Shown here: piece by piece, positions 1 to 64,000 of the stretch
Layout: every line of letters begins with the position of its first letter
Position numbering within the stretch: position 1 is the first letter of the stretch
NCBI RefSeq assembly: GCF_900116205.1
Contig: NZ_FOZS01000005.1
Location: 1 to 64,000, forward strand
DNA length: 64,000 nucleotides
Direction of reading: 5' to 3'
Source of the DNA: Halostagnicola kamekurae
GTDB lineage: Archaea > Halobacteriota > Halobacteria > Halobacteriales > Natrialbaceae
Position numbers and translations under genes: made by a program
The notes under the pieces: model-generated
Seen by the model: the letters and a program-made list of their open reading frames with translations, nothing else
The model's database searches: none
What the model was told of the DNA's origin: nothing

Positions 1-168
1 AACGCGCTGCTGGGATTGAGAAAGTCCGATCCTCACGAGTATCGCCATCGTAGTTTGCGAGCTCGTACGTGCCAGTGACTGTATAGCTGTAATCAATTTC
101 GAGTGGGTCGCCCGACGAGACAGAGCCCTCCTCGAGGACTGTGATCCCGCCATCAATTCCGTTGAGTT
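1..168 (-). pseudogene. Partial coding remnant cut by the window edge and by a MITE
   Basis: An open minus-strand frame enters the left edge and reads back to about position 168, where MITE-A1 begins. The translation is acidic and Thr/Ser-rich, including GGITVLEEGS and TVTGTYELANYDGD, as seen in extracellular beta-sandwich domains of haloarchaeal surface proteins. The 5' end is missing because the MITE end replaces it. No family can be named from about 55 residues. It is called a remnant because no start codon or promoter is visible before the MITE. Confidence 0.4.
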
Positions 169-347
169 GGCTCTGGTGAATCGCTAGACTCCGGCGACTT
201 TCAACTCTATATCAGGTGCTCGATGCACTACTCTTGGACAATTCTGGCTTCAGTTTCCCCCGAATCTCTGCTGGCGAAACGATTGGACTCATTCACAGTG
301 CCACTATGTAGGTCCAACCCAACGCCCTATGGCGATTCACCAGAGCC
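169..347. mobile_element. MITE-A1, 179-bp non-autonomous element
   Basis: The ends are inverted repeats, starting GGCTCTGGTGAATCGC and finishing GGCGATTCACCAGAGCC. They match the ends of the ISH1-type IS at 7860-8796 and of a second copy at 20620-20799, which lies in the opposite orientation. There is no internal ORF. The flanking 8-mers (GTTGAGTT left, GAAAGTTT right) do not match, so one flank has probably been exchanged by recombination or deletion after insertion. Confidence 0.8.
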
Positions 348-547
348 GAAAGTTTCGATCCTATACAGAAGAAAATAGGGTGTTAGTTGCACCCGGTTCG
401 GCGAATCTCCGGGATTCGGAGAGTACAGCCCCCATAAGCAATGATCCGTTTCAACACGGGTGATTACTCTGTCGGGTGTATTTGGAAACAAATACCATAG
501 AATAACTACGACGGCGAACTCGATCGGGTTCAGAACAGTCAAATCAG
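348..547. other. Stretch between two MITEs, no supported gene
   Basis: A minus-strand frame (566-327) is open here and contains a short hydrophobic stretch, but its N-terminus lies in MITE-B1 and its last residues (GSGESP, stop) are encoded by the end of MITE-A1. It may be the middle of a disrupted membrane-protein gene. Nothing firmer can be said. Confidence 0.3.
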
Positions 548-704
548 TACCCCTTGTGTAGCACATTGTTGATACGGAGCCGCCCTGCGATTCTGCGGCG
601 AGTACGATAGATCGCGAACTTACATTTCAGTGGCTCTGCCGGACAGATCTTGACTCGGGCCTACGACCGGAATCTGTATCAACAATCTTCGCCACAAGAG
701 CGTA
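548..704. mobile_element. MITE-B1, 157-bp TA-flanked element
   Basis: Left end TACCCCTTGTGTAGCACATT and right end CCACAAGAGCGTA are imperfect inverted repeats that begin and end with TA. The copy at 38164-38320 is also exactly 157 bp, with clear interior similarity (both have GTATCAACAATCT near the right end). No ORF. The same end sequence borders a transposase relic at 52038, suggesting that family mobilised it. The left end has drifted (ACCCC for ACGCT). Confidence 0.75.
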
Positions 705-841
705 TCGGGTCAGATTACATTGTGACCAGCACTTCTTTCGTACATAAGCACACCTTAGCGTCGTTTCAATCCCGTTTCTGGGCGTGATTACGTTGTGACC
801 GACGTGAATCAGAGTACCGTATCAAATTCTTCGGGCAGTAC

Positions 842-1216
842 ATGAACCGGCCAGAAAATGAAAAGATCCTGAATAAGCATACAATAGCATATGCAATTGA
901 TCACTGGGATGAAGAGGAGGAGCTGTGGAAGGAATGTGAGTTTCATCTTGGAACAAGTGAAGATCGAGAATGGTTCGATTAGCAAGAGCGCGTCACTGTT
1001 CGAGTAGCAATTGGAGAAGCACCCGGGTACGATCCAGAACGTGATTTCGCGGATCTGATCAGCACTGGCCTGTCGCCTGCAGAAGCCATTGACTACTGGA
1101 TGGTTGATATCCAAAATAGATCCCAACAAGACTGGGCTGAGACGCGTGGGAAAACTCAACAAGCAATTTCAAAGAATGTTCGGAAGGGACGGGAAAAGCT
1201 TGGGAAAACCAACTGA
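842..1216 (+). pseudogene. HTH transcription-factor-like gene with internal TAG
   Basis: From ATG at 842 the frame runs 46 codons to TAG at 980, then continues in the same frame to TGA at 1214-1216, giving 124 codons interrupted once. The downstream half contains LSPAEAIDYWMVD, a Trp-Ala-Glu-Thr-Arg segment and QQAISKNVRKGREKL. This is the pattern of haloarchaeal sigma-70-region-4-like HTH proteins, where QQAVSxNVR is the recognition helix. The nonsense codon sits before the HTH, so the gene is probably dead unless a restart is used. Genes of this family are common on haloarchaeal plasmids. Confidence 0.7.
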
Positions 1217-1309
1217 GGGTGGGACACCAAGGCAATAATGCAAAAGAAGGCGATTAGAGTAGACCAAGTACTATTACCAGCCTATCTCAATTCAAGATAG
1301 AGACCCAGG

Positions 1310-2308
1310 ATGCCATTTATTGCAGAACATAATAATGAACTAGTGATCCCTGAAGCAATGGATGATGGGGAGGATCTCATATGTACTGAATGTCAGGAAG
1401 TAATGCGGCCACGAGGCCCGTTCAAAGACGGAACAGCGCGGCATTTCTATCATCTTGGAGCAACCGATTGTTCTGGCGGTGAATCGGATACCCATCGGAA
1501 GTGGAAATCACTGGCTGTTTCAGCGCTCCGACAACGGTTCTCTGAGGAGCTCTTGTATTGTGCTCCAGAAGCTACACTTGAGTGTGAATGGACGCTCACA
1601 GTAGCTGATTCACGAAGGGCGGACGCACTCGTCTCCTTCTCAGAAGCAAATCCCTTCTTCGGGGAAGGAGTCATTGTTGAGGTCCAGTGGAAAAACGAAG
1701 GAAAAGACGTGGCGGCAGCTACGCACGACTATCTGGCTCTCGGGTACAGCGTGTACTGGGCAGATGAGAACGATTTCGAGTCAGACCGCTTCCTCATAGA
1801 TGACATGCTCACCGCGTTTAACAACCGCTCAGATGATGCTTTTGCCCCATACTACGCGGACCCGCCGTCTGGATTGGAAGGATCAAGCGCTGAAGGTGGG
1901 TTGCTCAACTACATACTCACCCATGACTCTGATCGCGTCGTCTCGTACTTAAACCCATTTCCAGATCAAGATCACGACTGGATCAATAGAGCAGGATGGA
2001 TGTGCCACCGCTGTGGATTAGAACGGTACAAGCAGTCAAATCTTGAACAACCGGTCTACACTTATGATCCAGAAGATACGGAACCACGAGAATTAGAGCG
2101 TATTGAACGTGGATTCCGTCCTACTGATCACTCGCATGAGTGGATTGGACGTCGAAGCGGATCTGAAGGTGAGCAGTTGGATTGTGAGTGCGGTGCGAAG
2201 CGAACCCACAAGGGAAACTCTGTCATTGTTGACCATGGCCCCAACGCCACTTGGGATGTCACCATCTCTATTCCATCAGAAGAAACCGAGCATTCTGAAC
2301 GGTTCTGA
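1310..2308 (+). CDS. CoiA-like zinc-finger nuclease-family protein
   Basis: A 332-aa protein. An N-terminal treble-clef-like zinc site (C25, C28, then HFYH around 45-48) is followed by a conserved GESDTHRKWK helix and a restriction-endonuclease-like core with RRAD (D105) and IVEVQW (E124, Q126), ending K128. This order (Cys pair, HxxH, ES..H..K, R.D, E.Q) matches competence CoiA-like proteins of the PD-(D/E)xK superfamily, which in bacteria act on DNA during transformation. C-terminal CHRCG and CECG motifs add a probable second zinc ribbon. It stands alone between a dead HTH gene and the 358-aa gene. Whether it serves DNA uptake, repair or defence here is unknown. Confidence 0.7.
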   Translation: MPFIAEHNNELVIPEAMDDGEDLICTECQEVMRPRGPFKDGTARHFYHLGATDCSGGESDTHRKWKSLAVSALRQRFSEELLYCAPEATLECEWTLTVADSRRADALVSFSEANPFFGEGVIVEVQWKNEGKDVAAATHDYLALGYSVYWADENDFESDRFLIDDMLTAFNNRSDDAFAPYYADPPSGLEGSSAEGGLLNYILTHDSDRVVSYLNPFPDQDHDWINRAGWMCHRCGLERYKQSNLEQPVYTYDPEDTEPRELERIERGFRPTDHSHEWIGRRSGSEGEQLDCECGAKRTHKGNSVIVDHGPNATWDVTISIPSEETEHSERF

Positions 2309-2606
2309 ATAGTCCATCCGGAGGGGATTAGAGGTCATCAGTTGACTTTGCGGTCTTTGCCTCGTACAATGTACTATACAGAAGCCCCTGCATTCGGTGA
2401 GATGACTCCCCAAGTGGAATCGTAGTTCTGATGTAGATAGATTCTTGACTTGGTAAGGCGCGGGTCGGATCACATCTTTGTGATCCACTGCTGTTAGGGC
2501 TCTATAAGTAGCTACGCTTGTCAGAATCCCGTATGATAATCATATCAAGCGTCTGGAATCGCTAGAGATGTCTCTACAAAGGGTCTGTCTTGGTTACACA
2601 GGTATC
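2309..2606. other. Intergenic, no gene seen
   Basis: About 300 bases between the convergent ends of the CoiA-like gene and the 47-aa membrane peptide gene. Short frames exist on both strands but have no recognisable composition or signals. Confidence 0.4.
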
Positions 2607-2750
2607 CTATCGGTTGTACTCGAGGAAAGTAATATTGATTTCAACATCTCGTTTCGCGTAGGCCACAACGAAGGCAACCAGGAGAAACAGACTGAAGACT
2701 GTAAATCCAATAAGCGCTGCTGTCGGTGGGAAAGCAGTTGTGAGAATCAT
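2607..2750 (-). CDS. 47-aa single-span membrane peptide, copy 1
   Basis: Starting at Met (2750), 13 nt after the 358-aa gene ends, this encodes a 47-aa peptide: a short N-terminus, one hydrophobic helix (about residues 9-30) and the polar tail AYAKRDVEINITFLEYNR. A longer start at 2798 overlaps the upstream gene and is less likely. A second 47-aa peptide at 4118-4261 has the same length, topology and nearly the same tail, which argues that both are real genes. Same strand and close spacing suggest co-transcription with the 358-aa gene. Function unknown; a membrane anchor or partner of the 358-aa protein is an inference. Confidence 0.65.
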   Translation of the reverse strand: MILTTAFPPTAALIGFTVFSLFLLVAFVVAYAKRDVEINITFLEYNR

Positions 2751-2763
2751 TTCTGAGAAAGTA

Positions 2764-3840
2764 CTACTCCGTGAATTCGTGATCGGACTCGTCGTCAATC
2801 TCGTTCAGTGCCTTTTCCGCTTCTTTCTCGAGTTCTTCCATTGAGGGTCTGTCTTCGTCTTTGGCGTCCGATTTACAGCCCCTTCTCTGAGCGTCTTCTT
2901 GATCGTCGTTTTCTTCATCCTTCCACGGTTCCCACTTCTGGAGCTGCTCGATACGTGTCTGATACTTGTCTGGCACCGCCTCCTTTCTCTCAGTCGGGAG
3001 ATGTTCCCACCGCTTGGCCATGCTTTCCCAGTACTCTGCAGGCTGCTCTTCCCAGTAGTGGGTAGGACGCTTGTCCGGATGAGTTGGTCCAGGGAGTGCA
3101 GGATCCCGTCTAATCTTTTTCTTTCCTTGCGGGATCCTCACATCTCCTTCATCAAGTGCTTCTCTCACCTTCGATTTGATCGTCGATAGGTCGCTCATTG
3201 AGACCTCGTGTGACTCACACGTTGACTTGAACTCGTCTGACCAGGCTACCATCTCGTCGAGCGTCTTACAGTCGCGTATGCGTTCATCGATAACAACCGC
3301 AACAACACCGAGGATAACTCGAGGAACTCCTTTTTGATTCCCGAACTGCTCGAGGTCGAGATCCTGGACAACGGCCATCACCTTTTCACGCTCATGGGAT
3401 GCCAGCGGTAGTGCTGAGCAGATTCCTTGGACGAAGCGTTTCTTATCCCGGTGATGCTCACGAATGCTGTGTTCACCGTCGGTTCGGTGACGTCCTTCGT
3501 TTAGTTTCCGAAGATACTCTGCCTCTTCGTCAGCAATCCTCTCATCGCCAATTCGTGTTGCTGCTGAACTGTCATACCCTGCGCTGTACAGATGTCCTTC
3601 TTGAGTACGTTCCCGCTGTGTGCGTGATGCATCGATACTATCGTCGTGACGTGTTCTACCAGCTGGTTCTAGTCTTTCGTGCCCTCGTCTCATTCTTCTT
3701 TCCTCCATTTGATTTTCCGGGGAAGGTGGAACAACATTGTAGTCTGACTCAACAATCTCTTCGGTAGTGATGTCTTGGTGCTCATCAGGTATCGGCTGCA
3801 GATTGCGCTCTTCAGAGTTGCTCGGTTCATTGCTTGGCAT
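2764..3840 (-). CDS. 358-aa charged protein with a helical central domain
   Basis: Residues 1-105 are hydrophilic and disordered-looking. Residues about 105-235 form an ordered alpha-helical region (SIREHHRDKKRFVQGICSAL, then GVPRVILGVVAVVIDERI) whose spacing resembles one cyclin/TFB-like repeat. The C-terminal third is Trp/Glu/Lys-rich (HYWEEQPAEYWESMAKRWEHL) and probably coiled. Similar plasmid proteins in haloarchaea are often labelled RNA polymerase subunit epsilon, but I cannot confirm that here. It is bracketed on the same strand by two paralogous 47-aa membrane peptides, suggesting a three-gene unit. A role in transcription or membrane-tethered regulation is inference only. Confidence 0.6.
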   Translation of the reverse strand: MPSNEPSNSEERNLQPIPDEHQDITTEEIVESDYNVVPPSPENQMEERRMRRGHERLEPAGRTRHDDSIDASRTQRERTQEGHLYSAGYDSSAATRIGDERIADEEAEYLRKLNEGRHRTDGEHSIREHHRDKKRFVQGICSALPLASHEREKVMAVVQDLDLEQFGNQKGVPRVILGVVAVVIDERIRDCKTLDEMVAWSDEFKSTCESHEVSMSDLSTIKSKVREALDEGDVRIPQGKKKIRRDPALPGPTHPDKRPTHYWEEQPAEYWESMAKRWEHLPTERKEAVPDKYQTRIEQLQKWEPWKDEENDDQEDAQRRGCKSDAKDEDRPSMEELEKEAEKALNEIDDESDHEFTE

Positions 3841-4117
3841 AGTTACGTCTAGTTAGTTCGTTTCTGTTGTCGATCGAGGGAGGAATTCGACAGCCGATGC
3901 TCAAAAATAGATGACCGTTGTTCCCAAAACGACAAGGCAACTGCTCGGAGCAATTACCTGCAGTAGAACGATGGGAACGCCATGGCGCTCCTCCCTTCAT
4001 ATTCACGTGTTGGAACCAGTCTCACTTAAAGGAATTCTCACCTAAGGGAATATCGACCACTAGCAATCAACATGGATGTCTCTATCATGCGGGTTTTGTT
4101 AGGGTTACTTGATGATT

Positions 4118-4261
4118 TTATCTAAACTCAAAGAAGGTGATGTTGATCTCGACGTCTCGTTTTGCGTAAGCCACAGTGAACAGCACTAAGAGAAAGATGC
4201 AGATCACTATGACAACACCAACTGCCACTACTACTGTCGGATTGGAACCCGCGAAAACCAT
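4118..4261 (-). CDS. 47-aa single-span membrane peptide, copy 2
   Basis: Reading the minus strand from ATG at 4261 to TAA at 4118-4120 gives a 47-aa peptide with a Val/Ile-rich transmembrane helix (residues about 9-32) and the tail AYAKRDVEINITFFEFR. Compared with copy 1, the tail AYAKRDVEINITF is identical, while the helix and N-terminus have diverged, so selection appears to act on the tail. The gap to the 358-aa gene downstream is about 280 bases. Function unknown. Confidence 0.65.
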   Translation of the reverse strand: MVFAGSNPTVVVAVGVVIVICIFLLVLFTVAYAKRDVEINITFFEFR

Positions 4262-5266
4262 TGTTGCTTGTGAAATTTGATTTCCCAATTGCTCTCGCTC
4301 AGAGCGAGAGTAGTTTCACGTCTGTACTGCTTGCTCTGCAACGTGGACCTCTAGATACACACTCGGCTCAAAGGGAGCTCACTGTGAGTCTAATAGCAAA
4401 AGCTGTATACCCGCCACCTCATCCACCATACTAGTGTCCGTAGTTTGAGCGTCCTTCGTGATCAACGACTGTGATTTACTTACCACTATCTCCCCCAGCA
4501 TCGCGAACGATGTTGGGGATGTGCATGTGAGTTTACGCAACGCTTCTGAGCCGCCAACGCTTTCAACGTTGGGAGGACGTAATATTCGACTCACACGCAC
4601 TGCTGGTTCCCCACGCCGCTATGAACGACGTCAGGACAACACAGTGCGTTCCCACAGACATACCTATTGAACCGACGCTGTCAACGCCGGCCTGTATACA
4701 ACGGATTGATCGCCCAAGGTTACTGGGCAGTCGTAGGTCACCGGTCGTGGCTCTCAATCACCAGTCCATTACTAGGACCTGTCACGGAGAGTGGCGACCT
4801 CGTACGGCCATCATCAATCCGTTCCTATCGCAGTTGCTATGGTACAGACACAAGGGGATTACCCTTTGGCCGTTAGCGTTCTGTTCCACATTGTAATCGC
4901 TGAGAATGCACGTAGCTGCCAACTACGTACTAGCGGCCATTGCCGCCGCTTTGGGACTGACGCGAGGATAATCCCTCGGGTCATATGCAGCGATGCCGTG
5001 GTATCGCCTTACGTGAAATCTACCGATTCCCACTCAGACCGTGAACTATCACTCCTGAGTTTTCCTCTGTAGTGTTCCAAGCAAGACGGATCTTGCTCCG
5101 AGTGTGGTATCCCACATTCTATATTACTCCCTCAAAAGCGTTTTGGGGCCGTGAAGGTCTCATAGATCGATGCTTTCAAACGAACATCGAACTGAATACC
5201 GCCACGATCCAAATTGTTCTAGTGTTTAAGCGGGGGTTCGTGATGTCAAAACCGGGATGCACCGGT
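4262..5266. other. 1-kb stretch without a recognisable gene
   Basis: Frames of 60-90 codons occur on both strands, but none has haloarchaeal codon composition, a recognisable motif or a start signal. A hairpin-like sequence near 4552-4575 (CCAACGCTTTCAACGTTGG) and scattered GTAATC/GATTAC motifs suggest decayed mobile-element DNA. I cannot name a source. Confidence 0.35.
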
Positions 5267-5690
5267 TTAGGGGGCGAAGTCTAGCCTGCTCGAAGAGCGC
5301 GCACGTTGCATCCAAAAACCGTCGGCGTGCTCGTCAACGGTGAACTCTTCAGCGTACCCATGGAGTGTTGACGCATCCGGCGCGCTAACGTCGTCGTCAG
5401 AGAGCCAGCCAAGGAGATCTGCCCCATTCGCCGGATAGTGATCTTCGAGAGCAGTGTGAACTCTCGTCGGTTTCGGTGACCACGCCAGCGTCTTCGTTGA
5501 TCTCGAAGTGGGGGTGAAGGCTGATTACCACAGGGTACGGATCCCCGCCAGGCGGAAGCCGATCAAGATTGAATTGGCCAGCGCTGTCTTTGATCCGCTG
5601 GAAAAGCGTCTCGAATTGCTCACGTTGGAGTGGTCATTTCTCGTCAGTCTCGGCGAGTTCGATGATGACACGGTGCTCTTAGACATCGCC
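5267..5690 (-). pseudogene. Decayed gene of unknown function
   Basis: Translating the minus strand with two corrections gives a continuous acidic haloarchaeal-looking protein: HRVIIELAETDE, a TGA stop, QREQFETLFQRIKDSAGQF, HPHFEINEDAGVV, a one-base shift near 5458, then VHTALEDHYPANGADLLGW and a final stop at 5267-5269. A premature stop and a frameshift mark it as broken. No family recognised. Confidence 0.5.
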
Positions 5691-5839
5691 GATGCTGGGC
5701 TGACGCGTACGGCGCACCGGAATGAGTCACTGACCATATATAGCGAGAATAGGCGGGAATGGGAGTATACGGCCGCAAGTGATCTGGTTTTCGAGATTCG
5801 AGGGTAGGTTGAAGCGGGGAGACCGGGTTCCAGAGAGAG

Positions 5840-6283
5840 TTACGGAAGCAAATCGCGGAGGTCGTCCTCGTCCAACGCGTCATGATCTTCAAGATATTGG
5901 TTGACATCAGGGACAGTCTCCAGGGCAGTAACTTCCTCTGCTTTCCCCTCTGCGTTCCGACTGTACGTCGCTAATGCCTTGTGCGGATAGTCGTGATTGG
6001 GATCTATGAAGAAGAGATAGATGACGTGATACTCTGTATTCCCACGGGGGATTTCATCAACAACCTTGGTATACAATCGCCCTTGATCGCCGACGATGAG
6101 TATATCGAGGTTTGCGATGTGCTCATACACGAAGGAACTGGGCGGGGCCTCACTCGTTACGATATTCAGAAGTCGGTTGATAACCTCCTCCTGTTGAGAG
6201 GCCTCAAGTTTAGCAAAACCAGCGGCGGCTTCACCAGCAAAGATGACCCTCGTCTCTTCATCCGACAGGGAAACATAGCTCAC
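5840..6283 (-). CDS. RelE/ParE-like toxin candidate
   Basis: A 147-aa protein starting 19 nt downstream of a 50-aa acidic gene on the same strand, the usual antitoxin-then-toxin order. It has helix-rich N-terminal residues (EEVINRLLNIVTSE), then LDILIVGDQGRLYTKVVD and TEYHVIYLFFIDPNHDYPHK, a short beta-rich core like that of RelE-fold mRNA interferases, which cleave ribosome-bound mRNA. It is longer than classical RelE (about 95 aa), so family membership is inferred from layout and fold pattern rather than a catalytic motif. Confidence 0.55.
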   Translation of the reverse strand: MSYVSLSDEETRVIFAGEAAAGFAKLEASQQEEVINRLLNIVTSEAPPSSFVYEHIANLDILIVGDQGRLYTKVVDEIPRGNTEYHVIYLFFIDPNHDYPHKALATYSRNAEGKAEEVTALETVPDVNQYLEDHDALDEDDLRDLLP

Positions 6284-6302
6284 GTCTATCTCAAAAAATC
6301 GG

Positions 6303-6455
6303 TTAGTACTTCAGTACAGACTCGAGATCCTCTTTGCTCGCTGTATTCCCTTCGGCGATATCCTCAATACCGCGAAGGACACCTTCGGGAACCTCGGGGC
6401 GATCCCCGTCCTCAGCGTCATCCTCACGGCCGTCGCCAGCTGGGTGGAGACTCAT
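6303..6455 (-). CDS. Small acidic antitoxin candidate
   Basis: ATG at 6455 to TAA at 6303-6305 gives 50 aa: an acidic, disordered N-terminus followed by GVLRGIEDIAEGNTASKEDL and ending SVLKY. The pattern of a flexible acidic half plus a C-terminal helix ending in EDLExxLKY/F is what haloarchaeal RelB-like antitoxins show. It lies 19 nt upstream of the toxin candidate, so the two would be co-transcribed, with the antitoxin neutralising the toxin by direct binding. Confidence 0.6.
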   Translation of the reverse strand: MSLHPAGDGREDDAEDGDRPEVPEGVLRGIEDIAEGNTASKEDLESVLKY

Positions 6456-6508
6456 TGATAGAATATTAACGCTTCTCGGTAATAAGTCTGTGGACAGCTA
6501 CACGGGTA

Positions 6509-7198
6509 GTGTTCAGATAAGCTGATTCCATGCGAAGGCGAACGACCTGAGCCACTGATCAGCAGTTTCTGCATAAGCGTTGCTAAAGCAATTTGAGAAG
6601 GAAGAGGTTCGTCTTTTTATCTCACGAAATATACGTTCAACACTGTTCCGATTTCCATGGCGTTCGTATCTGAAATCGAGGCCCTGTCGTTGACAGGCAT
6701 AGTTCAGCGATTTATCGCCATCGACGAGAAACACGGCGTCATTGAGGTCGTGTTTCTCGCGTAATTCCGTGAAGAACGAACTGGCTATAACTTTGTTTCT
6801 AGTCGGTTCAAGCTTTGTATGGAGTGATTCGTTTGACTCTGGATCGACAGCGGCGTACAGCCAATACTGTTCATCGTTGAGACGGATCACCGTCTCGTCA
6901 ACCGCGACGTGATCCGGGTTTCGACAGGAATTGGGCTGTAGATCTGCCTTGTGGACACAGTTATGTACTGTCGATCGAGCCCGGCCAACACCGAATATAT
7001 CTAGAAGTCGAACAGTATTTGAAAGTGAGAGACCAGCAAGATGGAGTTGAATACTGAGTTTCATCAACAGTCGCGGTGTTGCTTCTCGCTCCACAAAATC
7101 CAAGTCGAACTGGCCGATACTAGGACTGAGGCGTGCGTTTTCGGGCATGAACTACTTTGAAAACGCCACGTCTCATTCCTTCAACCTTATCTGAACAC
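6509..7198. mobile_element. IS6-family insertion sequence
   Basis: Inverted ends GTGTTCAGATAAGCTG (left) and CCTTATCTGAACAC (right) frame a single transposase gene; GTGTTCAGATAA-type ends and a length of about 690 bp are typical of haloarchaeal IS6 elements (ISH14/ISH15/ISH29 group). The flanking 8-mers (CACGGGTA, CACCCTGC) do not match, so no target duplication is visible. Confidence 0.8.
6513..7148 (-). CDS. IS6-family DDE transposase
   Basis: A 211-aa transposase. The DDE core is visible: the first Asp in VAVDETVIRL (with YWLYAAVDPES following), the second in AVFLVDGDKSLNYAC, and the Glu near RNSVERIFREIKRR. The N-terminal HTH region (LSLSNTVRLLDIFGVGRARSTV) binds the inverted ends. Length is normal for haloarchaeal IS6 transposases and no stop or frameshift is seen, so it is probably functional. 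The stop codon lies inside the left inverted repeat. Two damaged relatives occur at 31255-31997 and 42665-43148. Confidence 0.88.
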   Translation of the reverse strand: MPENARLSPSIGQFDLDFVEREATPRLLMKLSIQLHLAGLSLSNTVRLLDIFGVGRARSTVHNCVHKADLQPNSCRNPDHVAVDETVIRLNDEQYWLYAAVDPESNESLHTKLEPTRNKVIASSFFTELREKHDLNDAVFLVDGDKSLNYACQRQGLDFRYERHGNRNSVERIFREIKRRTSSFSNCFSNAYAETADQWLRSFAFAWNQLI

Positions 7199-7442
7199 CA
7201 CCCTGCGGCTGGTTGGAGTGCGGTTTCCATCTTGATTGTTGTCGGGTAATCACTTATAATATTGGATTTGATATGGGTATGAATGAGTCAAATACATGTT
7301 CTGTGACTCATCCTTCAAAAAGGTCACAGAAGACTTTACAAGAGGGTATATTCGACCATTCTTTGGTGAATCAGACAATCAAAGCCATAAGATAACTAAT
7401 TCTATTTAAAATGTTGAGAGGATACTCGTTAAGGTGTATCTT
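7199..7442. other. Intergenic, no gene seen
   Basis: AT-rich, with only short frames and no recognised signal. It separates the IS6 element from the 3' end of the interrupted Beta-like gene. Confidence 0.4.
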
Positions 7443-7859
7443 TCAGATGGCTTCCTCTTCTAGGGCCGAAGCCATATAATGTCCCATCCGTACTCGCTTC
7501 CAAAAGCGGAGATCTTCGGTATTCTCGTTATTGGCTCGTCGACAGAATTCGCAATGGGCTGGGTCCCATAGCTCCCAATCTTCTAACTCTTCGAAGGCGC
7601 TTGCATATCCATCTCCTCTAAACTCAAAAACCTGGGATTCAGTTGGGGAGTACTGTCTAATGATTCTGGTGTCGATATTGCCCAATGGTACAGGATTTGG
7701 GAACCGAACGTTGATAGCAAAATCACCAAATCCTTCTGCATCTAACTGCCTTGTGATCCGAGGTCCGAAGTTCTGATTCACGCCATCATACGAGCTAAAC
7801 GCGTTCATGATGATCCTTTGATTTGCATCGAAGAGGTCACAGAGATAATTGAAGTTTTC

Positions 7860-8796
7860 GGCTCTGGTGAATCGCCATAATGCGTCGGCTTCGACCGGTA
7901 GAACTAGGAAGTTGAAGCGGGAAATCGCCGATGCCTATGTCGAAAATCTCCCGCTTCACGAGCAAAGTGGTTCAGTTAGCTCAAAATGCTGTTGGTGGCC
8001 GAGGCGAAGTCGCCGCCCCCGAAGGGGGTGGCGGCTTCGCCGACTACGCTGTTGTGTCGCTGCACTGTCTGCGGGTTTACCTAGAGAAATCGTATCGAGA
8101 AGCGCTCGATCTGCTGAGCGAGATGCCACATATTCTCGGGGAGATCGGCCTTGAGCCGGTCGATCTCCCTGACCATTCCACACTAGTCAAGTGGTTTGAT
8201 AAGATTAAGACAGCACTCTGGCGAGTGCTGCTGCGCCTGTCGGCGCAGCTACACGAGCCAAGCGGACACGCCGCTATCGACGCGACGTTTTTCGACCGCG
8301 AAAACGCGAGCAAACACTACTGCCGGCGGACGAATTACCGCGTGCAGACGCTCAAAGCAACAGCTCTCGTCGATACAGAAACCCAAGCCATTCTGGACGT
8401 TCACTGTACGACAGAGAAACGCCACGACACACAGCTCGGCTGGCAGGTCGCCCGCCGCAACGCGGGCGACCTCGCCAGCCTCGCCGCCGACAAAGGCTAC
8501 GATTGGATGGAATTACGCGAAAAACTCCGCGACAATGGCGTGAGACCGTTGATCAAGCATCGTGAGTTCCGGCCCATCGATCACGCGCACAACGCGCGGA
8601 TCGATGGACCTCGCTACCGGCAACGAGCGATGTGTGAGACCGTCTTTTCGACGATCAAGCGCACGCTCGGCGACGCCGTGCGTGCGCGATCCTGGTACGG
8701 TGAATTTCGTGAACTCGTCCTGATGTGTACGGTTCATAACATCAAGCAGGCGGTGAAACAGTGAAATCACGCTCCGTCTGGCGATTCACCACGGCC
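7860..8796 (+). mobile_element. ISH1-type IS5-family insertion sequence (937 bp)
   Basis: Imperfect inverted ends GGCTCTGGTGAATCGCCA and TGGCGATTCACCACGGCC bound one transposase gene. The 8-bp sequence AAGTTTTC is directly repeated at 7852-7859 and 8797-8804. An 8-bp duplication is characteristic of the ISH1 subgroup of IS5. Intact ends, an intact transposase and a perfect duplication indicate recent insertion into the Beta-like gene. The same ends occur on MITE-A1 and MITE-A2 and at the right end of a relic near 21759. Confidence 0.92.
7931..8764 (+). CDS. IS5-family (ISH1 subgroup) transposase
   Basis: A 277-aa DDE transposase. The first Asp lies in HAAIDATFFDRENASKHYC, the second in SLAADKGYDW, and the Glu in CETVFSTIKR, with R and K spacing typical of IS5. 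There is no frameshift. A Gly-rich loop near residues 25-38 is unusual. The start codon (7931 or 7937) lies in the loop of a perfect 9-bp hairpin (arms 7914-7922 and 7949-7957), which could block translation of read-through transcripts from outside the element. A dead relative at 44556-45416 keeps the same arrangement. Confidence 0.92.
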   Translation: MPMSKISRFTSKVVQLAQNAVGGRGEVAAPEGGGGFADYAVVSLHCLRVYLEKSYREALDLLSEMPHILGEIGLEPVDLPDHSTLVKWFDKIKTALWRVLLRLSAQLHEPSGHAAIDATFFDRENASKHYCRRTNYRVQTLKATALVDTETQAILDVHCTTEKRHDTQLGWQVARRNAGDLASLAADKGYDWMELREKLRDNGVRPLIKHREFRPIDHAHNARIDGPRYRQRAMCETVFSTIKRTLGDAVRARSWYGEFRELVLMCTVHNIKQAVKQ

Positions 8797-9395
8797 AAGT
8801 TTTCATACCCTTGCTCGTCCTCCTCAATCCTACCAACCTCAACAAGATCAAAGAAAACGATATCATCGTCTCCAATCTCAGATTCGATCTTGGCGAGATC
8901 ATCTTTCTGCTCATGGCTAAATTCTACCGGACGAAGGAAGAGTCTGAGTGCCACAGAATCATAATACGGGGAGACTTCGCGATACAATCGAAGATATTGA
9001 CGGTAGGTGATCGGGGAACTAAGAGTACCCGATAAGACAGGAATGGGGATTCGATCTTTTTCCTCTTTGAAAAAATCTGCTACACTACCGAAATCGTTGA
9101 TCACCCCTTCTACCCCCTCAGACAAGCTATTCTTATCTTGAGTGAGATAGCTCGGCAGATCAACAAGCACAAGATCTGCTGAGTTTTGGAAGACGGTCAG
9201 ATTATTAAGATCGTCTTCATCAGTGATTTCAATAACCGTGTAGAGCTTTCCTTGTTTAGCGTCGGTAAATCGATTTAGACCGCCAAATTCTCTGACAACA
9301 CTCCTTTCAGACGGCCCATTTCTAAGTATCGGAGCATAGGCTAACGGTTCGGTAGCTTCCTTTCTAGAATTGGAATTTTGTGTGTTCTTTGTCAT

Positions 9396-9904
9396 TGATA
9401 TGGGTCCTGTTGTTTTCTTCGATGGACCACTTTGACGCGGACAGCATGTCGTGGTGTACTATTGAAATGAACGTCTGACGTTATAAGTCTAGGGTTCGAA
9501 TACTTCTCTACCCTAGAAGGATCCTCCGCTACAAATAGACCGTATTAGGCAAGTCAATGATTTTCTCCTTTGCTTTTGCTTGTGGCAATCTATGCAAACC
9601 CATATTAAATCTGAGTGGGAAAACAGACCGTCTCTAGAAAATATTCGTAGAATTTTCAATATTCCAATACTAGCACATATAGGAACAAGTATAATATCAT
9701 CACAAGAATATTTACGGTACATGCCCGTATCACACAAGAACTCCAGTACACGCTCATTTGGTACTACTGTAGACTCGACAAAACGCCATCTGTAGGGTGA
9801 TTTGCATGTAGCGATGTACCGTTCGGAACCCTCAATAGCTGAATTAAACAATGGATACTCATGAAAGGAGGTTGCTTATCGAACTGAACAGCAGGATCAA
9901 TCAG
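9396..9904. other. Mostly non-coding, AT-rich; one doubtful ORF
   Basis: Covers the upstream region of the Beta-like gene and a minus-strand frame 9851-9513 of 112 codons. That frame has paired Cys (YSCDD, WVCIDCHKQKQRR) hinting at a zinc-binding tail, but its codon use is AT-rich and no start signal or family is evident. It may be a decayed HNH-like gene; confidence is low. Confidence 0.3.
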
Positions 9905-10057
9905 TCACTGAGACTTCGCGTATGCAACAGCACCGACTGTGAGAACACCAAGAACCGCCACGTCTTTGGCATGGGAACCGGTCGTGACGACCTCGGGTTC
10001 ACCGAACGGTGGTAGCAGGTCAATCTCGGTCTGGGTATGAGCGTGTCGTTTATTCAT
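9905..10057 (-). CDS. 50-aa membrane peptide
   Basis: ATG at 10057 to TGA at 9905-9907 encodes a 50-aa peptide: a polar N-terminus (MNKRHAHTQTEIDLLPPFGE), one short hydrophobic helix (VAVLGVLTVGAVAYA) and the tail KSQ. Codon composition is more GC-rich than the surrounding AT-rich DNA, supporting a real gene. It shares only the VAYAK membrane-exit residues with the 47-aa peptides at 2.6 and 4.1 kb, so homology is not claimed. Function unknown. Confidence 0.5.
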   Translation of the reverse strand: MNKRHAHTQTEIDLLPPFGEPEVVTTGSHAKDVAVLGVLTVGAVAYAKSQ

Positions 10058-10385
10058 TGTTAGAGTTTACCTCAGTCTCGGCTTGTAGCGATGAGCTACT
10101 TGAGCAAAAGACTGTTTAATCTGATGAACTAATCCCACTAAAACTTTTTCATATTTATCATTATTAAGATGCTTAATACTTCCACAGATGTTCCGTTTCT
10201 ATTCCATAATAGCCCTATTTCGTGAATTGATTGTATGAATTATTATATAACGCTCTTGCATAGATATCTGCCCTATTATTAGTCAATCTTAAGGGTGTTC
10301 TATACCGAGAGATCGATAGTAAATAATATTCCACTTTCACCATACTTTCTCAACGTCTATTTGTATTGCATGTCTGGAATGAGAT
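10058..10385. other. AT-rich intergenic region
   Basis: About 330 very AT-rich bases between divergent genes, with several TATA-like runs on both strands (for example around 10160 and 10320). It probably contains the promoters of the 50-aa peptide gene and of the 251-aa gene. No ORF or RNA is recognised. Confidence 0.4.
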
Positions 10386-11141
10386 ATGGGCCAAGACCCA
10401 TTTCGTGATCTGCATGAAGCATCGCTCTTTACAAATACTAACGTTGGTGCCTTTCGAGAGTTTCATCACCGACGTCTGGATGCTCTTCGAAAGCCCTCAT
10501 GTGATATCAAGGCCGTTGAACACGGTGCTGTAATTGTTAATGTCGCTGCTCCAGAATTTCTTGAAAACTCGGCTGGAGACCATATCGACCCAGTTGAACT
10601 GATGAATAATCATGAGAAATGGCCAACAATATCTCGAGGAAAGCGGACTGGCGAGCATGCATCACTAGATCATTGTGGGATCATTGCAGTCAACAAAGCA
10701 ACGCACGAGGGCAGGGAATCAGTAACCCGGATTGATCGCCATGGAATCCTCGAGTCGGTTAGTACGACCATTTTTTCGAATAGAAACCAGTCTGGTGATC
10801 GATCATTGTTATCTACAAGTAAACTGGAACAAGGACTTGTGGAGGTTGTTGGTACGTATACCGATCGAGTCCGTGATGGTGTGCAAGAAAACACACTTGT
10901 GATAGTTTCATACGTTAATTTGGAGAATGCAGGTATTTTCCAGAATAGTGGCCCTAACAGGCATCCTGACATAAAAGGATCAATTATTAGAACACCAGTC
11001 ACATCGCTCGGAACAGCTAGTATTCGAGATGAATTGATACCCGTTATTAGACCTCTCTGGAACGCAGTCGGTGATCAACAATCACGTCATATGAATAATG
11101 GTGAGTGGGAGTACGAGCCGAAACAACAATTTGACTGGTAG
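10386..11141 (+). CDS. Hypothetical 251-aa protein
   Basis: A complete, soluble-looking ORF with no signal peptide or membrane segment. Mixed alpha/beta composition with segments GAVIVNVAAPEFL, HCGIIAVNKATHEG and NTLVIVSYVNLENAGIF that look like buried beta strands, and a C-terminal DELIPVIRPLWNAVGDQ helix. I do not recognise a family. It is first in a plus-strand run with an 87-aa disordered protein and a DUF6338-like membrane protein, all upstream of orc1/cdc6. Confidence 0.6.
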   Translation: MGQDPFRDLHEASLFTNTNVGAFREFHHRRLDALRKPSCDIKAVEHGAVIVNVAAPEFLENSAGDHIDPVELMNNHEKWPTISRGKRTGEHASLDHCGIIAVNKATHEGRESVTRIDRHGILESVSTTIFSNRNQSGDRSLLSTSKLEQGLVEVVGTYTDRVRDGVQENTLVIVSYVNLENAGIFQNSGPNRHPDIKGSIIRTPVTSLGTASIRDELIPVIRPLWNAVGDQQSRHMNNGEWEYEPKQQFDW

Positions 11142-11207
11142 TTCAGTAACCTTTACTTTCAGTCTGCTCAGAAAACCATTAAAAAGTACAAGTACAATGT
11201 ATAAGGT

Positions 11208-11471
11208 ATGGTAGACGATTCAGGCAAAACGGGCAACCCAGGTAATGGAGAAGGATCAGAGAGTGGAAAAGGCCGACAGAATTCTGAGCGGCACGAGCTC
11301 ACTGGATCGGAATCTCGTAATATTACAGGGAACAGCGAACGAGTAGAAAAGGACAGTGAAGTCACCGACCCTGGAGACGTTCCTGATGGTGGATATACGG
11401 TTGCTCCAACCCGGAACAACCCTGACCGAGAACCTGACTCGCAAGACAGTGATGGTGGAGGAGACGACTAA
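11208..11471 (+). CDS. 87-aa low-complexity acidic protein
   Basis: Composed almost entirely of Gly, Ser, Asp, Glu, Asn, Pro and Arg with no hydrophobic core, so it is predicted to be disordered. A TATA-like run lies just upstream (TTAAAAAG near 11178) and the next gene starts 30 nt after its stop, suggesting one transcription unit with the membrane protein. No domain recognised; the low complexity makes gene status less certain. Confidence 0.45.
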   Translation: MVDDSGKTGNPGNGEGSESGKGRQNSERHELTGSESRNITGNSERVEKDSEVTDPGDVPDGGYTVAPTRNNPDREPDSQDSDGGGDD

Positions 11472-11501
11472 CGAACGCCATTATATATTTACACTTAGTA
11501 G

Positions 11502-12215
11502 ATGGTTTCCGCAGAGACACTAACGATCGCAGCACTTCTTATAGCACCCGGCGTAATCGCTATTCTGATCGGCATCACATTGGGTGTTGTCGAGAAGGAC
11601 GTTAGCCGTGATCAGCTCTATCTCACAAGTTTCGTCTCGAGCATCGGTATCGACGTTGTGTTCATTTGGATCGCGCAGTGGCGGTGGGGGATGACAATTA
11701 CTGACCGGGTTGCAATAGAGACTGTGTTTTTTGGAGATGAACAGTTCAATGTCGGAGCAGCAGCCCTCCTGTTCGTTTTGTCTTGCTTACTTGGAGTTAT
11801 CTATGGTATCGGTTTGACCTATAACGTATCACATTACTTTCGGGAGAAGATGGCTTTTTTTCGGAGCCATCGCCGAAATCCGTGGCAGCCGTGGGAAGGT
11901 AGCCTCAGAGATGCAGAAGAGGTCATGGTTGAACTGAAAAATGGGGACGATGTAATCGGTATGTTAGCTGAATATAGCCGTGTGGAAAAAGAGCGTCAGA
12001 TCGTGCTACAATCACCACAATTTCTCGACTTCGAAGATAGTCCAAACCGAGAGAAAATCATCATTCCAGAAAATGAGATTGCGCTTGTCCATGTGATGAC
12101 AACACAGGAGCGCAAAGGAGTCTGGAATCGTGGGAAAGCTTTCCTAAGCCGATCAAAGGGTAGTGTACAAGGGCTATTATTACAGTCGAATGATGATTAT
12201 AGTGACGAGGGCTGA
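11502..12215 (+). CDS. DUF6338-like membrane protein
   Basis: 237 aa with two to three membrane segments: residues about 5-27 (IAALLIAPGVIAILIGITLGVV), 37-60, and 85-110 (AALLFVLSCLLGVIYGIGLTYNV). A soluble C-terminal domain begins at NPWQPWEGSL and continues VMVELKNGDDVIGMLAEYS, the layout of DUF6338 proteins (membrane N-half, beta-rich PW..W..V.V.L..G..I.G C-half). Biochemical role unknown. A TATA-like ATTATATATTTAC lies about 20 nt upstream of the ATG, compatible with leaderless expression. Confidence 0.65.
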   Translation: MVSAETLTIAALLIAPGVIAILIGITLGVVEKDVSRDQLYLTSFVSSIGIDVVFIWIAQWRWGMTITDRVAIETVFFGDEQFNVGAAALLFVLSCLLGVIYGIGLTYNVSHYFREKMAFFRSHRRNPWQPWEGSLRDAEEVMVELKNGDDVIGMLAEYSRVEKERQIVLQSPQFLDFEDSPNREKIIIPENEIALVHVMTTQERKGVWNRGKAFLSRSKGSVQGLLLQSNDDYSDEG

Positions 12216-12660
12216 GTTATGTAGAGGCCACGCCGCTACATTCGAGCCTGTACGATGGAACGAAGAGTGCTGGTTGGTTGTCCAGCACATAACGGCATTA
12301 TGAATTTAGGAAAAACAGTTAGTGATATGAGTGACTGGAGCCTGCGGAAATATGGTGTGGGGTACGGAACCTCCGGAAACGGTGGTGTTGTAGATATCCG
12401 GTTAGCCTGCGGAAACTAACTCCGAATCCGTTGAAGTCTGCCGGATTCCCCGAAGCAAAAACAACTCCGGGAGTCCGAATCTGACGGAGGATAGGAGTAC
12501 CGAAGGCTTGGCACTCCCAGCAGTCCCACCCGCCACAGTCCGCGAACCCCCGTACGAATTCTCACCGCATTGGGGTTCGGTGGAACTACAAACCTGAAAT
12601 CTCCAACGCTCAGGATTCCTCTGCGTGAACGCGGAGTGAATGTCAATAACTCTAGCGTTA
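12216..12660. other. Non-coding region, possible IS200/IS605 right-end relic
   Basis: No gene is supported. Near 12610-12650 the sequence GGATTCCTCTGCGTGAACGC followed by GGAGTGAATGTCAA resembles the hairpin and termination sequence at the right end of haloarchaeal TnpB (IS1341-type) elements. The region before it is GC-rich with several in-frame stops. It may be the last trace of such an element. Confidence 0.25.
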
Positions 12661-12665
12661 AGAGA

Positions 12666-12692
12666 GAGTGAGAGAGTAGATTTCGTGTGCTT
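12666..12692 (-). repeat. Origin-recognition-box-like repeat, inverted copy
   Basis: A 27-bp sequence whose reverse complement matches the repeat at 14014-14040 with one mismatch. Its core is GCACACGAAAT followed by a CTCTCTCAC arm. It lies 126 bp upstream of orc1/cdc6 and in inverted orientation to three copies downstream, the usual layout of ORB elements around a haloarchaeal replication origin. Confidence 0.75.
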
Positions 12693-12783
12693 TCCATCTC
12701 AAAGGTGGCTAGTTTGCTCATGAAGGGAGAGATCGACACTTTCAGATATATGTAGATAGCAAACGAAGCAAACGAAGTTAGGT

Positions 12784-12793
12784 TTTAAGTAGT
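12784..12793 (+). promoter_or_regulatory. TATA-like element upstream of orc1/cdc6
   Basis: TTTTAAGTAG about 26-35 nt before the ATG at 12819, preceded by a purine-rich stretch with two AGCAAACGA repeats. The short distance fits a leaderless archaeal transcript. Confidence 0.4.
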
Positions 12794-12818
12794 AAGAGTG
12801 AGTGTCCACTAGTATAGT

Positions 12819-14015
12819 ATGTCAGGGCCATTTGCAGATATTACGGAAACGGTATTCGCTGAGAAGTCCGTACTCAGTGAAAGCTATCAACCAGAGGAGA
12901 TTCTCGAGAGAGATGAAGAGATCGATGCCTTCAGCCATGCTCTTCAGGACGTTCTTTTTGGACGAGAACCGGAGAACCTTTTTCTCTACGGGAAGGCAGG
13001 ACTCGGGAAAACAGCAGTGACAAAGTACATGATGGAGGAGTTGAAGTCTGAAGTGAAAACCCGCGACGAAGCGGATGAACTCCACGTCCACGAAATCAAT
13101 TGCAACGGAAAGACGCTGTTTATGGTTGTTCGGCGTCTTACCAATAATCTCCTTCCTCCGGAAGCAAGTTCGTTTCCAAAGCGGGGGCTCGGAACTGGGG
13201 ATGCATTTGAAGAGCTTTATCAACAACTCGATCGACTTGGTGGAACCCATTTGATTGTTTTCGACGAAATTGACCACCTTGACGATGTGAATACCCTTCT
13301 CTATGAACTTCCTAGAGCACGATCGAATGACCAAATTTCAGACTCGCTAGTTGGTATCATTGGAATCAGTAATAACTACACATTCAGACAGACGCTTTCA
13401 TCCAAAGTCAAAGATACACTAATGGAGACGGAAATCTCTTTCAGTCCATACGATGCTGGAGAGCTCCGAACGATTCTCCACGATCGAGCTGATCGAGCGT
13501 TTGTTGATGGCGGTTGTGATGATTCAGCGATTGCGAAGGCAGCAGCACTTTCAGCACAAGATATGGGGAACGCACGGCAAGCTCTCGACCTCCTTCGAGT
13601 TGGTGCCGAAGAAGCTGAGCGACAGGACGACAACATTGTAGTTGATACTCATATTGAGGAAGCACGCACGCTTGTACAACGTGGACGGCTCCGAAACAAG
13701 ATCCGGGACCAAACTGAACATGCACAGTATATTCTAGAGACGATTGCAAAGCTCGAGAACCGTGGAGAGGTTCCTGCTCGATCAAAGACCATTCAAGATG
13801 GCTACGAACAAGTTGCAGAAGCGTACGGAACAACGCCTTTAACGACACTCAAAAGTATTCAGGACCATCTATCAGATTTACATATGCTTGGATTCCTGCT
13901 TCGTCACGAGCGGAACCAGGGGCTTAGTGGAGGTCAATACTATGAGTACGAACTCGATCTCGATCCAATGATTGTTCTCGAGACTCGAGAAGATATCATC
14001 CAGTCTTCCGAGTGA
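12819..14015 (+). CDS. orc1/cdc6: Orc1/Cdc6 family replication initiator
   Basis: 398 aa. AAA+ ATPase with Walker A GKAGLGKT (residues 58-65) and Walker B LIVFDEID (D149, E150), then lid-domain segments and a C-terminal winged helix (YGTTPLTTLKSIQDHLSDLH) that binds origin DNA. It binds ORB repeats next to its gene and loads the MCM helicase; in haloarchaea each replicon usually has its own copy. Three ORB-like repeats begin immediately at its stop codon and one lies upstream, so this gene and its flanks form an origin. Length and motifs are normal, so it is likely functional. Confidence 0.93.
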   Translation: MSGPFADITETVFAEKSVLSESYQPEEILERDEEIDAFSHALQDVLFGREPENLFLYGKAGLGKTAVTKYMMEELKSEVKTRDEADELHVHEINCNGKTLFMVVRRLTNNLLPPEASSFPKRGLGTGDAFEELYQQLDRLGGTHLIVFDEIDHLDDVNTLLYELPRARSNDQISDSLVGIIGISNNYTFRQTLSSKVKDTLMETEISFSPYDAGELRTILHDRADRAFVDGGCDDSAIAKAAALSAQDMGNARQALDLLRVGAEEAERQDDNIVVDTHIEEARTLVQRGRLRNKIRDQTEHAQYILETIAKLENRGEVPARSKTIQDGYEQVAEAYGTTPLTTLKSIQDHLSDLHMLGFLLRHERNQGLSGGQYYEYELDLDPMIVLETREDIIQSSE

Positions 14016-14167
14016 AAGCACACGAAATGTACTCTCTCACTCCTTCAGTTTCTTGGTGGTTGTTCTCAAATTCTGCGAGAGCACACGAAATGTACTCTCT
14101 CACTTCATCTGTTGTTTGCGAGCCTTCACTAACTCTGAACTGAGAGAGCATACGAAATGTACTATCC
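14014..14167 (+). repeat. Three direct origin-recognition-box-like repeats
   Basis: Copies at 14014-14040, 14077-14103 and 14144-14167 share GAGAGCACACGAAATGTACT or close variants; the third has CATACG for CACACG and a degenerate end. All have the same orientation, opposite to the copy at 12666-12692. The spacing is about 63-67 bp. The first overlaps the end of orc1/cdc6 and the third overlaps the end of the pseudogene on the other strand. They are probable Orc1 binding sites. Confidence 0.8.
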
Positions 14168-14804
14168 ATCATTGTGACTGATAGTAAATTCACTCATGCG
14201 GTTGAGCATGGCGAGTGCTGACTCGAAGGTCGCGTAGTGCTCGAGCATATAGGCGACCGTCTCCTCCCGTGGGGATACTGGGTATCCCTCGACGTGTTCG
14301 GTATCGATCGACGACTTGAGGATCGAGGACGACCTGCAGTGGCTCTGGAAGCTTTTCTCTGGGCTGACACCGAATGCGGTGGGGAGGTTGAACGAGTCGA
14401 AGAACGTCTCCTAGGCGTCGACGTCCTGCTCGCGAGGCGGGGAGAACGGGTAGTCATCGGGGTCGTGACCGACTTGATAGCCGCCCTGTGTCCACATGTA
14501 GACGGCGTCGGTCCGCGTGAACGCGAATGGCCAGTCGCCGAACTGCGGGATGACGGACACTTCGCCGATGGACGGTGGACTGACGCTGGCGCTTGCGGCC
14601 ACCAGCACGCGTGCTGTTTCCCGCACACGACCGGACAGTGAGGCCGTCGTCATAGGTGACGTAGCCTGCGTCTTTAAGCCGATTGACGGTCTGTCTCACC
14701 GTCTCGTACGGTGTGTGGAAGTATTGGGTGACACGGCGGATGGAGTCACCACTGTTGATGGCGAGGATCGTCTGCGCCGCCGTGTCGTCGAGCACCTCGT
14801 ACAT
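14163..14804 (-). pseudogene. Winged-helix regulator, broken
   Basis: Starts MYEVLDDTAAQTILAINSGD with a winged-helix segment (YETVRQTVNRLKDAGYVTYD). A frameshift near 14640 is needed to continue into RETARVLVAASASVSPPS and GDWPFAFTRTDAVYMWTQGG. An in-frame TAG at about 14411 then separates DVDA from ETFFDSFNLPTAFGVSPEK, and the frame ends at 14163. The intact form is a recurrent haloarchaeal ArsR-like regulator of about 215 aa. One frameshift plus one nonsense codon make it dead here. Confidence 0.75.
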
Positions 14805-14925
14805 CTGGGGTTACCAATAATCTGGTAACAGTTAAAATTCTCATTCCACTGGCCATGAAGCTACAATCTCTCCATTCGTCTCCAAGGTTGCCGTGGACCC
14901 TGTCGAAACAGTATAAACGGGCGAT

Positions 14926-15214
14926 GGAATAAACGAACCAAACGAACGGAACGAGCAAAACGAAGGTAGTGAATGAACTCTTAGGAACGAACTGGTTGAG
15001 GATGAACTGGCTGACCCGTACTCAATGAACAGAACGACAGAAACGAACGTAACGAATAGAACGAACGAGCTGATAGCAACGAATGTGTTTGATTCAACGA
15101 GTGTAACGAACAATTGGTTTTAACATCATAGTGATCCTCTCACCGAGTGAAACACCCTCACCGAACGAAACGAACGGAACGACCTAAACGAACCCAACGA
15201 GGAAAACGAAGAAA
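14926..15214 (+). repeat. 9-bp iteron array upstream of parA, centromere candidate
   Basis: AACGAA-type units recur with a 9-bp period (consensus AACGAANNN) in three blocks, at about 14926-14965, 15030-15110 and 15160-15214, running right up to the parA start codon at 15215. The phase within each block is kept. Iterons next to parA commonly serve as the plasmid centromere and as the operator for autorepression. The same 9-bp unit recurs inside the partner gene at about 16172-16215. Confidence 0.65.
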
Positions 15215-16033
15215 ATGAGCGACACCAATACCGCACGAATCACCGTGGCGAATCAGAAGGGGGGCGCGGGGAAGACAACCGACGTCATTCATACTGGCGG
15301 CGCGCTAGCTGCCCGGGACCACGACGTCCTCCTAGTCGATATCGACTATCACGGAGGACTCACTTGCTCGCTTGGCTACAATGACCTGTACTACGACACT
15401 GACCGCACAACGCTGTTCGACGTACTGGATTTCGATCAGATGGAGTCGGTGAATGACATCATTGTTGAGCACGAGGAATTCGACATCCTCCCCGCGAGCG
15501 AGAAGCTTGCGAACAACAAGAACATCCAGACATTGCTTGAGGCGCCGAAAAGTCGAGAGCGACTGGAGATGACACTCGACGAACTCGATGAGGACTACGA
15601 CTACATCATCGTCGACACGCCCCCATCCCTGAACGTCCTCACCGATAACGCCCTCGTCGCGACCGGCAACGTCGTCATCCCTGTAATTCCCGAGAAACTC
15701 AATGCCAACAGCCTCCAGATTTTCGCGAAGCAACTGAGCTCCCTCGAACAGGCGTATGGAGACATCAATCGTCTCGCGATTGCCTGCAACCGTGTCGAAC
15801 AGAACGCCGAGCACCGCGATACCATCGAGGAGATCAAATCGGCGTACTCCCTCCCAATTTTCGAGATTCCGAAGCGTACGGATCTCTCCCAATCGATCGG
15901 CGAAGGTGTGTCTGTCTTCGGCTTCGCCAAGGAGAACAAGCGCGTCGAGGATGCACGTGAACTGTTCAACGAAATTGCCGACCTGTTCGACGAGACGTTC
16001 GAGAAGACCGTGCCTGAGGAGGTGGAAGCATGA
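15215..16033 (+). CDS. parA: ParA/Soj family partition ATPase
   Basis: 272 aa with the deviant Walker A motif KGGAGKTT (residues 15-22), the Asp of VLLVDIDYHGGLT, and IIVDTPPSL (Walker A'/B region), followed by VIPVIPEKLNANSL. This is the ParA/MinD fold that drives plasmid segregation by ATP-dependent nucleoid association. The stop overlaps the next start (ATGA at 16030-16033), so the pair is translationally coupled. DYHGG replaces the more common D-x-Q-x-N, as in several haloarchaeal ParA proteins. Its start sits at the end of a 9-bp iteron array. Confidence 0.9.
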   Translation: MSDTNTARITVANQKGGAGKTTDVIHTGGALAARDHDVLLVDIDYHGGLTCSLGYNDLYYDTDRTTLFDVLDFDQMESVNDIIVEHEEFDILPASEKLANNKNIQTLLEAPKSRERLEMTLDELDEDYDYIIVDTPPSLNVLTDNALVATGNVVIPVIPEKLNANSLQIFAKQLSSLEQAYGDINRLAIACNRVEQNAEHRDTIEEIKSAYSLPIFEIPKRTDLSQSIGEGVSVFGFAKENKRVEDARELFNEIADLFDETFEKTVPEEVEA

Positions 16034-16446
16034 CTGACGGCTGGGGCGATGCTTCCGGCATCGAGGGCAACTACGAAGAGGAGGACGATGAAACCGATTC
16101 CGGCGATACGAGTGAGGTGAGTGAAACGGTGGAAACCAGTTCACCGACTGAAACGGCCGAATCGACTTCAACGAACGAAACGAACGAAACGAACGAAACG
16201 AGCAAAACGAAGACAAACATCAAGGACGAGTGGAACGGGCGGACGATCTACATTCCCGACAATGTCCTCGACGAGATGGAGGATACCTACCTCGAGTCCC
16301 AGTTAAAGCTCCGCAAAGCGGGCCAGGACGAGTTCAAGAAGAACCGTCACTTCTACCCGCTACTCATACAGTTCGGTGTTGAGGCGCTCTCTGAGGCGGA
16401 TGCTGAGGAAATTCAGACCCGGCTTTCGGAACTCGGCGAGGAGTGA
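16030..16446 (+). CDS. ParA partner, putative centromere-binding protein
   Basis: 138 aa: an acidic, Thr/Glu/Ser-rich disordered N-terminal half with NET triplets, then a structured C-terminal half (GRTIYIPDNVLDEMEDTYLE, LLIQFGVEALSEADAEEI) with the size and helix pattern of small ribbon-helix-helix-like partition partners. It overlaps parA by 4 nt. The NET repeats are encoded by the same 9-bp unit found upstream of parA, so the coding sequence itself contains centromere-like iterons. Identity as the ParB-type partner rests on position and layout. Confidence 0.65.
   Translation: MTDGWGDASGIEGNYEEEDDETDSGDTSEVSETVETSSPTETAESTSTNETNETNETSKTKTNIKDEWNGRTIYIPDNVLDEMEDTYLESQLKLRKAGQDEFKKNRHFYPLLIQFGVEALSEADAEEIQTRLSELGEE
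16172..16215 (+). repeat. 9-bp iterons inside the partner gene
   Basis: Four to five tandem ACGAACGAA-type units in frame, encoding the Asn-Glu-Thr repeats. They match the period and core of the array upstream of parA. Confidence 0.7.
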
Positions 16447-16628
16447 CGCCGCGCAGAGTGAGGCCGAGTTGAGTTGCGAACGACACGAAACGTTTACCGG
16501 AGGGCCACATCCTGACTTGCCACGTAATTATATCCAGATAGTCACTCGGCAGTTTGAGTAGTCATCTGATATTCAAGTCGTAGCTGATTCAGCGCTCGTT
16601 AGCCTGAGGCTTCACCGTTTTGACGTCA

Positions 16629-17954
16629 TCAACTTTCCTCTGCAAATGAAATACTGGGCCGCGGTTCCATGGAATACAATTTCTCGAACGACTCGTTCTC
16701 GGAGCCTAACAGCTGATTACGAATAATTCGCTTGAGAAGTACCATCACTGCACCTTGTGTAGCGATCAGGTCTCCAATCGGCATATTTGGAGCGCCATGC
16801 GACACGTGATTGCGCGCGTCTCTCCAGAAATACTCGGGTATATTCAGGTTGCTTGGTTCTGAAACGACCATTTGGGCAAGATCATTCGTCTCTACATCCA
16901 GCTTCGTGATTAGATGCTGGATTTTTTCGCCGGTCGCCTCTGAGATCTGCTCTTCCCGAGCATGCCAGAGGGCAAGCAGTTCGATTGCGCTGCACACGCT
17001 GAGGAGTTTGCCCTCTACTGGCCGGTTCGGATCTCGCGCATCAATGTAGTACCCGAGTACCTGTCGAAGGTGAAGATTCTCCCGGACGTACGGCGTATAA
17101 TTGTCATATGCTTCTTCGACATATTCGGAGAAGTTCGTCCAGATGACTTTGTCTGGGAAGGGAGCGAATGCGGCACTAACATTCGATGTTCCTCCTGATT
17201 TTAACACCTCATAGTGAGTATCCATATCGTCAGATGGTGTATTGTCTATCGCGGTGATCTTGGTTCGGATGTATCGCGGGGCCGTCTCTTGAACGAGTTG
17301 CGACACTTCGAGAATTTTGGTTACGATCTCTGCTGCGCGCTCAACGCGGTGGGACAGATCCCCCGCCCGCTGTTGTTTGACTCTGATTTTACCGGTTCGA
17401 ACCGGGCGCTCGGTGTTTTTGATATAGTCAACGCGGTCGGTGGTATCCGTGAATGGGACGCCGAAAACATCAGCAGTGTCTGTCGAGATGTAATGGAACT
17501 CTTTCTCGTCAGGGATGTCGAGGGAGGGCCGGTCACCTCCAGAGAGGTGTTCAACAGTTGCTCGTGTTTCGTCGTCAATCTGATTGACTGGCGGGATTGA
17601 AGGCTGGAAACAGATCAGATCGAAGTCAATGACGAGTTCTGTCTTCTGTCCGGGTGCGAGATCGGCATTCTTGGTGATAGTGACTTCCGGGGTACTAATC
17701 TCGGTGAGAGAGAAATTGTGAAGATTACTGACGGTCGCACGTTCGATAGTCACGTTGTTTCCGTGCACATCTGATCCGTCGATTTGAGCCCAAGATTCGT
17801 GTAAGTTCGTATACGGTTCCACTGCCCCGTCGTCGAATCGAACGCTCAAGTCACCACCCTCCGTCAGCACAACCGCCCCTTGGCAGGGGTCATTATCTAA
17901 ACCAAGATTGAGTTCACACCCTCTCTGGACGAAGAGATCGTCTTTCTCGACCAT
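16629..17954 (-). CDS. HEPN-motif protein, ApeA-like architecture
   Basis: 441 aa, soluble. Residues 1-150 are beta-rich and end at DFDLICFQPSIPPVN. The C-terminal half is helical and contains WRDARNHVSHGAP, a match to the HEPN R-x4-H motif (R381, H386) found in metal-independent RNases of toxin, CRISPR and ApeA-type defence proteins. A long variable N-half plus C-terminal HEPN is the arrangement of ApeA-like anti-phage proteins. It lies directly beside a second R-x4-H gene on the same strand and near an integrase. Nuclease activity and defence are inferred; the motif itself is seen. Confidence 0.6.
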   Translation of the reverse strand: MVEKDDLFVQRGCELNLGLDNDPCQGAVVLTEGGDLSVRFDDGAVEPYTNLHESWAQIDGSDVHGNNVTIERATVSNLHNFSLTEISTPEVTITKNADLAPGQKTELVIDFDLICFQPSIPPVNQIDDETRATVEHLSGGDRPSLDIPDEKEFHYISTDTADVFGVPFTDTTDRVDYIKNTERPVRTGKIRVKQQRAGDLSHRVERAAEIVTKILEVSQLVQETAPRYIRTKITAIDNTPSDDMDTHYEVLKSGGTSNVSAAFAPFPDKVIWTNFSEYVEEAYDNYTPYVRENLHLRQVLGYYIDARDPNRPVEGKLLSVCSAIELLALWHAREEQISEATGEKIQHLITKLDVETNDLAQMVVSEPSNLNIPEYFWRDARNHVSHGAPNMPIGDLIATQGAVMVLLKRIIRNQLLGSENESFEKLYSMEPRPSISFAEES

Positions 17955-18040
17955 GTGAAGTGAGTAGTGATTCAGACTGGCTCCACTTAGTACTCAGAGA
18001 CATCTCTGTTCAATGAGTCACTGCACAACTGTTCCCGCGA

Positions 18041-19066
18041 CTATGCACCTGGGTTATGGAATCCAAATAGATCGTACGCGGCGACAAGGAGTGAAACGGT
18101 TGTATTGTACAACTCGATAGCAGTCGGTTGATCAGGGTGAGCGAGTTCTGAAGCCGTTTCTGAGTGAATTATCGTATCACGTTCTTCGACAACTTCGCTA
18201 AAATCCTCCCAAAGATCGCCATGGGGCCCATTAGTGAGTCGGGTACCGGTTGCTTGCTCTAAGCCATGCTTTGCGATGGTGATCCGGTTCGGTTCATAGC
18301 TGTCCTCGAGGTCCTCAATCCATTCACGTGCGCTATCCTGATCGTGGCCCTCCCAGATCTGATAGATGTACATCTGACGAATCAAGCAGTTATCGACAGC
18401 AGATCGAAGGACCGGCAGCGCAGCAAGTGTATTTCCCTGCCTAATTGCCTCCTGTGCTTCTTGGAGGAGGTCAATCCACGGAGGGTTCGTGACGCCGTCT
18501 AACTGAGTGGTTGCAGCATAGACAACCTCGAGAGTATCCCCGAACCCAATCGGGAAGCTAGATTCACGATTCTCTTGGAGCGTCGCATTTATCGCAATCT
18601 CTGTAGCATCTGTCCTGAGTAGACTAATGAGAACGCTATCACCCAACAGAGCCCGATTCTGGGCGCCTGCCGACTCGAATGACAGCCAGTCGTCTTCGTC
18701 AACGCCGTCTCTGTGCGCCCCGAGAAGATAGATAGAGTCATACTCGTATCCGGGTTCAAGCGAGTGCATCTTGACGGGGCGATGCTCTCCGGCCTCAACG
18801 TGATTGAGATCTCGTTTCTGTGTCCCTCCGAGCGAGAGTGGCATACCAAAATACTCCTTTTCGACCTTGCCATCTCCGTAGAGTGAGTGCAAGAGTCCGA
18901 TTTCAGGGTAGTACCACGATGAACAGTACGGACACTGAAAGAGAGCGTCGGGTGTGAGGTTCGACGCGTTGACAGCGCGCATTTCGAGTAGATCGAGGGC
19001 AGTATCGCAATGGCGGCATGCGAGGTTTGTACTCCCCATTTTCGCGCCCGAAGGGATGATACTCAT
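18041..19066 (-). CDS. Zinc-ribbon protein with C-terminal HEPN-like motif
   Basis: 341 aa from ATG 19066; a start at 19216 is possible, but a TATA-like CATAATTATA lies about 22 nt before 19066 and the extra 50 residues look non-coding. An N-terminal zinc ribbon (C17, C20, C45, C48: CRHC...CPYC) is followed by a mixed domain and a helical C-terminus with VVEERDTIIHSET (R296-x4-H301). The R-x4-H in a terminal helix matches HEPN ribonucleases, as in the neighbouring 441-aa gene. The gap between the two genes is about 85 nt and they share a strand, so they may be co-expressed. Function unproven. Confidence 0.55.
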   Translation of the reverse strand: MSIIPSGAKMGSTNLACRHCDTALDLLEMRAVNASNLTPDALFQCPYCSSWYYPEIGLLHSLYGDGKVEKEYFGMPLSLGGTQKRDLNHVEAGEHRPVKMHSLEPGYEYDSIYLLGAHRDGVDEDDWLSFESAGAQNRALLGDSVLISLLRTDATEIAINATLQENRESSFPIGFGDTLEVVYAATTQLDGVTNPPWIDLLQEAQEAIRQGNTLAALPVLRSAVDNCLIRQMYIYQIWEGHDQDSAREWIEDLEDSYEPNRITIAKHGLEQATGTRLTNGPHGDLWEDFSEVVEERDTIIHSETASELAHPDQPTAIELYNTTVSLLVAAYDLFGFHNPGA

Positions 19067-19501
19067 CGAGTCGGGATTGTGGCTGATGGTATAATTATGA
19101 TTCGTACTGGGCAATCTCAAACCGCTTGTCCTAACAAATCCTAATTTAGGACTCGCTAAAATAGATATGATGTCAGGAGGTATAACTTGACACACGATGC
19201 CTAAGTCTGGTTCCAAAGAGTCTCTGCGAGCGTTCCTGGTTGGATACAGAGCGGCTTGACCAGCTCCGAGTTCTGCTTAATGAGACTCCGCTTGCGCTCC
19301 TCCAGCAGAATTCCCCTCTCACCTCTGAACTCCACGCCCGAGAATTCTATATTGCGCTATATGATTTATAAAATAGTGGATTGGCGGTAGAACGTTCTAT
19401 ACTTGCAGATACAGGCGATAGAGCTGGTACTGATTCTACTTCGTTAAAGGGTAGTTTAACCAAGTGATTTTATGTGGGTCGACACTGTACCCCACAAGTG
19501 A
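19067..19501. other. Intergenic region before the integrase
   Basis: Contains the likely promoter of the zinc-ribbon gene on the minus strand and that of the integrase on the plus strand (TTTTATGTGGG near 19470 is the only TATA-like run). A gene-like fragment around 19205-19345 has no full frame. No att site could be identified from one window. Confidence 0.35.
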
Positions 19502-20599
19502 ATGTCTGGATCCACTGATCGTCGGGCTGCTCGCGGGGGGACGACCGTCGAGGAGGCGGTTTCGCGCTATCTCGGCTCGCTCGACTCGGGTGGCTCTCGG
19601 TCGACGATGCGATCGCCCCTGAACGAGTTCGCAAATTTCTGTGACGGCGAGGGTGTGCAGCAAATCGATGCCCTCGAGACGAATACGCTCCGGGAGTACG
19701 GGATGTATCTTCGTGAGCGTGCCATCGACCAAGAGCTGGCAGCGTCGACGGCGAATACATATTTCAACTACGTGCGTGCGTTTCTCTCCTTTTGCGTCCG
19801 CGACGAACTGCTAGACACCAACCCGGCGAATACACAGCGCGCAGAAGAGTTTCTCCCCGAGGACAAAGGCGATCGCAATCGCCAGTTCTGGGATCCTGAA
19901 GACCGCCAGCAGCTCATTAACTACGTCACCGAACGTGTGGATATGGCGCTCGAGGGTACGATTGATGTCTCTCGCAAGATCGCCTATCGCGATCGGGCGA
20001 TCGTGGTTTTGCTCGCCGACGCCGGCGTTCGTGGCGCTGAACTGTTCCGCGATCCGCGCGACGACGCCCGCAACGGCGTGACTTGGGGCGACGTCGACCT
20101 CGAGAATCACTCACTCGAGGTGTTCGGGAAATCCCGTCAGTACGAGCGCGTTGGGCTTCCATCGGCCGCTCGAGAGGCGCTCGAGCGGTATCGTCGCGTT
20201 GTTGAGCCGCCGACTGACGCGTGGCCGATCTTTCCAACTGGGCACGCCCCCTCGAAATATGCAGTGTATCGTGAGGTGACTGGGGAAGATCCGGATAAGA
20301 ATGTAGATATTGACGATGTCCTCCGAACCGCTGAAATCCCACCGCCAGCACTCACGAAAGCTGGCGGCCGGTCAGTGATGAAACGGCTTACGAAGGAAGC
20401 TGGTATCGACTTCGAGGATGGCAGCTATCTGAAACCGCATGGCGCGAGGCGAGCGCTTGGAGCTGAACTGTACAAAAAGGGTCATTCCGAACTTGCCCAG
20501 TCGGCACTTCGACACAAATCCATCGAGACGACTCACGAATCGTACTCCGATATTCAAGCAAAAGACGTTGCAGAGGGGATTGATGAGGTTCGAGAGTGA
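19502..20599 (+). CDS. Tyrosine recombinase / integrase
   Basis: 365 aa. An N-terminal SAM-like DNA-binding domain (about 15-100; STANTYFNYVRAFLSFCV) and a C-terminal catalytic domain with Arg in DAGVRGAELFRD, the HxxR box HGARR (H313, R316), His in LRHKS (H338) and the nucleophile Tyr in THESYSDI (Y348). All the catalytic residues are present. Such enzymes integrate haloarchaeal plasmids and proviruses or resolve dimers. It lies between the HEPN genes and a MITE inserted 12 bp past its stop codon. Its substrate sites are not visible. Confidence 0.88.
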   Translation: MSGSTDRRAARGGTTVEEAVSRYLGSLDSGGSRSTMRSPLNEFANFCDGEGVQQIDALETNTLREYGMYLRERAIDQELAASTANTYFNYVRAFLSFCVRDELLDTNPANTQRAEEFLPEDKGDRNRQFWDPEDRQQLINYVTERVDMALEGTIDVSRKIAYRDRAIVVLLADAGVRGAELFRDPRDDARNGVTWGDVDLENHSLEVFGKSRQYERVGLPSAAREALERYRRVVEPPTDAWPIFPTGHAPSKYAVYREVTGEDPDKNVDIDDVLRTAEIPPPALTKAGGRSVMKRLTKEAGIDFEDGSYLKPHGARRALGAELYKKGHSELAQSALRHKSIETTHESYSDIQAKDVAEGIDEVRE

Positions 20600-20619
20600 A
20601 ATTACCAATCAGAAACTTC

Positions 20620-20799
20620 GGCTCTGGTGAATTGCCATCGGGCGTTGGGTTAGATTTTTCTAGTGGCGCTTCGAATCAGCCCAATCGTCTCACCATCGGA
20701 GATTAGGCGGAAACCGAACCCAGAATTGCCCGAGAGTAGTGCATTGAGTTACCTGCTATAGAGTCGGAAGTCACCGTCGTCTAGCGATTCACCAGGGCC
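20620..20799. mobile_element. MITE-A2, 180-bp element with 8-bp target duplication
   Basis: Ends GGCTCTGGTGAATTGCCA and AGCGATTCACCAGGGCC match MITE-A1 in reverse orientation, and the sub-terminal CGGGCGTTGGGTT also matches. The perfect 8-bp direct repeat GAAACTTC lies at 20612-20619 and 20800-20807. An 8-bp duplication and ends like those of the ISH1-type IS indicate that this transposase family mobilised it. No ORF. Confidence 0.9.
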
Positions 20800-21096
20800 G
20801 AAACTTCGAATAATCATGCTTATCGAAGGCAAATGAATTTGATTTCCATCAGGTGTTGTATGTATTATCATTCCATTCCCTGTTAAATACACGTTCAATT
20901 GGTCTGTTCATTAGATTAGATGACGGATTTTCCAAACCTCATGTCTATTACATTCATACCGTTGTAATTTATGACTGGAGATATTATAGAGGAATATATG
21001 TGAATGTATGTCTTGGGCTCATATATAACTATAAATTCGATAGAAATATGGGTGTTAGATTAGACCTCTCTAATGGTACTGCGAATGAATCGGCTT

Positions 21097-21759
21097 TAGT
21101 GGCGGATATCGGCCTTGAGAAGGCCTATCTCTCTGCTCACTCGACGCTAGTGAAGGCGTTTGATAGGGTCAAGATGGCTGTCTTGGGGGTGCTGATGCGC
21201 CTGTCGGCGCAGCTGCATGACCAGAAGAGTCATGCAGCAATGGACGCGACGTTTTTCGACTGCGAAAACGCGAACAAACACTACTGCCGTCGGACGAATT
21301 ATCGTGTTCAGACGCTCAAAACTACCACATTCATCAATACTGAGTCACAAGTTATCCTCGACGTTTCCTGCACAACCGAGAATCGCCAAGACACCCAGCT
21401 CGGCTGGCAACTCGCCCGACGCGACGCTGGCGAGTTGCACAGCATCGCCACCGACAAAGGCTACGATTGGCAGCAATTACGCGATAAGCTGAGTGAACAC
21501 GGCGTGAGACCGCTAATCAAGCATCGTGAGTTCCGTTCCCTCGATCACGCGCATAACGCGCGGATCGATGGAGCTCTCTACGGCCAGAGAGCGTTATCCG
21601 AGACGGCTTCTCGGCGATCAAGCGCATGCATGGCATCGCCGAGTGTGCGCGATCTTGGCACCGCGAGTTCCGTGAAATCGTCCTGATGTGTGTCGTCTAT
21701 AACATCAAGCGTGCTGTGAACTAGGAAAATCCAACACCGTATGGCGATTCACCACCGTC
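21097..21759 (+). pseudogene. ISH1-type IS relic with damaged transposase
   Basis: The transposase homology starts abruptly at ADIGLEKAYLSAHSTLVKAF, so the N-terminal third is missing. The Asp boxes (AAMDATFFDCENANKHYC, TDKGYDW) remain. A frameshift near 21605 splits the Glu box; the other frame continues FSAIKRMHGIAECARSWH and ends IKRAVN. The right end GGCGATTCACCACCG follows at about 21743-21759; the left end is absent. It is inactive and closely related to the intact copy at 7860-8796. Confidence 0.82.
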
Positions 21760-22187
21760 AACCATTGTGGCTGTATCCTATTCCTTCTATTTATCATTTA
21801 TAAAGTTCTCCTCTCCGGAAACTACTATTATTGTCCCGATCCGACCACTGTGCCGCATATAAGCGATATTCGGAGGGTATTCGCAGTATTTCGCATCGAA
21901 CTACCTATATGATCTCGAGTAAGATTTCTTGTCCTTGTGTGTGAACTACCTTTGTTAGCTAAACAGTCAGTCTTTCTCCTTATTTGCACCTAAGTATTCT
22001 CTCCCCAGCTTATTATTGGACGTCTCATATTTTATTCTCTCATGACTACAGTATCGTGAACGTAGCAAATTTCCCCAGAGGCGAATTTACCCTATAGTGA
22101 ATAACTTATCAAACCTCATCGACAGAAATGTGTCATCGATGACTTTTACCAAAATACTCATTAGATCTCTTTCCAATAACCGTGGTA
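21760..22187. other. AT-rich intergenic region
   Basis: About 430 AT-rich bases upstream of the dead acyl-CoA dehydrogenase. No gene or RNA recognised. Confidence 0.4.
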
Positions 22188-23317
22188 TGGATTTCCAACC
22201 GTTTGACGAAAAGCAGTTGATATATCAAAATGCTAGTGAGATTTCGGAAAACAAGTTTGCGGAAGATGCCTTTACGTGGGAGAGCGAGTTCCCCTATCAA
22301 ATCAAGAGGTCCTTGCTGAACAGGATCTACTTGGAATCGGTCTCCCAATGGAGTATGGCGGCGGTGGCTACTTTCCAGTCGAAGTACTACTCGCTCAAGA
22401 GGCAGTTGGTCGTGTCTGCCGGATACGGCTCACATCCTCTCCCGTTCGTCGATGGGACCGCCTCGCGTAATCGCCGAGTTGGGCAGCGAGTGCTTGAAGG
22501 AAAAGTACTTGCCGAAGGTTTGTGATGGTGACGCGATTCTTTCCGTTGCTATTTCCGAATCGCAGGTTGGATCCGACGCAGGCAACATGCAAACGAGTGT
22601 CGAGTACGACGGTGGCGACCTCGTCCTCAACGGAAGAAAAATGTGGGTGACGAAAGCAGAACACTGCTCTGCATTCCTCGTATACGCACGTTTCCCTGAC
22701 GATAACATCGGTACGATTGTCGTCGATAAAGACACGGATGGGCTCACGCTCGATAACGGAACGACGAATATGACAGGACATACCCAAAACGAGCTCTACT
22801 TTGACGACTGTGTCCTCTCACGAGAGCAGGTGCTTGTCCACCAACCGGAAGCGTTCAAAGAGCTGATGATCGAATTCAACTTGGAACGGTGCCACAATGC
22901 AATGATGTGCGTGGCGTGTGGATTGAACTCGATGGACCGAGCGCTTGAGTACGCACAGGTGCGTGAACAGTTCGGTCAACCGATTGAGATTTCCAGGGGA
23001 TCGAGTGGAAGCTCGCGGATATGGCAATAGAACTGGAAGCTGCTCGTCTTTTGACTTATCGGGCGGCGGCGAACGCACAGGACGGTGATCCATCGCGGTT
23101 GGAAACGTCGCTCGCGAAGCTAAAAGCCAACGAGGTCGCACAGAAGGTCGTCGACGAGGCGCTACAGATTCACGGTGCGATCGGCTACATGAAAGAGTCA
23201 CCGCTGGAGTACATGTATCGGTGCGTTCGCGGGTGGAAGATTACCGGCGGCACAGTCGAAGCGCAGCGCGACGGGGTCGCTTCGTATCTCAAAAAGTACG
23301 GGCTTGATACGCGATAG
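22188..23317 (+). pseudogene. Acyl-CoA dehydrogenase, frameshifted paralogue
   Basis: Co-linear with the intact enzyme at 50810-51937 from MDFQPFDEKQLIYQNASEI to LKKYGLDTR, but three frame changes are needed: near 22298 (after EFPYQ), near 22428 (after EAVGRVC) and near 23001 (after GQPIEI). Conserved stretches include GIGLPMEYGGGGYF, AISESQVGSD and AIGYMKESPLEYMYRCVRGW. The intact enzyme would oxidise an acyl-CoA with FAD and pass electrons to ETF. It sits upstream of an MFS gene and a dead IclR gene, mirroring the functional IclR/dehydrogenase pair at 48-52 kb. Confidence 0.9.
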
Positions 23318-23501
23318 CGAGTTACCTTGTGGGAGGACGAGTAGTTATATTGCGGCTGATGATCCCCTGAATTGCCCCACACAACGTTGCTGCCGAACGG
23401 GTGCTCGGTACGGCAGGCATCGATCTCCGGCAATATTTTCTAGGGTACGTAGGTTGATGAGACGCACTCGCGAACGCTCGCGTAGGCCGATCCCATAGAT
23501 C

Positions 23502-24710
23502 ATGATGCTTGTTTCGAACATACAGCATATCGCGAAAGTACTCTGGAGCGATGGCCGGGGCCTCGTCCTCGTGACCATCGCCGCGGGATGGTTCCTCTCG
23601 CTCGGCGTTCGAATGGTCTATCCCGCGTTGCTCCCTCATATGCGCTCTACGTATGGAATGAGTCTCTCAACGGCCGGACTCCTGTTGACGACGCTCTGGT
23701 TTGCATACGCGATCGGACAGCTCCCAGGTGGATTGCTGGCCGACTGGATCGGTGAAGGGAGAATCCTGATGATCAGTACGCTCGTTTCCGCGGGTATGAT
23801 CGGGCTGATCGTCACCGCACGTTCGATAGAGGTCCTCTTCGGTGCGACGATACTGTTCGGGCTTACGACCGCACTGTACGGGGTTGCTCGGTTCTCGTCT
23901 ATCTCTCATCTATACCCGGAACACGACGGTACTGCGATCGGAGTTACGTTGGGTGCTGGTGATATGGGGAGCGCATTGCTTCCGCCCGCTGCCGGGTTCA
24001 TCGCAACTGTTTCCGTATGGCAGTACGGGCTGGGACTAGCGATGCCGATATTCGCTATTACCGCGGTCAGTCTGTGGGTCTTTGTTCCGACGAAAACTTC
24101 TGAGAAGACGGCTGCAGTCAACTCGTTGTCGGTAGATACCGCTCGCTACGTACTCTCGAGAATAGCCAAACCGACGATTCTCGTCATGGGGGTCGTTCAG
24201 GTCCTCCTATATTCCGTATGGCAGGCACTGACCGGCTTTTATCCGACATATCTCATCGAGATCAAGGGAATTCCATCGACTAGCGCGACTGTTCTGTTTG
24301 GACTGTTTTTCGCGCTCGGAATCATTGTCAAGCCTATATCTGGATCGCTGTACGATCGATTCGGTCCGAAAAAACCCCTCTGGACTATCATTCCAGTATT
24401 GATACTTTCGTTAGTCGCACTCCCCCTGATTGATCGGTTCTGGGTGCTTGTCCTGCTGACGATCCCGCTAAGCTGTGTTCTCGGATACGGAACGATTACA
24501 CTTACGTATATGACTGAATCGTTCCCGTTGGATATGCGGAATACCGGACTCGGTTTCCTCCGAACGGCCTATATGGGGATCGGGGCAATGAGTCCGGTTC
24601 TTTTCGGCTATCTCGCAGACCGTGGATACTTCGACGAGGGATTCTTCCTGTTAGCTGGTCTCGCGGCAATTGCGCTCCTCGTCTCCACAAAAATTCCCGA
24701 TTATTACTGA
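23502..24710 (+). CDS. Major facilitator superfamily transporter
   Basis: 402 aa with about 12 hydrophobic segments. The loop 2-3 motif appears as GGLLADWIGEGR (variant of GxLaDrxGrR), and a related motif recurs at GSLYDRFGPKKP. It probably moves an organic solute across the cytoplasmic membrane with a coupling ion; the substrate cannot be told from sequence. It is intact although both flanking genes (acyl-CoA dehydrogenase and IclR) are pseudogenes, suggesting it was once part of a catabolic module controlled by that regulator. Confidence 0.85.
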   Translation: MMLVSNIQHIAKVLWSDGRGLVLVTIAAGWFLSLGVRMVYPALLPHMRSTYGMSLSTAGLLLTTLWFAYAIGQLPGGLLADWIGEGRILMISTLVSAGMIGLIVTARSIEVLFGATILFGLTTALYGVARFSSISHLYPEHDGTAIGVTLGAGDMGSALLPPAAGFIATVSVWQYGLGLAMPIFAITAVSLWVFVPTKTSEKTAAVNSLSVDTARYVLSRIAKPTILVMGVVQVLLYSVWQALTGFYPTYLIEIKGIPSTSATVLFGLFFALGIIVKPISGSLYDRFGPKKPLWTIIPVLILSLVALPLIDRFWVLVLLTIPLSCVLGYGTITLTYMTESFPLDMRNTGLGFLRTAYMGIGAMSPVLFGYLADRGYFDEGFFLLAGLAAIALLVSTKIPDYY

Positions 24711-24761
24711 CTGGGGCTCGCGCGATCGGTGCCGCGAGTACGGACGACAAAGGCACTGACC

Positions 24762-25543
24762 CTAGTTTGAATACACGATCTCGAGTTCTAATTCGTTCGT
24801 CATCGCGAGAACCATATCAGCGAGTTCGTCCCGCAGGATCTCTCTGTTGAATCGTTTCGCCGGCCCGGAGAGAGTCAACGCGCCGAGAACACCACCGTTT
24901 GGCTCTCGAACCGGTGCTGCCACGGCAGAGATTCCTTTTTGTGTTCCTCGAAATTGAACGCAATTCCTTGATCGCGAATATGCTCTAGTTCGTCGAACAA
25001 TTCTTCGCGGCTCGTAATCGTCTGGGTGGTCTCCAACTCGAGTCCGTGTTTGTCGATGATTTCTTCGATTCTCATACCGGGTAATCTGGAGAGGATCGAC
25101 TTCCCGCCTGCGGTAGCGTGGAGTGGAAACGTGTCCCCGTTCGCGTGAATGTTTCAACTGCGAGATCGCCTGTCTTCGAGTACAAGTATCGCCCCCGTCC
25201 GTGCTCTTCAACAACGAAAATGATTCGTCCACCGGTTTCGTCTGCGAGCGACTGAACTCGCACTTGAGCCATCCCCGGGTTTTCGCCGGCGGGCGTATTC
25301 GCTGATTCAGAGGTACTGATCCGACAGATAGTATAGCCCGCCCTTGTTCAGGACATATCCCTCGGAGCGGAGTGTCTGCAGGTGATCGTATGCGATGCTC
25401 GGTGCAACATCGAGTGATTCGGCGGCCTCCGCCACGCGAGCGCCGTCGGCTTCGACTAGCGTCTCGATCACCCCGAGGTTGATTTGTATCGTCTTGATTC
25501 CCCTGTTTTTGATCCCATAATGTGGAACTGTGCGTGGAAGCAC
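24762..25543 (-). pseudogene. IclR-family regulator, frameshifted paralogue
   Basis: Four pieces in different frames reassemble an IclR protein: the HTH domain (VAEAAESLDVAPSIAYDHLQ) ending in a stop at 25307, then DETGGRIIFVVEEHGRGRYL, then IEEIIDKHGLELETTQTITS, then PNGGVLGALTLSGPAKRFNR to EIVYSN. At least three indels. The intact paralogues at 48242-49006 and 49505-50269 give the expected 254-aa form. It faces the MFS gene convergently. Confidence 0.88.
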
Positions 25544-25689
25544 TTAAAATTCGTGAGCGGAGAAACAACGGCGATTTCGTATTCGCCAGTAAAATCGCTT
25601 GACTCGATGGAACCCTGCTATCCCATGAGAGTGTGAAGCTGCTCTGTCGTACACCGATCTAATTAGCCGATATCACTGAATTAGGAGGA

Positions 25690-26040
25690 TGAGGCCGAGG
25701 AATTCTGCTTTGTTGAAGCCAATGATGGCATCGGTATCACTGTTTGAGCGCTTGTTCGAGGTTGTAGACAGTGACAATCAACACGAATTCCATGAACTCG
25801 CGGTACCATGTGTGAGGGTGTACAGCGGGGCCGGGCCGACGCTTGATGGCCGAAAAGGCAATTTCGGCCATCCAACGCTGGCCGTATAATTCGCTATCCA
25901 ACCGTGCGTTGTGTGTGTAATCGTAGTGTGCGAAAAGCCGGTGGCGCAGCAAGGGCCGAATGTCCGCTGAACGAAGGGCGTCCCAGAGCGATTGGTCGTC
26001 ATAGTCTTTGTCGTCGGTGTATCCGTCTTTAGCTAAGAGA
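25690..26040 (-). pseudogene. IS5-family transposase, C-terminal remnant
   Basis: The minus-strand frame carries LAKDGYTDDKDYDDQSLWD, then NARLDSELYGQRWMAEIAFS and YREFMEFVLIVTVYNLEQAL, the C-terminal portion of an IS5 transposase with its last acidic box. The end of the element (GCTTTGTTGAAGCC near 25710) follows. The N-terminal half is missing and replaced by another element at about 26041. Confidence 0.8.
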
Positions 26041-26690
26041 CGAACCGCGTGACAGCGACGGCTTTGATACCGAAGTCAAAGCTGTCTATCCTGATCGCGG
26101 ATTCTACAACGGCAAGTGTCTCACGCTGCTCCAAGTACACAACCACACCTATATTGTCCCCGATCATCCAGTGGATGAGGCGATTCATCTGGAACTCTCG
26201 AAATGGTGGAGTCGCATCATTCAACACGACTTGACAGGGAAACTCAACGGTCCCAGCTGGACCATGGATTTCCCGTCTATATCGACTGTACGTACCTGAA
26301 TGGACGATATAACAAGCACGGCGTGGGGTGTTCAGCGGTGTAGCCGTGACGCGCCATTCATCGAGGCTTCACGCGACGCTCGACACCACTACAGCAAATG
26401 CTTCGGTATAGAATCGAGTTATCGCTTGTCTGATCAGGTGATAGCGACGACAACGACACGAGACGCGGCGGTCAGACTATACTGTTTTTCGTAGTGAGTT
26501 TGCGCTACAGGACGTTTGGCGCTATCTACACTACGAATATGTGACGACGCCCCGCGGAGGCGGGCGTCGCCTCTGGTGGTGGCCATACAAGGAGTTCGTC
26601 AACATGATTCGCCGGGCTACGTGGGCAGCCCTCGCGGTGCGTCGGGTCGTCCCTGAAAACTGGCAACCTAACGACCGGTTCTACCGGTAA
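26041..26690 (+). pseudogene. Second transposase relic (other family), multiply broken
   Basis: Fragments in several frames: AVYPDRGFYNGKCLTLLQVH, FPVYIDCTYLNGRYNKHGVG, ARHHYSKCFGIESSYRLSDQ, VIATTTTRDAAVRL and VWRYLHYEYVTTPRRGGRRL, ending NDRFYR. The D-RGFY-N and F-IESSYR segments look like the second Asp and the Glu regions of a haloarchaeal IS4-like (possibly ISH3-group) transposase. The N-terminus is absent. Confidence 0.65.
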
Positions 26691-26956
26691 TCACTGACCG
26701 GGGACGACGCCTTGTGAGTGGCTACGCTATCGTGCCGGCGGCTGACCGACGTCGCCGACAGCTCCGTCTTCGATTAGCGTTGTTCAACCGCTATAGACAA
26801 CTCATCGCGACAGAACAGGTGGCTCAGGTCAGGCTAACTGGCGATGCTTTGTGAGGTACTGAGAATGGGTGATTGATCAGAGGCCACTGGAAATACGGAT
26901 TCCCGGCTCTGTTGAAATCCTTAGTGAGTTACAGGTTCAGTCGGTAGTTTGAGTAG

Positions 26957-27773
26957 ATGCAGACCCTCCCAAAGTCTCGGTTGCTCCGATTTGTCGAGGA
27001 AGCATTTCAGTTAGCGAAACGTGCCGTAGCTCGATACTCCTCGAAGTTCTCGAAACAACGCTACACGCTCCATCAGCACATCGTTCTCCTCTGTCTCAAG
27101 GTTCGGAAGAACACGACCTATCGTACACTCCTCGACGAACTCATCGAGATGCCCCGTATCCGGAACGCGATGAATCTCACTGAACTCCCTGCGCCGTCTA
27201 CGCTATGCAAAGCGTTCAACAGACTTGATATGGCTGTCTGGCGAGTGCTGCTCAATCTCTCTGTTTCACTGCTCCCGACCAACGGCGTTGCGGGGATCGA
27301 TGCTTCGGGATTCGACCGCAGTCACGCCTCAAAACACTACACGAAACGAACCAAACCCACGATTCAGCAACTCAACACTGCTGGTCGGTTCCAAAGTGAA
27401 CGCAGTCCTTGATTTACACGTGACGACGACACGAAAACACGATAGCCAGATCGCTCCGTCGTTGATCAAACGTAACCCCGAAACTATCGACATCCTGATT
27501 GGGGACAAAGGCTACGACGACCAGAAAATCAGACGGCTTGCCCGCCAACACGAGGTTCGCCCACTGATCAAGCATCGTGAGTTCCCATCGCTCCACAAGG
27601 CATGGAACGCACGCATAGACGCTGATCTCTACGGCCAGCGGAGTCAATCCGAGACTGTCAATCCCACGCTCAAGCGAAAGTACGGTGCATTCGTCCGCTC
27701 ACGACGCTGGTGGAAACAGTTCCGTGAACTCACCATTGCCTGTCTCATTCATAATGTAGACCGATCACTTTGA
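26957..27773 (+). pseudogene. IS5-family transposase with one frameshift
   Basis: Frame one (26957 on, MQTLPKSRLLRFVEEAFQLA) holds the N-terminus and first Asp box (GIDASGFDRSHASKHYTKRT). A shift near 27385 moves to the frame with AVLDLHVTTTRKHDSQ, the second Asp box (ILIGDKGYDD), the Glu box (SETVNPTLKRKYG) and the C-terminus IACLIHNVDRSL. A single indel would restore it. IS5 elements can use programmed frameshifting, but no slippery run is evident at the junction, so it is called a pseudogene. Confidence 0.82.
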
Positions 27774-27955
27774 ACGGTCAATACAGATGGTGGAGTTATC
27801 CGGATGTGCTAAAACTACGTATACACTGTCAAGAATGTCTCGCTGAACACAGGGTAAAGGTTGCTGAGGTAAATTTCCATCTCTCTATATAATCTCAGAA
27901 GTCAGATGGTAAATCCATGATAGTTCGTGCTACATGGGGTTCAAGGGCCCATTGA

Positions 27956-28477
27956 TCAATCCCCGTTGTAGTCGTTATCTGGGGTGCAGAGATCGTCTTC
28001 CAGCCGTTCAGAGAGGGAATTACACCTTTCAAACCACAGTCGAATTCCGTTGTTCGGAGTCAAATCAGCAACCGCAGCGTAACAGTCAATCTCTTGCTCC
28101 GCTTCTTGCTCTTGGTCGGAAGACCGAATCGCATCGCCGTTACCAACCAGCACAGAAGCCGTACTCTCGTGGCCTTTTAATTGTACTTCTATGCGATACT
28201 GGCCCGGCTTAGATGGCCAGCCACAATCGGTAGTCGTATCGGGGACGACTCCTCCCCCCACTTCATATGCATCTAATTCTTCAGTTGTCGAGAAGACCGA
28301 CTCCTCGTTGTCATACACCTCAATGTGAGCAACTTGGGGTTGTTGAGTCTGATTCGTCACCGCGATGCGACCCAGATACACGTCCTGTCCGTCAAAAAAG
28401 GATAGACATCCTCCAGTCCCTCCGGCGAGAGCCGAAGAAACAACAGCAAGCATTACGCGCCGTCTCATAGTTGTCAC
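27956..28477 (-). CDS. Haloarchaeal lipoprotein, passenger gene
   Basis: 173 aa. The N-terminus MRRRVMLAVVSSALAGGTGG followed by Cys is a signal peptide with lipobox GGC, and consecutive Arg residues suggest Tat export. The mature part has VYLGRIAVTNQTQQPQVAHI and a PGQYRIEVQL strand, the Ig-like pattern of small haloarchaeal surface lipoproteins. Function unknown. It is transcribed toward the transposase and lies entirely between the two inverted ends, so it would move with the element. A start at 28468 is equally possible. Confidence 0.7.
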   Translation of the reverse strand: MTTMRRRVMLAVVSSALAGGTGGCLSFFDGQDVYLGRIAVTNQTQQPQVAHIEVYDNEESVFSTTEELDAYEVGGGVVPDTTTDCGWPSKPGQYRIEVQLKGHESTASVLVGNGDAIRSSDQEQEAEQEIDCYAAVADLTPNNGIRLWFERCNSLSERLEDDLCTPDNDYNGD

Positions 28478-28821
28478 ATTGACTGTCCTATGGAAAGATG
28501 AGCTTTGTGACTCGTCTACCCATGTGGATGATAGGTTCTACTGCCTTCTACGTTGCTGTCGTCGTATTAGATGCGCTTGTATTCAGTCCACCTATGAATA
28601 GTACCTCTCTGAGGATTCGTGTGCAACGGAATAGTGTTCGCTCTCACCACTATATGGCTGTGTGAGCGCACCTGAGTAGATGATACACCTAGAAGAGTCC
28701 AGGATTTCATTGACCGACAACTATTGAATTGACGATAAGTGCTTTCTGGGATCTAAGTGTTCAGTATACAGCTCTCATTGACCGGCTGTTTCAGGCGGAA
28801 ATATATCTGAAGAATAGGATT
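28478..28821. other. Non-coding right part of the passenger element
   Basis: Upstream region of the lipoprotein gene up to the right inverted end. AT-rich with no gene; probably includes the lipoprotein promoter. Confidence 0.35.
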
Positions 28822-28882
28822 TCAACAGAGCCAGATTCCCACATCTCCTGAAACCAGTGCTGTGGGCGTCATTACTGGCTAC

Positions 28883-29677
28883 TTACCGTCCCATCCACTC
28901 GGGTTCGATGTCTTCCCGAAATGCTCGGACTCCCTCTTCGTGGTCGTCTGTGTAACGGAGTGCGCGAGATGTCCGGTGTTCGTATAATCGCCCGAGTTCC
29001 CGGTCCGTCGCGAATGAGGCGTTTACGGCGTCTTTGACCGCCTGAACGGCGAGTGGTGGTTTCTCAGAAATGGTCCGTACGAATTTTATAACATGGTTGT
29101 TCAGGTTGTCTGCTGGGACACTTTCGTTTACAATACCGTCTCGTTTGGCCTCCTCGGCACTGATATGCTTACCGGTCATACACAGCTCCTTCGCACGGCT
29201 TGGTCCGGCCAACTCCGCTAGTCGTTGTGTTCCACCACCACCAGGAATAATTCCGAGATCGATCTCTGGCTGTCCGAGCGTGCTCCGCTCGCTAGCAAAT
29301 CGGAAATCACAGGACAGTGCCATCTCAAGTCCGCCACCAAGACAGTAGCCGTCAATCTTCGCGATAACGGGACGCGAGAATTCCTCGGCGAGCTCGTATT
29401 CTCCACCGGGTTTGGATACGCCGGCGGGAACGTCGTGCGAGTCGTTCACGTCTGCGCCTACGGAGAAGGCCCGATCCCCCGCTCCGTTGACGATAACGGC
29501 ACGAATGTCGTGTCCTTCTTCAATCCGATCCTGCAGTTCACGAAAACAGGTCGCGTACTCGCGTCGAAGCTGCTTCGAAAGCGCGTTGAGCGACTCCGGT
29601 CTATCGAGTGTGATTGTTCCGTACTTTAGCTCTTGATCGAAAGACCAGCGAATGGTCTCGAAATTAGTATCCAGCAT
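28883..29677 (-). CDS. Enoyl-CoA hydratase / isomerase (crotonase)
   Basis: 264 aa. The crotonase core is complete: oxyanion-hole residues in AFSVGADVND and CLGGGLEMALSCD, and both catalytic Glu equivalents (GGGLEMA and LGQPEIDLGIIPGGGGTQRL). It would hydrate a trans-2-enoyl-CoA to the 3-hydroxyacyl-CoA in the cytoplasm. The C-terminal helix (EHRTSRALRYTDDHEEGVRAF) is typical. It is divergent from the MmgE/PrpD gene with a 160-bp AT-rich gap that probably holds both promoters. Confidence 0.9.
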   Translation of the reverse strand: MLDTNFETIRWSFDQELKYGTITLDRPESLNALSKQLRREYATCFRELQDRIEEGHDIRAVIVNGAGDRAFSVGADVNDSHDVPAGVSKPGGEYELAEEFSRPVIAKIDGYCLGGGLEMALSCDFRFASERSTLGQPEIDLGIIPGGGGTQRLAELAGPSRAKELCMTGKHISAEEAKRDGIVNESVPADNLNNHVIKFVRTISEKPPLAVQAVKDAVNASFATDRELGRLYEHRTSRALRYTDDHEEGVRAFREDIEPEWMGR

Positions 29678-29837
29678 CTGAATTATCGTTTACGAGAAGC
29701 GGAAAATAGCATACCGATTCCTCCTATATTTTCCGTGAAGGGTATACTTAAATAATATAAATCTCTCCATGGAGGACTTTGAATACCAATGCAGAAAGGT
29801 GCCAAAGGTTTAATATATCCATCGATCATCGGTGTAT

Positions 29838-31202
29838 ATGGCGTATCAAGAAGCGGCTGTCGTCGACCAGCTTGCTGATTTTGTAGCCGAACTGCACTTC
29901 GAGGACCTGTCTGAAGACACTGTACATACCGTGGAGCGGGCGTTCGTCGATACGGTCGGTGTGGCGCTCGCCGGTCTTGAGGAACCGGCGGGTGAAAAGG
30001 CGTGTGCTGCGTTCGGTACGACCGCTGCACTGTTTTCAGATGTCCGCTCCGCAAACGAGCGTGCGCTCGCGATTGGTACTGCGAGTCATGCGCTGGACTA
30101 CGACGACCTCTCGTGGTCAATGGATGGGCATCCGAGCGTGACGCTTGTCCCGCCGCTGCTAGCAGTCATTCCCGAGACAGTGGCATCCGGTCGTGACATT
30201 ATCACAGCATTTGTGGCCGGTTACGAAACGGAGTGTGCGATCGCATACCCGGTCATCCCGACACACTATAAGTCGGGATGGCACGCCACGGCAACGTTTG
30301 GGGTCTTCGGTGCGACTGCTGCAGTCGCAAAGCTTCTTGATCTTGGCCGGACGGAGATGCGAGAGGCAATCGCAATCGCGGCCTCAATGGCCTCGGGAAC
30401 GAAGGAGAACTTCGGTTCGATGACAAAGCCCCTCCATGCGGGTCTCGCGGCTCGGTCCGGTGTCACTGCTTCCAAGCTGGCGGCGAACGGATTTACAGGT
30501 GGAGACTCCGCCTTCGAAGGCGATGCAGGTTTCTGGGCGCTATATGCTGACGGCCCAGAAGCCGAATTTTCGATCGGTGACGGACTTCAACTTGAACAGT
30601 ATGGTTTACAATTGAAAGCATACCCTTGCTGTTACTTCACTCACGCCAGTATCGCTGCCACGGAAGAGTTACAAGAGAACCATAGCATCGATCCGAACGA
30701 CATTGACACGGTCGAGGTCCTGACGTCGGCCGCTGCAGACGATGCACTCCAGTATGACAATCCGGACGTCCCAAGTGAGGGAAAATTCTCGATGCCGTAC
30801 GTCATTGCGAGTACGCTGGTGACCGGTCGGGTTACTCTCTCAACGTTTGAACCGGAACACTTTGGGAACGAAGCGGTTCGAGAGATGATGGACCGTGTCG
30901 AGTTCATCGTCGATGAGAATCTACCGTACAATGCGAACAGCGGTACGGTCCGTATTACAACCGCGAATGGAACGTACGAGAAGCATCGAAAATATCCTCC
31001 TGGGACGTATCACGATCCGCTTTCCAAAGCAGAACTGCATGAGAAGTTTTACGAGTGTACCGAACGAGTTATCCCCCAGGAAACTGCTGACGCGGTCTAC
31101 GAACAGTTGGTATCGCTTTCGGAACACTCTTCGGTCACCGGGTTAGCGATTGAGTCTACCGGCTGTGTTGAATCACTAGGTGACGACGGGATAGGTCGAT
31201 AA
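29838..31202 (+). CDS. MmgE/PrpD family protein
   Basis: 454 aa from ATG 29838; a GTG at 29832 is also in frame, but TTTAATATATCC ends about 22 nt before 29838, fitting a leaderless start. It has the family signatures VERAFVDTVGVALAG, ASHALDYDD, GWHATATFGVFGA and a C-terminal NSGTVRITTANGTYEKHRKYPPG. The family includes 2-methylcitrate dehydratase (PrpD), cis-aconitate decarboxylase and enzymes acting on branched acids. No methylcitrate synthase or lyase is nearby, so 2-methylcitrate is not assumed as substrate. Confidence 0.88.
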   Translation: MAYQEAAVVDQLADFVAELHFEDLSEDTVHTVERAFVDTVGVALAGLEEPAGEKACAAFGTTAALFSDVRSANERALAIGTASHALDYDDLSWSMDGHPSVTLVPPLLAVIPETVASGRDIITAFVAGYETECAIAYPVIPTHYKSGWHATATFGVFGATAAVAKLLDLGRTEMREAIAIAASMASGTKENFGSMTKPLHAGLAARSGVTASKLAANGFTGGDSAFEGDAGFWALYADGPEAEFSIGDGLQLEQYGLQLKAYPCCYFTHASIAATEELQENHSIDPNDIDTVEVLTSAAADDALQYDNPDVPSEGKFSMPYVIASTLVTGRVTLSTFEPEHFGNEAVREMMDRVEFIVDENLPYNANSGTVRITTANGTYEKHRKYPPGTYHDPLSKAELHEKFYECTERVIPQETADAVYEQLVSLSEHSSVTGLAIESTGCVESLGDDGIGR

Positions 31203-31254
31203 ATCAAAGGTGTTGAAGCGGGTGGCTACGAGTGTCTATGGCAGCACTGTTTAG

Positions 31255-31997
31255 ATATGAGTTTGAGGAATGAGCAGGTGGTGGCGAGAAGTACTCATGC
31301 AACTCACCAACCTGGTCAGAGAGAGCTTAGACGTGGATTGTGATGAGATTTGGGAAAATGAGCGCACCCCAACCACCTTGACGGGTGTCGAGGTGCGCCT
31401 GTATTCGATGGGATTGTCTGTTCGGAAGGCCGTCGCAGTCCTCGAATTACTCGGTATTGGTCGTTCTCACGATGCAATTTGGAACTTGACGCACAAACCG
31501 TCGGCGGGTTGCGGTCGATGAGAAACAGATCGAGGTCAACGATGAGAACAAGTGGTTGTACACCGTGATTGACACAGAATCGAAGCCCTTCTCCAAAGCG
31601 ACGTGTTTAGCTGTCCCCAGAACGTCTCGCGTTCTGGTGTGCGAACGAGACGCACAGCGTCTCGCCAACGCCGCGGGGTCAGTTCCGCGGCGGCGTTCTT
31701 GCATCGACTTGCCGAGAAACACGAAATTGACGGACAGAGTTTCTCGTTGATGCTGGCGGCTATCTGACTGCCCTCGCGCGTCATGGATTGACCGGTCAGC
31801 TCAACTACAGCGATCGAAACCACGTCGAAAAGTGGTTTCAGACTCTCTCAATGCGGATCGACCGCTTTCACTCGTTCTGTCGGGGAAGTTCAGTCAGTGC
31901 AAGACACTGGTTCAGACGCTTCAGACACCACTATAACCACAATCGCCCGAATCAGGCACTCAATGGTCGAACACTAGGTGAGGAGGTGCTGAACTAG
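31255..31997 (+). pseudogene. IS6-family transposase, broken
   Basis: Segments VEVRLYSMGLSVRKAVAVLE, RVAVDEKQIEVNDENKWLY, VDAGGYLTALARHGLTGQLN and HVEKWFQTLSMRIDRFHSF are the HTH, first Asp, second Asp and Glu regions of an IS6 transposase, but they lie in different frames and the HTH-to-first-Asp link is deleted. The segment between the first and second Asp boxes is rearranged. The C-terminus QALNGRTLGEEVLN is intact. Confidence 0.85.
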
Positions 31998-32276
31998 ACA
32001 GTGCCAACCGGACCCTTTAGTATCGAAAGCAGTTATAGAACCTCCTCATGTTCATTACCGGTTGACTATGCGATATTGATAAACGATCGTAGAGAGCCCA
32101 TCGTCGTGAATGTACTTTTCTACCTCCAACCATCAACATGTTAATGTATGCTCTCTCATAGACTATTAATAGTTCGGTAGATCCGATCGGCTAGAGTTGA
32201 GCAAGCTCGGTCACCGGTTTTCGGCCCCGAAATAGAAGTCGATACGAATATTAGCTACTATCCTCTCAATTGATCT
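31998..32276. other. Intergenic, no gene seen
   Basis: AT-rich spacer upstream of the permease. A TATA-like ACGAATATTAGC lies near 32250. Confidence 0.35.
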
Positions 32277-33713
32277 GTGAACGCATTCGGTAGGACCGAC
32301 TTTGAGAAAACATCAGCGCTGGGACTCACTTGCGCCATCGCAGTGCTCGCAATCGGTGTTCTCACTCCCTTTGAGATCCTCGAGTACGAAGTGCAACTCG
32401 TCTTCTCGATTTTCTTTGCAACAGTGTTACTATGGATTACGAAACCAGTCCCGTACACGATCTCGAGCGTTCTATGTGTAATTCTACTCTACGCGCTCGG
32501 CGTGACATCGTCTTTCGAGGAGGCGACAGTCGGATTTGCGTCGACACTCGTGTTTTTCATGGTCTTGCTCTTGCTCATTGGCAAGAGCGTCCCGAAAGTC
32601 GGGCTCGATAAATGGATTGCCAATCTTCTGGTGTCTCCCGGGAGCACGCCCCAGAAGTCGATCTACCGACTTGCTGCTACACTTCTCTTTCTGGCGTTCC
32701 TCATGCCGTCTGGAACAGCGCGGACAGCGACATTCTTCCCTATTGTTGATCAGATAAACAAGTTGTATAACATTGACGATGACAGCTCGTTCCGTCGGTT
32801 AGCGTACTATGTACTCGGTCATCTGAATCCGGTCGGTTCACTGGCGCTGATGACTGGCGGTGGAATGGCGGTTACGACTGCCGAGCTGACCAATTCGATC
32901 GTCCGTCCGATCACGTGGGTCGAGTGGGCGTTCTACATGATTCCGCCGATTATCCTCCTATTCAGTATTAGCATTGCCGCAGCGAGTTTCACGTACGATG
33001 TCGATGACGATCACGAACTTCACATGTGTGAAGTCCGGGCTGACGGTTCGACGAACGGTATCGACGGCAATACGAAATCGCTCACGAACGATCAGCTAAT
33101 CGTTGTCGGAACACTCCTCGTTGCAACCTGTCTTTGGATCATCGGCTCGTTCGTCGGTGTCCCGTCAATCCTCCCCGCGATGCTCGTCGTCCTCGTGTTC
33201 TCGCTACCGGGCGTTCGTATAATCACTGCCAAGGAAATTCGTAACATCAACTGGGGAGTTATCTTTCTAATAGGCGCGATGCTCTCGCTGCTCAACGTCA
33301 TGCAGGACCTGAACGCATTCGATTTCCTCGTTATCAGTCTCGCGTCTTTCCTGCCGATGGACGCATCGACTTCGGTTGTCCTCTTCTTACTCTTCCTCGT
33401 TGCCGTTCTCATTCGGACGGCGTTCTCTTCGGTCTCTGCGTCGTTCCTCGTGATGTTTCCGATTCTTCTCGAGTTCGCATCACTGCTAGAGATAAAACCG
33501 CTGTATCTCTCATTCGGACTCTCAATTCTCCTAATGTCGGGCACATTTCTCCCGTTCAATAATCCGACTGTACTGATAGCGTACGAAAAAGGACCGCTCA
33601 CAACGGCCGAAGTCGCCTTGCTCGGAGCGTTCACATTAACATTCGGATTCGTCGTCGTCGCGCTTAGTTGGACAATATATTGGCCGCTTGTAGACGCCGT
33701 TGCGCCCATGTAG
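32277..33713 (+). CDS. SLC13/DASS family anion permease
   Basis: 478 aa, GTG start, about 11-12 membrane segments. The two Ser/Asn-Thr substrate-binding hairpins of the DASS family appear as MPSGTARTATFFPI and FLPFNNPTVLIAYE, in the usual half-repeat positions. Members import di- and tricarboxylates or sulfate with Na+. With nearby CoA enzymes and the PrpD protein, a carboxylate is the likely substrate. The acidic, Asn-rich loop around residues 240-265 is cytoplasmic and variable in the family. Confidence 0.85.
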   Translation: MNAFGRTDFEKTSALGLTCAIAVLAIGVLTPFEILEYEVQLVFSIFFATVLLWITKPVPYTISSVLCVILLYALGVTSSFEEATVGFASTLVFFMVLLLLIGKSVPKVGLDKWIANLLVSPGSTPQKSIYRLAATLLFLAFLMPSGTARTATFFPIVDQINKLYNIDDDSSFRRLAYYVLGHLNPVGSLALMTGGGMAVTTAELTNSIVRPITWVEWAFYMIPPIILLFSISIAAASFTYDVDDDHELHMCEVRADGSTNGIDGNTKSLTNDQLIVVGTLLVATCLWIIGSFVGVPSILPAMLVVLVFSLPGVRIITAKEIRNINWGVIFLIGAMLSLLNVMQDLNAFDFLVISLASFLPMDASTSVVLFLLFLVAVLIRTAFSSVSASFLVMFPILLEFASLLEIKPLYLSFGLSILLMSGTFLPFNNPTVLIAYEKGPLTTAEVALLGAFTLTFGFVVVALSWTIYWPLVDAVAPM

Positions 33714-34079
33714 GCTGATAGTTCTCGGAGTGCTGGAATCGCCGTGTTATGACAACTGCAGCACTTCACCGTCAGGCCGAAGTTCAATACGTTCAGCACG
33801 CACGAGAGTAGCCGTCATTTTGACGAACTACCGGTCGGTGAACTGATCGACCGCCATTCGGTAGGTGTCTGCATCAACGCTATTGTTTCGAAACCATCCC
33901 GGTCCATAGTCGACAATTATTGACGTCAGTGGACTCGGCAGTATTATTGTCCGTCGCGATCATACTGATCGCTGCCTTCCGAACGCCTTCGTCGTGTGAG
34001 GTGTGTTCACGAAACCGCCCGAAAGCGACTAAAACACCCTGAAAACCCCTCCTCTCAGATTATTGTATAATCCCACCTG
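33714..34079. other. Intergenic, no gene seen
   Basis: No convincing frame on either strand. It separates the permease from a transposase relic. Confidence 0.35.
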
Positions 34080-34245
34080 AACAGGACGCTGACTCCCTCT
34101 ACTACGAGCCCTACAACGAGTCGTATCCGGTCATCTGCTTCGGCGAGTCCAGCAAGCACTTCGTGGCCACGAACGCAACCCGTATCAATCATCACTACAA
34201 ACGCAACGGGAACTGCGGGTACATCTTGCCACAATACCGTTGATT
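34080..34245 (+). pseudogene. IS630-like transposase fragment
   Basis: A plus-strand reading gives YYEPYNESYPVICFGESSKH followed by FVATNATRINHHYKRNGNCG, close to the YPVVC-DE-S-Q and YERNGT segment around the first catalytic acid of IS630-family transposases; the expected DE reads GE here. Only about 55 residues remain. Confidence 0.55.
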
Positions 34246-34247
34246 AG

Positions 34248-34439
34248 GTGAGCGAACGTCGAAATTACCAAGCAGAGACGTATCACGAAGTGACCGATCG
34301 GATATGTGATTTCTGCCGGCCACCTCGACACCGTGACCATATAGAGGTTGGAGAAGTCTACCTTAGCGCCTTCGGAGAACTACTCGTCCGAACCCTACAT
34401 AAACCGATAGGGTTTGATCTTTGGCTCGACGACTTATGA
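34248..34439 (+). CDS. Small ORF of uncertain status
   Basis: 63 codons from GTG at 34248, MSERRNYQAETYHEVTDRIC to FDLWLDDL. Composition is haloarchaeal enough to be coding, but it lies between a transposase fragment and a gene end and has no recognisable domain. It could equally be transposon debris. Confidence 0.25.
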   Translation: MSERRNYQAETYHEVTDRICDFCRPPRHRDHIEVGEVYLSAFGELLVRTLHKPIGFDLWLDDL

Positions 34440-34493
34440 ATGCGGTTGTCAGTGCACAGCGCCTGGTACGGGAAGAAACGATTCTCAACCGCC

Positions 34494-35366
34494 CTAATCG
34501 CTGCTCGTACGGATGCGTTCGCCGTCTTCCCAGACGTAGTAACCCTCGCCGGTCTTCTTGCCGAGTTTGCCCGCGCGGACCTTTCGGCGCAACGACTGCG
34601 GCGGCTTAAATCGTTCGCCGAGTTCTTTGCGGAGGTATTCGGCGATGTGCAGGCGGACGTCGAGTCCGACGTGGTCGGTCAGTTCGATGGGCCCCATCGG
34701 ATGACCGTAGCCAATCTCCATCCCTTCGTCGATGTCCGCTGGGCTGGCGACGCCCTCCTCAACCATCCGGATCGCCTCGAGGCCGAACGCGACGCCCAGC
34801 CGAGAGGTCGCGAAGCCGGCCGTGTCGCAGACGACGACGTCTTCCTTCTCTATTCCCTGAACATAGTCGACGGCGAACTCTTCGGTGTGGTCGTTGGTCT
34901 GCTCGGCGACGACGATCTCAACTAGATCCATGATATGGGGTGGATTGAAGAAGTGCAGTCCCACCGCGCGCTCGGGAAATTCAAGTACGCTGGCCATCTC
35001 TGTGACCGACAGAGAGGAGGTATTCGAGGCGATTACGGTGTCCTCGCTGGTCGCCGCCTCGACATCCGAGAAGACCTCTTGCTTCAGGTCCATATCCTCG
35101 GGGACCGCCTCAACTACCAAATCGGCGTCATCGACCGCTGCCTCGAGATCAGTCGTCCCCTCGATGCGCCCAAGGGTTTTCTCCATCTCTGCCTCGGTAA
35201 ACTTGTCTCTGTCGACGCCGCCCTGAAGGTTCTCGCGAATCCCCTCAAGGCCGTCCTCGACGAGGTTTTCCTCGATGTCTCGCAGGACCATATCGTGGCC
35301 CGCCATTGCTGAGACCTGTGTGATTCCGTGGCCCATACTCCCGGCTCCAAGGACTGTGATTCGCAT
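34494..35366 (-). CDS. 3-hydroxyacyl-CoA dehydrogenase
   Basis: 290 aa, a full-length single-domain enzyme. N-terminal NAD-binding Rossmann motif GAGSMGHG, then catalytic-domain signatures ASNTSSLSVTEMA, GLHFFNPPHIMDLVEIV (catalytic His), CDTAGFATSRLG, and C-terminal YGHPMGPIELTDHVGLDV. It oxidises (S)-3-hydroxyacyl-CoA to 3-ketoacyl-CoA with NAD+. It is downstream (about 100 nt) of the thiolase-fold/DUF35 and thiolase genes on the same strand, so the three give the second half of a beta-oxidation cycle. Confidence 0.93.
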   Translation of the reverse strand: MRITVLGAGSMGHGITQVSAMAGHDMVLRDIEENLVEDGLEGIRENLQGGVDRDKFTEAEMEKTLGRIEGTTDLEAAVDDADLVVEAVPEDMDLKQEVFSDVEAATSEDTVIASNTSSLSVTEMASVLEFPERAVGLHFFNPPHIMDLVEIVVAEQTNDHTEEFAVDYVQGIEKEDVVVCDTAGFATSRLGVAFGLEAIRMVEEGVASPADIDEGMEIGYGHPMGPIELTDHVGLDVRLHIAEYLRKELGERFKPPQSLRRKVRAGKLGKKTGEGYYVWEDGERIRTSSD

Positions 35367-35469
35367 ACATCAGAAAGCATTGTATACTGTGAAAAGGATT
35401 CCCCTTCTCTATCGGCGAGATGCACATACGCAAAAAATTTATAATGTATACTCTGGTAATATATTCAAC

Positions 35470-36894
35470 CTATAAGGTACGAACCTTAAACCCGTACCGC
35501 GTCACACCCTCCTGTGTGTAGATACGACGGATTGTGGTCTCGATCCGTTCGCCGACTTCGAATGCGTCAGGGGTAGCATCGGTCCCCATCGCCACAATGC
35601 TTGCAGTTTCGTCGCCGCTCTTTGTCTCGAGGGCCACGATCATCGCCGCGTAGTCGCCTGAGCGGGCCTGTTGTTCGGTAAACTCCGGTGGAGCGCCTCC
35701 TTGAGAAATAGTAGTTACGGCCTCGATCGTACCCTCACCGGGGAGTTCAACAGGTTCGTAGTCGACGAGCGATTCACAGTCAGCACATGCTCCCTCTGGT
35801 GGGAACGAGAGTGCGCCGCAGTTAGGGCAGCGGCCAGCCTCAAGGCGGTAGCGCTGGGCGATCGATCGGCGCCACGATGGGACGCTGACGTATGCGCCAC
35901 CGCCGGAGGGTGGTCCGGTCGTGACGACGCCGCGCTGGCGCAGATACTCCACGTAAGAGAGGTTTCCGTCGCCCTCAAGCGTGGTGTTCGCCGGAACGTC
36001 ACCACTAGTTTCTACGACGAGTGCGTCCGCGCCCGCGCCGCTACCGTGGGAGACCGCAAGAACGGAGTTAGCGCCGCCCGCGAGCACCGTCGCTAGCGAA
36101 ACCGGGACGCTCGCAGCGCCCAGATCGCCCAAGTCGTGGACCGTTGCGGCTGCCCGGATCTCATCAGTACTGACGCTCGCCGCGCTCGCTGCGCGGTAGG
36201 GGAGTTTGCCATCGGGTGCCTGGATCGCGGCTGTTTCTGGGTCCAAACTGACCTCAAGGCCGTCGACGGCACCACCGATCGTCTCGAGGAACGCTTGCCG
36301 ATCGTACTGGGTGATACCCAGTCCTTGTGTCTCGTCCTCACCGCTGTTGCGGAACCGCGTTCCCGGATACGGCACCGAGTACTCGGCACGGTCGATGATC
36401 TCGGCTGGCCCATTGCGCTCGAGGACGAACGCAGCACTGCCGGCACCGGCAGCGTGGTCCATCCCGCCGTCGGGGTCGCCCCTCGGCGCATCGGCCGCAA
36501 TTACGAGTCCGGTGGTTGCGTCGGCGCCGACGGCGTCCATTCCGGCCCAGAGCGCGCGCGTTCCGGCGCGCGTACTTCCGGTAAAGAGCTGACGAGTCGC
36601 CGAATCGGGGAGTGCGAGCATCGCACCCAGTCGCACGGTTATGTCCTCCTCGGCTGCAGGCGGTCTCGAGGAGGCAAAGGCGAGCCAGTCGACGGCTGCG
36701 GGACCGATGTCGGCGGCTTCGAGGGCCCGTGTGGCAGCCTCATAGCCCATCGTCAGGGCATCCTCGTCGGCTGAGGTGACTGCTTTCTGGGTTACACCGG
36801 CAGCGTGAAACTGGCCCCACGCTTCCTCAAATGCTTCGGACGTAATACGGAAGCGGGGTGCGTACGCGCCTACGCTAGTGATTGCGGGCATCAC
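35470..36894 (-). CDS. Thiolase-fold (HMG-CoA-synthase-like) protein fused to DUF35
   Basis: 474 aa. Residues 1-320 have the ketosynthase III/HMGS fold (SVGAYAPRFRI, GAGSAAFVLERNG, and the Gly-rich AVSHGSGAGADALV). Residues about 335-474 form a DUF35 unit: zinc ribbon CPNCGALSFPPEGACADC plus an OB-fold. Where HMG-CoA synthases have a nucleophilic Cys, this reads TGSTRAGTRA, so the usual Cys is absent and the protein may be a non-catalytic or acyl-binding partner of the thiolase. It overlaps the upstream thiolase gene by 4 nt. Thiolase/DUF35 complexes channel acyl-CoA in archaea. Confidence 0.82.
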   Translation of the reverse strand: MMPAITSVGAYAPRFRITSEAFEEAWGQFHAAGVTQKAVTSADEDALTMGYEAATRALEAADIGPAAVDWLAFASSRPPAAEEDITVRLGAMLALPDSATRQLFTGSTRAGTRALWAGMDAVGADATTGLVIAADAPRGDPDGGMDHAAGAGSAAFVLERNGPAEIIDRAEYSVPYPGTRFRNSGEDETQGLGITQYDRQAFLETIGGAVDGLEVSLDPETAAIQAPDGKLPYRAASAASVSTDEIRAAATVHDLGDLGAASVPVSLATVLAGGANSVLAVSHGSGAGADALVVETSGDVPANTTLEGDGNLSYVEYLRQRGVVTTGPPSGGGAYVSVPSWRRSIAQRYRLEAGRCPNCGALSFPPEGACADCESLVDYEPVELPGEGTIEAVTTISQGGAPPEFTEQQARSGDYAAMIVALETKSGDETASIVAMGTDATPDAFEVGERIETTIRRIYTQEGVTRYGFKVRTL

Positions 36895-38069
36895 GCGCTC
36901 ACCTCCGCCTCCTTTTCAAATACATGAACGACGGCTGCACCGCCGCTCCCGCCGACATTGTGAGTAAGTCCCCGAGTCGGGTTTTCGACTTGTCGCTCTC
37001 CCGCCTCGCCAGAGAGTTGTTTGAACACCTCGACGACCTGGCCAGCACCGGTCGCGCCGATTGGGTGTCCCTTCGATTTGAGGCCACCGGAAGTGTTGAC
37101 GGGGAGGTTGCCGCCGAGTTTGGTCGCGCCGGACTCAATGAGGTTGCCCGCCTCCCCGCGTTCGCAGAAGCCTAAGTCCTCATAGGCCAGTAGTTCGGCG
37201 ATCGCAAAGCAGTCGTGGACCTCCGCGAAGTCGAGATTGTCGGGTCCGACATTGGCCATCTCGTACGCTGACTCGGCTGCCTGCTGGCTCGCCGGTACGC
37301 CTGTGTACGTGTCGCGCTGGTAGAGGCCAACGCTGTCGCTACCGGCACCGACTCCGGCAATCCGAATCGGGTCATCCGTGTAATCATCAACAACATCCTC
37401 GCTGACGATCAGCGCACAGGCCGCACCGTCCGAGGTCGGACAACAGTGATAGAGATTGAGCGGGTCTGCGACGACCGGTGCAGACTGGGCGTCCTCAAGC
37501 GAACACTCGAATCCTAATTGGGCATGGGGATTCTTCGCGCCGTTCGAGTGGTTCTTGACGGCGACACGGGAGAGGTGTTCGCGTGTGGTCCCGTACCGTT
37601 CCATATGGACGCTGGCCATTTGGGCATAAACGCCGGAGAACGTGGTGCCGGAGAGGCGTTCCCACTCGGTCTCACCCGAGACGCCGAGCCAGTACTTTGT
37701 GGCGTCGGAGCTCATGTCGGACATGATCTCGAAGCCGCCCGCCAGCACAACGTCTGCCATCCCCGATTTGACGGCTTGGACAGCCTGTCGGGTCGCAAAT
37801 CCGCTGGCTGCACAGGCGTTCTCGACGCGTGTACAGGGGATGCCACCAAGACCGACGTGTTCGGTCACTGCGGGCCCCGAGAGGCCGAGTTGGCGACCAC
37901 CGACACCTAGGTTACCGATAAACGTCTCGTCAATGTCATCGCCGTCGATCCCGTTTGGAACACTTTCCGTCGCCGCTTCGAATGCCGTCCGGAACAGCGA
38001 CCGGTAGCTCTTCTCTGGAAAAGCTCCATAGTCCGACTGCCCCGCACCGACGAGATACGTGTCTCGCAT
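36891..38069 (-). CDS. SCP-x-type thiolase family acetyl-CoA acyltransferase
   Basis: 392 aa from ATG 38069, chosen because AGGAG lies about 11 nt before it and the alternative ATG at 38093 falls inside a TATA-like CTTATATG. Active-site Cys in ENACAASGF, HDCFAIAE, and the C-terminal GHPIGATGAGQ with the HNVGGSGG loop are all present. It would cleave 3-ketoacyl-CoA with CoA. It is translationally coupled to the DUF35 fusion gene, as for archaeal thiolase-DUF35 pairs. Confidence 0.92.
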   Translation of the reverse strand: MRDTYLVGAGQSDYGAFPEKSYRSLFRTAFEAATESVPNGIDGDDIDETFIGNLGVGGRQLGLSGPAVTEHVGLGGIPCTRVENACAASGFATRQAVQAVKSGMADVVLAGGFEIMSDMSSDATKYWLGVSGETEWERLSGTTFSGVYAQMASVHMERYGTTREHLSRVAVKNHSNGAKNPHAQLGFECSLEDAQSAPVVADPLNLYHCCPTSDGAACALIVSEDVVDDYTDDPIRIAGVGAGSDSVGLYQRDTYTGVPASQQAAESAYEMANVGPDNLDFAEVHDCFAIAELLAYEDLGFCERGEAGNLIESGATKLGGNLPVNTSGGLKSKGHPIGATGAGQVVEVFKQLSGEAGERQVENPTRGLTHNVGGSGGAAVVHVFEKEAEVSA

Positions 38070-38163
38070 ATCTATTACTCCTGTTGAATTCATATAAGGA
38101 TACTGTTATTGAGGAGAATGGCCACTGTCTATTAGATGTGGCACCATCACTATCTAGATATCA

Positions 38164-38320
38164 TACGCTCTTGTGTAGCCCATTGTTGATGTAGAGCTGT
38201 CTTGCAATTCTATGCTGGTTTTGTGGAAATAGACTTTGAGAACAAAGTTACTTATAGGAATAGTTTTGTCCTCACCGTAGTAGTCGCGTCTGTATCAACA
38301 ATCTCCTACGGAAGAGCGTA
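38164..38320. mobile_element. MITE-B2, 157-bp TA-flanked element
   Basis: TACGCTCTTGTGTAGCCCAT on the left and GGAAGAGCGTA on the right, starting and ending with TA. It has the same length as MITE-B1 and shares interior segments (AATTCT, GTATCAACAATCT). No ORF. It lies in the upstream region of the thiolase operon, so it could affect that promoter region. Confidence 0.85.
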
Positions 38321-38539
38321 AGTCTATTACATGTCTATCGGTTCGTTTCGGGGAAATCAAATCGATTTCAATAGTAAGATTCGTCTGTGGAGTGGTGGGG
38401 AGATTTGTTTGATATTGTGGGTTAACGTCGAGTATCGGATTCAATTATTTGATTCTTACCGTCACTGAACACTATCTATCCCCACTCATTCTCGAAAGGG
38501 CATATCATTAATAGGGTGGAGCGCTGATATGTGAATTGA
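38321..38539. other. Upstream region of the universal stress gene
   Basis: AT-rich, no ORF; it probably holds the promoter of the stress-protein gene. Confidence 0.35.
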
Positions 38540-38974
38540 ATGGTAATCGTTGCAGCTGTGGATCGATCCGATCCACACGAAGGCGTTGTCGAAGAGGCGA
38601 ACAAATTAGCGGTCGCGTTCGAAAAGCCGTTACACGTCGTTCACGTCTTAAACCGTGGTTCATTCCTCAAATTAGAACGGGCAAGTGTCGAGAAGGAGGG
38701 TGAGTCAGTCCCAGTGGATAAAGTACGGTCGATGGCGAAAGAAATCGCGGCGGACGCCACCGACGGCATCACGCCCGATGCAGAAGCAGTCGGATTAGTC
38801 GGTGATCCGGCCGATAAAGTGGTCGAGTACGCTGATCAGAACGACGCCTCGTACATCGTCGTTGGAGGTCGGAAACGATCCCCAGTCGGAAAAGCGCTAT
38901 TCGGCAGTGTAACGCAGTCTATATTACTCGACACATCGCGACCGGTGGTTACTATCACGGACGGCAGTAGTTAG
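38540..38974 (+). CDS. Universal stress protein (UspA family)
   Basis: 144 aa, one Usp domain. ATP-binding signature G-2x-G-9x-G-S/T as VGGRKRSPVGKALFGSV, and the N-terminal strand with Asp (IVAAVDRSD). These dimeric cytoplasmic proteins bind ATP or AMP and respond to stress or starvation; they are often near catabolic genes in haloarchaea. It is a single gene with an apparently short leader. Confidence 0.88.
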   Translation: MVIVAAVDRSDPHEGVVEEANKLAVAFEKPLHVVHVLNRGSFLKLERASVEKEGESVPVDKVRSMAKEIAADATDGITPDAEAVGLVGDPADKVVEYADQNDASYIVVGGRKRSPVGKALFGSVTQSILLDTSRPVVTITDGSS

Positions 38975-39080
38975 CATCTGTGCTCGGCGAGTGGACAAGG
39001 TATACTATACCATTGTCAGGCCTGCTATTTTTAGGAATATAATGGTACTCTCGCGAGATGAACCCCTCGATTTGAGGCAG

Positions 39081-39497
39081 TTAGTGGCGGATCGTCGCGT
39101 CGCCGTCAAGAACAACCGTGCCATCAGCGTTCTCGACGGAGATATCCACTTCAGCCGTCATTTCACCGTTATCACTGTCTATCTTGGATACTTTACCGGT
39201 TACAATCAGGCTATCACCAGGTCGAACAGTGTTCACGAAACGAGTACGGAATCGCGTCACTGTCCGTACTGGCACCCACTGCGTGAGCGCAGATGATGCG
39301 ATTCCGGCAATGAGCATCCCCGGCGCAATTACTCCATCCTGACCTCCTTGTTTAACGAACTCGTCACTGTGATGAAGTGGATTAAAGTCACCACTCGCAC
39401 CGAGATACCGAACGATTTCTGTTCTGCTGAGTTGATCGATCTGAAGAGTGGGCATAGCGTCTCCAACTGAGAGGCTATCGCAATCTAGTGCCTTCAT
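39081..39497 (-). CDS. MaoC-like (R)-enoyl-CoA hydratase, catalytic half
   Basis: 138 aa hot-dog protein with the hydratase-2 motif as YLGASGDFNPLHHSDEFVKQ (catalytic Asp and His) and GVIAPGMLIAGIASSALTQW. It hydrates trans-2-enoyl-CoA. It overlaps the preceding gene by 4 nt (39494-39497). The preceding gene is the FAS1-like half without this motif, so the two probably form a heteromeric enzyme, as with mycobacterial HadAB. Confidence 0.88.
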   Translation of the reverse strand: MKALDCDSLSVGDAMPTLQIDQLSRTEIVRYLGASGDFNPLHHSDEFVKQGGQDGVIAPGMLIAGIASSALTQWVPVRTVTRFRTRFVNTVRPGDSLIVTGKVSKIDSDNGEMTAEVDISVENADGTVVLDGDATIRH

Positions 39498-39988
39498 ATG
39501 TTGTCACTTCCCCGTTCAATTCGGGTTCGCCGTTCAGTAACGACGGTTTCATCGTTTTGGTTCGTGTAGGTCGTCTCTAGCACCGCAAACGTAAGCGTTC
39601 GACCGTCACCACCGGTTTTCTGATAAACGTCAGTAAGTCGCGTGACTCCATCGATCGAATCGCCGACGGTTACGGGTCGTCCGTATTCGTACTCCTGCTC
39701 CCCGTGGACGGTCCGCTCGGGATCGAAGCCGAGATCGAAACCGAAGGAGGAATCATCGTCACCATGCCTATAACGAGGGAAGTAACCTACTCGTGTGAAC
39801 GTGAGCGGCGCCGGGATGTCATTGTAACCAGTTTCTTTCGCTGCTTTACGTTCATAGAATACTGGGTTCTGGTTCTTCGTCGCACGTGCAAACTCAGCTA
39901 CTTTCCCAGCCTCAACATTAAGCCCAGTTACCGTCTGACGTCTCTCTCCGACGAGTTCTTGAAGTTCCTGAAGAGATTTTTCGGGCAT
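39494..39988 (-). CDS. FAS1-like/MaoC N-terminal hot-dog protein
   Basis: 164 aa from ATG 39988, 5 nt after the thioesterase stop; a longer start at 40030 overlaps that gene and is less likely. It has AEFARATKNQNPVFYERKAA and the PAPLTFTRVGYF pattern of the FAS1-like dehydratase domain. It has no catalytic D-x4-H motif and is expected to supply the substrate tunnel for the MaoC half encoded next. Confidence 0.82.
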   Translation of the reverse strand: MPEKSLQELQELVGERRQTVTGLNVEAGKVAEFARATKNQNPVFYERKAAKETGYNDIPAPLTFTRVGYFPRYRHGDDDSSFGFDLGFDPERTVHGEQEYEYGRPVTVGDSIDGVTRLTDVYQKTGGDGRTLTFAVLETTYTNQNDETVVTERRTRIERGSDNI

Positions 39989-39993
39989 GGTGT

Positions 39994-40392
39994 TCAGAGT
40001 TCCTCGTGGTTCTCGATCCTGCGTCGCCAAGCAGACGGGATTGATTTGGAGTGTCCCCCTGCACGATCATATACTACCTGTATCGTCTCAGCTCTCGCTA
40101 CGGTTTTTCCGTCCAATTGGAAGGAGTACTCCATCGTGATACTAGAGGCGCCAAGATTAGTCACCTGTACTTCGATATCTACGGTGTCATCACGAGTAAT
40201 TTCGTCGGCATAGTCGATGGACATGTGGACGATAACAGTGTTGGCTTCTCTGAGGTCGTACTCTAATACTTCCTCGTAATAGCTCGCACGCGCCTCTGCG
40301 AGAAAATTTGGGTACTTAGTATTGTTAACATGGCCCGTCGAATCGATATCTTGAAACCGAACGGGTATCGAGGTGATGTGTGTATCACTCAT
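39994..40392 (-). CDS. Acyl-CoA thioesterase (4HBT family)
   Basis: About 132 aa from MSDTHITSIP; an upstream start at 40410 is in frame. The 4-hydroxybenzoyl-CoA thioesterase motif is clear: VRFQDIDSTGHVNNTKYPNF, with the catalytic Asp and G-H-V-N-N. It would release a free acid from a CoA thioester. It is the first of three coupled hot-dog genes and follows tctA by about 130 nt. Confidence 0.87.
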   Translation of the reverse strand: MSDTHITSIPVRFQDIDSTGHVNNTKYPNFLAEARASYYEEVLEYDLREANTVIVHMSIDYADEITRDDTVDIEVQVTNLGASSITMEYSFQLDGKTVARAETIQVVYDRAGGHSKSIPSAWRRRIENHEEL

Positions 40393-40520
40393 CACCATGT
40401 AGTACCTCATCGGCGAGTATAAATACCGCGGATATAGGGTGAAAACGGCGGCAAACTATCTACAAAGATCCGGAAGCAGTATTCCTATAAATTACTACGC
40501 CGTCCCGAGACGATATCCGT

Positions 40521-42011
40521 CTATGCGGCCCACTTTTCGCGTTGTTTCTTCACAACCGGTCCAAGGGTCAACGCTATGATTGCGATGACGATTAGCAACG
40601 AGAGAGGTTGGTTTACGAAGACCATTAGGGATCCATCGGACAAGACGAGAGATCGCGCAAGATTTTCCTCGGCGATCGGACCGAGGACGATTCCCAACAC
40701 AAGGCCGATGATCGAGTAGTTATACTTCTTCATATAGTAGCCGATAATCCCAAGGAGGAACACGGAGAATACATCAAGCCAGTTCACCCTGAGCATATAG
40801 CTACCAACGACACCGAGAACGATAATCGCGGGAATAATAATATCAGTGTCAACTTTTGTCAGATATCCCATTCGGCTGATGAACGTTAACCCGATCCCCA
40901 GAATGATGAAGTTCCCGAGGAAAAGCGCGAGAAACACCGTGTACGTGGTCGACAGGCCTGAAGAAAACAGGTTCGGTCCCGGTTGAAGGCCATGCATGAT
41001 GAGCCCACCAAGGAGAACTGCAGTCGATCCGCTTCCGGGGATACCGAACGAGAACGTCGGAATGAGCGATCCGGGGATCGTCGCGTTGTTCGCGGACTCT
41101 GCCGCGATAACTCCTTCGTGACTTCCCTCTCCAAACGAATCCGAATCCTTCGAAGAGCGGAGTGCTTCCGCATAAGAGACGAATGTCGATACTGTCGAAC
41201 CAGCGCCAGGAACGGCACCAATACCCATCCCGATGAGACTGGACTTGGCAACTAACAACGGCCGTTCCAACACGGATTTGACTCCAGACTTAATCGAACC
41301 ACTGAGTTCCGAGGATTCCTTTGCGACGGTACCCTCTTCACCGGCTAGGTTAATCATTTCTGCAAGTGCGAAGAGCCCGATAAGGGCGGCGACGAAACTT
41401 ATACCGTCGTAGAGCTGGTAATAACCGAAGGTATAGCGTTGCTGGGGCACCATTGGTGCGATGCCGACCGTCGCGATGAGAAGGCCGAACATTCCAGAAA
41501 CGATGCCCTTAGCAAGCGAACCGCGTGCAACGATGGCAATCATCGAGATACCTAAAAGCGAGATCAGGAAGTACTCGGGCGACCCAAACAGTAACACCAT
41601 CCGAACGAGGAACGGAGAAATGAGAACGAGAATAATGATGGTGATGAAGCCGCCGATGGTCGACGAAACAGCCGACATCGCAAGAGCGGTCACTGCCTCT
41701 CCCTTTCTGGAAAGAGGATACCCGTCAAGTGTCGTGGCTGCGGCGGCCGAGGTTCCAGGAGCATTGAGCAGAATCGCCGCGATACTGCCCCCGTACATTG
41801 CACCGCTGTAAATGCTTACGAGTAGGATAATCGCATTTACGCCGCTAAGCGGTAGTGTGAGTGGAAGAACGAGCGCCATACCGAGCGATCCACCGATGCC
41901 TGGGAGCGAACCGACAAAAATTCCGAAGAGCACCCCAACCGTCAGCCAGAGGACAGGCTCTCCTGTGGAGATCGTCTGAAGCGCCTCAACGAATGCTGTT
42001 GACATCGACAT
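40521..42011 (-). CDS. tctA: Tripartite tricarboxylate transporter large membrane subunit TctA
   Basis: 496 aa, about 11-12 membrane segments. The family sequence GIFVGSLPGIGGSLGMALVL lies near residue 30, and the half-repeat equivalent GIGAVPGAGSTVSTFVSYAE near 265. It forms the Na+/H+-driven channel for carboxylates delivered by TctC. It starts 4 nt after tctB ends, so the two are coupled. Confidence 0.93.
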   Translation of the reverse strand: MSMSTAFVEALQTISTGEPVLWLTVGVLFGIFVGSLPGIGGSLGMALVLPLTLPLSGVNAIILLVSIYSGAMYGGSIAAILLNAPGTSAAAATTLDGYPLSRKGEAVTALAMSAVSSTIGGFITIIILVLISPFLVRMVLLFGSPEYFLISLLGISMIAIVARGSLAKGIVSGMFGLLIATVGIAPMVPQQRYTFGYYQLYDGISFVAALIGLFALAEMINLAGEEGTVAKESSELSGSIKSGVKSVLERPLLVAKSSLIGMGIGAVPGAGSTVSTFVSYAEALRSSKDSDSFGEGSHEGVIAAESANNATIPGSLIPTFSFGIPGSGSTAVLLGGLIMHGLQPGPNLFSSGLSTTYTVFLALFLGNFIILGIGLTFISRMGYLTKVDTDIIIPAIIVLGVVGSYMLRVNWLDVFSVFLLGIIGYYMKKYNYSIIGLVLGIVLGPIAEENLARSLVLSDGSLMVFVNQPLSLLIVIAIIALTLGPVVKKQREKWAA

Positions 42012-42014
42012 GGT

Positions 42015-42614
42015 TTAACCTACGAACACCCCTGTATTGAGTCGAATATTGAGGATCAGTATAAACAAGTACACAATCGCATAGGACCCAAGCGTCAATC
42101 CGATCGTTACGTACCACTTGTGCCTCACCGCCAACGAATACGCCAGCGCAAATATTGGCGACGCAAATAGGAATCCGATGAGATATGATAACAGCACGTA
42201 TCCGGCTGTCAGGACGACAAGGATGAACCGCTTACTCCGTATTGTACTATCAAGAGAATCAATCTCAGACGGGCCAGTTGTTCCAGCGTCTGAATCTACT
42301 CTTGAAGCTTCATTGGCTGTCTCGGTGGCTTCTCGCTTATTACTCACTTCTTCGACCTCCTCTTCATGCGAGCCAAATATATCTCCGGAATCGTCTGTAA
42401 ATGCGCGAAGGGGAGCTGGAAGGTAGCTGCTGAACAAGATCAGGAAAGCGCCGATCGCTGTGGCTGCAGCGCTGAACCTGGGGAATAATCCCGATGGATC
42501 TCGAAATGAGGTCGCTTCAATGAACATGTATGTCGAAGCCACTATCAGTCCGACAAGGAATACATGCTCACCAGTTATTTTTCGAAACGGGTGATCTGGC
42601 TGATTGTCAATCAT
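42015..42614 (-). CDS. tctB: Tripartite tricarboxylate transporter small membrane subunit TctB
   Basis: 199 aa from ATG 42614 (MIDNQPDHPFRK). A start at 42668 is in frame, but a TATA-like AGTATAAG lies about 35 nt upstream of 42614 inside that extension. Four membrane segments flank a long acidic loop (SHEEEVEEVSNKREATE). It is the small subunit of the TctABC system. A transposase relic now separates it from tctC, so it may be transcribed from its own promoter. Confidence 0.88.
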   Translation of the reverse strand: MIDNQPDHPFRKITGEHVFLVGLIVASTYMFIEATSFRDPSGLFPRFSAAATAIGAFLILFSSYLPAPLRAFTDDSGDIFGSHEEEVEEVSNKREATETANEASRVDSDAGTTGPSEIDSLDSTIRSKRFILVVLTAGYVLLSYLIGFLFASPIFALAYSLAVRHKWYVTIGLTLGSYAIVYLFILILNIRLNTGVFVG

Positions 42615-42649
42615 AATCAAGCACACTCTATCACACAGTCTCGCTTTGA

Positions 42650-42662
42650 TTACCTTATACTT
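42650..42662 (-). promoter_or_regulatory. TATA-like element upstream of tctB
   Basis: The minus-strand sequence AAAAAGTATAAGG lies next to the IS6 relic and 36 or more nt before the chosen tctB start. If used, the relic or its insertion site provides the promoter for tctBA. Confidence 0.35.
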
Positions 42663-42664
42663 TT

Positions 42665-43148
42665 TCATACCACGGGGAACACATCATGATATCTATTAGT
42701 ACTCAGTGGAATTGTTTCATGGTTGCCAATCCGTTCTTGATAAAGGAGATGTGGTTTGTCCAGACTCGCAATATAACCCTTCGTGTCTGTCCTCATATCG
42801 GGTAAGTTTTCGTGGAGGATTGCCATCTCCGCGAGGGTCATTGCCTGATAGTTGGGATCAGTAATGATCGTACCGACCTTCCCTGAAGGCTGTAGATCGG
42901 CCATTTGGATCCAGTTATGTACGGTTGTGCGACATCGCTCCCATGCCAGCGAGGATTGAGACGGTATCCGCCAACGGCAGTCCCACAAGATAGTGTTGAA
43001 TACTGAGTTTTATCGCAAACTTGGGTGTTACCTCTTGCTCTATAAACTCCAACTCTGGGAAACCGCTATGTTCTGTGAGGCGGACGGTTTCTTGCATGGA
43101 CATTAAGAATTGATGTCCGCTTCATCCCTCAACTTATCTGAATACTAT
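42665..43148 (-). pseudogene. IS6-family transposase remnant between tctB and tctC
   Basis: The N-terminal part is readable (LEFIEQEVTPKFAIKLSIQH, VGLPLADTVSIL), then a frameshift near 42965 leads to TTVHNWIQMADLQPSGKVGT. The core catalytic domain is absent; the rest (ITDPNYQAMTLAEMAILHEN and on) does not match IS6. The outer end AACTTATCTGAATACTATC at about 43131-43149 is a decayed IS6 end. Confidence 0.78.
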
Positions 43149-43283
43149 CAGCTACGAGAGGATGAACATTCATGTGACCGTCCAAAATACGGTATTCGAT
43201 GGCTCAAAGAAAGTCGAAATCGGTAACTCATGTAGCACGGCGTCTACCGTTCACGACGACCTTGTCTTGTATAAGACAGGTTA

Positions 43284-44279
43284 TTACTCGCGGAGTTCGT
43301 CTAGATCAATTCGATCGTCAATGCTGAATGCATCTTGAATAGCCTGAGTCGTCTCTTCAGGACCGCGGAAGAGGACTTCGTTACCCGTTTCATCGGACCA
43401 CTGTTGGACTTCGTCCGAATTGATGGCCGCTTCGTATGCATCTGCTAGGGTTTGCACGCGTTCATCGGGTGTCTCGGGCGCGACACTCGCTGTTCGTGTG
43501 ATTTCCCCAGCGAAGTCCACGTCAGCCCATCCCGCATCCGATGTGGTGGGGAGATCAGGGAAAACAGTAGATCCCTGTGTAGTAAGCGCTGCGACCATAT
43601 CGATAGTCCCTTCGTCGGCGGCGCCTGCCGCTGCCGAGTCAGTCGCAACACCGGCAGGTATCTCGCCTGATGCAGCCGCCTGTATGGTCGGCCCAGAACC
43701 GTCGTAAACAACCCATTCTCCCCACTCGATGTCTCCCTGATTGCGGAGTTCAATCATCGCAGCATGGTTCGCGGCGCCAAGAGATCCCCCAAAGTCGGAC
43801 AGTTCTCCGTTCGCGTATCGGTTAGCCAGGTCTTCTGGCCCTTCTATTCCGAGTTCCGGGTTTGCGAAGATAACATACGGTGTTCGCCCATACTGACAGA
43901 CTCCCTTGAGCTTAGAGAGATCCTCGTTTGTGGGATTAAGGAGCCAGGAGATTCCTGCTGTCGGCAACGTGTGACCGACATGAGTGTATCCATCTGGTTC
44001 GGCGACGAAGGCCTCTGTGATACCAGCTATCGATTCAGCACCGGGGACGTTTTCGATCTGTACGTTGACACCCAGTTCTTCACCAACTGTCGGGAGAATT
44101 GCCCGGGCGTAGGTGTCAGACCCGCCACCTTCACCGTACGGGACAATATGCCGAATATCTTGACTCGGAAATTCTCCGCCACCACTGCCGGAACTCGGTC
44201 CGCTAATGCAGCCTGCAAATCCAATTGTTGTAGCCGCACCCATACCCCTAATGAGCATTCGCCTGTTGTAATCTACCAT
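43284..44279 (-). CDS. tctC: Tripartite tricarboxylate transporter binding protein TctC
   Basis: 331 aa. A hydrophobic signal region followed by lipobox FAGC anchors it to the outside of the membrane. The TctC fold signature is IVPYGEGGGSDTYARAILPT, with the ligand-contact region HTLPTAGISWLLNPTNEDLS. It captures a carboxylate for TctAB. It is transcribed toward tctB, with an IS6 relic in between. A dead paralogue lies at 60048-60997. Confidence 0.92.
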   Translation of the reverse strand: MVDYNRRMLIRGMGAATTIGFAGCISGPSSGSGGGEFPSQDIRHIVPYGEGGGSDTYARAILPTVGEELGVNVQIENVPGAESIAGITEAFVAEPDGYTHVGHTLPTAGISWLLNPTNEDLSKLKGVCQYGRTPYVIFANPELGIEGPEDLANRYANGELSDFGGSLGAANHAAMIELRNQGDIEWGEWVVYDGSGPTIQAAASGEIPAGVATDSAAAGAADEGTIDMVAALTTQGSTVFPDLPTTSDAGWADVDFAGEITRTASVAPETPDERVQTLADAYEAAINSDEVQQWSDETGNEVLFRGPEETTQAIQDAFSIDDRIDLDELRE

Positions 44280-44555
44280 GCAATGAAGTCCAATCAGCGT
44301 GTGGTATTAAACATTATGGATATTCATGTATGATATCGTAATATTCTGTCCCCTTCTTTATATTACAACATTCAGCACTTTATCACCCCGAAATCAATAG
44401 TCACAGGATCCAGCAATGTGTTGTAGGGTCTCACCTATAAAGATTATATGACTAGGATATAGTGATGGGGGTCTCAAGGACTGTGTGGAATCATTAGATA
44501 GCTTCGGGGAAGATCAGTAAATCGAAGGAGTTGAAGCGAGAAAATTTGGTTGTCC
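44280..44555. other. Intergenic, no gene seen
   Basis: AT-rich upstream region of tctC, joined to the left portion of an IS5 relic (from about 44510). The left inverted end of the relic is not recognisable. Confidence 0.4.
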
Positions 44556-45416
44556 ATGACGCAAATCTCCCGCTTCACCAAGCGTTGTGTCTCGGTTGCT
44601 CAAAGCGTTACGTGAACGAGGCGAATCCGCCGCCTCGCAGGGTGGCGGATTCGCCGACTATGCCCTCGTTTCGCTGAATTGTCTCCGGATTTACCTTAAT
44701 ACTCTTATCGAATGACGATCGATTTGCTGAAAGAAACGCCACAAATAGCAGGGGAGATCGGCCAAAGCGGCCGATCTCCCCGTACCCTCCACGCTGTGTA
44801 AGGCGTTTGACCGGATTGAGATGAGCGTCTGCCGAGTGCTGCTGCGCCAGTTGGCACAGCTGCGCGTTCTCTCTGAGCATGCTGCGATCGATGCAACGTT
44901 CTATGAACGAGACCGTGCCAGCCGCCATTACTGCCATCGAACGAATTATCGCGTTCAGACGCTCAGAATTACAAAACTCGTCGATCAGCAACGCAAGCTG
45001 TGCTCGATCTTCACTGTTCGACGACGTTAGAAGGTAGCGACGCGGCTCTTTGTGAGCAGATCGCCCGCGTTCTGACGGGCGATCTGCGGTCTCTAGCCGC
45101 TGATAAGGGCTATGACAAGCAACAACTCCGCGACCGACTCCGTGACCTCGACATTCGACCGCTGATCAAACGCCGGACCTTCGCGCCGTACGATCACGCA
45201 CACAACGCCCGCATTGACGAAGATCGGTACGCTCAGAGGTCAATGACCGAAACCGTCAACTCCGCCGTCAAGCGCTCGCTCGGCTACGCCGTGCGAGCGC
45301 GTAGCTGGTATCGAGAGTTCTGTGAAATTGCTCTGATGTGTGCCGTCTACAACATCAAACGCGCTTGTCAAACAGTGAAATACACCGCCTTACAGCGATT
45401 CAACAGAGCCGTCTGA
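44556..45416 (+). pseudogene. ISH1-type IS5 transposase, frameshifted
   Basis: Starts MTQISRFTKRCVSVAQSV, then a stop and several frame changes. Recognisable pieces are SVCRVLLRQLAQL, HAAIDATFYERDRASRHYCH (first Asp), LAADKGYDKQQ (second Asp) and MTETVNSAVKRSLGYAVRAR (Glu box). The right end GCGATTCAACAGAGCC lies at 45395-45410. The start codon sits between hairpin arms 44533-44541 and 44568-44576, as in the intact copy at 7.9 kb. Confidence 0.85.
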
Positions 45417-45421
45417 AGGGA

Positions 45422-46210
45422 TTAGTATTCCCGATCGAACTCGGGATCACGTCCCTCAATGACTGCATTCACCGCCTCCGTATGCTCGGGATCATTCACA
45501 CAGTCCCACTGTGCCTCTAACGCGGCTTGTGTATAGTCCTCGAAACTGTGATTCAGATCGATGAGCTGCTTCGTGTTTTGCATCGCAATCGCCGGTTTGT
45601 CGCGGAGTTCGTTTGCCAACTTCCGAGCTCGATCCATCGTTTCACCGTCACTCACTGCCTCCACAGCCAACCCTAGGTCGACGGCCTCTGCTGCCTCGAT
45701 ATCACGGCCGGTTAGAATAAGTTCTTTTGCCTTACTCTCGCCTACGAGTCGAGGAAGTAGCCACCCTCCACCGTCGCCCGGGACTAGCCCGATATTGATG
45801 AATTGTTGGCGAAGGAACGTCTCCTCGTTCATTATTCGGAGATCGCATGCAAGTGCGAAGTCGCATCCAGCCCCAACTGCCGGGCCATTCACCGCTGCGA
45901 TGGTGGGTTTCTGTCCGAAATAAAGCAGTCGGTTGACGTTCTGAACAAGCCACAGATGTGACCCATACAGGTGTTTTTCTTCTCGATCTTCTCGCCCATC
46001 CATCGACGTAACATCTGCGCCACTACAGAATCCCTTTCCGCGCCCTGAAAGTATGACCGCGTACACCGAATTATTTGTCATGGCCGACTGAAGTGCTTCG
46101 TTCAGCTCAAGTAGCGTTTCTTCGTCAAACGCGTTCATGAGATCAGGCCGATTGATCACTACTTCAGCACGACCGTTGACGATATCGTAGTCAATCTTCG
46201 TATATGCCAT
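45422..46210 (-). CDS. Crotonase-family enzyme without the hydratase Glu pair
   Basis: 262 aa. Oxyanion-hole motifs GKGFCSGADVTSMDG and GAGCDFALACDLRI are present. The two hydratase Glu positions read Asp (GAGCDFA) and a non-acidic residue (FLRQQFINIGLVPGDGG), while an Asp sits in VPGDGGGWLLP. That pattern occurs in crotonases that isomerise, hydrolyse or cleave C-C bonds rather than hydrate. It follows a CoA-transferase gene on the same strand by 66 nt. Confidence 0.87.
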   Translation of the reverse strand: MAYTKIDYDIVNGRAEVVINRPDLMNAFDEETLLELNEALQSAMTNNSVYAVILSGRGKGFCSGADVTSMDGREDREEKHLYGSHLWLVQNVNRLLYFGQKPTIAAVNGPAVGAGCDFALACDLRIMNEETFLRQQFINIGLVPGDGGGWLLPRLVGESKAKELILTGRDIEAAEAVDLGLAVEAVSDGETMDRARKLANELRDKPAIAMQNTKQLIDLNHSFEDYTQAALEAQWDCVNDPEHTEAVNAVIEGRDPEFDREY

Positions 46211-46276
46211 CGTGAAATATACGGAAACTTTCCGTATTAAGCGTTACTGTTTCGGTTATACGACCCGCAATATTGG

Positions 46277-47458
46277 TCAGTTGTCTGCGTGAAGACTATC
46301 GATTTCTTCTCTCGAATACCCGCCGATCTCCTTGAGGACTTCATCCGTGTGTTCGCCGAGCTTCGGGGCTGGCTGAACATCAGGACTCTCGCTGTTGGAG
46401 AATTTGATTGGCATTCCAGGCACGGGAATTTCGTCCCGCCCTTCACTCCGATTCGGAAGATAGTTGAGCATATCTCGATGCTCAAGGTGAGGATCTTTGA
46501 TGATCTCCTCGATCGTCTGGACTGGTGCGCACGGAACATCCTCAGTGAGGAGTACATCGACAACGTCGTTCTTCTGTTTTCCCTCCAGCCAATTTTCAAT
46601 AGTACTATCAATTTCGTCCATTTCCTGTGCCCGCTTGACCTTCGAGCCGTACTCCTCGCAAATCATGTCCTCACGTCCCATGAGCTCTGCGAGACTCTTC
46701 CACTGATGTTCAGTGATGCAAATAATGGCTACGTAGCCGTCTTCGACCTCGTAGACGTTGTAGGGAGAGATAGCGAGACCGGAATGTTTGTTGCCCGTCC
46801 GTGGGGGCGCGTCCATCTCCGACACCCACGACGAGACGGGGGAAGCTAACGTCGGATACATGCAGTCGAACATACCCACTTCGACGTATTGGCCCTCACC
46901 AGTGAACTCCCGTTCGAACAGCGCAGCCATCACACCGACGACGAGATGAATTCCCCCGAAGAAGTCGCTAATAGCTGGCCCAGCCTTTACGGGATCCTGA
47001 TCCGGGAAACCAGTCGTGTGGATAGCACCGCTCATGGCCTGTATCGTCAGGTCCATCGCAGGGTACTCGGCGTACGGACCGTCGTCCCCGTAGCCAGAAC
47101 CGTGGGCATACACCAATTCTGGATTCAACTTGTTCAAATCCTCGTATCCCAAGCTAAGGGAATCCATCGTTCCCGTCGAGTAGTTTTCGATGATGACGTC
47201 TGCCTTTTCAGCCAACCGCCGAAACGCTTCGCGGCCGTCCTCATCTTTAAAATCGATGGTGACCCCCTTCTTATTCGGGTTTAAGTATTGATACTGAGGG
47301 GGCTTGCCGTCCTCGGTGCGTGTCCGAATGTTTTCTCCCCAGGGTGGCTCGATCTTGATTACGTCTGCACCAAGATACGAGAGGATCATCCCGCAGTAGG
47401 GGCCTTGATAAATTTGACCGAGATCTAGCACTCGTACTCCGCTTAATGGTTGCCGCAT
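46277..47458 (-). CDS. Family III CoA-transferase (CaiB/BaiF)
   Basis: 393 aa from MRQPLSGVRV; a start at 47485 is possible but adds an atypical tail. It has the N-terminal VLDLGQIYQGPYCGMILSYL, ADVIKIEPPWGENIR, and the catalytic Asp in GPAISDFFGGIHLVVG. Such enzymes transfer CoA between acids via an aspartyl-CoA mixed anhydride. It is probably co-transcribed with the crotonase gene downstream, and a second CoA-transferase lies at 56825-58021. Confidence 0.9.
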   Translation of the reverse strand: MRQPLSGVRVLDLGQIYQGPYCGMILSYLGADVIKIEPPWGENIRTRTEDGKPPQYQYLNPNKKGVTIDFKDEDGREAFRRLAEKADVIIENYSTGTMDSLSLGYEDLNKLNPELVYAHGSGYGDDGPYAEYPAMDLTIQAMSGAIHTTGFPDQDPVKAGPAISDFFGGIHLVVGVMAALFEREFTGEGQYVEVGMFDCMYPTLASPVSSWVSEMDAPPRTGNKHSGLAISPYNVYEVEDGYVAIICITEHQWKSLAELMGREDMICEEYGSKVKRAQEMDEIDSTIENWLEGKQKNDVVDVLLTEDVPCAPVQTIEEIIKDPHLEHRDMLNYLPNRSEGRDEIPVPGMPIKFSNSESPDVQPAPKLGEHTDEVLKEIGGYSREEIDSLHADN

Positions 47459-47481
47459 AGCAGATATAGGATAGGCAGGGG

Positions 47482-47828
47482 TCAAAAAAGTATCTCCTGC
47501 AGCGGGATTAGTCGAGACCGTATTTTTTCAACACCCCCTCCGATTGTATTCCGCTGTACCTCGACCGTTCCACCGGCGATTTTCCATCCACGGATCCACC
47601 GATAGAGATACTCAAGCGGCAATTCTTTCATGTATCCAGAGGCACCATGAATCTGAAGCGCCTCATCGATGACCGAGTGGCCTACTTCGTTGGCCTTCAC
47701 CTTCGCAATGGATGTCTCTAATCGGGACGGCTCGCTATCGATAGCGTTCGCGGCCACAAGGTAGATGAGGAGACGAGCGGATTTCAACTCGATCACTGTG
47801 TCAGACAGTTCTCATTCGATCCCTTGAT
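47482..47828 (-). pseudogene. Acyl-CoA dehydrogenase C-terminal remnant
   Basis: ELKSARLLIYLVAANAIDSE and HGASGYMKELPLEYLYRWIR align with the C-terminal third of the dehydrogenase at 50810-51937. Just upstream, the Trp of GIEW is a TGA (GIE-stop-ELSDT), and the N-terminal two-thirds are missing. It is a third copy of this gene in the window. Confidence 0.85.
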
Positions 47829-48241
47829 CCTGTTCCTCGGACAGCTAAAAGCTCATAGCTGGCTGTCATTAGTCTCCTATATGTGGATTTTGGATTGTCG
47901 AATGATTTGTTCGCAACGGCAACCACCATGCAGAAACTCCTATTTTCACTTTGGTAACTGCTTACAGATTGCTTCGCGGGATGATCATCGAAATAGACAT
48001 CACAGCCGTTGGTAACGGGATAAATTCATACTACTACTATTAGAGTTATTTTCCCCTAGAGAAAGCCACACACAGATCGACGGGGACTCAGTTAAAGTGG
48101 GGAATATCGCGATAAGCGAGTCTGTATGTAGATATAACTCTCCGGTTGAATAGACGAGCTCTCGTCCGACAGCGAATCTAATTTTTGCCTTGCCAAATTC
48201 AGCCTCGAAATCGCAGGCTTGAGAAAAACGTTGGAAGGAAT
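47829..48241. other. Intergenic, no gene seen
   Basis: No sustained frame or recognisable relic between the dehydrogenase remnant and the IclR gene end. Confidence 0.35.
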
Positions 48242-49006
48242 TTACTGAGAATACATGATTCCAAGTTCGAGTTCGTTCACCGCCGCAAGGAGATTATTTG
48301 ATAGCTCTTCTCGGATCGTCTTTCCTTTGAAGCGTTGCGCTGGGCCGGATATGGAGAGCGCGCCGAGTAGGAACCCGTTCGGATCTTTGACTGGTGCACC
48401 AACAGCGTTGATCCCCATATTGTGTTCCTCGATATTGAAGGCGACACCACGCTCACGGATCTGCTCTAATTCCTCGAGCAGTTCACCTTTGTCCGTGATA
48501 CTGTTGGAGGTCGATGCTTCGAGCCCGTATCGTTCAATTATCTCGTGAACGCGTGATTTCGGAAGTTCCGCCAACATCGCTTTTCCAGCCGATGAAACAT
48601 GAAGTGGAAAGCTACTACCAGTGCTTGAGAAGGTCTCGACGGCGAGATGGCCAGTACTATTGTAAACATATCGTCCCCGTCCATGTTCCTCGATTGTAAA
48701 ATGGGTGCGTCCACCCGATTCCTCTGCGAGAGCCTTGACTTGCTCCTTCGCCTTTCGATAACCTGGAGTATGCGTTCGAGCGTATTCCCCAATCCGTAGA
48801 AATTCCATACTCGGATAATAGATACTTCCTCTGTTGATCACATACTCCTCGTTAAGCAGGGTTTGAAGGTGATTGTACGCAGTACTCGGGGCGATATCTA
48901 ATGCTTCAGCTACCTCTGTTACACGAGCGCCATCTCGTTCGATGAGTTCCTGAACTATGTTTAGGCTGATGGTGACCGCCTTGATATTTTTTTGATTTGC
49001 TGGCAT
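48242..49006 (-). CDS. IclR-family transcriptional regulator
   Basis: 254 aa. Winged helix (RVTEVAEALDIAPSTAYNHL, about residues 22-45) plus a C-terminal effector domain with GGRTHFTIEEHGRGRYVYNS, SSFPLHVSSAGKAMLAELPK and LGALSISGPAQRFKG. These bind small aromatic or organic acids and control adjacent catabolic operons. It is divergent from a second IclR gene with a 498-bp gap likely to contain their operators, and homologous to it and to the pseudogene at 24762-25543. Confidence 0.9.
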   Translation of the reverse strand: MPANQKNIKAVTISLNIVQELIERDGARVTEVAEALDIAPSTAYNHLQTLLNEEYVINRGSIYYPSMEFLRIGEYARTHTPGYRKAKEQVKALAEESGGRTHFTIEEHGRGRYVYNSTGHLAVETFSSTGSSFPLHVSSAGKAMLAELPKSRVHEIIERYGLEASTSNSITDKGELLEELEQIRERGVAFNIEEHNMGINAVGAPVKDPNGFLLGALSISGPAQRFKGKTIREELSNNLLAAVNELELGIMYSQ

Positions 49007-49504
49007 AAGCGGTTATTTGCATCGAGGGTACTTAAAATTCGCCTATGGAAAATCTACTGGCCAAGACCTCCTATACTGTTAGAAATATAAGGGAACGATG
49101 TGAACCATTCAGTTTGCATTCCTCTCCAATTAGCAGTTTGACGAATCTAAGCTGATCGTTCTATCTGGCATTTACATTCACACATGTTTAAATAGGGGCC
49201 GTGGGGGATGATCCGGTACTTACGAGATCGTCAGGGGCGCTGAACCGGCTGTCGAATGGGCTGCGTTCCGGGAAGATCGGTTTCGAGACGAGTGACGTGG
49301 GTCGACAGCGATGAGTTCTTCTTCGATTCGGCGCTGTAGGTGATGACCGATCTGGCTTCTCTGATTGCGCTTCCGACCGGTAATTGGTGTACCGCGCTCA
49401 CTTCTGTTCCAATACGGACGACGAAATCCTTCGCAAGCATACGATTCGTATGACTAGTTTCTACAGAAGCGAACTTTAAATAGTAAGGGCTGTATGTAAC
49501 AGAT
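49007..49504. other. Divergent promoter region of two IclR genes
   Basis: 498 bases with no supported gene. On the plus strand a TATA-like TTTAAATA lies at about 49475-49482, 22-30 nt before the ATG at 49505, so a leaderless transcript is likely. The minus-strand gene has AATTTTAAGT just upstream of its start (about 49030-49040 on the plus strand). IclR operators are expected here. Confidence 0.45.
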
Positions 49505-50269
49505 ATGGAATCCAACCACTCGAACATCAGGGCGGTGGAAATCAGCTTCGGAATAATTCAGCAACTTGTCGAACGGGACGGAGCTCGAGTAACCGAACTC
49601 GCGGAGGAACTAGACATTGCGCCGAGTACGGCACATAACCATTTGCGGACGCTCTTGAACAACGGGTTTGTGATCGATGAAGGAAGCGTCTACTATCCCA
49701 GTCTTGAGTTCCTCCACGTCGGGGAATACGCTCGCCAGCGGAAGGTCGGGTATCAGAAGGCCGAACAGCACGTAAAGGCCCTCGCCGAGGAGTCGGGTGG
49801 CCGGACGCACTTTACCGTCTTGGAACACGGTCGCGGGCGGTACGTCTACACTAAAACGGGCGACCTTGCCGTTGAGACGTTCTCTCGGTACGGCAGTCAG
49901 TTTCCACTCCACGTGACTGCAGCTGGCAAGGCGATACTCGCCGAACTGCCGGACTGGCAAATTCAGGAGATCGTCGACCAGCGCGGACTAAAGGCATCGA
50001 CGGACCAGAGTATTATCGATGAGGAAGAACTCTTCGCGGAGTTGGAGACAATCCGCGAACGCGGTGTTGCGTTTAACTTTGAGGAACACAACAAGGGAAT
50101 CAGCGCGGTTGCAGCGTCGGCACAGGAACCCAATGGCTCGCTCCTCGGTGCGTTAACGATCTCCGGCCCGACCCAGCGGTTCAAAGGTGACCTCATCCGG
50201 AAGGAGTTCCCCGATCTCCTCCTCGCGAGAGTGAATGAACTGGAATTGGACATAGTCTATTCGGACTGA
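49505..50269 (+). CDS. IclR-family transcriptional regulator (second copy)
   Basis: 254 aa, same length and domain order as the divergent paralogue: HTH RVTELAEELDIAPSTAHNHL, effector domain GGRTHFTVLEHGRGRYVYTK, FPLHVTAAGKAILAELPDWQ and LGALTISGPTQRFKGDLIRK. It ends 540 bp upstream of the acyl-CoA dehydrogenase on the same strand and is its most obvious candidate regulator. Confidence 0.9.
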   Translation: MESNHSNIRAVEISFGIIQQLVERDGARVTELAEELDIAPSTAHNHLRTLLNNGFVIDEGSVYYPSLEFLHVGEYARQRKVGYQKAEQHVKALAEESGGRTHFTVLEHGRGRYVYTKTGDLAVETFSRYGSQFPLHVTAAGKAILAELPDWQIQEIVDQRGLKASTDQSIIDEEELFAELETIRERGVAFNFEEHNKGISAVAASAQEPNGSLLGALTISGPTQRFKGDLIRKEFPDLLLARVNELELDIVYSD

Positions 50270-50809
50270 TTATATACATTCATACTGTTGTAATGAGCTG
50301 TGCTCGATGCCCTATAGAAATCACTACACCTTACCGTAAAATAAATAACAAGCATTCAATAGTCAACCCAATATACGAACGTACTTCTGTAAACAGTTGT
50401 TATCTACATCTCCTATCAATTGCACTCGAATATTTTTATATATAAAAATATCTATTAATATTCTAGACTGATGATACGATAAAATTATATAATGGGTGAT
50501 CTACGCTTGCAGATTCAACCTCACACAAGACAGATATTTGCCTTGGTACGATTCGGTTCCATGTTTCGGCAGAACAAAACTTAGTGATACGGATTGTTCA
50601 CATAGCACGATAACCACCGGTCATATTAGCGGCTAATATTCGGTGTTTGCACACATTCGGGCCATACCGGCCCTGATCCATCGATACCTCGAACGTCATC
50701 TCTGCAAAAATACTTCTGCCTGTAGTAAGGATACAGACTCGTAAATGTTGAGTGAACCGGAGGTCGCGGTACCAAAACACTCAAATGGAATCCAGCCGAC
50801 CCTCAGAAC
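50270..50809. other. 540-bp AT-rich gap before the dehydrogenase
   Basis: No ORF above 60 codons has convincing composition. Very AT-rich runs around 50430-50490 suggest transcription signals. A minus-strand frame 50780-50598 is not supported. Confidence 0.4.
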
Positions 50810-51937
50810 ATGGACTTTCGACGATCCGATGAACAGAAGTTGATATACCAGACAGCAAACGACATCGCGACAGACCAATTCGCGGAGAAGGCGTTCACTT
50901 GGGAGGACGAGTTCCCGTACGAGAATCAGAAGATTCTGGCGGAACAGGACCTTCTCGGGATCGGTTTGCCGATGGAGTACGGCGGCGGCGGCTACTCAGT
51001 CGTCGAAGTTCTCACCGCGCAAGAGGCAGTCGGACGCGTCTGCCCCGACACCGCACACATCCTCTCGCGATCATCAATGGGACCGCCGCGGGCGATCGCG
51101 GAACTGGGAAGTGAGTATCTCAAGGAGAAGTACCTCCCAGCCGTCTGCGACGGGAACTCAATCATCTCTGTCGCGATTTCGGAAGCTGAGGCGGGATCCG
51201 ACGCTAGCAACATGCAAACGAGTGTCGAGCGTGCCAGTGACGAACTTATCCTAAACGGCAGCAAGATGTGGGTAACCAAGGCGGCCCAGTGCGACGCGTT
51301 CCTCGTTTACGCGCGGTTCCCAGACGGCAATATCGGTGCGATCGTCGTCGACAAGGAAACTGATGGCCTCATGCTTGACGACGGTTCGGTCAACATGGCC
51401 GGCCACGTCCAACACCAGCTGTACTTAGATGACTGCACCGTCCACGAAGACCAGGTGTTAGTCCACGAGAAGGACGCATTCAAGCGACTGCTGATCGAGT
51501 TCAACGTCGAGCGGTGCCACAACGCCATGATGTGCGTCGCCTGCGGTCTCAATTCGTTCGACAAGGCCCTCGACTATGCGAAGAACCGGGAACAGTTCGA
51601 TCGGCCGGTCGCCGATTTCCAGGGGATCGAGTGGAAATTAGCCGATATGGCGATGGAACTCGACGCCGCCCGGCTACTGATCTACCGTGCGGCCGCCAAT
51701 GCCCGCGAGAGCGATCCCTCACGACTGGAGACCTCGATGGCGAAAGTGAAGGCCAACGAGGTCGGCCAGGAAGTGGTCGACGAGGCAATGCAGATCCACG
51801 GTGCGAACGGCTACATGAAAGATTCGCCGATCGAGTACCTCTACCGGTGGGTACGTGGGTGGAAAATTGCCGGCGGGACGGTTGAGGTCCAGCGAAACGC
51901 GATCGCCAGCGAACTGAAGAAGTACGGACTTGACTGA
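50810..51937 (+). CDS. Acyl-CoA dehydrogenase
   Basis: 375 aa with the complete family layout: N-terminal helical domain, GIGLPMEYGGGGYSVVEVLT, the FAD/substrate region SVAISEAEAGSDASNMQTSV, KMWVTKAAQCDAFL, and C-terminal RLLIYRAAANARESDPSRLE. It dehydrogenates an acyl-CoA to the enoyl-CoA using FAD and ETF. The usual EGT-type catalytic segment reads IAGGTVEVQ, so the base must come from elsewhere, as in several non-classical family members. Two dead paralogues are in the window. The etfBA genes at 62.7 kb would be the electron acceptor. Confidence 0.93.
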   Translation: MDFRRSDEQKLIYQTANDIATDQFAEKAFTWEDEFPYENQKILAEQDLLGIGLPMEYGGGGYSVVEVLTAQEAVGRVCPDTAHILSRSSMGPPRAIAELGSEYLKEKYLPAVCDGNSIISVAISEAEAGSDASNMQTSVERASDELILNGSKMWVTKAAQCDAFLVYARFPDGNIGAIVVDKETDGLMLDDGSVNMAGHVQHQLYLDDCTVHEDQVLVHEKDAFKRLLIEFNVERCHNAMMCVACGLNSFDKALDYAKNREQFDRPVADFQGIEWKLADMAMELDAARLLIYRAAANARESDPSRLETSMAKVKANEVGQEVVDEAMQIHGANGYMKDSPIEYLYRWVRGWKIAGGTVEVQRNAIASELKKYGLD

Positions 51938-52037
51938 TAGGGATTAGCAGAGATACTCATAGATTCGCGGTAAGTGCAGAGTTGGGAGTTTGCTCGTGAG
52001 ATACGCTTTCAGTTCGGGCAGCGTTCGATAAAGTTGG

Positions 52038-52288
52038 TCGCTCTTGTGTAGCACTTTGTTGATTTCACAGCGTCGCTTTGATAGCGTGTTTGAGCGCTTC
52101 TCTTCCTGGTCTCCGTAGTAGCTTCCGTCGAAGTTGAAACGCTCGGAGATATTGTGTGAGCTTATCTTTTGAGATGCCTTGATGAGGCGAGAGCCATGGT
52201 CGCTGTAGTACGTGAGAGAAGTTTGGGGCTGGAGGGAGATAATTGACCCACAGGGAGTGTCGATTGTCGAAAGGACGTTGTTCGCCAT
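52038..52288 (-). pseudogene. Transposase C-terminal relic with family-B inverted end
   Basis: The minus-strand frame ends SKDKLTQYLRAFQLRRKLL, REALKHAIKATL, stop at 52065, immediately followed by the outer end CGCTCTTGTGTAGCACTTTG at about 52040. This end matches the MITE-B ends, so this truncated element is a candidate relative of the autonomous parent. I cannot name the transposase family. The rest is cut off by the IS630-like element at about 52288. Confidence 0.6.
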
Positions 52289-53350
52289 CTTTCTGATGAA
52301 GAGCTTGATCGGCTCCTGGCCGAGGCGGACGATCCAAAGGTCGTCCGTCGTCTTACCTTCGTAAAGAATCTCTATGAAGGAGACACGCTTGAGGAGGCAG
52401 CAAACCGGGTTGGGAAGTCTGAATCAACCGGAAGTCGGTGGGGTCGCCGCTGGAATGAGGGTGGACTCGGTCAACTGACGCCGAGCTTCGGGGATGGATG
52501 TCCCCCGAAGCTCGGCGAAGATGAACAAGAAGAGCTTCTCGAACTCCTGCATGAGAGCCAACCATAGAAACAACAGGAGATCTAACTTCTTCTCAACGAC
52601 GAATTCGATATTGAGTATCATCCAGATTATCTGAGCACGTTCCTCCGTGAACTCGGGCTTTTGTACTCAATACCACGAACAAAGCGTCCGTCACGGTCTG
52701 ATAACGCTGAAGAGATCCTCGACGAGCGCCTTGATAAGACGTTCGACGAGGACGACAACCAGCCTCACAACAAACACGAAGCCGATGAGGACGGTGGTTT
52801 GGGAACCTGACAACGAGATCTGTACAGACGGCGGGACTGTTGTTGGATCCTTCGACGCATCACATCCCCAACCGTGGGATAATTCGCGTCGGACGTGGTA
52901 CGTCGATAACCTACATATCAAGCTACCGCTAGTTCGAACCGATGAACCAGCGGTCGGCTTCTATGCACTCAACGGTGAGAATACCGTCTTATTCCTGGAA
53001 GATCAGACGAAAGAACAGATTTGCGAATGTCTCGAGCAATACGCGAGCAGAATCTCGACAAGCAGGTTCTGCTCGTCTTAGACAATCTTTTCTCGCATAC
53101 GTGCGAGTACACGCGTAAGCGAGTGTCCCAACTCGGTATTGATCTTGTATTCTTGCCGGTTGGATCACCGGATCTCAACCCAATTGAATCAATCTGGAAG
53201 AGCTTGAAGTGGGAGATTTCGCCGTTGATCATTGAGAGCGCGGAGGAGTTCCGCACTCTCGTCAGTACTGTTTTCGAAAAATCAACTTGCCGTGTGAGCT
53301 TCGCTGGAAACTGGATCGAGCAGTTCCTTGACTTGCAAAAATCATCTTGA
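52288..53350 (+). pseudogene. IS630-family transposase, multiply frameshifted
   Basis: Frame fragments in order: an N-terminal HTH (LSDEELDRLLAEADDPKVVR, TLEEAANRVGKSESTGSRW), then FDIEYHPDYLSTFLRELG, then EPDNEICTDGGTVVGSFDAS, then LDKQVLLVLDNLFSH and VFLPVGSPDLNPIESIWKSL, ending FLDLQKSS. PDLNPIE is the IS630/Tc1 catalytic signature with the last acidic residue. At least three frame changes and one stop. No clear right inverted end is seen. Confidence 0.85.
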
Positions 53351-53543
53351 GTACTATTAGTCCGCCCGAGGCCGCGTCCACGCACGGGCACAGGCGTTTC
53401 TTGCCCTGTGCCTTCGTCTTGTCGTCGCTACCACCAATCACGAACGCGAAGACAATCCAGAAAGTACGATCATCACGGTGTGAGAAGAGTTCTATGACTC
53501 CCTCGAGACAAAATAATAAGTTTTAGCCCGAGCGCACCGACGT
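53351..53543. other. Short gap, no gene seen
   Basis: Contains fragments that may be transposon debris on the minus strand. Nothing firm. Confidence 0.3.
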
Positions 53544-54377
53544 TCAGCGCGGCTCCAGCAGGATGCGTGGCGTCTCGAGCGTCATCGTCGCGATCTCGTC
53601 TTCGCTCAGCCCGGCGTTGACGAGTCGGTCGGCAAACTCCAGTAGTCCCTCCGGTGGCGAAGGGTTCGACGGTTGACCGTAGTCCGTCGAGAGAACACAG
53701 CGCTCGGCGCCGACCGCGTCGACGGTCGTGGCCATCGTCTCGACGTCGACATCGCCTTTCGTCACCGGAAGGTAACACTTCTCGAGGTACGCGCCGCGCT
53801 CGGCGAAGGCAACCTGATCCTCGTGGGAGAGGTCCATAAAGGCCGATTCGGGGTGCGTGATGAGATAGGGCACTTCGGCGCCCATCGCCTCGAGTTCGTC
53901 GAGGATGACGTATGTCTCGTTAGGGCCAAGGTGGCCGTTCCCGAGCACGACGTCACGACTGGCGTCGGCGACCGTCTCGAGCACGGCGCGAGCGTCGGCG
54001 CGGAGTGCACCATCGTCGGTAAGCGCGGTAAGGTCCTGCCCTTCGAAGGGGAAGTGTCGTCCCGGGGTGTAGTTGGCCGCGCTGAAGGTCGGCAGCCAGA
54101 CGACGGAGACGCCCATCTCGATCGCTAATTTGACCGCACTGGGATTGAAGCCGCCGACAAACGTGTTCAACGCGATCGATGAGTAGATGTCGACGTCGGG
54201 AACCTGTTTAGCGGCCATCCGCGCCATCGGTGCGGTGTTCCAGAAGTGGCTCTTCAGAACGAACCCGCCCAGGTGAGACTCAGAGACTCGCCCCGCGAGC
54301 TCGACCGTCCCGTGCTTTCGCTCCCAAAGCGACGGAGCTGCGTGAACATGGAAATCGATTGCATCGTCCGGCAGCAT
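53544..54377 (-). CDS. Amidohydrolase-like DUF6282 family protein
   Basis: 277 aa. A TIM-barrel amidohydrolase-like layout: the N-terminal metal motif DFHVHAAPSL, a middle LKSHFWNTAPMARMAAKQVP, GNGHLGPNETYVILDE, LITHPESAFMDLS and late STDYGQPSNPSPPEGLL (Asp). The His/Asp pattern suggests a divalent-metal hydrolase or decarboxylase, but the reaction is unknown. It starts 3 nt after the 350-aa gene ends and is third in a coupled cassette with the CGSC protein. Confidence 0.8.
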   Translation of the reverse strand: MLPDDAIDFHVHAAPSLWERKHGTVELAGRVSESHLGGFVLKSHFWNTAPMARMAAKQVPDVDIYSSIALNTFVGGFNPSAVKLAIEMGVSVVWLPTFSAANYTPGRHFPFEGQDLTALTDDGALRADARAVLETVADASRDVVLGNGHLGPNETYVILDELEAMGAEVPYLITHPESAFMDLSHEDQVAFAERGAYLEKCYLPVTKGDVDVETMATTVDAVGAERCVLSTDYGQPSNPSPPEGLLEFADRLVNAGLSEDEIATMTLETPRILLEPR

Positions 54378-54380
54378 CGA

Positions 54381-55433
54381 TCAGACCTCCTCGTCGATGC
54401 CGACAGTAATCGATCGCGTCTCGCCGAACGAGTGCAGCGCCATCGAGTGCTTGCCCGCGCCGCCGGCAACAACAACGGTGACGTCTTCCGGTGTCTCGAC
54501 GAGCGGGATCCTCGCGTCGTCGTTCTCCACCTCGAACCGATGGTGCCAGGTGTAGTTGTCGGTGATACCGGCCGTCTGGAGCGTCTTGAGCTCGTTTCGG
54601 GCGTTGTCGTAGAGGAACCACTGAACGTCCTCACGGCTCCAGTTGTTTCGGGCAATGGTATCGGCGTGCTCGGGACCCAAAACGATGCAAATCTCGCCGT
54701 GCGTGTGGTGGGAGTTGTTGTTTCCGACGGTCGCGAACACGTCCGCCGCGACCGTCAGTAGCTCTGCCGGCTTTTCGTTGACGTGGTCATTGATCTCGTG
54801 GGGAGCTTCGACGCCCATGACCGTCACGGCGCTCTCATCCTCGTCAAACCCGCGCTGGACGTGGAGTGGGTCCCACGGATTCTTCTTTTCATTCTCGGCG
54901 ATACAGAAGCTGTACTTTCCGGGATGACCGTGCGTGGCGCGGTCCATATCCCCTGGCGTCCCACCGCCGAGGTTGACGAGGAGCAGACGGACGGTACGTC
55001 CGATGGTCGCGTTCGCTCGGTAGCCCTGTCCGAAGACATTGTAGCCGTAGTTGAGGTTGATCTCTTCAACGATTGGTCCGTTGACGACGAGCATCGGCGC
55101 GGCCGGGTGCGTCGTCGCGTTGACACCGTAAAGGTTGAATTTTTCCTCGGTCATCGCCTCGACCGCCGCGATCAGAACAGGCATGTACGCCGGTTCACAG
55201 CCGGCCATTACGGCGTTGATTGCGATCTTTTCGACCGTTGCGACCCCGTACTTCGGCGGGATCGTTCCCAACTCCTCATCTGGCTTCCGCGAGGTTCCCT
55301 CGAGCATCCGTTCAACGCGTTCGGCTGTGGGCGGGACGACCGGGAACCCATCGGTCATCTCACGTTGGTAGAGGTAGTCGTTTACGTCCTCAAAGTCGTC
55401 GTCGATCGAAATCGTCTCTGAGTCGAACGTCAT
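54381..55433 (-). CDS. 350-aa partner of the CGSC protein
   Basis: 350 aa, soluble, no signal. Motifs MTDGFPVVPPTAERVERMLE, AINAVMAGCEPAYMPVLIAA, GVNATTHPAAPMLVVNGP and NNNSHHTHGEICIVLGPEH recur in bacterial and archaeal proteins of unknown function encoded next to UGSC-family genes. Conserved Cys in MAGCEP and a His cluster (SHHTHGE) suggest metal or thiol chemistry. It overlaps the CGSC gene by 4 nt and precedes the DUF6282-like gene by 3 nt, so the three are one translational unit. Specific reaction unknown. Confidence 0.75.
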   Translation of the reverse strand: MTFDSETISIDDDFEDVNDYLYQREMTDGFPVVPPTAERVERMLEGTSRKPDEELGTIPPKYGVATVEKIAINAVMAGCEPAYMPVLIAAVEAMTEEKFNLYGVNATTHPAAPMLVVNGPIVEEINLNYGYNVFGQGYRANATIGRTVRLLLVNLGGGTPGDMDRATHGHPGKYSFCIAENEKKNPWDPLHVQRGFDEDESAVTVMGVEAPHEINDHVNEKPAELLTVAADVFATVGNNNSHHTHGEICIVLGPEHADTIARNNWSREDVQWFLYDNARNELKTLQTAGITDNYTWHHRFEVENDDARIPLVETPEDVTVVVAGGAGKHSMALHSFGETRSITVGIDEEV

Positions 55434-56077
55434 AGGTCAATCGGGCAGTAGAGGCTCTCATCGCTCAGTTCCTCGTCGTCGGCCAAATAGCGCTCCGCGT
55501 ACTTGTCCTCGAGTTCGTCGCGGTCAGTGGTGAGGACGGCGACGATCTCCTCGAGCGCGTTCTCGGCCCGATCGAGGACCTTCGGTTCCTCGAGGTCTCC
55601 CATCGGATGCGAGACCATGACTAGCGGCAGACCCGGCATGCTGAGCGACTGGGCCTCCGACTGGCCGAGCTTGATGAATTCGTCGCTGTTGATCGTTGCG
55701 ACCGGTATTCCCTTCTTTTCGATGTCGATACTGTCGTAGACGCACCATGACGTGCACGAGCCGCAGTCGCCATAGGCATTGACTACGGTGTCGCACTGCG
55801 AGACCAGCTGGTCGGCGATCGCGTCAGCGGGGATCGGACTCTTGTCTTTCCGTCGGTAAACGACCTCATCGACGCCGTACTCGGATTTAAGCCGATTGCC
55901 GACGGCTTCGAGAAAGACATCCGCATTGCTCTTCGAGTTGTCGAGCAGGCCGACGGTCGCCCCCTCGAGCGAGTCGAGCCGTTCCGCGATCGGCGTCGCG
56001 TCGTAGTTCACTTCTCCTCGGGGGTCGAGAATTTCAATACTCGCTCCGTCGTCTGTACGTGTGCTATTGGCGCACAT
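55430..56077 (-). CDS. UGSC-family protein, Cys form (CGSC)
   Basis: 215 aa from ATG 56077; a TTG at 56083 is in frame. The hallmark is NAYGDCGSCTSWCVYD, where bacterial selenoprotein relatives have Sec (UGSC) and this has Cys-Gly-Ser-Cys plus a third Cys 4 residues on. The N-terminal half (EILDPRGEVNYDATPIAERL, GLLDNSKSNADVFLEAVGNR) is the family's typical start. A thiol-redox or thioester-forming role is inferred from the motif. It is first in the three-gene cassette. Confidence 0.83.
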   Translation of the reverse strand: MCANSTRTDDGASIEILDPRGEVNYDATPIAERLDSLEGATVGLLDNSKSNADVFLEAVGNRLKSEYGVDEVVYRRKDKSPIPADAIADQLVSQCDTVVNAYGDCGSCTSWCVYDSIDIEKKGIPVATINSDEFIKLGQSEAQSLSMPGLPLVMVSHPMGDLEEPKVLDRAENALEEIVAVLTTDRDELEDKYAERYLADDEELSDESLYCPIDL

Positions 56078-56112
56078 ATACAACTATTCCACAGCCACGG
56101 AGTAAATAAGTT

Positions 56113-56340
56113 GCCCCGAGTCAGCCGCTACGGCCACCTCGCGATGTCGATTATCAGCGGCTGGCAGGCGATGATCCGCGGTGAGGGCGAATTCGTTCAT
56201 TGGGGCGCAACCAGCCAGGACGTCATGGATACGACGACCGTCCTCAGGTGCGAGACGGACTCGACGAACTGCTCGAGCGGCTCCGGACGATCGAGCGGTT
56301 CGAACGGTTCCTCGACGCCGGATGCGAGGTGATCTACTGA
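56113..56340 (+). pseudogene. Aspartase/fumarase-superfamily lyase remnant
   Basis: RYGHLAMSIISGWQAMIRGE and FVHWGATSQDVMDTTTVLR match the region around the His-Trp-Gly-Ala-Thr-Ser-Gln-Asp motif of 3-carboxymuconate cycloisomerase and adenylosuccinate-lyase-like proteins. After about 45 residues the frame loses homology, and both termini are missing. Confidence 0.75.
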
Positions 56341-56824
56341 GAGGGGATGGTCGTTCGGAACCTCATCGGCCGCGACCTCGCGTATCGGGAGGGAAAGAGG
56401 GCGTTACTGGAGGTTGTGGAGGCCGTCAGCCCGGAGAATATAGTCTTCGATATTTAGAGTTCGACGATGGATTTTTTCGAGTATGCGAAGTTCTGGTTCT
56501 GGCTGGTCTATCAGGTCGATCCGTCGGTCAATCGAGAACATCCCCCGCGGCGCGTCCCTCGACTCGAAAACATTCGACGCGGAACGACGTTCGACATGGA
56601 CCACATCTACATCCGCTGGCTCCGGGAGAGGAAACCGACGAGTGGTGGCGAATGGAGGCCCTTCCCTACGATATCGGCCTGGAATGGGACTGATTTCATC
56701 CGTGTTCGGAAACCGGGTGGTGTTGGAACGCCGTTCTCCGGCGATGCGCTCGGTTCGCCCGTCTGTCTTCAGACCCTCGGAAACAAACTTATATTACACC
56801 CCGCTGCCCTTGTTGTTCGTACGT
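56341..56824. other. Decayed coding DNA of uncertain origin
   Basis: Short runs such as LLEVVEAVSPENIVFDI and a following stop, then FFEYAKFWFWLVYQVDPSVN in another frame, loosely recall phosphosulfolactate-synthase-like (ComA) sequences. Too broken to call. A TATA-like TTATATTACACC lies at 56788-56799, about 25 nt before the ATG at 56825. Confidence 0.25.
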
Positions 56825-58021
56825 ATGTCCCAAGGACCGTTACGTAGTCTTCGCGTCGTTGACTTCACGACGATGATAAGCGGCGGCTTCGCCGCCTCGA
56901 CGCTGGCTGACTTCGGCGCCGACGTCATCACTGTTGAACATCCGACGAAGACGGACCCGATCCGCGAGTGGAAGCCGATCAAGGACGGCGAGTCGATGTG
57001 GTGGAAGTCACTAGGTCGCAATCAGCGCTGTGTTACGCTCGATCTGTCGTCGGACGAGGGGCAAGCTATGGCGCTCGAACTGGTTGAGGACGCCGACATC
57101 GTCCTGGAGAACTTCCGATCAGGAACCATGGAACGGTGGAATCTAGGTTACCAGGAACTAAAAACAGTCAATGAGGCCATCGTCATGGTACGCATCACCG
57201 GCTACGGCCAGACCGGCCCGAAATCCGATAAGCCGGGCTTCGGATCTGTCGCCGAGGGAATCTCCGGGTGGGCCCACAGTAACGGCTTCCCGGACAGCGA
57301 CCCCCTGCTTCCGCCGATTCCGCTCGCCGATCTCACGGCGGGACAGTACGCCGCCCAGTCGGCGGTGTACGCGGTGTTCGACCGCGAGATGACAGAGGGG
57401 AACGAAGGACAGGTTGTCGACGTGAGTCTGTACGAACCCCTGTTTCGTCTGTTCATCGGCAAGGTTGAGGCCTACGATACGATGGACTACATTTCCGAGC
57501 GTACAGGCAACCGATCGGAGAACTCCGCGCCCCGAAACATGTACGAGACCGCTGACGGCTATATCGCGCTCTCTGCGTCGTCACAGCGGATCTTCGAGAA
57601 CGTGATGGCGGCGATCGGTCGCGAGAACCTCATCGACGATCCGCGTTTCGAGACAAACGCCGACCGACTGGACAACGTCGAGGAACTCGACGCGATCATC
57701 GAGGACTGGACCAGCGAGCGGCCGACCGACGAGGTTATTGAGGTGATGGAGGCTTCCGACGCCATCGTCGGACCGATCTACGACATGGCCGATATCTTCG
57801 AGGACATCCACTACCAAGTGCGGGACAATATCGTCTCCGTCGAGGACCCAGACCTCGGCGAGGTGAAGACCCATGGCATTGTGCCGAAGTACTCCAAGAC
57901 GCCGGGCGAGGTGTCCCACCTCGGCCCATCCCCGGGCGAACATAACGAGGAGGTGTACCTCGAGGAGGTAGGGATCGACGAGGAAGAATACGAGCGGCTT
58001 TCCGAGGGTGGAGTGATCTAA
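56825..58021 (+). CDS. Family III CoA-transferase (CaiB/BaiF)
   Basis: 398 aa from ATG 56825; the open frame extends upstream to 56483, but that part has no homology. Signatures are LRVVDFTTMISGGFAASTLA, ADVITVEHPTKTDPI, DIVLENFRSGTMERWNLGY and the catalytic Asp in IPLADLTAGQYAAQ. It would activate an acid using another acyl-CoA as CoA donor. The stop is followed directly by the HMGL gene, so the two are coupled, as in pathways that activate an acid and then cleave its CoA ester. Confidence 0.9.
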   Translation: MSQGPLRSLRVVDFTTMISGGFAASTLADFGADVITVEHPTKTDPIREWKPIKDGESMWWKSLGRNQRCVTLDLSSDEGQAMALELVEDADIVLENFRSGTMERWNLGYQELKTVNEAIVMVRITGYGQTGPKSDKPGFGSVAEGISGWAHSNGFPDSDPLLPPIPLADLTAGQYAAQSAVYAVFDREMTEGNEGQVVDVSLYEPLFRLFIGKVEAYDTMDYISERTGNRSENSAPRNMYETADGYIALSASSQRIFENVMAAIGRENLIDDPRFETNADRLDNVEELDAIIEDWTSERPTDEVIEVMEASDAIVGPIYDMADIFEDIHYQVRDNIVSVEDPDLGEVKTHGIVPKYSKTPGEVSHLGPSPGEHNEEVYLEEVGIDEEEYERLSEGGVI

Positions 58022-58963
58022 ATGGACGATCTCCCTGAGGACGTCCGGATCGTCGAGATGTTGCCGCGTGACGGATTTCAGAGCTTGGATGGGTTCGTTC
58101 CGACGGAGACAAAGGTCGAACTGATCGATCGGCTTTCCGAGACGGGTGTCGACGAAATCGAGTTCACTTCGTTCACCCACCCCGACGCCGTGCCGAATCT
58201 ACGTGACGCCGAGGAGGTCGCCGAGCGGATCGATCGCAGGTCGGACGTCAGTTACCGGGCGCTCGTCCCCAACTCTATCGGCATGGAACGGGCCCTCGAG
58301 GCTGGCGTAGACAAGGTCAATGCGCTCCTCGCAGTGAGCGAAACCTACTGCGAGAAGAACCAGAACGCAACCCGCGAGGAGTGCATCGCGGAGATCGAGC
58401 AGATCGTCGACCTCGCGGACGGGACCGATGTCGCGGTCGAGGCGGGGATGGCGACCAGCTTCTACTGTCCCTACGAGGGGCACATCCCACTGGAACAGAC
58501 TCTCTCCGTGGTCGACGCGATGGTCGAAGCGGGCGTCGACGAAGTCACGCTAGCGGCCACAATGGGGCTCGCTGATCCCGCACAGATTTCAGAGAGTCTC
58601 TCGGCCATCCGGGAGCATTGGCCCGACCTCGACTGCGGCCTCCACCTTCACGACACCAATGGCATGAGCCTCGCGAACACGCTCGTCGCGATGCAACATG
58701 GCGTTGACCGGTTCGATACGTCGGTCTGCGGAGTCGGCGGTGGCGTCGTCCTTCCCGACGAACTCGAAGGCGTCGGGAACACGCCTACGGAGGACCTGCT
58801 TCACATGCTCTCGCGGATGGGGAATAGCTCCTCGGAACAGTTCCAATCCGTTTCGACGGTTGCTGACGACGTTGCTGACGAACTCGACGTTGGCCATAAC
58901 AGCCACGTTGTCCGGGGCGGTACCGCTGAATACGTCCTCGATGTAATGGGTCAGGACGACTGA
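58022..58963 (+). CDS. HMG-CoA lyase-like enzyme
   Basis: 313 aa DRE-TIM metallolyase. MLPRDGFQSLDGFVPTETKV gives the Arg-Asp of the active site, and GLHLHDTNGMSLANTLVAMQ the metal His pair and Asn. The lyase signature GLGGCP-type loop reads CGVGGGVVLPDELEGVGN, so the mobile-loop Cys of HMG-CoA lyase is not at its usual place. It probably cleaves a 3-hydroxy-3-methyl (or similar) acyl-CoA. It starts at the base after the CoA-transferase stop codon. Confidence 0.88.
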   Translation: MDDLPEDVRIVEMLPRDGFQSLDGFVPTETKVELIDRLSETGVDEIEFTSFTHPDAVPNLRDAEEVAERIDRRSDVSYRALVPNSIGMERALEAGVDKVNALLAVSETYCEKNQNATREECIAEIEQIVDLADGTDVAVEAGMATSFYCPYEGHIPLEQTLSVVDAMVEAGVDEVTLAATMGLADPAQISESLSAIREHWPDLDCGLHLHDTNGMSLANTLVAMQHGVDRFDTSVCGVGGGVVLPDELEGVGNTPTEDLLHMLSRMGNSSSEQFQSVSTVADDVADELDVGHNSHVVRGGTAEYVLDVMGQDD

Positions 58964-58994
58964 GTCGTCGCAGGTACGGTTACGCATCTCGACC

Positions 58995-59761
58995 TCATAC
59001 CGAGAGCCAGGTTACCGCCTCACTCTCACTGTCACTCAGGCTCTCGATCCTCATGGAACGCCCGTTGCCCCCTTGTTCGTGATCGCGCGTCTCTCGAAGT
59101 GCACGAGACGCTTGGTGTTCGTACCGGATCGCCGTCTCCTGATCGGTACCGAGTCCCGTATCGATACTGTCCTTCGCAACGCGGATCGCGAGCGACGCGC
59201 CGGTCGTGATCCGATCGATGAACCCGTCGCTCTCCGCCGAACGAGCGGAGACGCGCTCTCCCGCCATCACCAGTTCCTTGGCGAGACTCGAGCCGACCTG
59301 TGAGACGAGCCGCTGGATGCCACCGTTGGCTGAACGGATTCCGAGCCGCGACTTGGGAAAGTCCAGTTTGCTCTCCGGCGTTGAGAGGCGAAAGTCACAG
59401 GCAATCGCGAACGCGAGGCCGGCGGCCAGACAGTGTTCATCGATCTCGTCGACGACCGGTATCGGGAGATTTGGGGAAGAACGAGTTCGTCTCGGAACTC
59501 ATTCACGGTGAGCTGGGGAGCATCGCTATCGGCGTTGACGTCGGTACCTACGTTGAACGCCTGCTGGCCGGCTCCTTCGACGACGACCGTGCGGATGTTC
59601 GGTTCGGACTCGTCCCGATCGAGCGAGTGGATCTTCTGGAGACAGTCGACAGTCTCTCTAAGTGTCGGAAAGAATTCGTTTAGCGACTCGGGTCTGCCGA
59701 GAATTACCGTCGCGATGCCGTCCTCTAGCTCGCTCTTGATAGTGTCGTACTGGATGATCAC
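58995..59761 (-). pseudogene. Enoyl-CoA hydratase, frameshifted
   Basis: The first frame gives MIIQYDTIKSELEDGIATVI and AFNVGTDVNADSDAPQLTVN, then frame changes near 59475 and 59270 are needed to read DEIDEHCLAAGLAFAIACDF, LDFPKSRLGIRSANGGIQRL and KELVMAGERVSARSAESDG. The catalytic Glu pair is not preserved in the readable parts. Dead crotonase paralogue related to that at 28883-29677. Confidence 0.83.
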
Positions 59762-60047
59762 GGATCATACCTGTCGGGATCGCAATAAATCCGGCCCCGC
59801 TTTCGCTGACCTGATCGAATCCGATACCGTTCCCAGTGGATCACGGAATGCACACGGCGACCACAGTGGTTCAGTCAGACTGAATCTACCTTCGAGGGAG
59901 ACTGTCCCGATCCGTGGGCGCTGTTACCCTCTTCCCGGTGAGAGATCGCCTGTGTGTCATCCTACCGAGAACGACTTCCGATGAACAATCGGGATCTCTT
60001 ATATCAGATATATGATTTAATATAATACATTAGATGCCGGTCCGTGT
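59762..60047. other. Intergenic, no gene seen
   Basis: Between divergent pseudogenes; contains the AT-rich TATATCAGATATATGATTTA run near 60001, a probable old promoter. Confidence 0.35.
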
Positions 60048-60997
60048 ATGAGGGATTTTAACATACACTACTTCGTGAACTGTGGGTGTACAGCAACTAT
60101 TGTCGGTCTCGTCGGCTGTATCGGGGGTAACAACAGGGACGGCGAATTTCCGAGTGATAACGTTCGTTACATCATTCCATACGATGAGAGCGGCGGTTTC
60201 CGACACGTACGCGCGAGTCATAGCTTGTGGGGGAGAGCTCAGTGTCGACGTGCAACTCGAAAACATTCCCGGCGCCGAATCGATTCAGGGCATCACGCCG
60301 AGCCAGATGGTTACACGCACGTCGACGCTACCGACGGCCGGCATCACATGGCTACTCAACTAGACCAACGACGACCTCTCTCAGCTGAAGGGAATATGTC
60401 AGTACAAGCAAACGACGTACGTCATCTTCGCGTACCCTGACAAGGAGATTGAGGGGATGGAAGACCTCGCGAACAGGTACGAGGATGGCGATTTCACGGA
60501 GTTCGGCGAGTCACTTGGTACCGCGAATCACGTCGCCATAATCCAGCTCCGCAAAGAGGGTGATGTCGCTTAGGAGGACTGGATCGTCTACGACAGTTCC
60601 GGTCCGATCGTGCAGGCAACCGCGTCCGGCGAGATCCCCGTGGGCACCGCAACCGACTCCTCGGCCGCCGGTGCCGTTGAGGAGGGGAACATCGACATCG
60701 CTAGGGTGTTAACCTTCGACGGATCCAGCTTCTTCCTGGACACGCCGACCACCGAGGACGCCGGCTGGACGAACGTCGACGAGCTCGGAGCAATCATACG
60801 ACCCCCTCTTGCGCACCGGACACGCCCGGTGGTCGTGTTCAGACGCTCGCCGACGCCTACGAGGCGGCCATCAATTCCGACGACCAGGGGAATGGTCCGA
60901 AGAGACGGGCAACGAGGTGCTGCTCAACGGTCCCGATGAGACCAACGCGGCCATCGAGTAGGCATTTAGCATCGACGAGCAGGTCGACCTCGACTAA
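60048..60997 (+). pseudogene. TctC-family binding protein, decayed paralogue
   Basis: Parallel to tctC at 43284-44279: lipobox LVGCIGG, then FPSDNVRYIIPYDESGGF, a frameshift near 60190, NIPGAESIQGITPSQM, a TAG in LLN-stop-TNDDLSQLKG, TAG near 60571, SGEIPVGTATDSSAAGAVEE and TTEDAGWTNVDELGAIIR, then further shifts to a TAG near 60959. At least four inactivating changes. No tctAB genes lie beside it. Confidence 0.88.
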
Positions 60998-61154
60998 CTA
61001 CAAGAGATCCCATTCGACGACATGGTCATTCGATTTTATTTAGTGTCGAGATTGGATTATCTTCCAGTGGCCACGGACGACGGATAACAGCTTTGGGACT
61101 ACGGGCCGCGGTGTCAACCGGCTCTCTGAAACGGTACTGGGAGCGGGCGTTCTC

Positions 61155-62129
61155 TCAAAGATCGGGGATCACACGGCGACCGAACAGGTCGACGGCCTTC
61201 ATGACGTCTTCATGGTCGGTCGTCGGCGTCGCGAGCCGCAACACCGCGTGATCGACGCCGAACGCCTCGCGGTACCTTTCGAGCTGAGCTGCACACTCAG
61301 ACGGCGTCCCGTAAACGAACAGATCCTGCGCGAACTCGTCTATGTCACCCTCGAGCGCGCTCACCCACGCCTCCGGAACCGTCGACCCCTTCGCCCGGTA
61401 CGATTCGACCAGTTCCGTCAGCAGGGCGCGAAGTTTTTCACGAGCGACGTCTCCGTCCTCGTCGATACAGGCGATTCGGAGCAGCGGAACCGTACGCTTC
61501 GAGCCGTCGGCATTGTCTAAGAACGATTCGTACGTCGCATACTTCTCCTCAAGAGCGTCGAACGGTTCGCGCCAAGACGGCAGCCAGGCATCCCCCAGAC
61601 ATGCGGCCCGCTTCAGTGCGGGCGTTGATCCGCCGCCGACCCAGATCGGCGGTTGCGGATCGCGGATGGACTCGGGGGCAAGGTCGAACTCCTCGAACGA
61701 CACGAATCGGCCGTCGTAGGACGACGGTCCGGGTTCCCACAGTTTGTTGAGTGCGCATAAGTGGTCGGTCATTCGCGGGCCGCGCAATTTGAAGTCGTAC
61801 CCGAGATTCTCCATCTCGTCGCGGCGCCAACCGGTTCCGACGCCAAGGATAAAGCGACCGTCCGAAACGACGTCGACCAGATTCGCCGCGCCTGCGAGCG
61901 AGACCGGGTTCATCTGTGGGAGGATCGTAACGCCGGTTCCGAACTCGATTTCATCCGTCGCGGCTGCGAACCCGGCAAGTGCGATATAGGAATTCGGCCA
62001 CTTTGCGTCCCAGCCGTGGTGTTCGGCAACCCATGTCGAGTCGAAACCGAATTCCTCGGCACGTTGGACCTCCGTCAGTGCCTCGTCGAACCGCTGTCCG
62101 CCTTCCGTGCATCTGAATCCGATTTTCAT
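61155..62129 (-). CDS. LLM-class flavin/F420-dependent oxidoreductase
   Basis: 324 aa bacterial-luciferase-like TIM barrel. MKIGFRCTEGG start, FDSTWVAEHHGWDAKWPNSY, EIEFGTGVTILPQMNPVSLA, the GRFILGVGTGWRRDEMENLG motif and a C-terminal FVYGTPSECAAQLERYREAF. Haloarchaea make F420, so F420H2 or FMN could be the cofactor. The substrate is unknown. It is a single gene, convergent with the dead tctC. Confidence 0.88.
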   Translation of the reverse strand: MKIGFRCTEGGQRFDEALTEVQRAEEFGFDSTWVAEHHGWDAKWPNSYIALAGFAAATDEIEFGTGVTILPQMNPVSLAGAANLVDVVSDGRFILGVGTGWRRDEMENLGYDFKLRGPRMTDHLCALNKLWEPGPSSYDGRFVSFEEFDLAPESIRDPQPPIWVGGGSTPALKRAACLGDAWLPSWREPFDALEEKYATYESFLDNADGSKRTVPLLRIACIDEDGDVAREKLRALLTELVESYRAKGSTVPEAWVSALEGDIDEFAQDLFVYGTPSECAAQLERYREAFGVDHAVLRLATPTTDHEDVMKAVDLFGRRVIPDL

Positions 62130-62378
62130 ACGTATACTTTCCAGTGCGTTCGCTTACTGGACCTCTGCTCAAACATACAGCCACACCGGTGGAAAAGGTA
62201 CCGGTGCTCGCGGACTGGCCGAAACCGTGTCGCTGTCCCGGTCGAACAGTAGAATTGTGACGCTGCCCGTCTGTACCCCGTTACCGCAGTAATGCGTTGT
62301 GACCGTCTCCGGAGTTGAGTATCGCCCCGAAGTGTGGCGATCTCCCTCGTCACCAATCCACAAGAGGACTTATGAGCT
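62130..62378. other. Intergenic, no gene seen
   Basis: Frames on both strands lack support. It ends at MITE-B3. Confidence 0.35.
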
Positions 62379-62548
62379 TACGCTCTTGTGAAGCAGATTG
62401 TTGGTGACGACTGCACAGTTGATTACAGGTTGAGCGACCCCTTCCTCCAGCCAGTTTCACGTCCGTTCTGCTAGGGTGGCTACCGTAGTCCCAAGTTGAG
62501 AAAGTCGCCAGACATCTCTCCACCAACAATGTTCTACACAAGAGCGTA
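62379..62548. mobile_element. MITE-B3, 170-bp TA-flanked element
   Basis: TACGCTCTTGTGAAGCAGAT on the left and CTACACAAGAGCGTA on the right, with CACCAACAATG mirroring ATTGTTGGTG inside. It starts and ends with TA. It is longer by 13 bp than MITE-B1/B2 and has a different interior, so it is a subtype. No ORF. It ends 118 bp upstream of etfB. Confidence 0.83.
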
Positions 62549-62630
62549 TAGTAATAGATATATGGGAAAACACGACCAATCTTGTCTATGGTTATCTAAA
62601 TCAATTTTCCGCACTAAGTTGAAAGAGCAA

Positions 62631-62640
62631 GATATTTATA
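62631..62640 (+). promoter_or_regulatory. TATA box of etfBA
   Basis: GATATTTATA ends 27 nt before the ATG at 62667, preceded by a purine-rich GAAAGAGCAA (BRE-like). The spacing predicts a leaderless etfBA transcript and supports choosing 62667 over upstream in-frame starts. Confidence 0.6.
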
Positions 62641-62666
62641 AATCGCCAAAATCGCCTATTAGGTGT

Positions 62667-63458
62667 ATGAAGATTCTCGTTACGGTCAAAGAAGTCGCGA
62701 CCGTCGAAGACGAGTTCGAGATCGAGGGAACGGCGATCGCCGACCAGTACCTCGGTGCCGATCTCAACGAATGGGACGACTACGCCGTCGAGGAGGCCGT
62801 CCAACTTCAGGAGGCCGGCCTCGCCGACGAGGTCGTCACCGTCACAATCGGGCCCGAAGACTGCGAGCAGACCATCCGCCAGGCCCTCGCGAAGGGCGCT
62901 GACCGCGCCATCCGCGTCTGGGACGACGCCCTCGAGGATGTCGACCTGTTCGACGTCGGCGCGAAGACCGATATCCTGAGCGCCGTCGTCGAGGCTGAAG
63001 AGCCGGACCTCGTCCTCTCGGGTGTGCAGTCCGGCGACGACAGTTTCGGCGCCACCGGCGTCTCGCTCGCCAGCGCCGTCGGCTTCCAGTGGGGCGCGGT
63101 CGTCAACGGCCTCGAGCACGACCTCGAGGACGGCGTCGCGTCGGTCCGGCGCGAACTCGAGGGCGGCGTCGAAGAGCTGACCGACGTCGACCTGCCCGCG
63201 GTGCTGACGATCCAGACCGGGATCAACGAGCCCCGCTACGCGAGTCTGCGTGGTATTCGCCAGGCCCAGCGTAAGGACCTCGATGTCCAGACGCTGGCCG
63301 ATCTCGGCGTCGACGAGAGTGCGGTCGTGGGTGATCTCGAGCTCACCGAGATGTACGAACCCGAGACCGAGAGCGACGTGACCGTCTGGGAGGGCGGAGC
63401 CGACGACACGGCCGGACAACTCGCTGAGTTGCTCCGCGAGAAGGGGGTGGCACAATGA
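62667..63458 (+). CDS. etfB: Electron transfer flavoprotein beta subunit
   Basis: 263 aa from ATG 62667. It begins MKILVTVKEVATVEDEFEIE and contains LNEWDDYAVEEAVQLQEAG, the AMP-site region DLVLSGVQSGDDSFGATGVS and the C-terminal signature RYASLRGIRQAQRKDLDV. With EtfA it carries electrons from acyl-CoA dehydrogenases to the quinone pool. The last bases overlap the etfA start (ATGA at 63455-63458). Confidence 0.93.
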   Translation: MKILVTVKEVATVEDEFEIEGTAIADQYLGADLNEWDDYAVEEAVQLQEAGLADEVVTVTIGPEDCEQTIRQALAKGADRAIRVWDDALEDVDLFDVGAKTDILSAVVEAEEPDLVLSGVQSGDDSFGATGVSLASAVGFQWGAVVNGLEHDLEDGVASVRRELEGGVEELTDVDLPAVLTIQTGINEPRYASLRGIRQAQRKDLDVQTLADLGVDESAVVGDLELTEMYEPETESDVTVWEGGADDTAGQLAELLREKGVAQ

Positions 63459-64000
63459 CGGACGTACTTGCCATCGCCGACCACCGCCGCGGTGAACTCC
63501 GAGACGTGAGCTACGAGATCATCACCGCCGGGCGCGAACTCGCCGACGAGACCGGCGGCGACCTCCATCTGGCGATCATCAGCGGCCCCGTCGAGGAGTT
63601 CGCCGAGAAGGCGAACCGCGAGGGCGTCGACGCGATCCACACCGTTTCCCACGGCGAGGAGTTCAACCACGACGTCTACACGCAGGCGGTCACGCAGTTA
63701 TATGACGACCTGGTAACGCAGTACGTGCTCACACCCAACAGCGTCAACGGCCTCGACTACGCCCCCGCCGTGGCGGACCACCTCGGCCTCCCGATCGTTA
63801 CGGATACGGTCGGCCTCGAGACCGACGGCGAAACCCTGCTCGCCAACCGCGAGATGTACGGCGGTAAAGTCGAGACCACCGTCGAAATCGACGCCGAATC
63901 GGCGGTCGTCACCATCCGCAGCGCCGAGTGGCCAACCGCCGAGGGCACCGGTGACGCGTCGATCGAGGCCTTCGATGTGGAGATAGACGAGGACGCCATC
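63455..64000 (+). CDS. etfA: Electron transfer flavoprotein alpha subunit, 5' part
   Basis: Translation from ATG 63455 gives DVLAIADHRRGELRDVSYEI, ELADETGGDLHLAIISGPVE and NGLDYAPAVADHLGLPIVTD, the N-terminal domain of EtfA. The FAD-binding C-terminal half lies beyond the window. It is translationally coupled to etfB. No frame error in the visible part. Confidence 0.92.
   Translation, partial: MTDVLAIADHRRGELRDVSYEIITAGRELADETGGDLHLAIISGPVEEFAEKANREGVDAIHTVSHGEEFNHDVYTQAVTQLYDDLVTQYVLTPNSVNGLDYAPAVADHLGLPIVTDTVGLETDGETLLANREMYGGKVETTVEIDAESAVVTIRSAEWPTAEGTGDASIEAFDVEIDEDAI

Follow-up and report, generated by a model that had tools for sequence, protein, structure and literature searches.

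The UGSC-family protein of Halostagnicola kamekurae is, as judged by profile comparison, probably a distant, single-domain relative of the selenocysteine (Sec) domain of GrdB and PrdB. The latter are the substrate-activating selenoproteins of the glycine/betaine and D-proline reductases, in which Sec is used in reductive C–N cleavage and the substrate is held by a carbonyl group. The H. kamekurae protein is itself a further member of an already known family; what is new is the GrdB/PrdB relation (of which no earlier statement was found in the open-access literature searched), a near-obligate partner protein and the remnant of a SECIS hairpin within the gene.

The window analysed here, 64,000 nucleotides of contig NZ_FOZS01000005.1, holds the one UGSC gene of the whole H. 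kamekurae genome. An earlier note on this DNA had described three coupled genes beside a CoA-transferase/HMG-CoA-lyase-like pair on the other strand, and all five are present. The first three are intact on the minus strand and coupled by a 4-nt overlap (UGSC stop and partner start, 55433/55430) and a 3-nt gap (partner to DUF6282); the pair is likewise intact, with profile matches for both members. The features of the locus are as follows.

51938–53504, no strand assigned: unrelated insert with a DDE_3 transposase fragment, replacing ~7.5 kb of the orthologous island
53544–54377, minus: DUF6282 protein, amidohydrolase-like (predicted metal-dependent hydrolase), putative accessory third gene (PF19799; tied to this UGSC subfamily)
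54381–55433, minus: 350-aa near-obligate UGSC partner with invariant Cys79 and no Pfam family (adjacency in genomes and loci; AF2 model)
55430–56077, minus: UGSC-family protein, Cys form (CGSC), 215 aa from ATG (PF24696, NF041046; start by comparison with Natrinema zhouii)
55733–55751, minus: degraded SECIS-like hairpin sequence in the UGSC gene, just 3′ of the CGSC codons, GTCATGGTGCGTCTACGAC (a hairpin folds in sister genes at the bacterial SECIS place)
56120–56655, plus: remnants of adenylosuccinate-lyase-family and phosphosulfolactate-synthase-like genes (multi-frame fragments against intact N. zhouii genes)
56825–58021, plus: CoA-transferase family III, CaiB/BaiF (PF02515, 2.3e-111; 97.7% to N. 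zhouii)
58022–58963, plus: HMG-CoA-lyase-like protein, HMGL (PF00682, 4.1e-46; PRK05692 over cut-off)
59023–59755, minus: enoyl-CoA hydratase pseudogene (three frames against an intact 262-aa gene)
60199–61003, plus: TctC (tricarboxylate receptor) pseudogene (three frames against an intact 315-aa gene)
61155–62129, minus: LLM-class F420/flavin-dependent oxidoreductase, intact (PF00296, 2.2e-58; conserved beside DUF6282 in other haloarchaeal plasmids)

Two gene starts were set by comparison with the 96–98% identical N. zhouii plasmid: UGSC begins at ATG 56077 rather than TTG 56083, and the CoA-transferase at 56825, which shortens the protein from 512 to 398 aa.

UGSC and the GrdB/PrdB selenocysteine domain

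The reading of the first protein as a Cys form of the UGSC family is borne out by matches above the curated cut-offs of both PF24696 (8.5e-56, 189 bits against a cut-off of 25) and NF041046 (147.8 bits against 125), and by CGSC at residues 107–110 (numbered on the 217-aa reading of the gene). The motif is conserved in relatives, with the first Cys (Cys107) invariant in 70–72 family sequences and the second (Cys110) nearly invariant across the family. A third Cys, noted earlier alongside CGSC, is present in 10/33 Cys forms and 9/69 Sec forms; it is not conserved, and we rejected it as a distinguishing mark of Cys forms.

Searched directly, UGSC gave no match to the Pfam GRDB model (PF07355) at E 10. 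Alignment of profiles by hhalign, using a GrdB-family profile built from genomes in which UGSC also occurs (UGA translated as Cys), gave a probability of 95.5% (P 1.6e-8) with Sec aligned to Sec, and masking the motif in both profiles lowered this to 92.6%; among the controls, 100 column shuffles reached at most 1.7%, the reversed profile 0.4% and the partner 0.5%. The Pfam GRDB match in the fetched GrdB genes ends about at the UGA codon, such that the part shared with UGSC lies largely outside the model, which may explain why the direct search misses the relation. Many UGSC genomes also carry short GrdB-like selenoproteins, often with UPxC, and mostly where the genome gives no GrdE match (loci L115–L135).

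A 2008 description gives the UGSC family a likely thioredoxin fold and a fusion to “Unknown_1” (PMC2398784), and a 2026 review places it among thioredoxin-like families whose functions are largely uncharacterized (PMC13188914). In the AF2 model (pLDDT 91; alignments for the structure models exclude rows from annotated plasmids), strands and helices strictly alternate, CGSC sits at the start of a helix following a strand, and the structural neighbours are generic Rossmann/receiver/flavodoxin-like chains; the predicted fold leans towards a Rossmann-like α/β arrangement and is not clearly the published thioredoxin fold. No PDB relative was returned by sequence searches with UGSC, partner or DUF6282, or by the UGSC and partner profiles, and the PDB as searched offered no GrdB/PrdB structure for a fold comparison.

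A near-obligate partner and an occasional third gene

UGSC is carried by 22/391 haloarchaeal genomes, and the partner adjoins it in every one (22/22 genomes, 23/23 UGSC genes), as well as being present in all 16 plasmid records with UGSC. Approached from the other side, a GTDB genome scan with the partner returned at least 585 relatives, and at the best 80 of these loci UGSC is present in 69; five of the remaining 11 are from Poribacteria. The poribacterial loci (L051, L072, L084, L088, L098) have a shorter partner homologue and no UGSC, and three of them share similar downstream ORFs.

DUF6282 behaves differently, and the co-occurrence predicted for all three cassette proteins stands for UGSC and partner, where it is near universal, but extends to DUF6282 only in some subfamilies. 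As homologues occur mostly with the partner and the motif is conserved, the claim of a UGSC/partner cassette is upheld. The third protein matches PF19799 over its full length (1.1e-54, 185.5 bits against a cut-off of 26.8), with Amidohydro_2 matched at sub-threshold level only. Of 20/382 haloarchaeal genomes with DUF6282, 13 are without UGSC; DUF6282 is adjacent to or within ~16 kb of UGSC in 7/7 haloarchaeal genomes with high-scoring UGSC (chance 3e-10 if genomes were independent, which they are not) and near it in 0/15 with lower-scoring UGSC. It also adjoins UGSC at two Chloroflexota loci. We found no papers on DUF6282 in a literature search; it is predicted to be an accessory hydrolase in some UGSC subfamilies only.

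In haloarchaea, a second partner paralogue often lies on the other side of UGSC (e.g., L005–L007, L012, L014, L018, L020, L021), which suggests that two paralogues flanking one UGSC gene form a three-gene unit in many of these organisms. Fused UGSC–partner proteins occur on plasmids of Sporomusa termitida and Vibrio europaeus (L029:8323-10047, L030:8374-10059); these lack the Cys motif (MGTS), and the loss of both Cys in some fused copies implies that redox chemistry may not be universal. The fusions lie near aconitase X and DUF126.

The partner (350 aa) matches no Pfam or NCBIfam family. The conserved Cys and His cluster ascribed to it reduces to a single Cys, Cys79, invariant in 71 sequences, the His cluster not being conserved; other invariant residues are D28, G29, P35, V75, A77, G78, G119, G135, N141, R146, E180 and W187. 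Its AF2 model (pLDDT 94) has no clear structural match, the best being the class I fumarase alpha subunit (E 7e-4, TM 0.25), while the C-terminal half resembles chorismate-mutase-like domains at a Z of ~6, below the trustworthy level. A fumarase relationship was rejected (profile comparison 0.1%; one invariant Cys against three cluster-binding Cys), as was one to GrdE (PF09338, 0.1%). With neither GrdE nor any known family matched, no pyruvoyl-type subunit is evident.

Selenocysteine, its probable replacement and an eroding island

That the first Cys is often Sec in bacteria, as the earlier note supposed, is seen in the UGA codon occupying this position in 69/102 UGSC genes, followed by a SECIS-like hairpin and accompanied by SelB in the genome. 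In these Sec-form genes, the 48 nt from the UGA fold to a strong hairpin whose conserved core is GTCGTGGAGTGTCCACGAC, with z = −2.06 in Sec forms against −0.17 in Cys forms (p 6e-10, related sequences being treated as independent). SelB is present in all tested Sec-form genomes but one (MAG G412) and was not found in the tested Cys-form haloarchaeal and Sphingomonas genomes; Mycobacterium gordonae has a Cys-form UGSC, yet SelB is present. In three Sec copies the motif is UGSS (L059, L069, L103), Ser replacing the second Cys, so a resolving Cys is not strictly required. A UGSC gene with the motif UGSC and a SECIS-like hairpin after it also lies on a conjugative IncP plasmid of Acidovorax sp. 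T1 (L027:8419-8937; annotated at NZ_CP021650.1 70245-70535), near IS1071 and a C–P lyase operon; its UGA having been read as a stop, the gene is entered as a hypothetical protein of 96 aa. A literature search on the substrate of this strain yielded nothing useful.

At the same place, the DNA of the window's closest Cys relatives reads GTCGTGGTGCGTCTACGAC and retains weak folding, and the H. kamekurae remnant has one further change relative to these (GTCATGG); an Rfam search of the cassette region gave no match. A degraded hairpin at the bacterial SECIS place in a Cys lineage makes descent from a bacterial Sec form likely. In the partner tree (midpoint-rooted, with many inner branches unresolved), H. 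kamekurae groups with a CGSC-bearing Sphingomonas MAG (100/96), nested in a mostly bacterial clade and far from the main haloarchaeal clade. The simplest reading is lateral transfer: the window's Cys lineage is likely to descend from a bacterial Sec ancestor, with Sec swapped for Cys.

The surrounding island is orthologous to regions of the N. zhouii plasmid and a Natrialba asiatica contig (90–97% DNA identity over aligned blocks), and in H. kamekurae it is eroding while the cassette is intact. The DNA earlier described as decayed, between the cassette and the CoA-transferase, consists of remnants of an adenylosuccinate-lyase-family gene (56120–56295) and a phosphosulfolactate-synthase-like gene (56287–56655), both intact at this place in N. 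zhouii. The enoyl-CoA hydratase and TctC receptor genes are frameshifted, and ~7.5 kb downstream of DUF6282 have given way to the 1.6-kb insert (which has a perfect 15-nt inverted repeat at 52479–52517). UGSC, partner, DUF6282, CoA-transferase, HMGL and the LLM oxidoreductase remain intact, the first five with dN/dS of 0.04–0.15 against N. zhouii (divergence that may mostly predate the decay); ratios of 0.08–0.15 indicate purifying selection on the cassette genes. A second, paralogous cluster, located upstream at 39090–49006, comprises MaoC, thioesterase, TctA, TctC, enoyl-CoA hydratase, CoA-transferase, an acyl-CoA dehydrogenase fragment and IclR, with a second TTT system at 40–44 kb of the window.

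Across haloarchaeal islands the recurrent UGSC neighbours are a CaiB CoA-transferase, an LLM oxidoreductase, a thioesterase, a TTT or TRAP receptor and a CoA lyase (HMGL, CoA ester lyase or beta-keto acid cleavage enzyme). Their recurrence suggests that an imported organic acid is catabolised, and backs the link to an organic-acid/CoA/lyase pathway that had been proposed for this locus. The close neighbour met most often in bacteria is a TctC-type receptor (18/80 loci within 1.5 kb; such receptors are numerous in betaproteobacteria). A CoA-transferase lies within 1.5 kb at only 7/80 sampled loci. Thioredoxin reductase was rejected as a general neighbour, being adjacent in two plasmids only and at 0/80 loci.

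A putative two-component enzyme

We tentatively propose, with a confidence a little short of even, that UGSC and its partner together make up a GrdB/PrdB-like nucleophilic enzyme of two components, acting in CoA-dependent catabolism on an organic acid or its thioester, which it would cleave reductively or reduce. The two proteins would be subunits of one enzyme; by analogy with GrdB/PrdB, the nucleophile would be Cys107, whose place Sec takes in most bacteria, and its target a substrate that is bound on or by the partner, where the invariant Cys79 may take part. Resolution of the intermediate would fall to Cys110, forming a Cys–Cys or Sec–Cys bond, re-reduced by a cellular dithiol system, and overall an organic acid or its CoA ester would undergo reduction or reductive cleavage. 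The neighbouring CoA-transferase and lyase would provide CoA activation and C–C cleavage, and DUF6282 might serve some subfamilies as an accessory hydrolase. The genes, their coupling, the alternation of Sec and Cys, the profile homology and the nested phylogeny are observed; complex formation, the nucleophilic and reductive chemistry and the substrate, like the thiol/thioester chemistry foreseen in the earlier note, are inferred.

UGSC might instead be a general thiol–disulfide oxidoreductase of thioredoxin-like fold with the partner as its redox substrate, and the published suggestion of such a fold and a redox role (PMC2398784, PMC13188914), the CxxC-type motif and a trxB gene beside two bacterial copies are all consistent with this. 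The strictly alternating β-α model with its Rossmann/receiver/flavodoxin-like matches, the profile homology to GrdB/PrdB, and neighbours that are catabolic rather than stress genes argue otherwise, and we consider it unlikely. Rossmann-like topology with a Cys at a helix start would suit a cofactor-independent racemase, isomerase or lyase that works without net reduction through either the two UGSC Cys residues or Cys79 of the partner, as would the partner's weak likeness to the fumarase subunit and to chorismate-mutase-like domains and the position of the cassette among lyases; frequent use of Sec, implying a strong nucleophilic or redox need, and the failure of profiles to support the fumarase likeness make such an enzyme quite improbable.

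Were the cassette to act on thioesters by acyl transfer or hydrolysis on Cys, upstream of the CoA-transferase, the CoA-transferase and CoA-lyase neighbours recurring in haloarchaea would be expected, but the scarcity of a close CoA-transferase among the sampled loci renders this very unlikely. It could also be that the H. kamekurae cassette is a relic, its pathway decaying and the trio intact only through the recency of decay, given the broken receptor, hydratase, lyase-family and phosphosulfolactate-synthase-like genes and the ~7.5 kb lost to a transposase-bearing insert; six intact genes, low dN/dS in five of these and the second TTT system speak against this, and we give it little credence.

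Beyond the two-component enzyme that we prefer, it is possible, if on balance doubtful, that UGSC and partner represent a third class of Grd/Prd-type reductase, with no pyruvoyl subunit, widespread in aerobes, directed at organic-acid cleavage and gained more than once by haloarchaea, with Sec exchanged for Cys and a SECIS remnant left in the lineage described here. The domain relation and near-obligate partner make what was an “unknown redox protein” testable as an enzyme of two subunits, and the GrdB/PrdB likeness suggests a role for a family that has lacked one since 2008. The haloarchaeal Cys copy permits a Sec/Cys comparison and is practical to study because it can be expressed without selenocysteine machinery.

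The H. kamekurae protein shares with other UGSC family members (PF24696/NF041046) a full-length match over both curated cut-offs, the CGSC/UGSC motif and an adjacent partner, and differs in being a haloarchaeal Cys form whose third gene is DUF6282 and whose SECIS hairpin is degraded. The DUF6282 protein agrees with PF19799 along its full length and differs by its UGSC neighbour, absent from 13/20 haloarchaeal DUF6282 genomes. The UGSC/“Unknown_1” fusion of Zhang and Gladyshev (2008) likewise joins UGSC to a second conserved-Cys domain, and the Sporomusa and Vibrio fusions may be of the same kind; in H. kamekurae the genes are separate. With GrdB/PrdB (PF07355), UGSC shares a U-G-x-C Sec/Cys motif, after which come a helix and an “E-x-x-G-I-P” segment, but it comprises the Sec domain only (~215 aa, without the GrdB N-terminal domain), its partner is not GrdE-like, and its hosts include aerobes.
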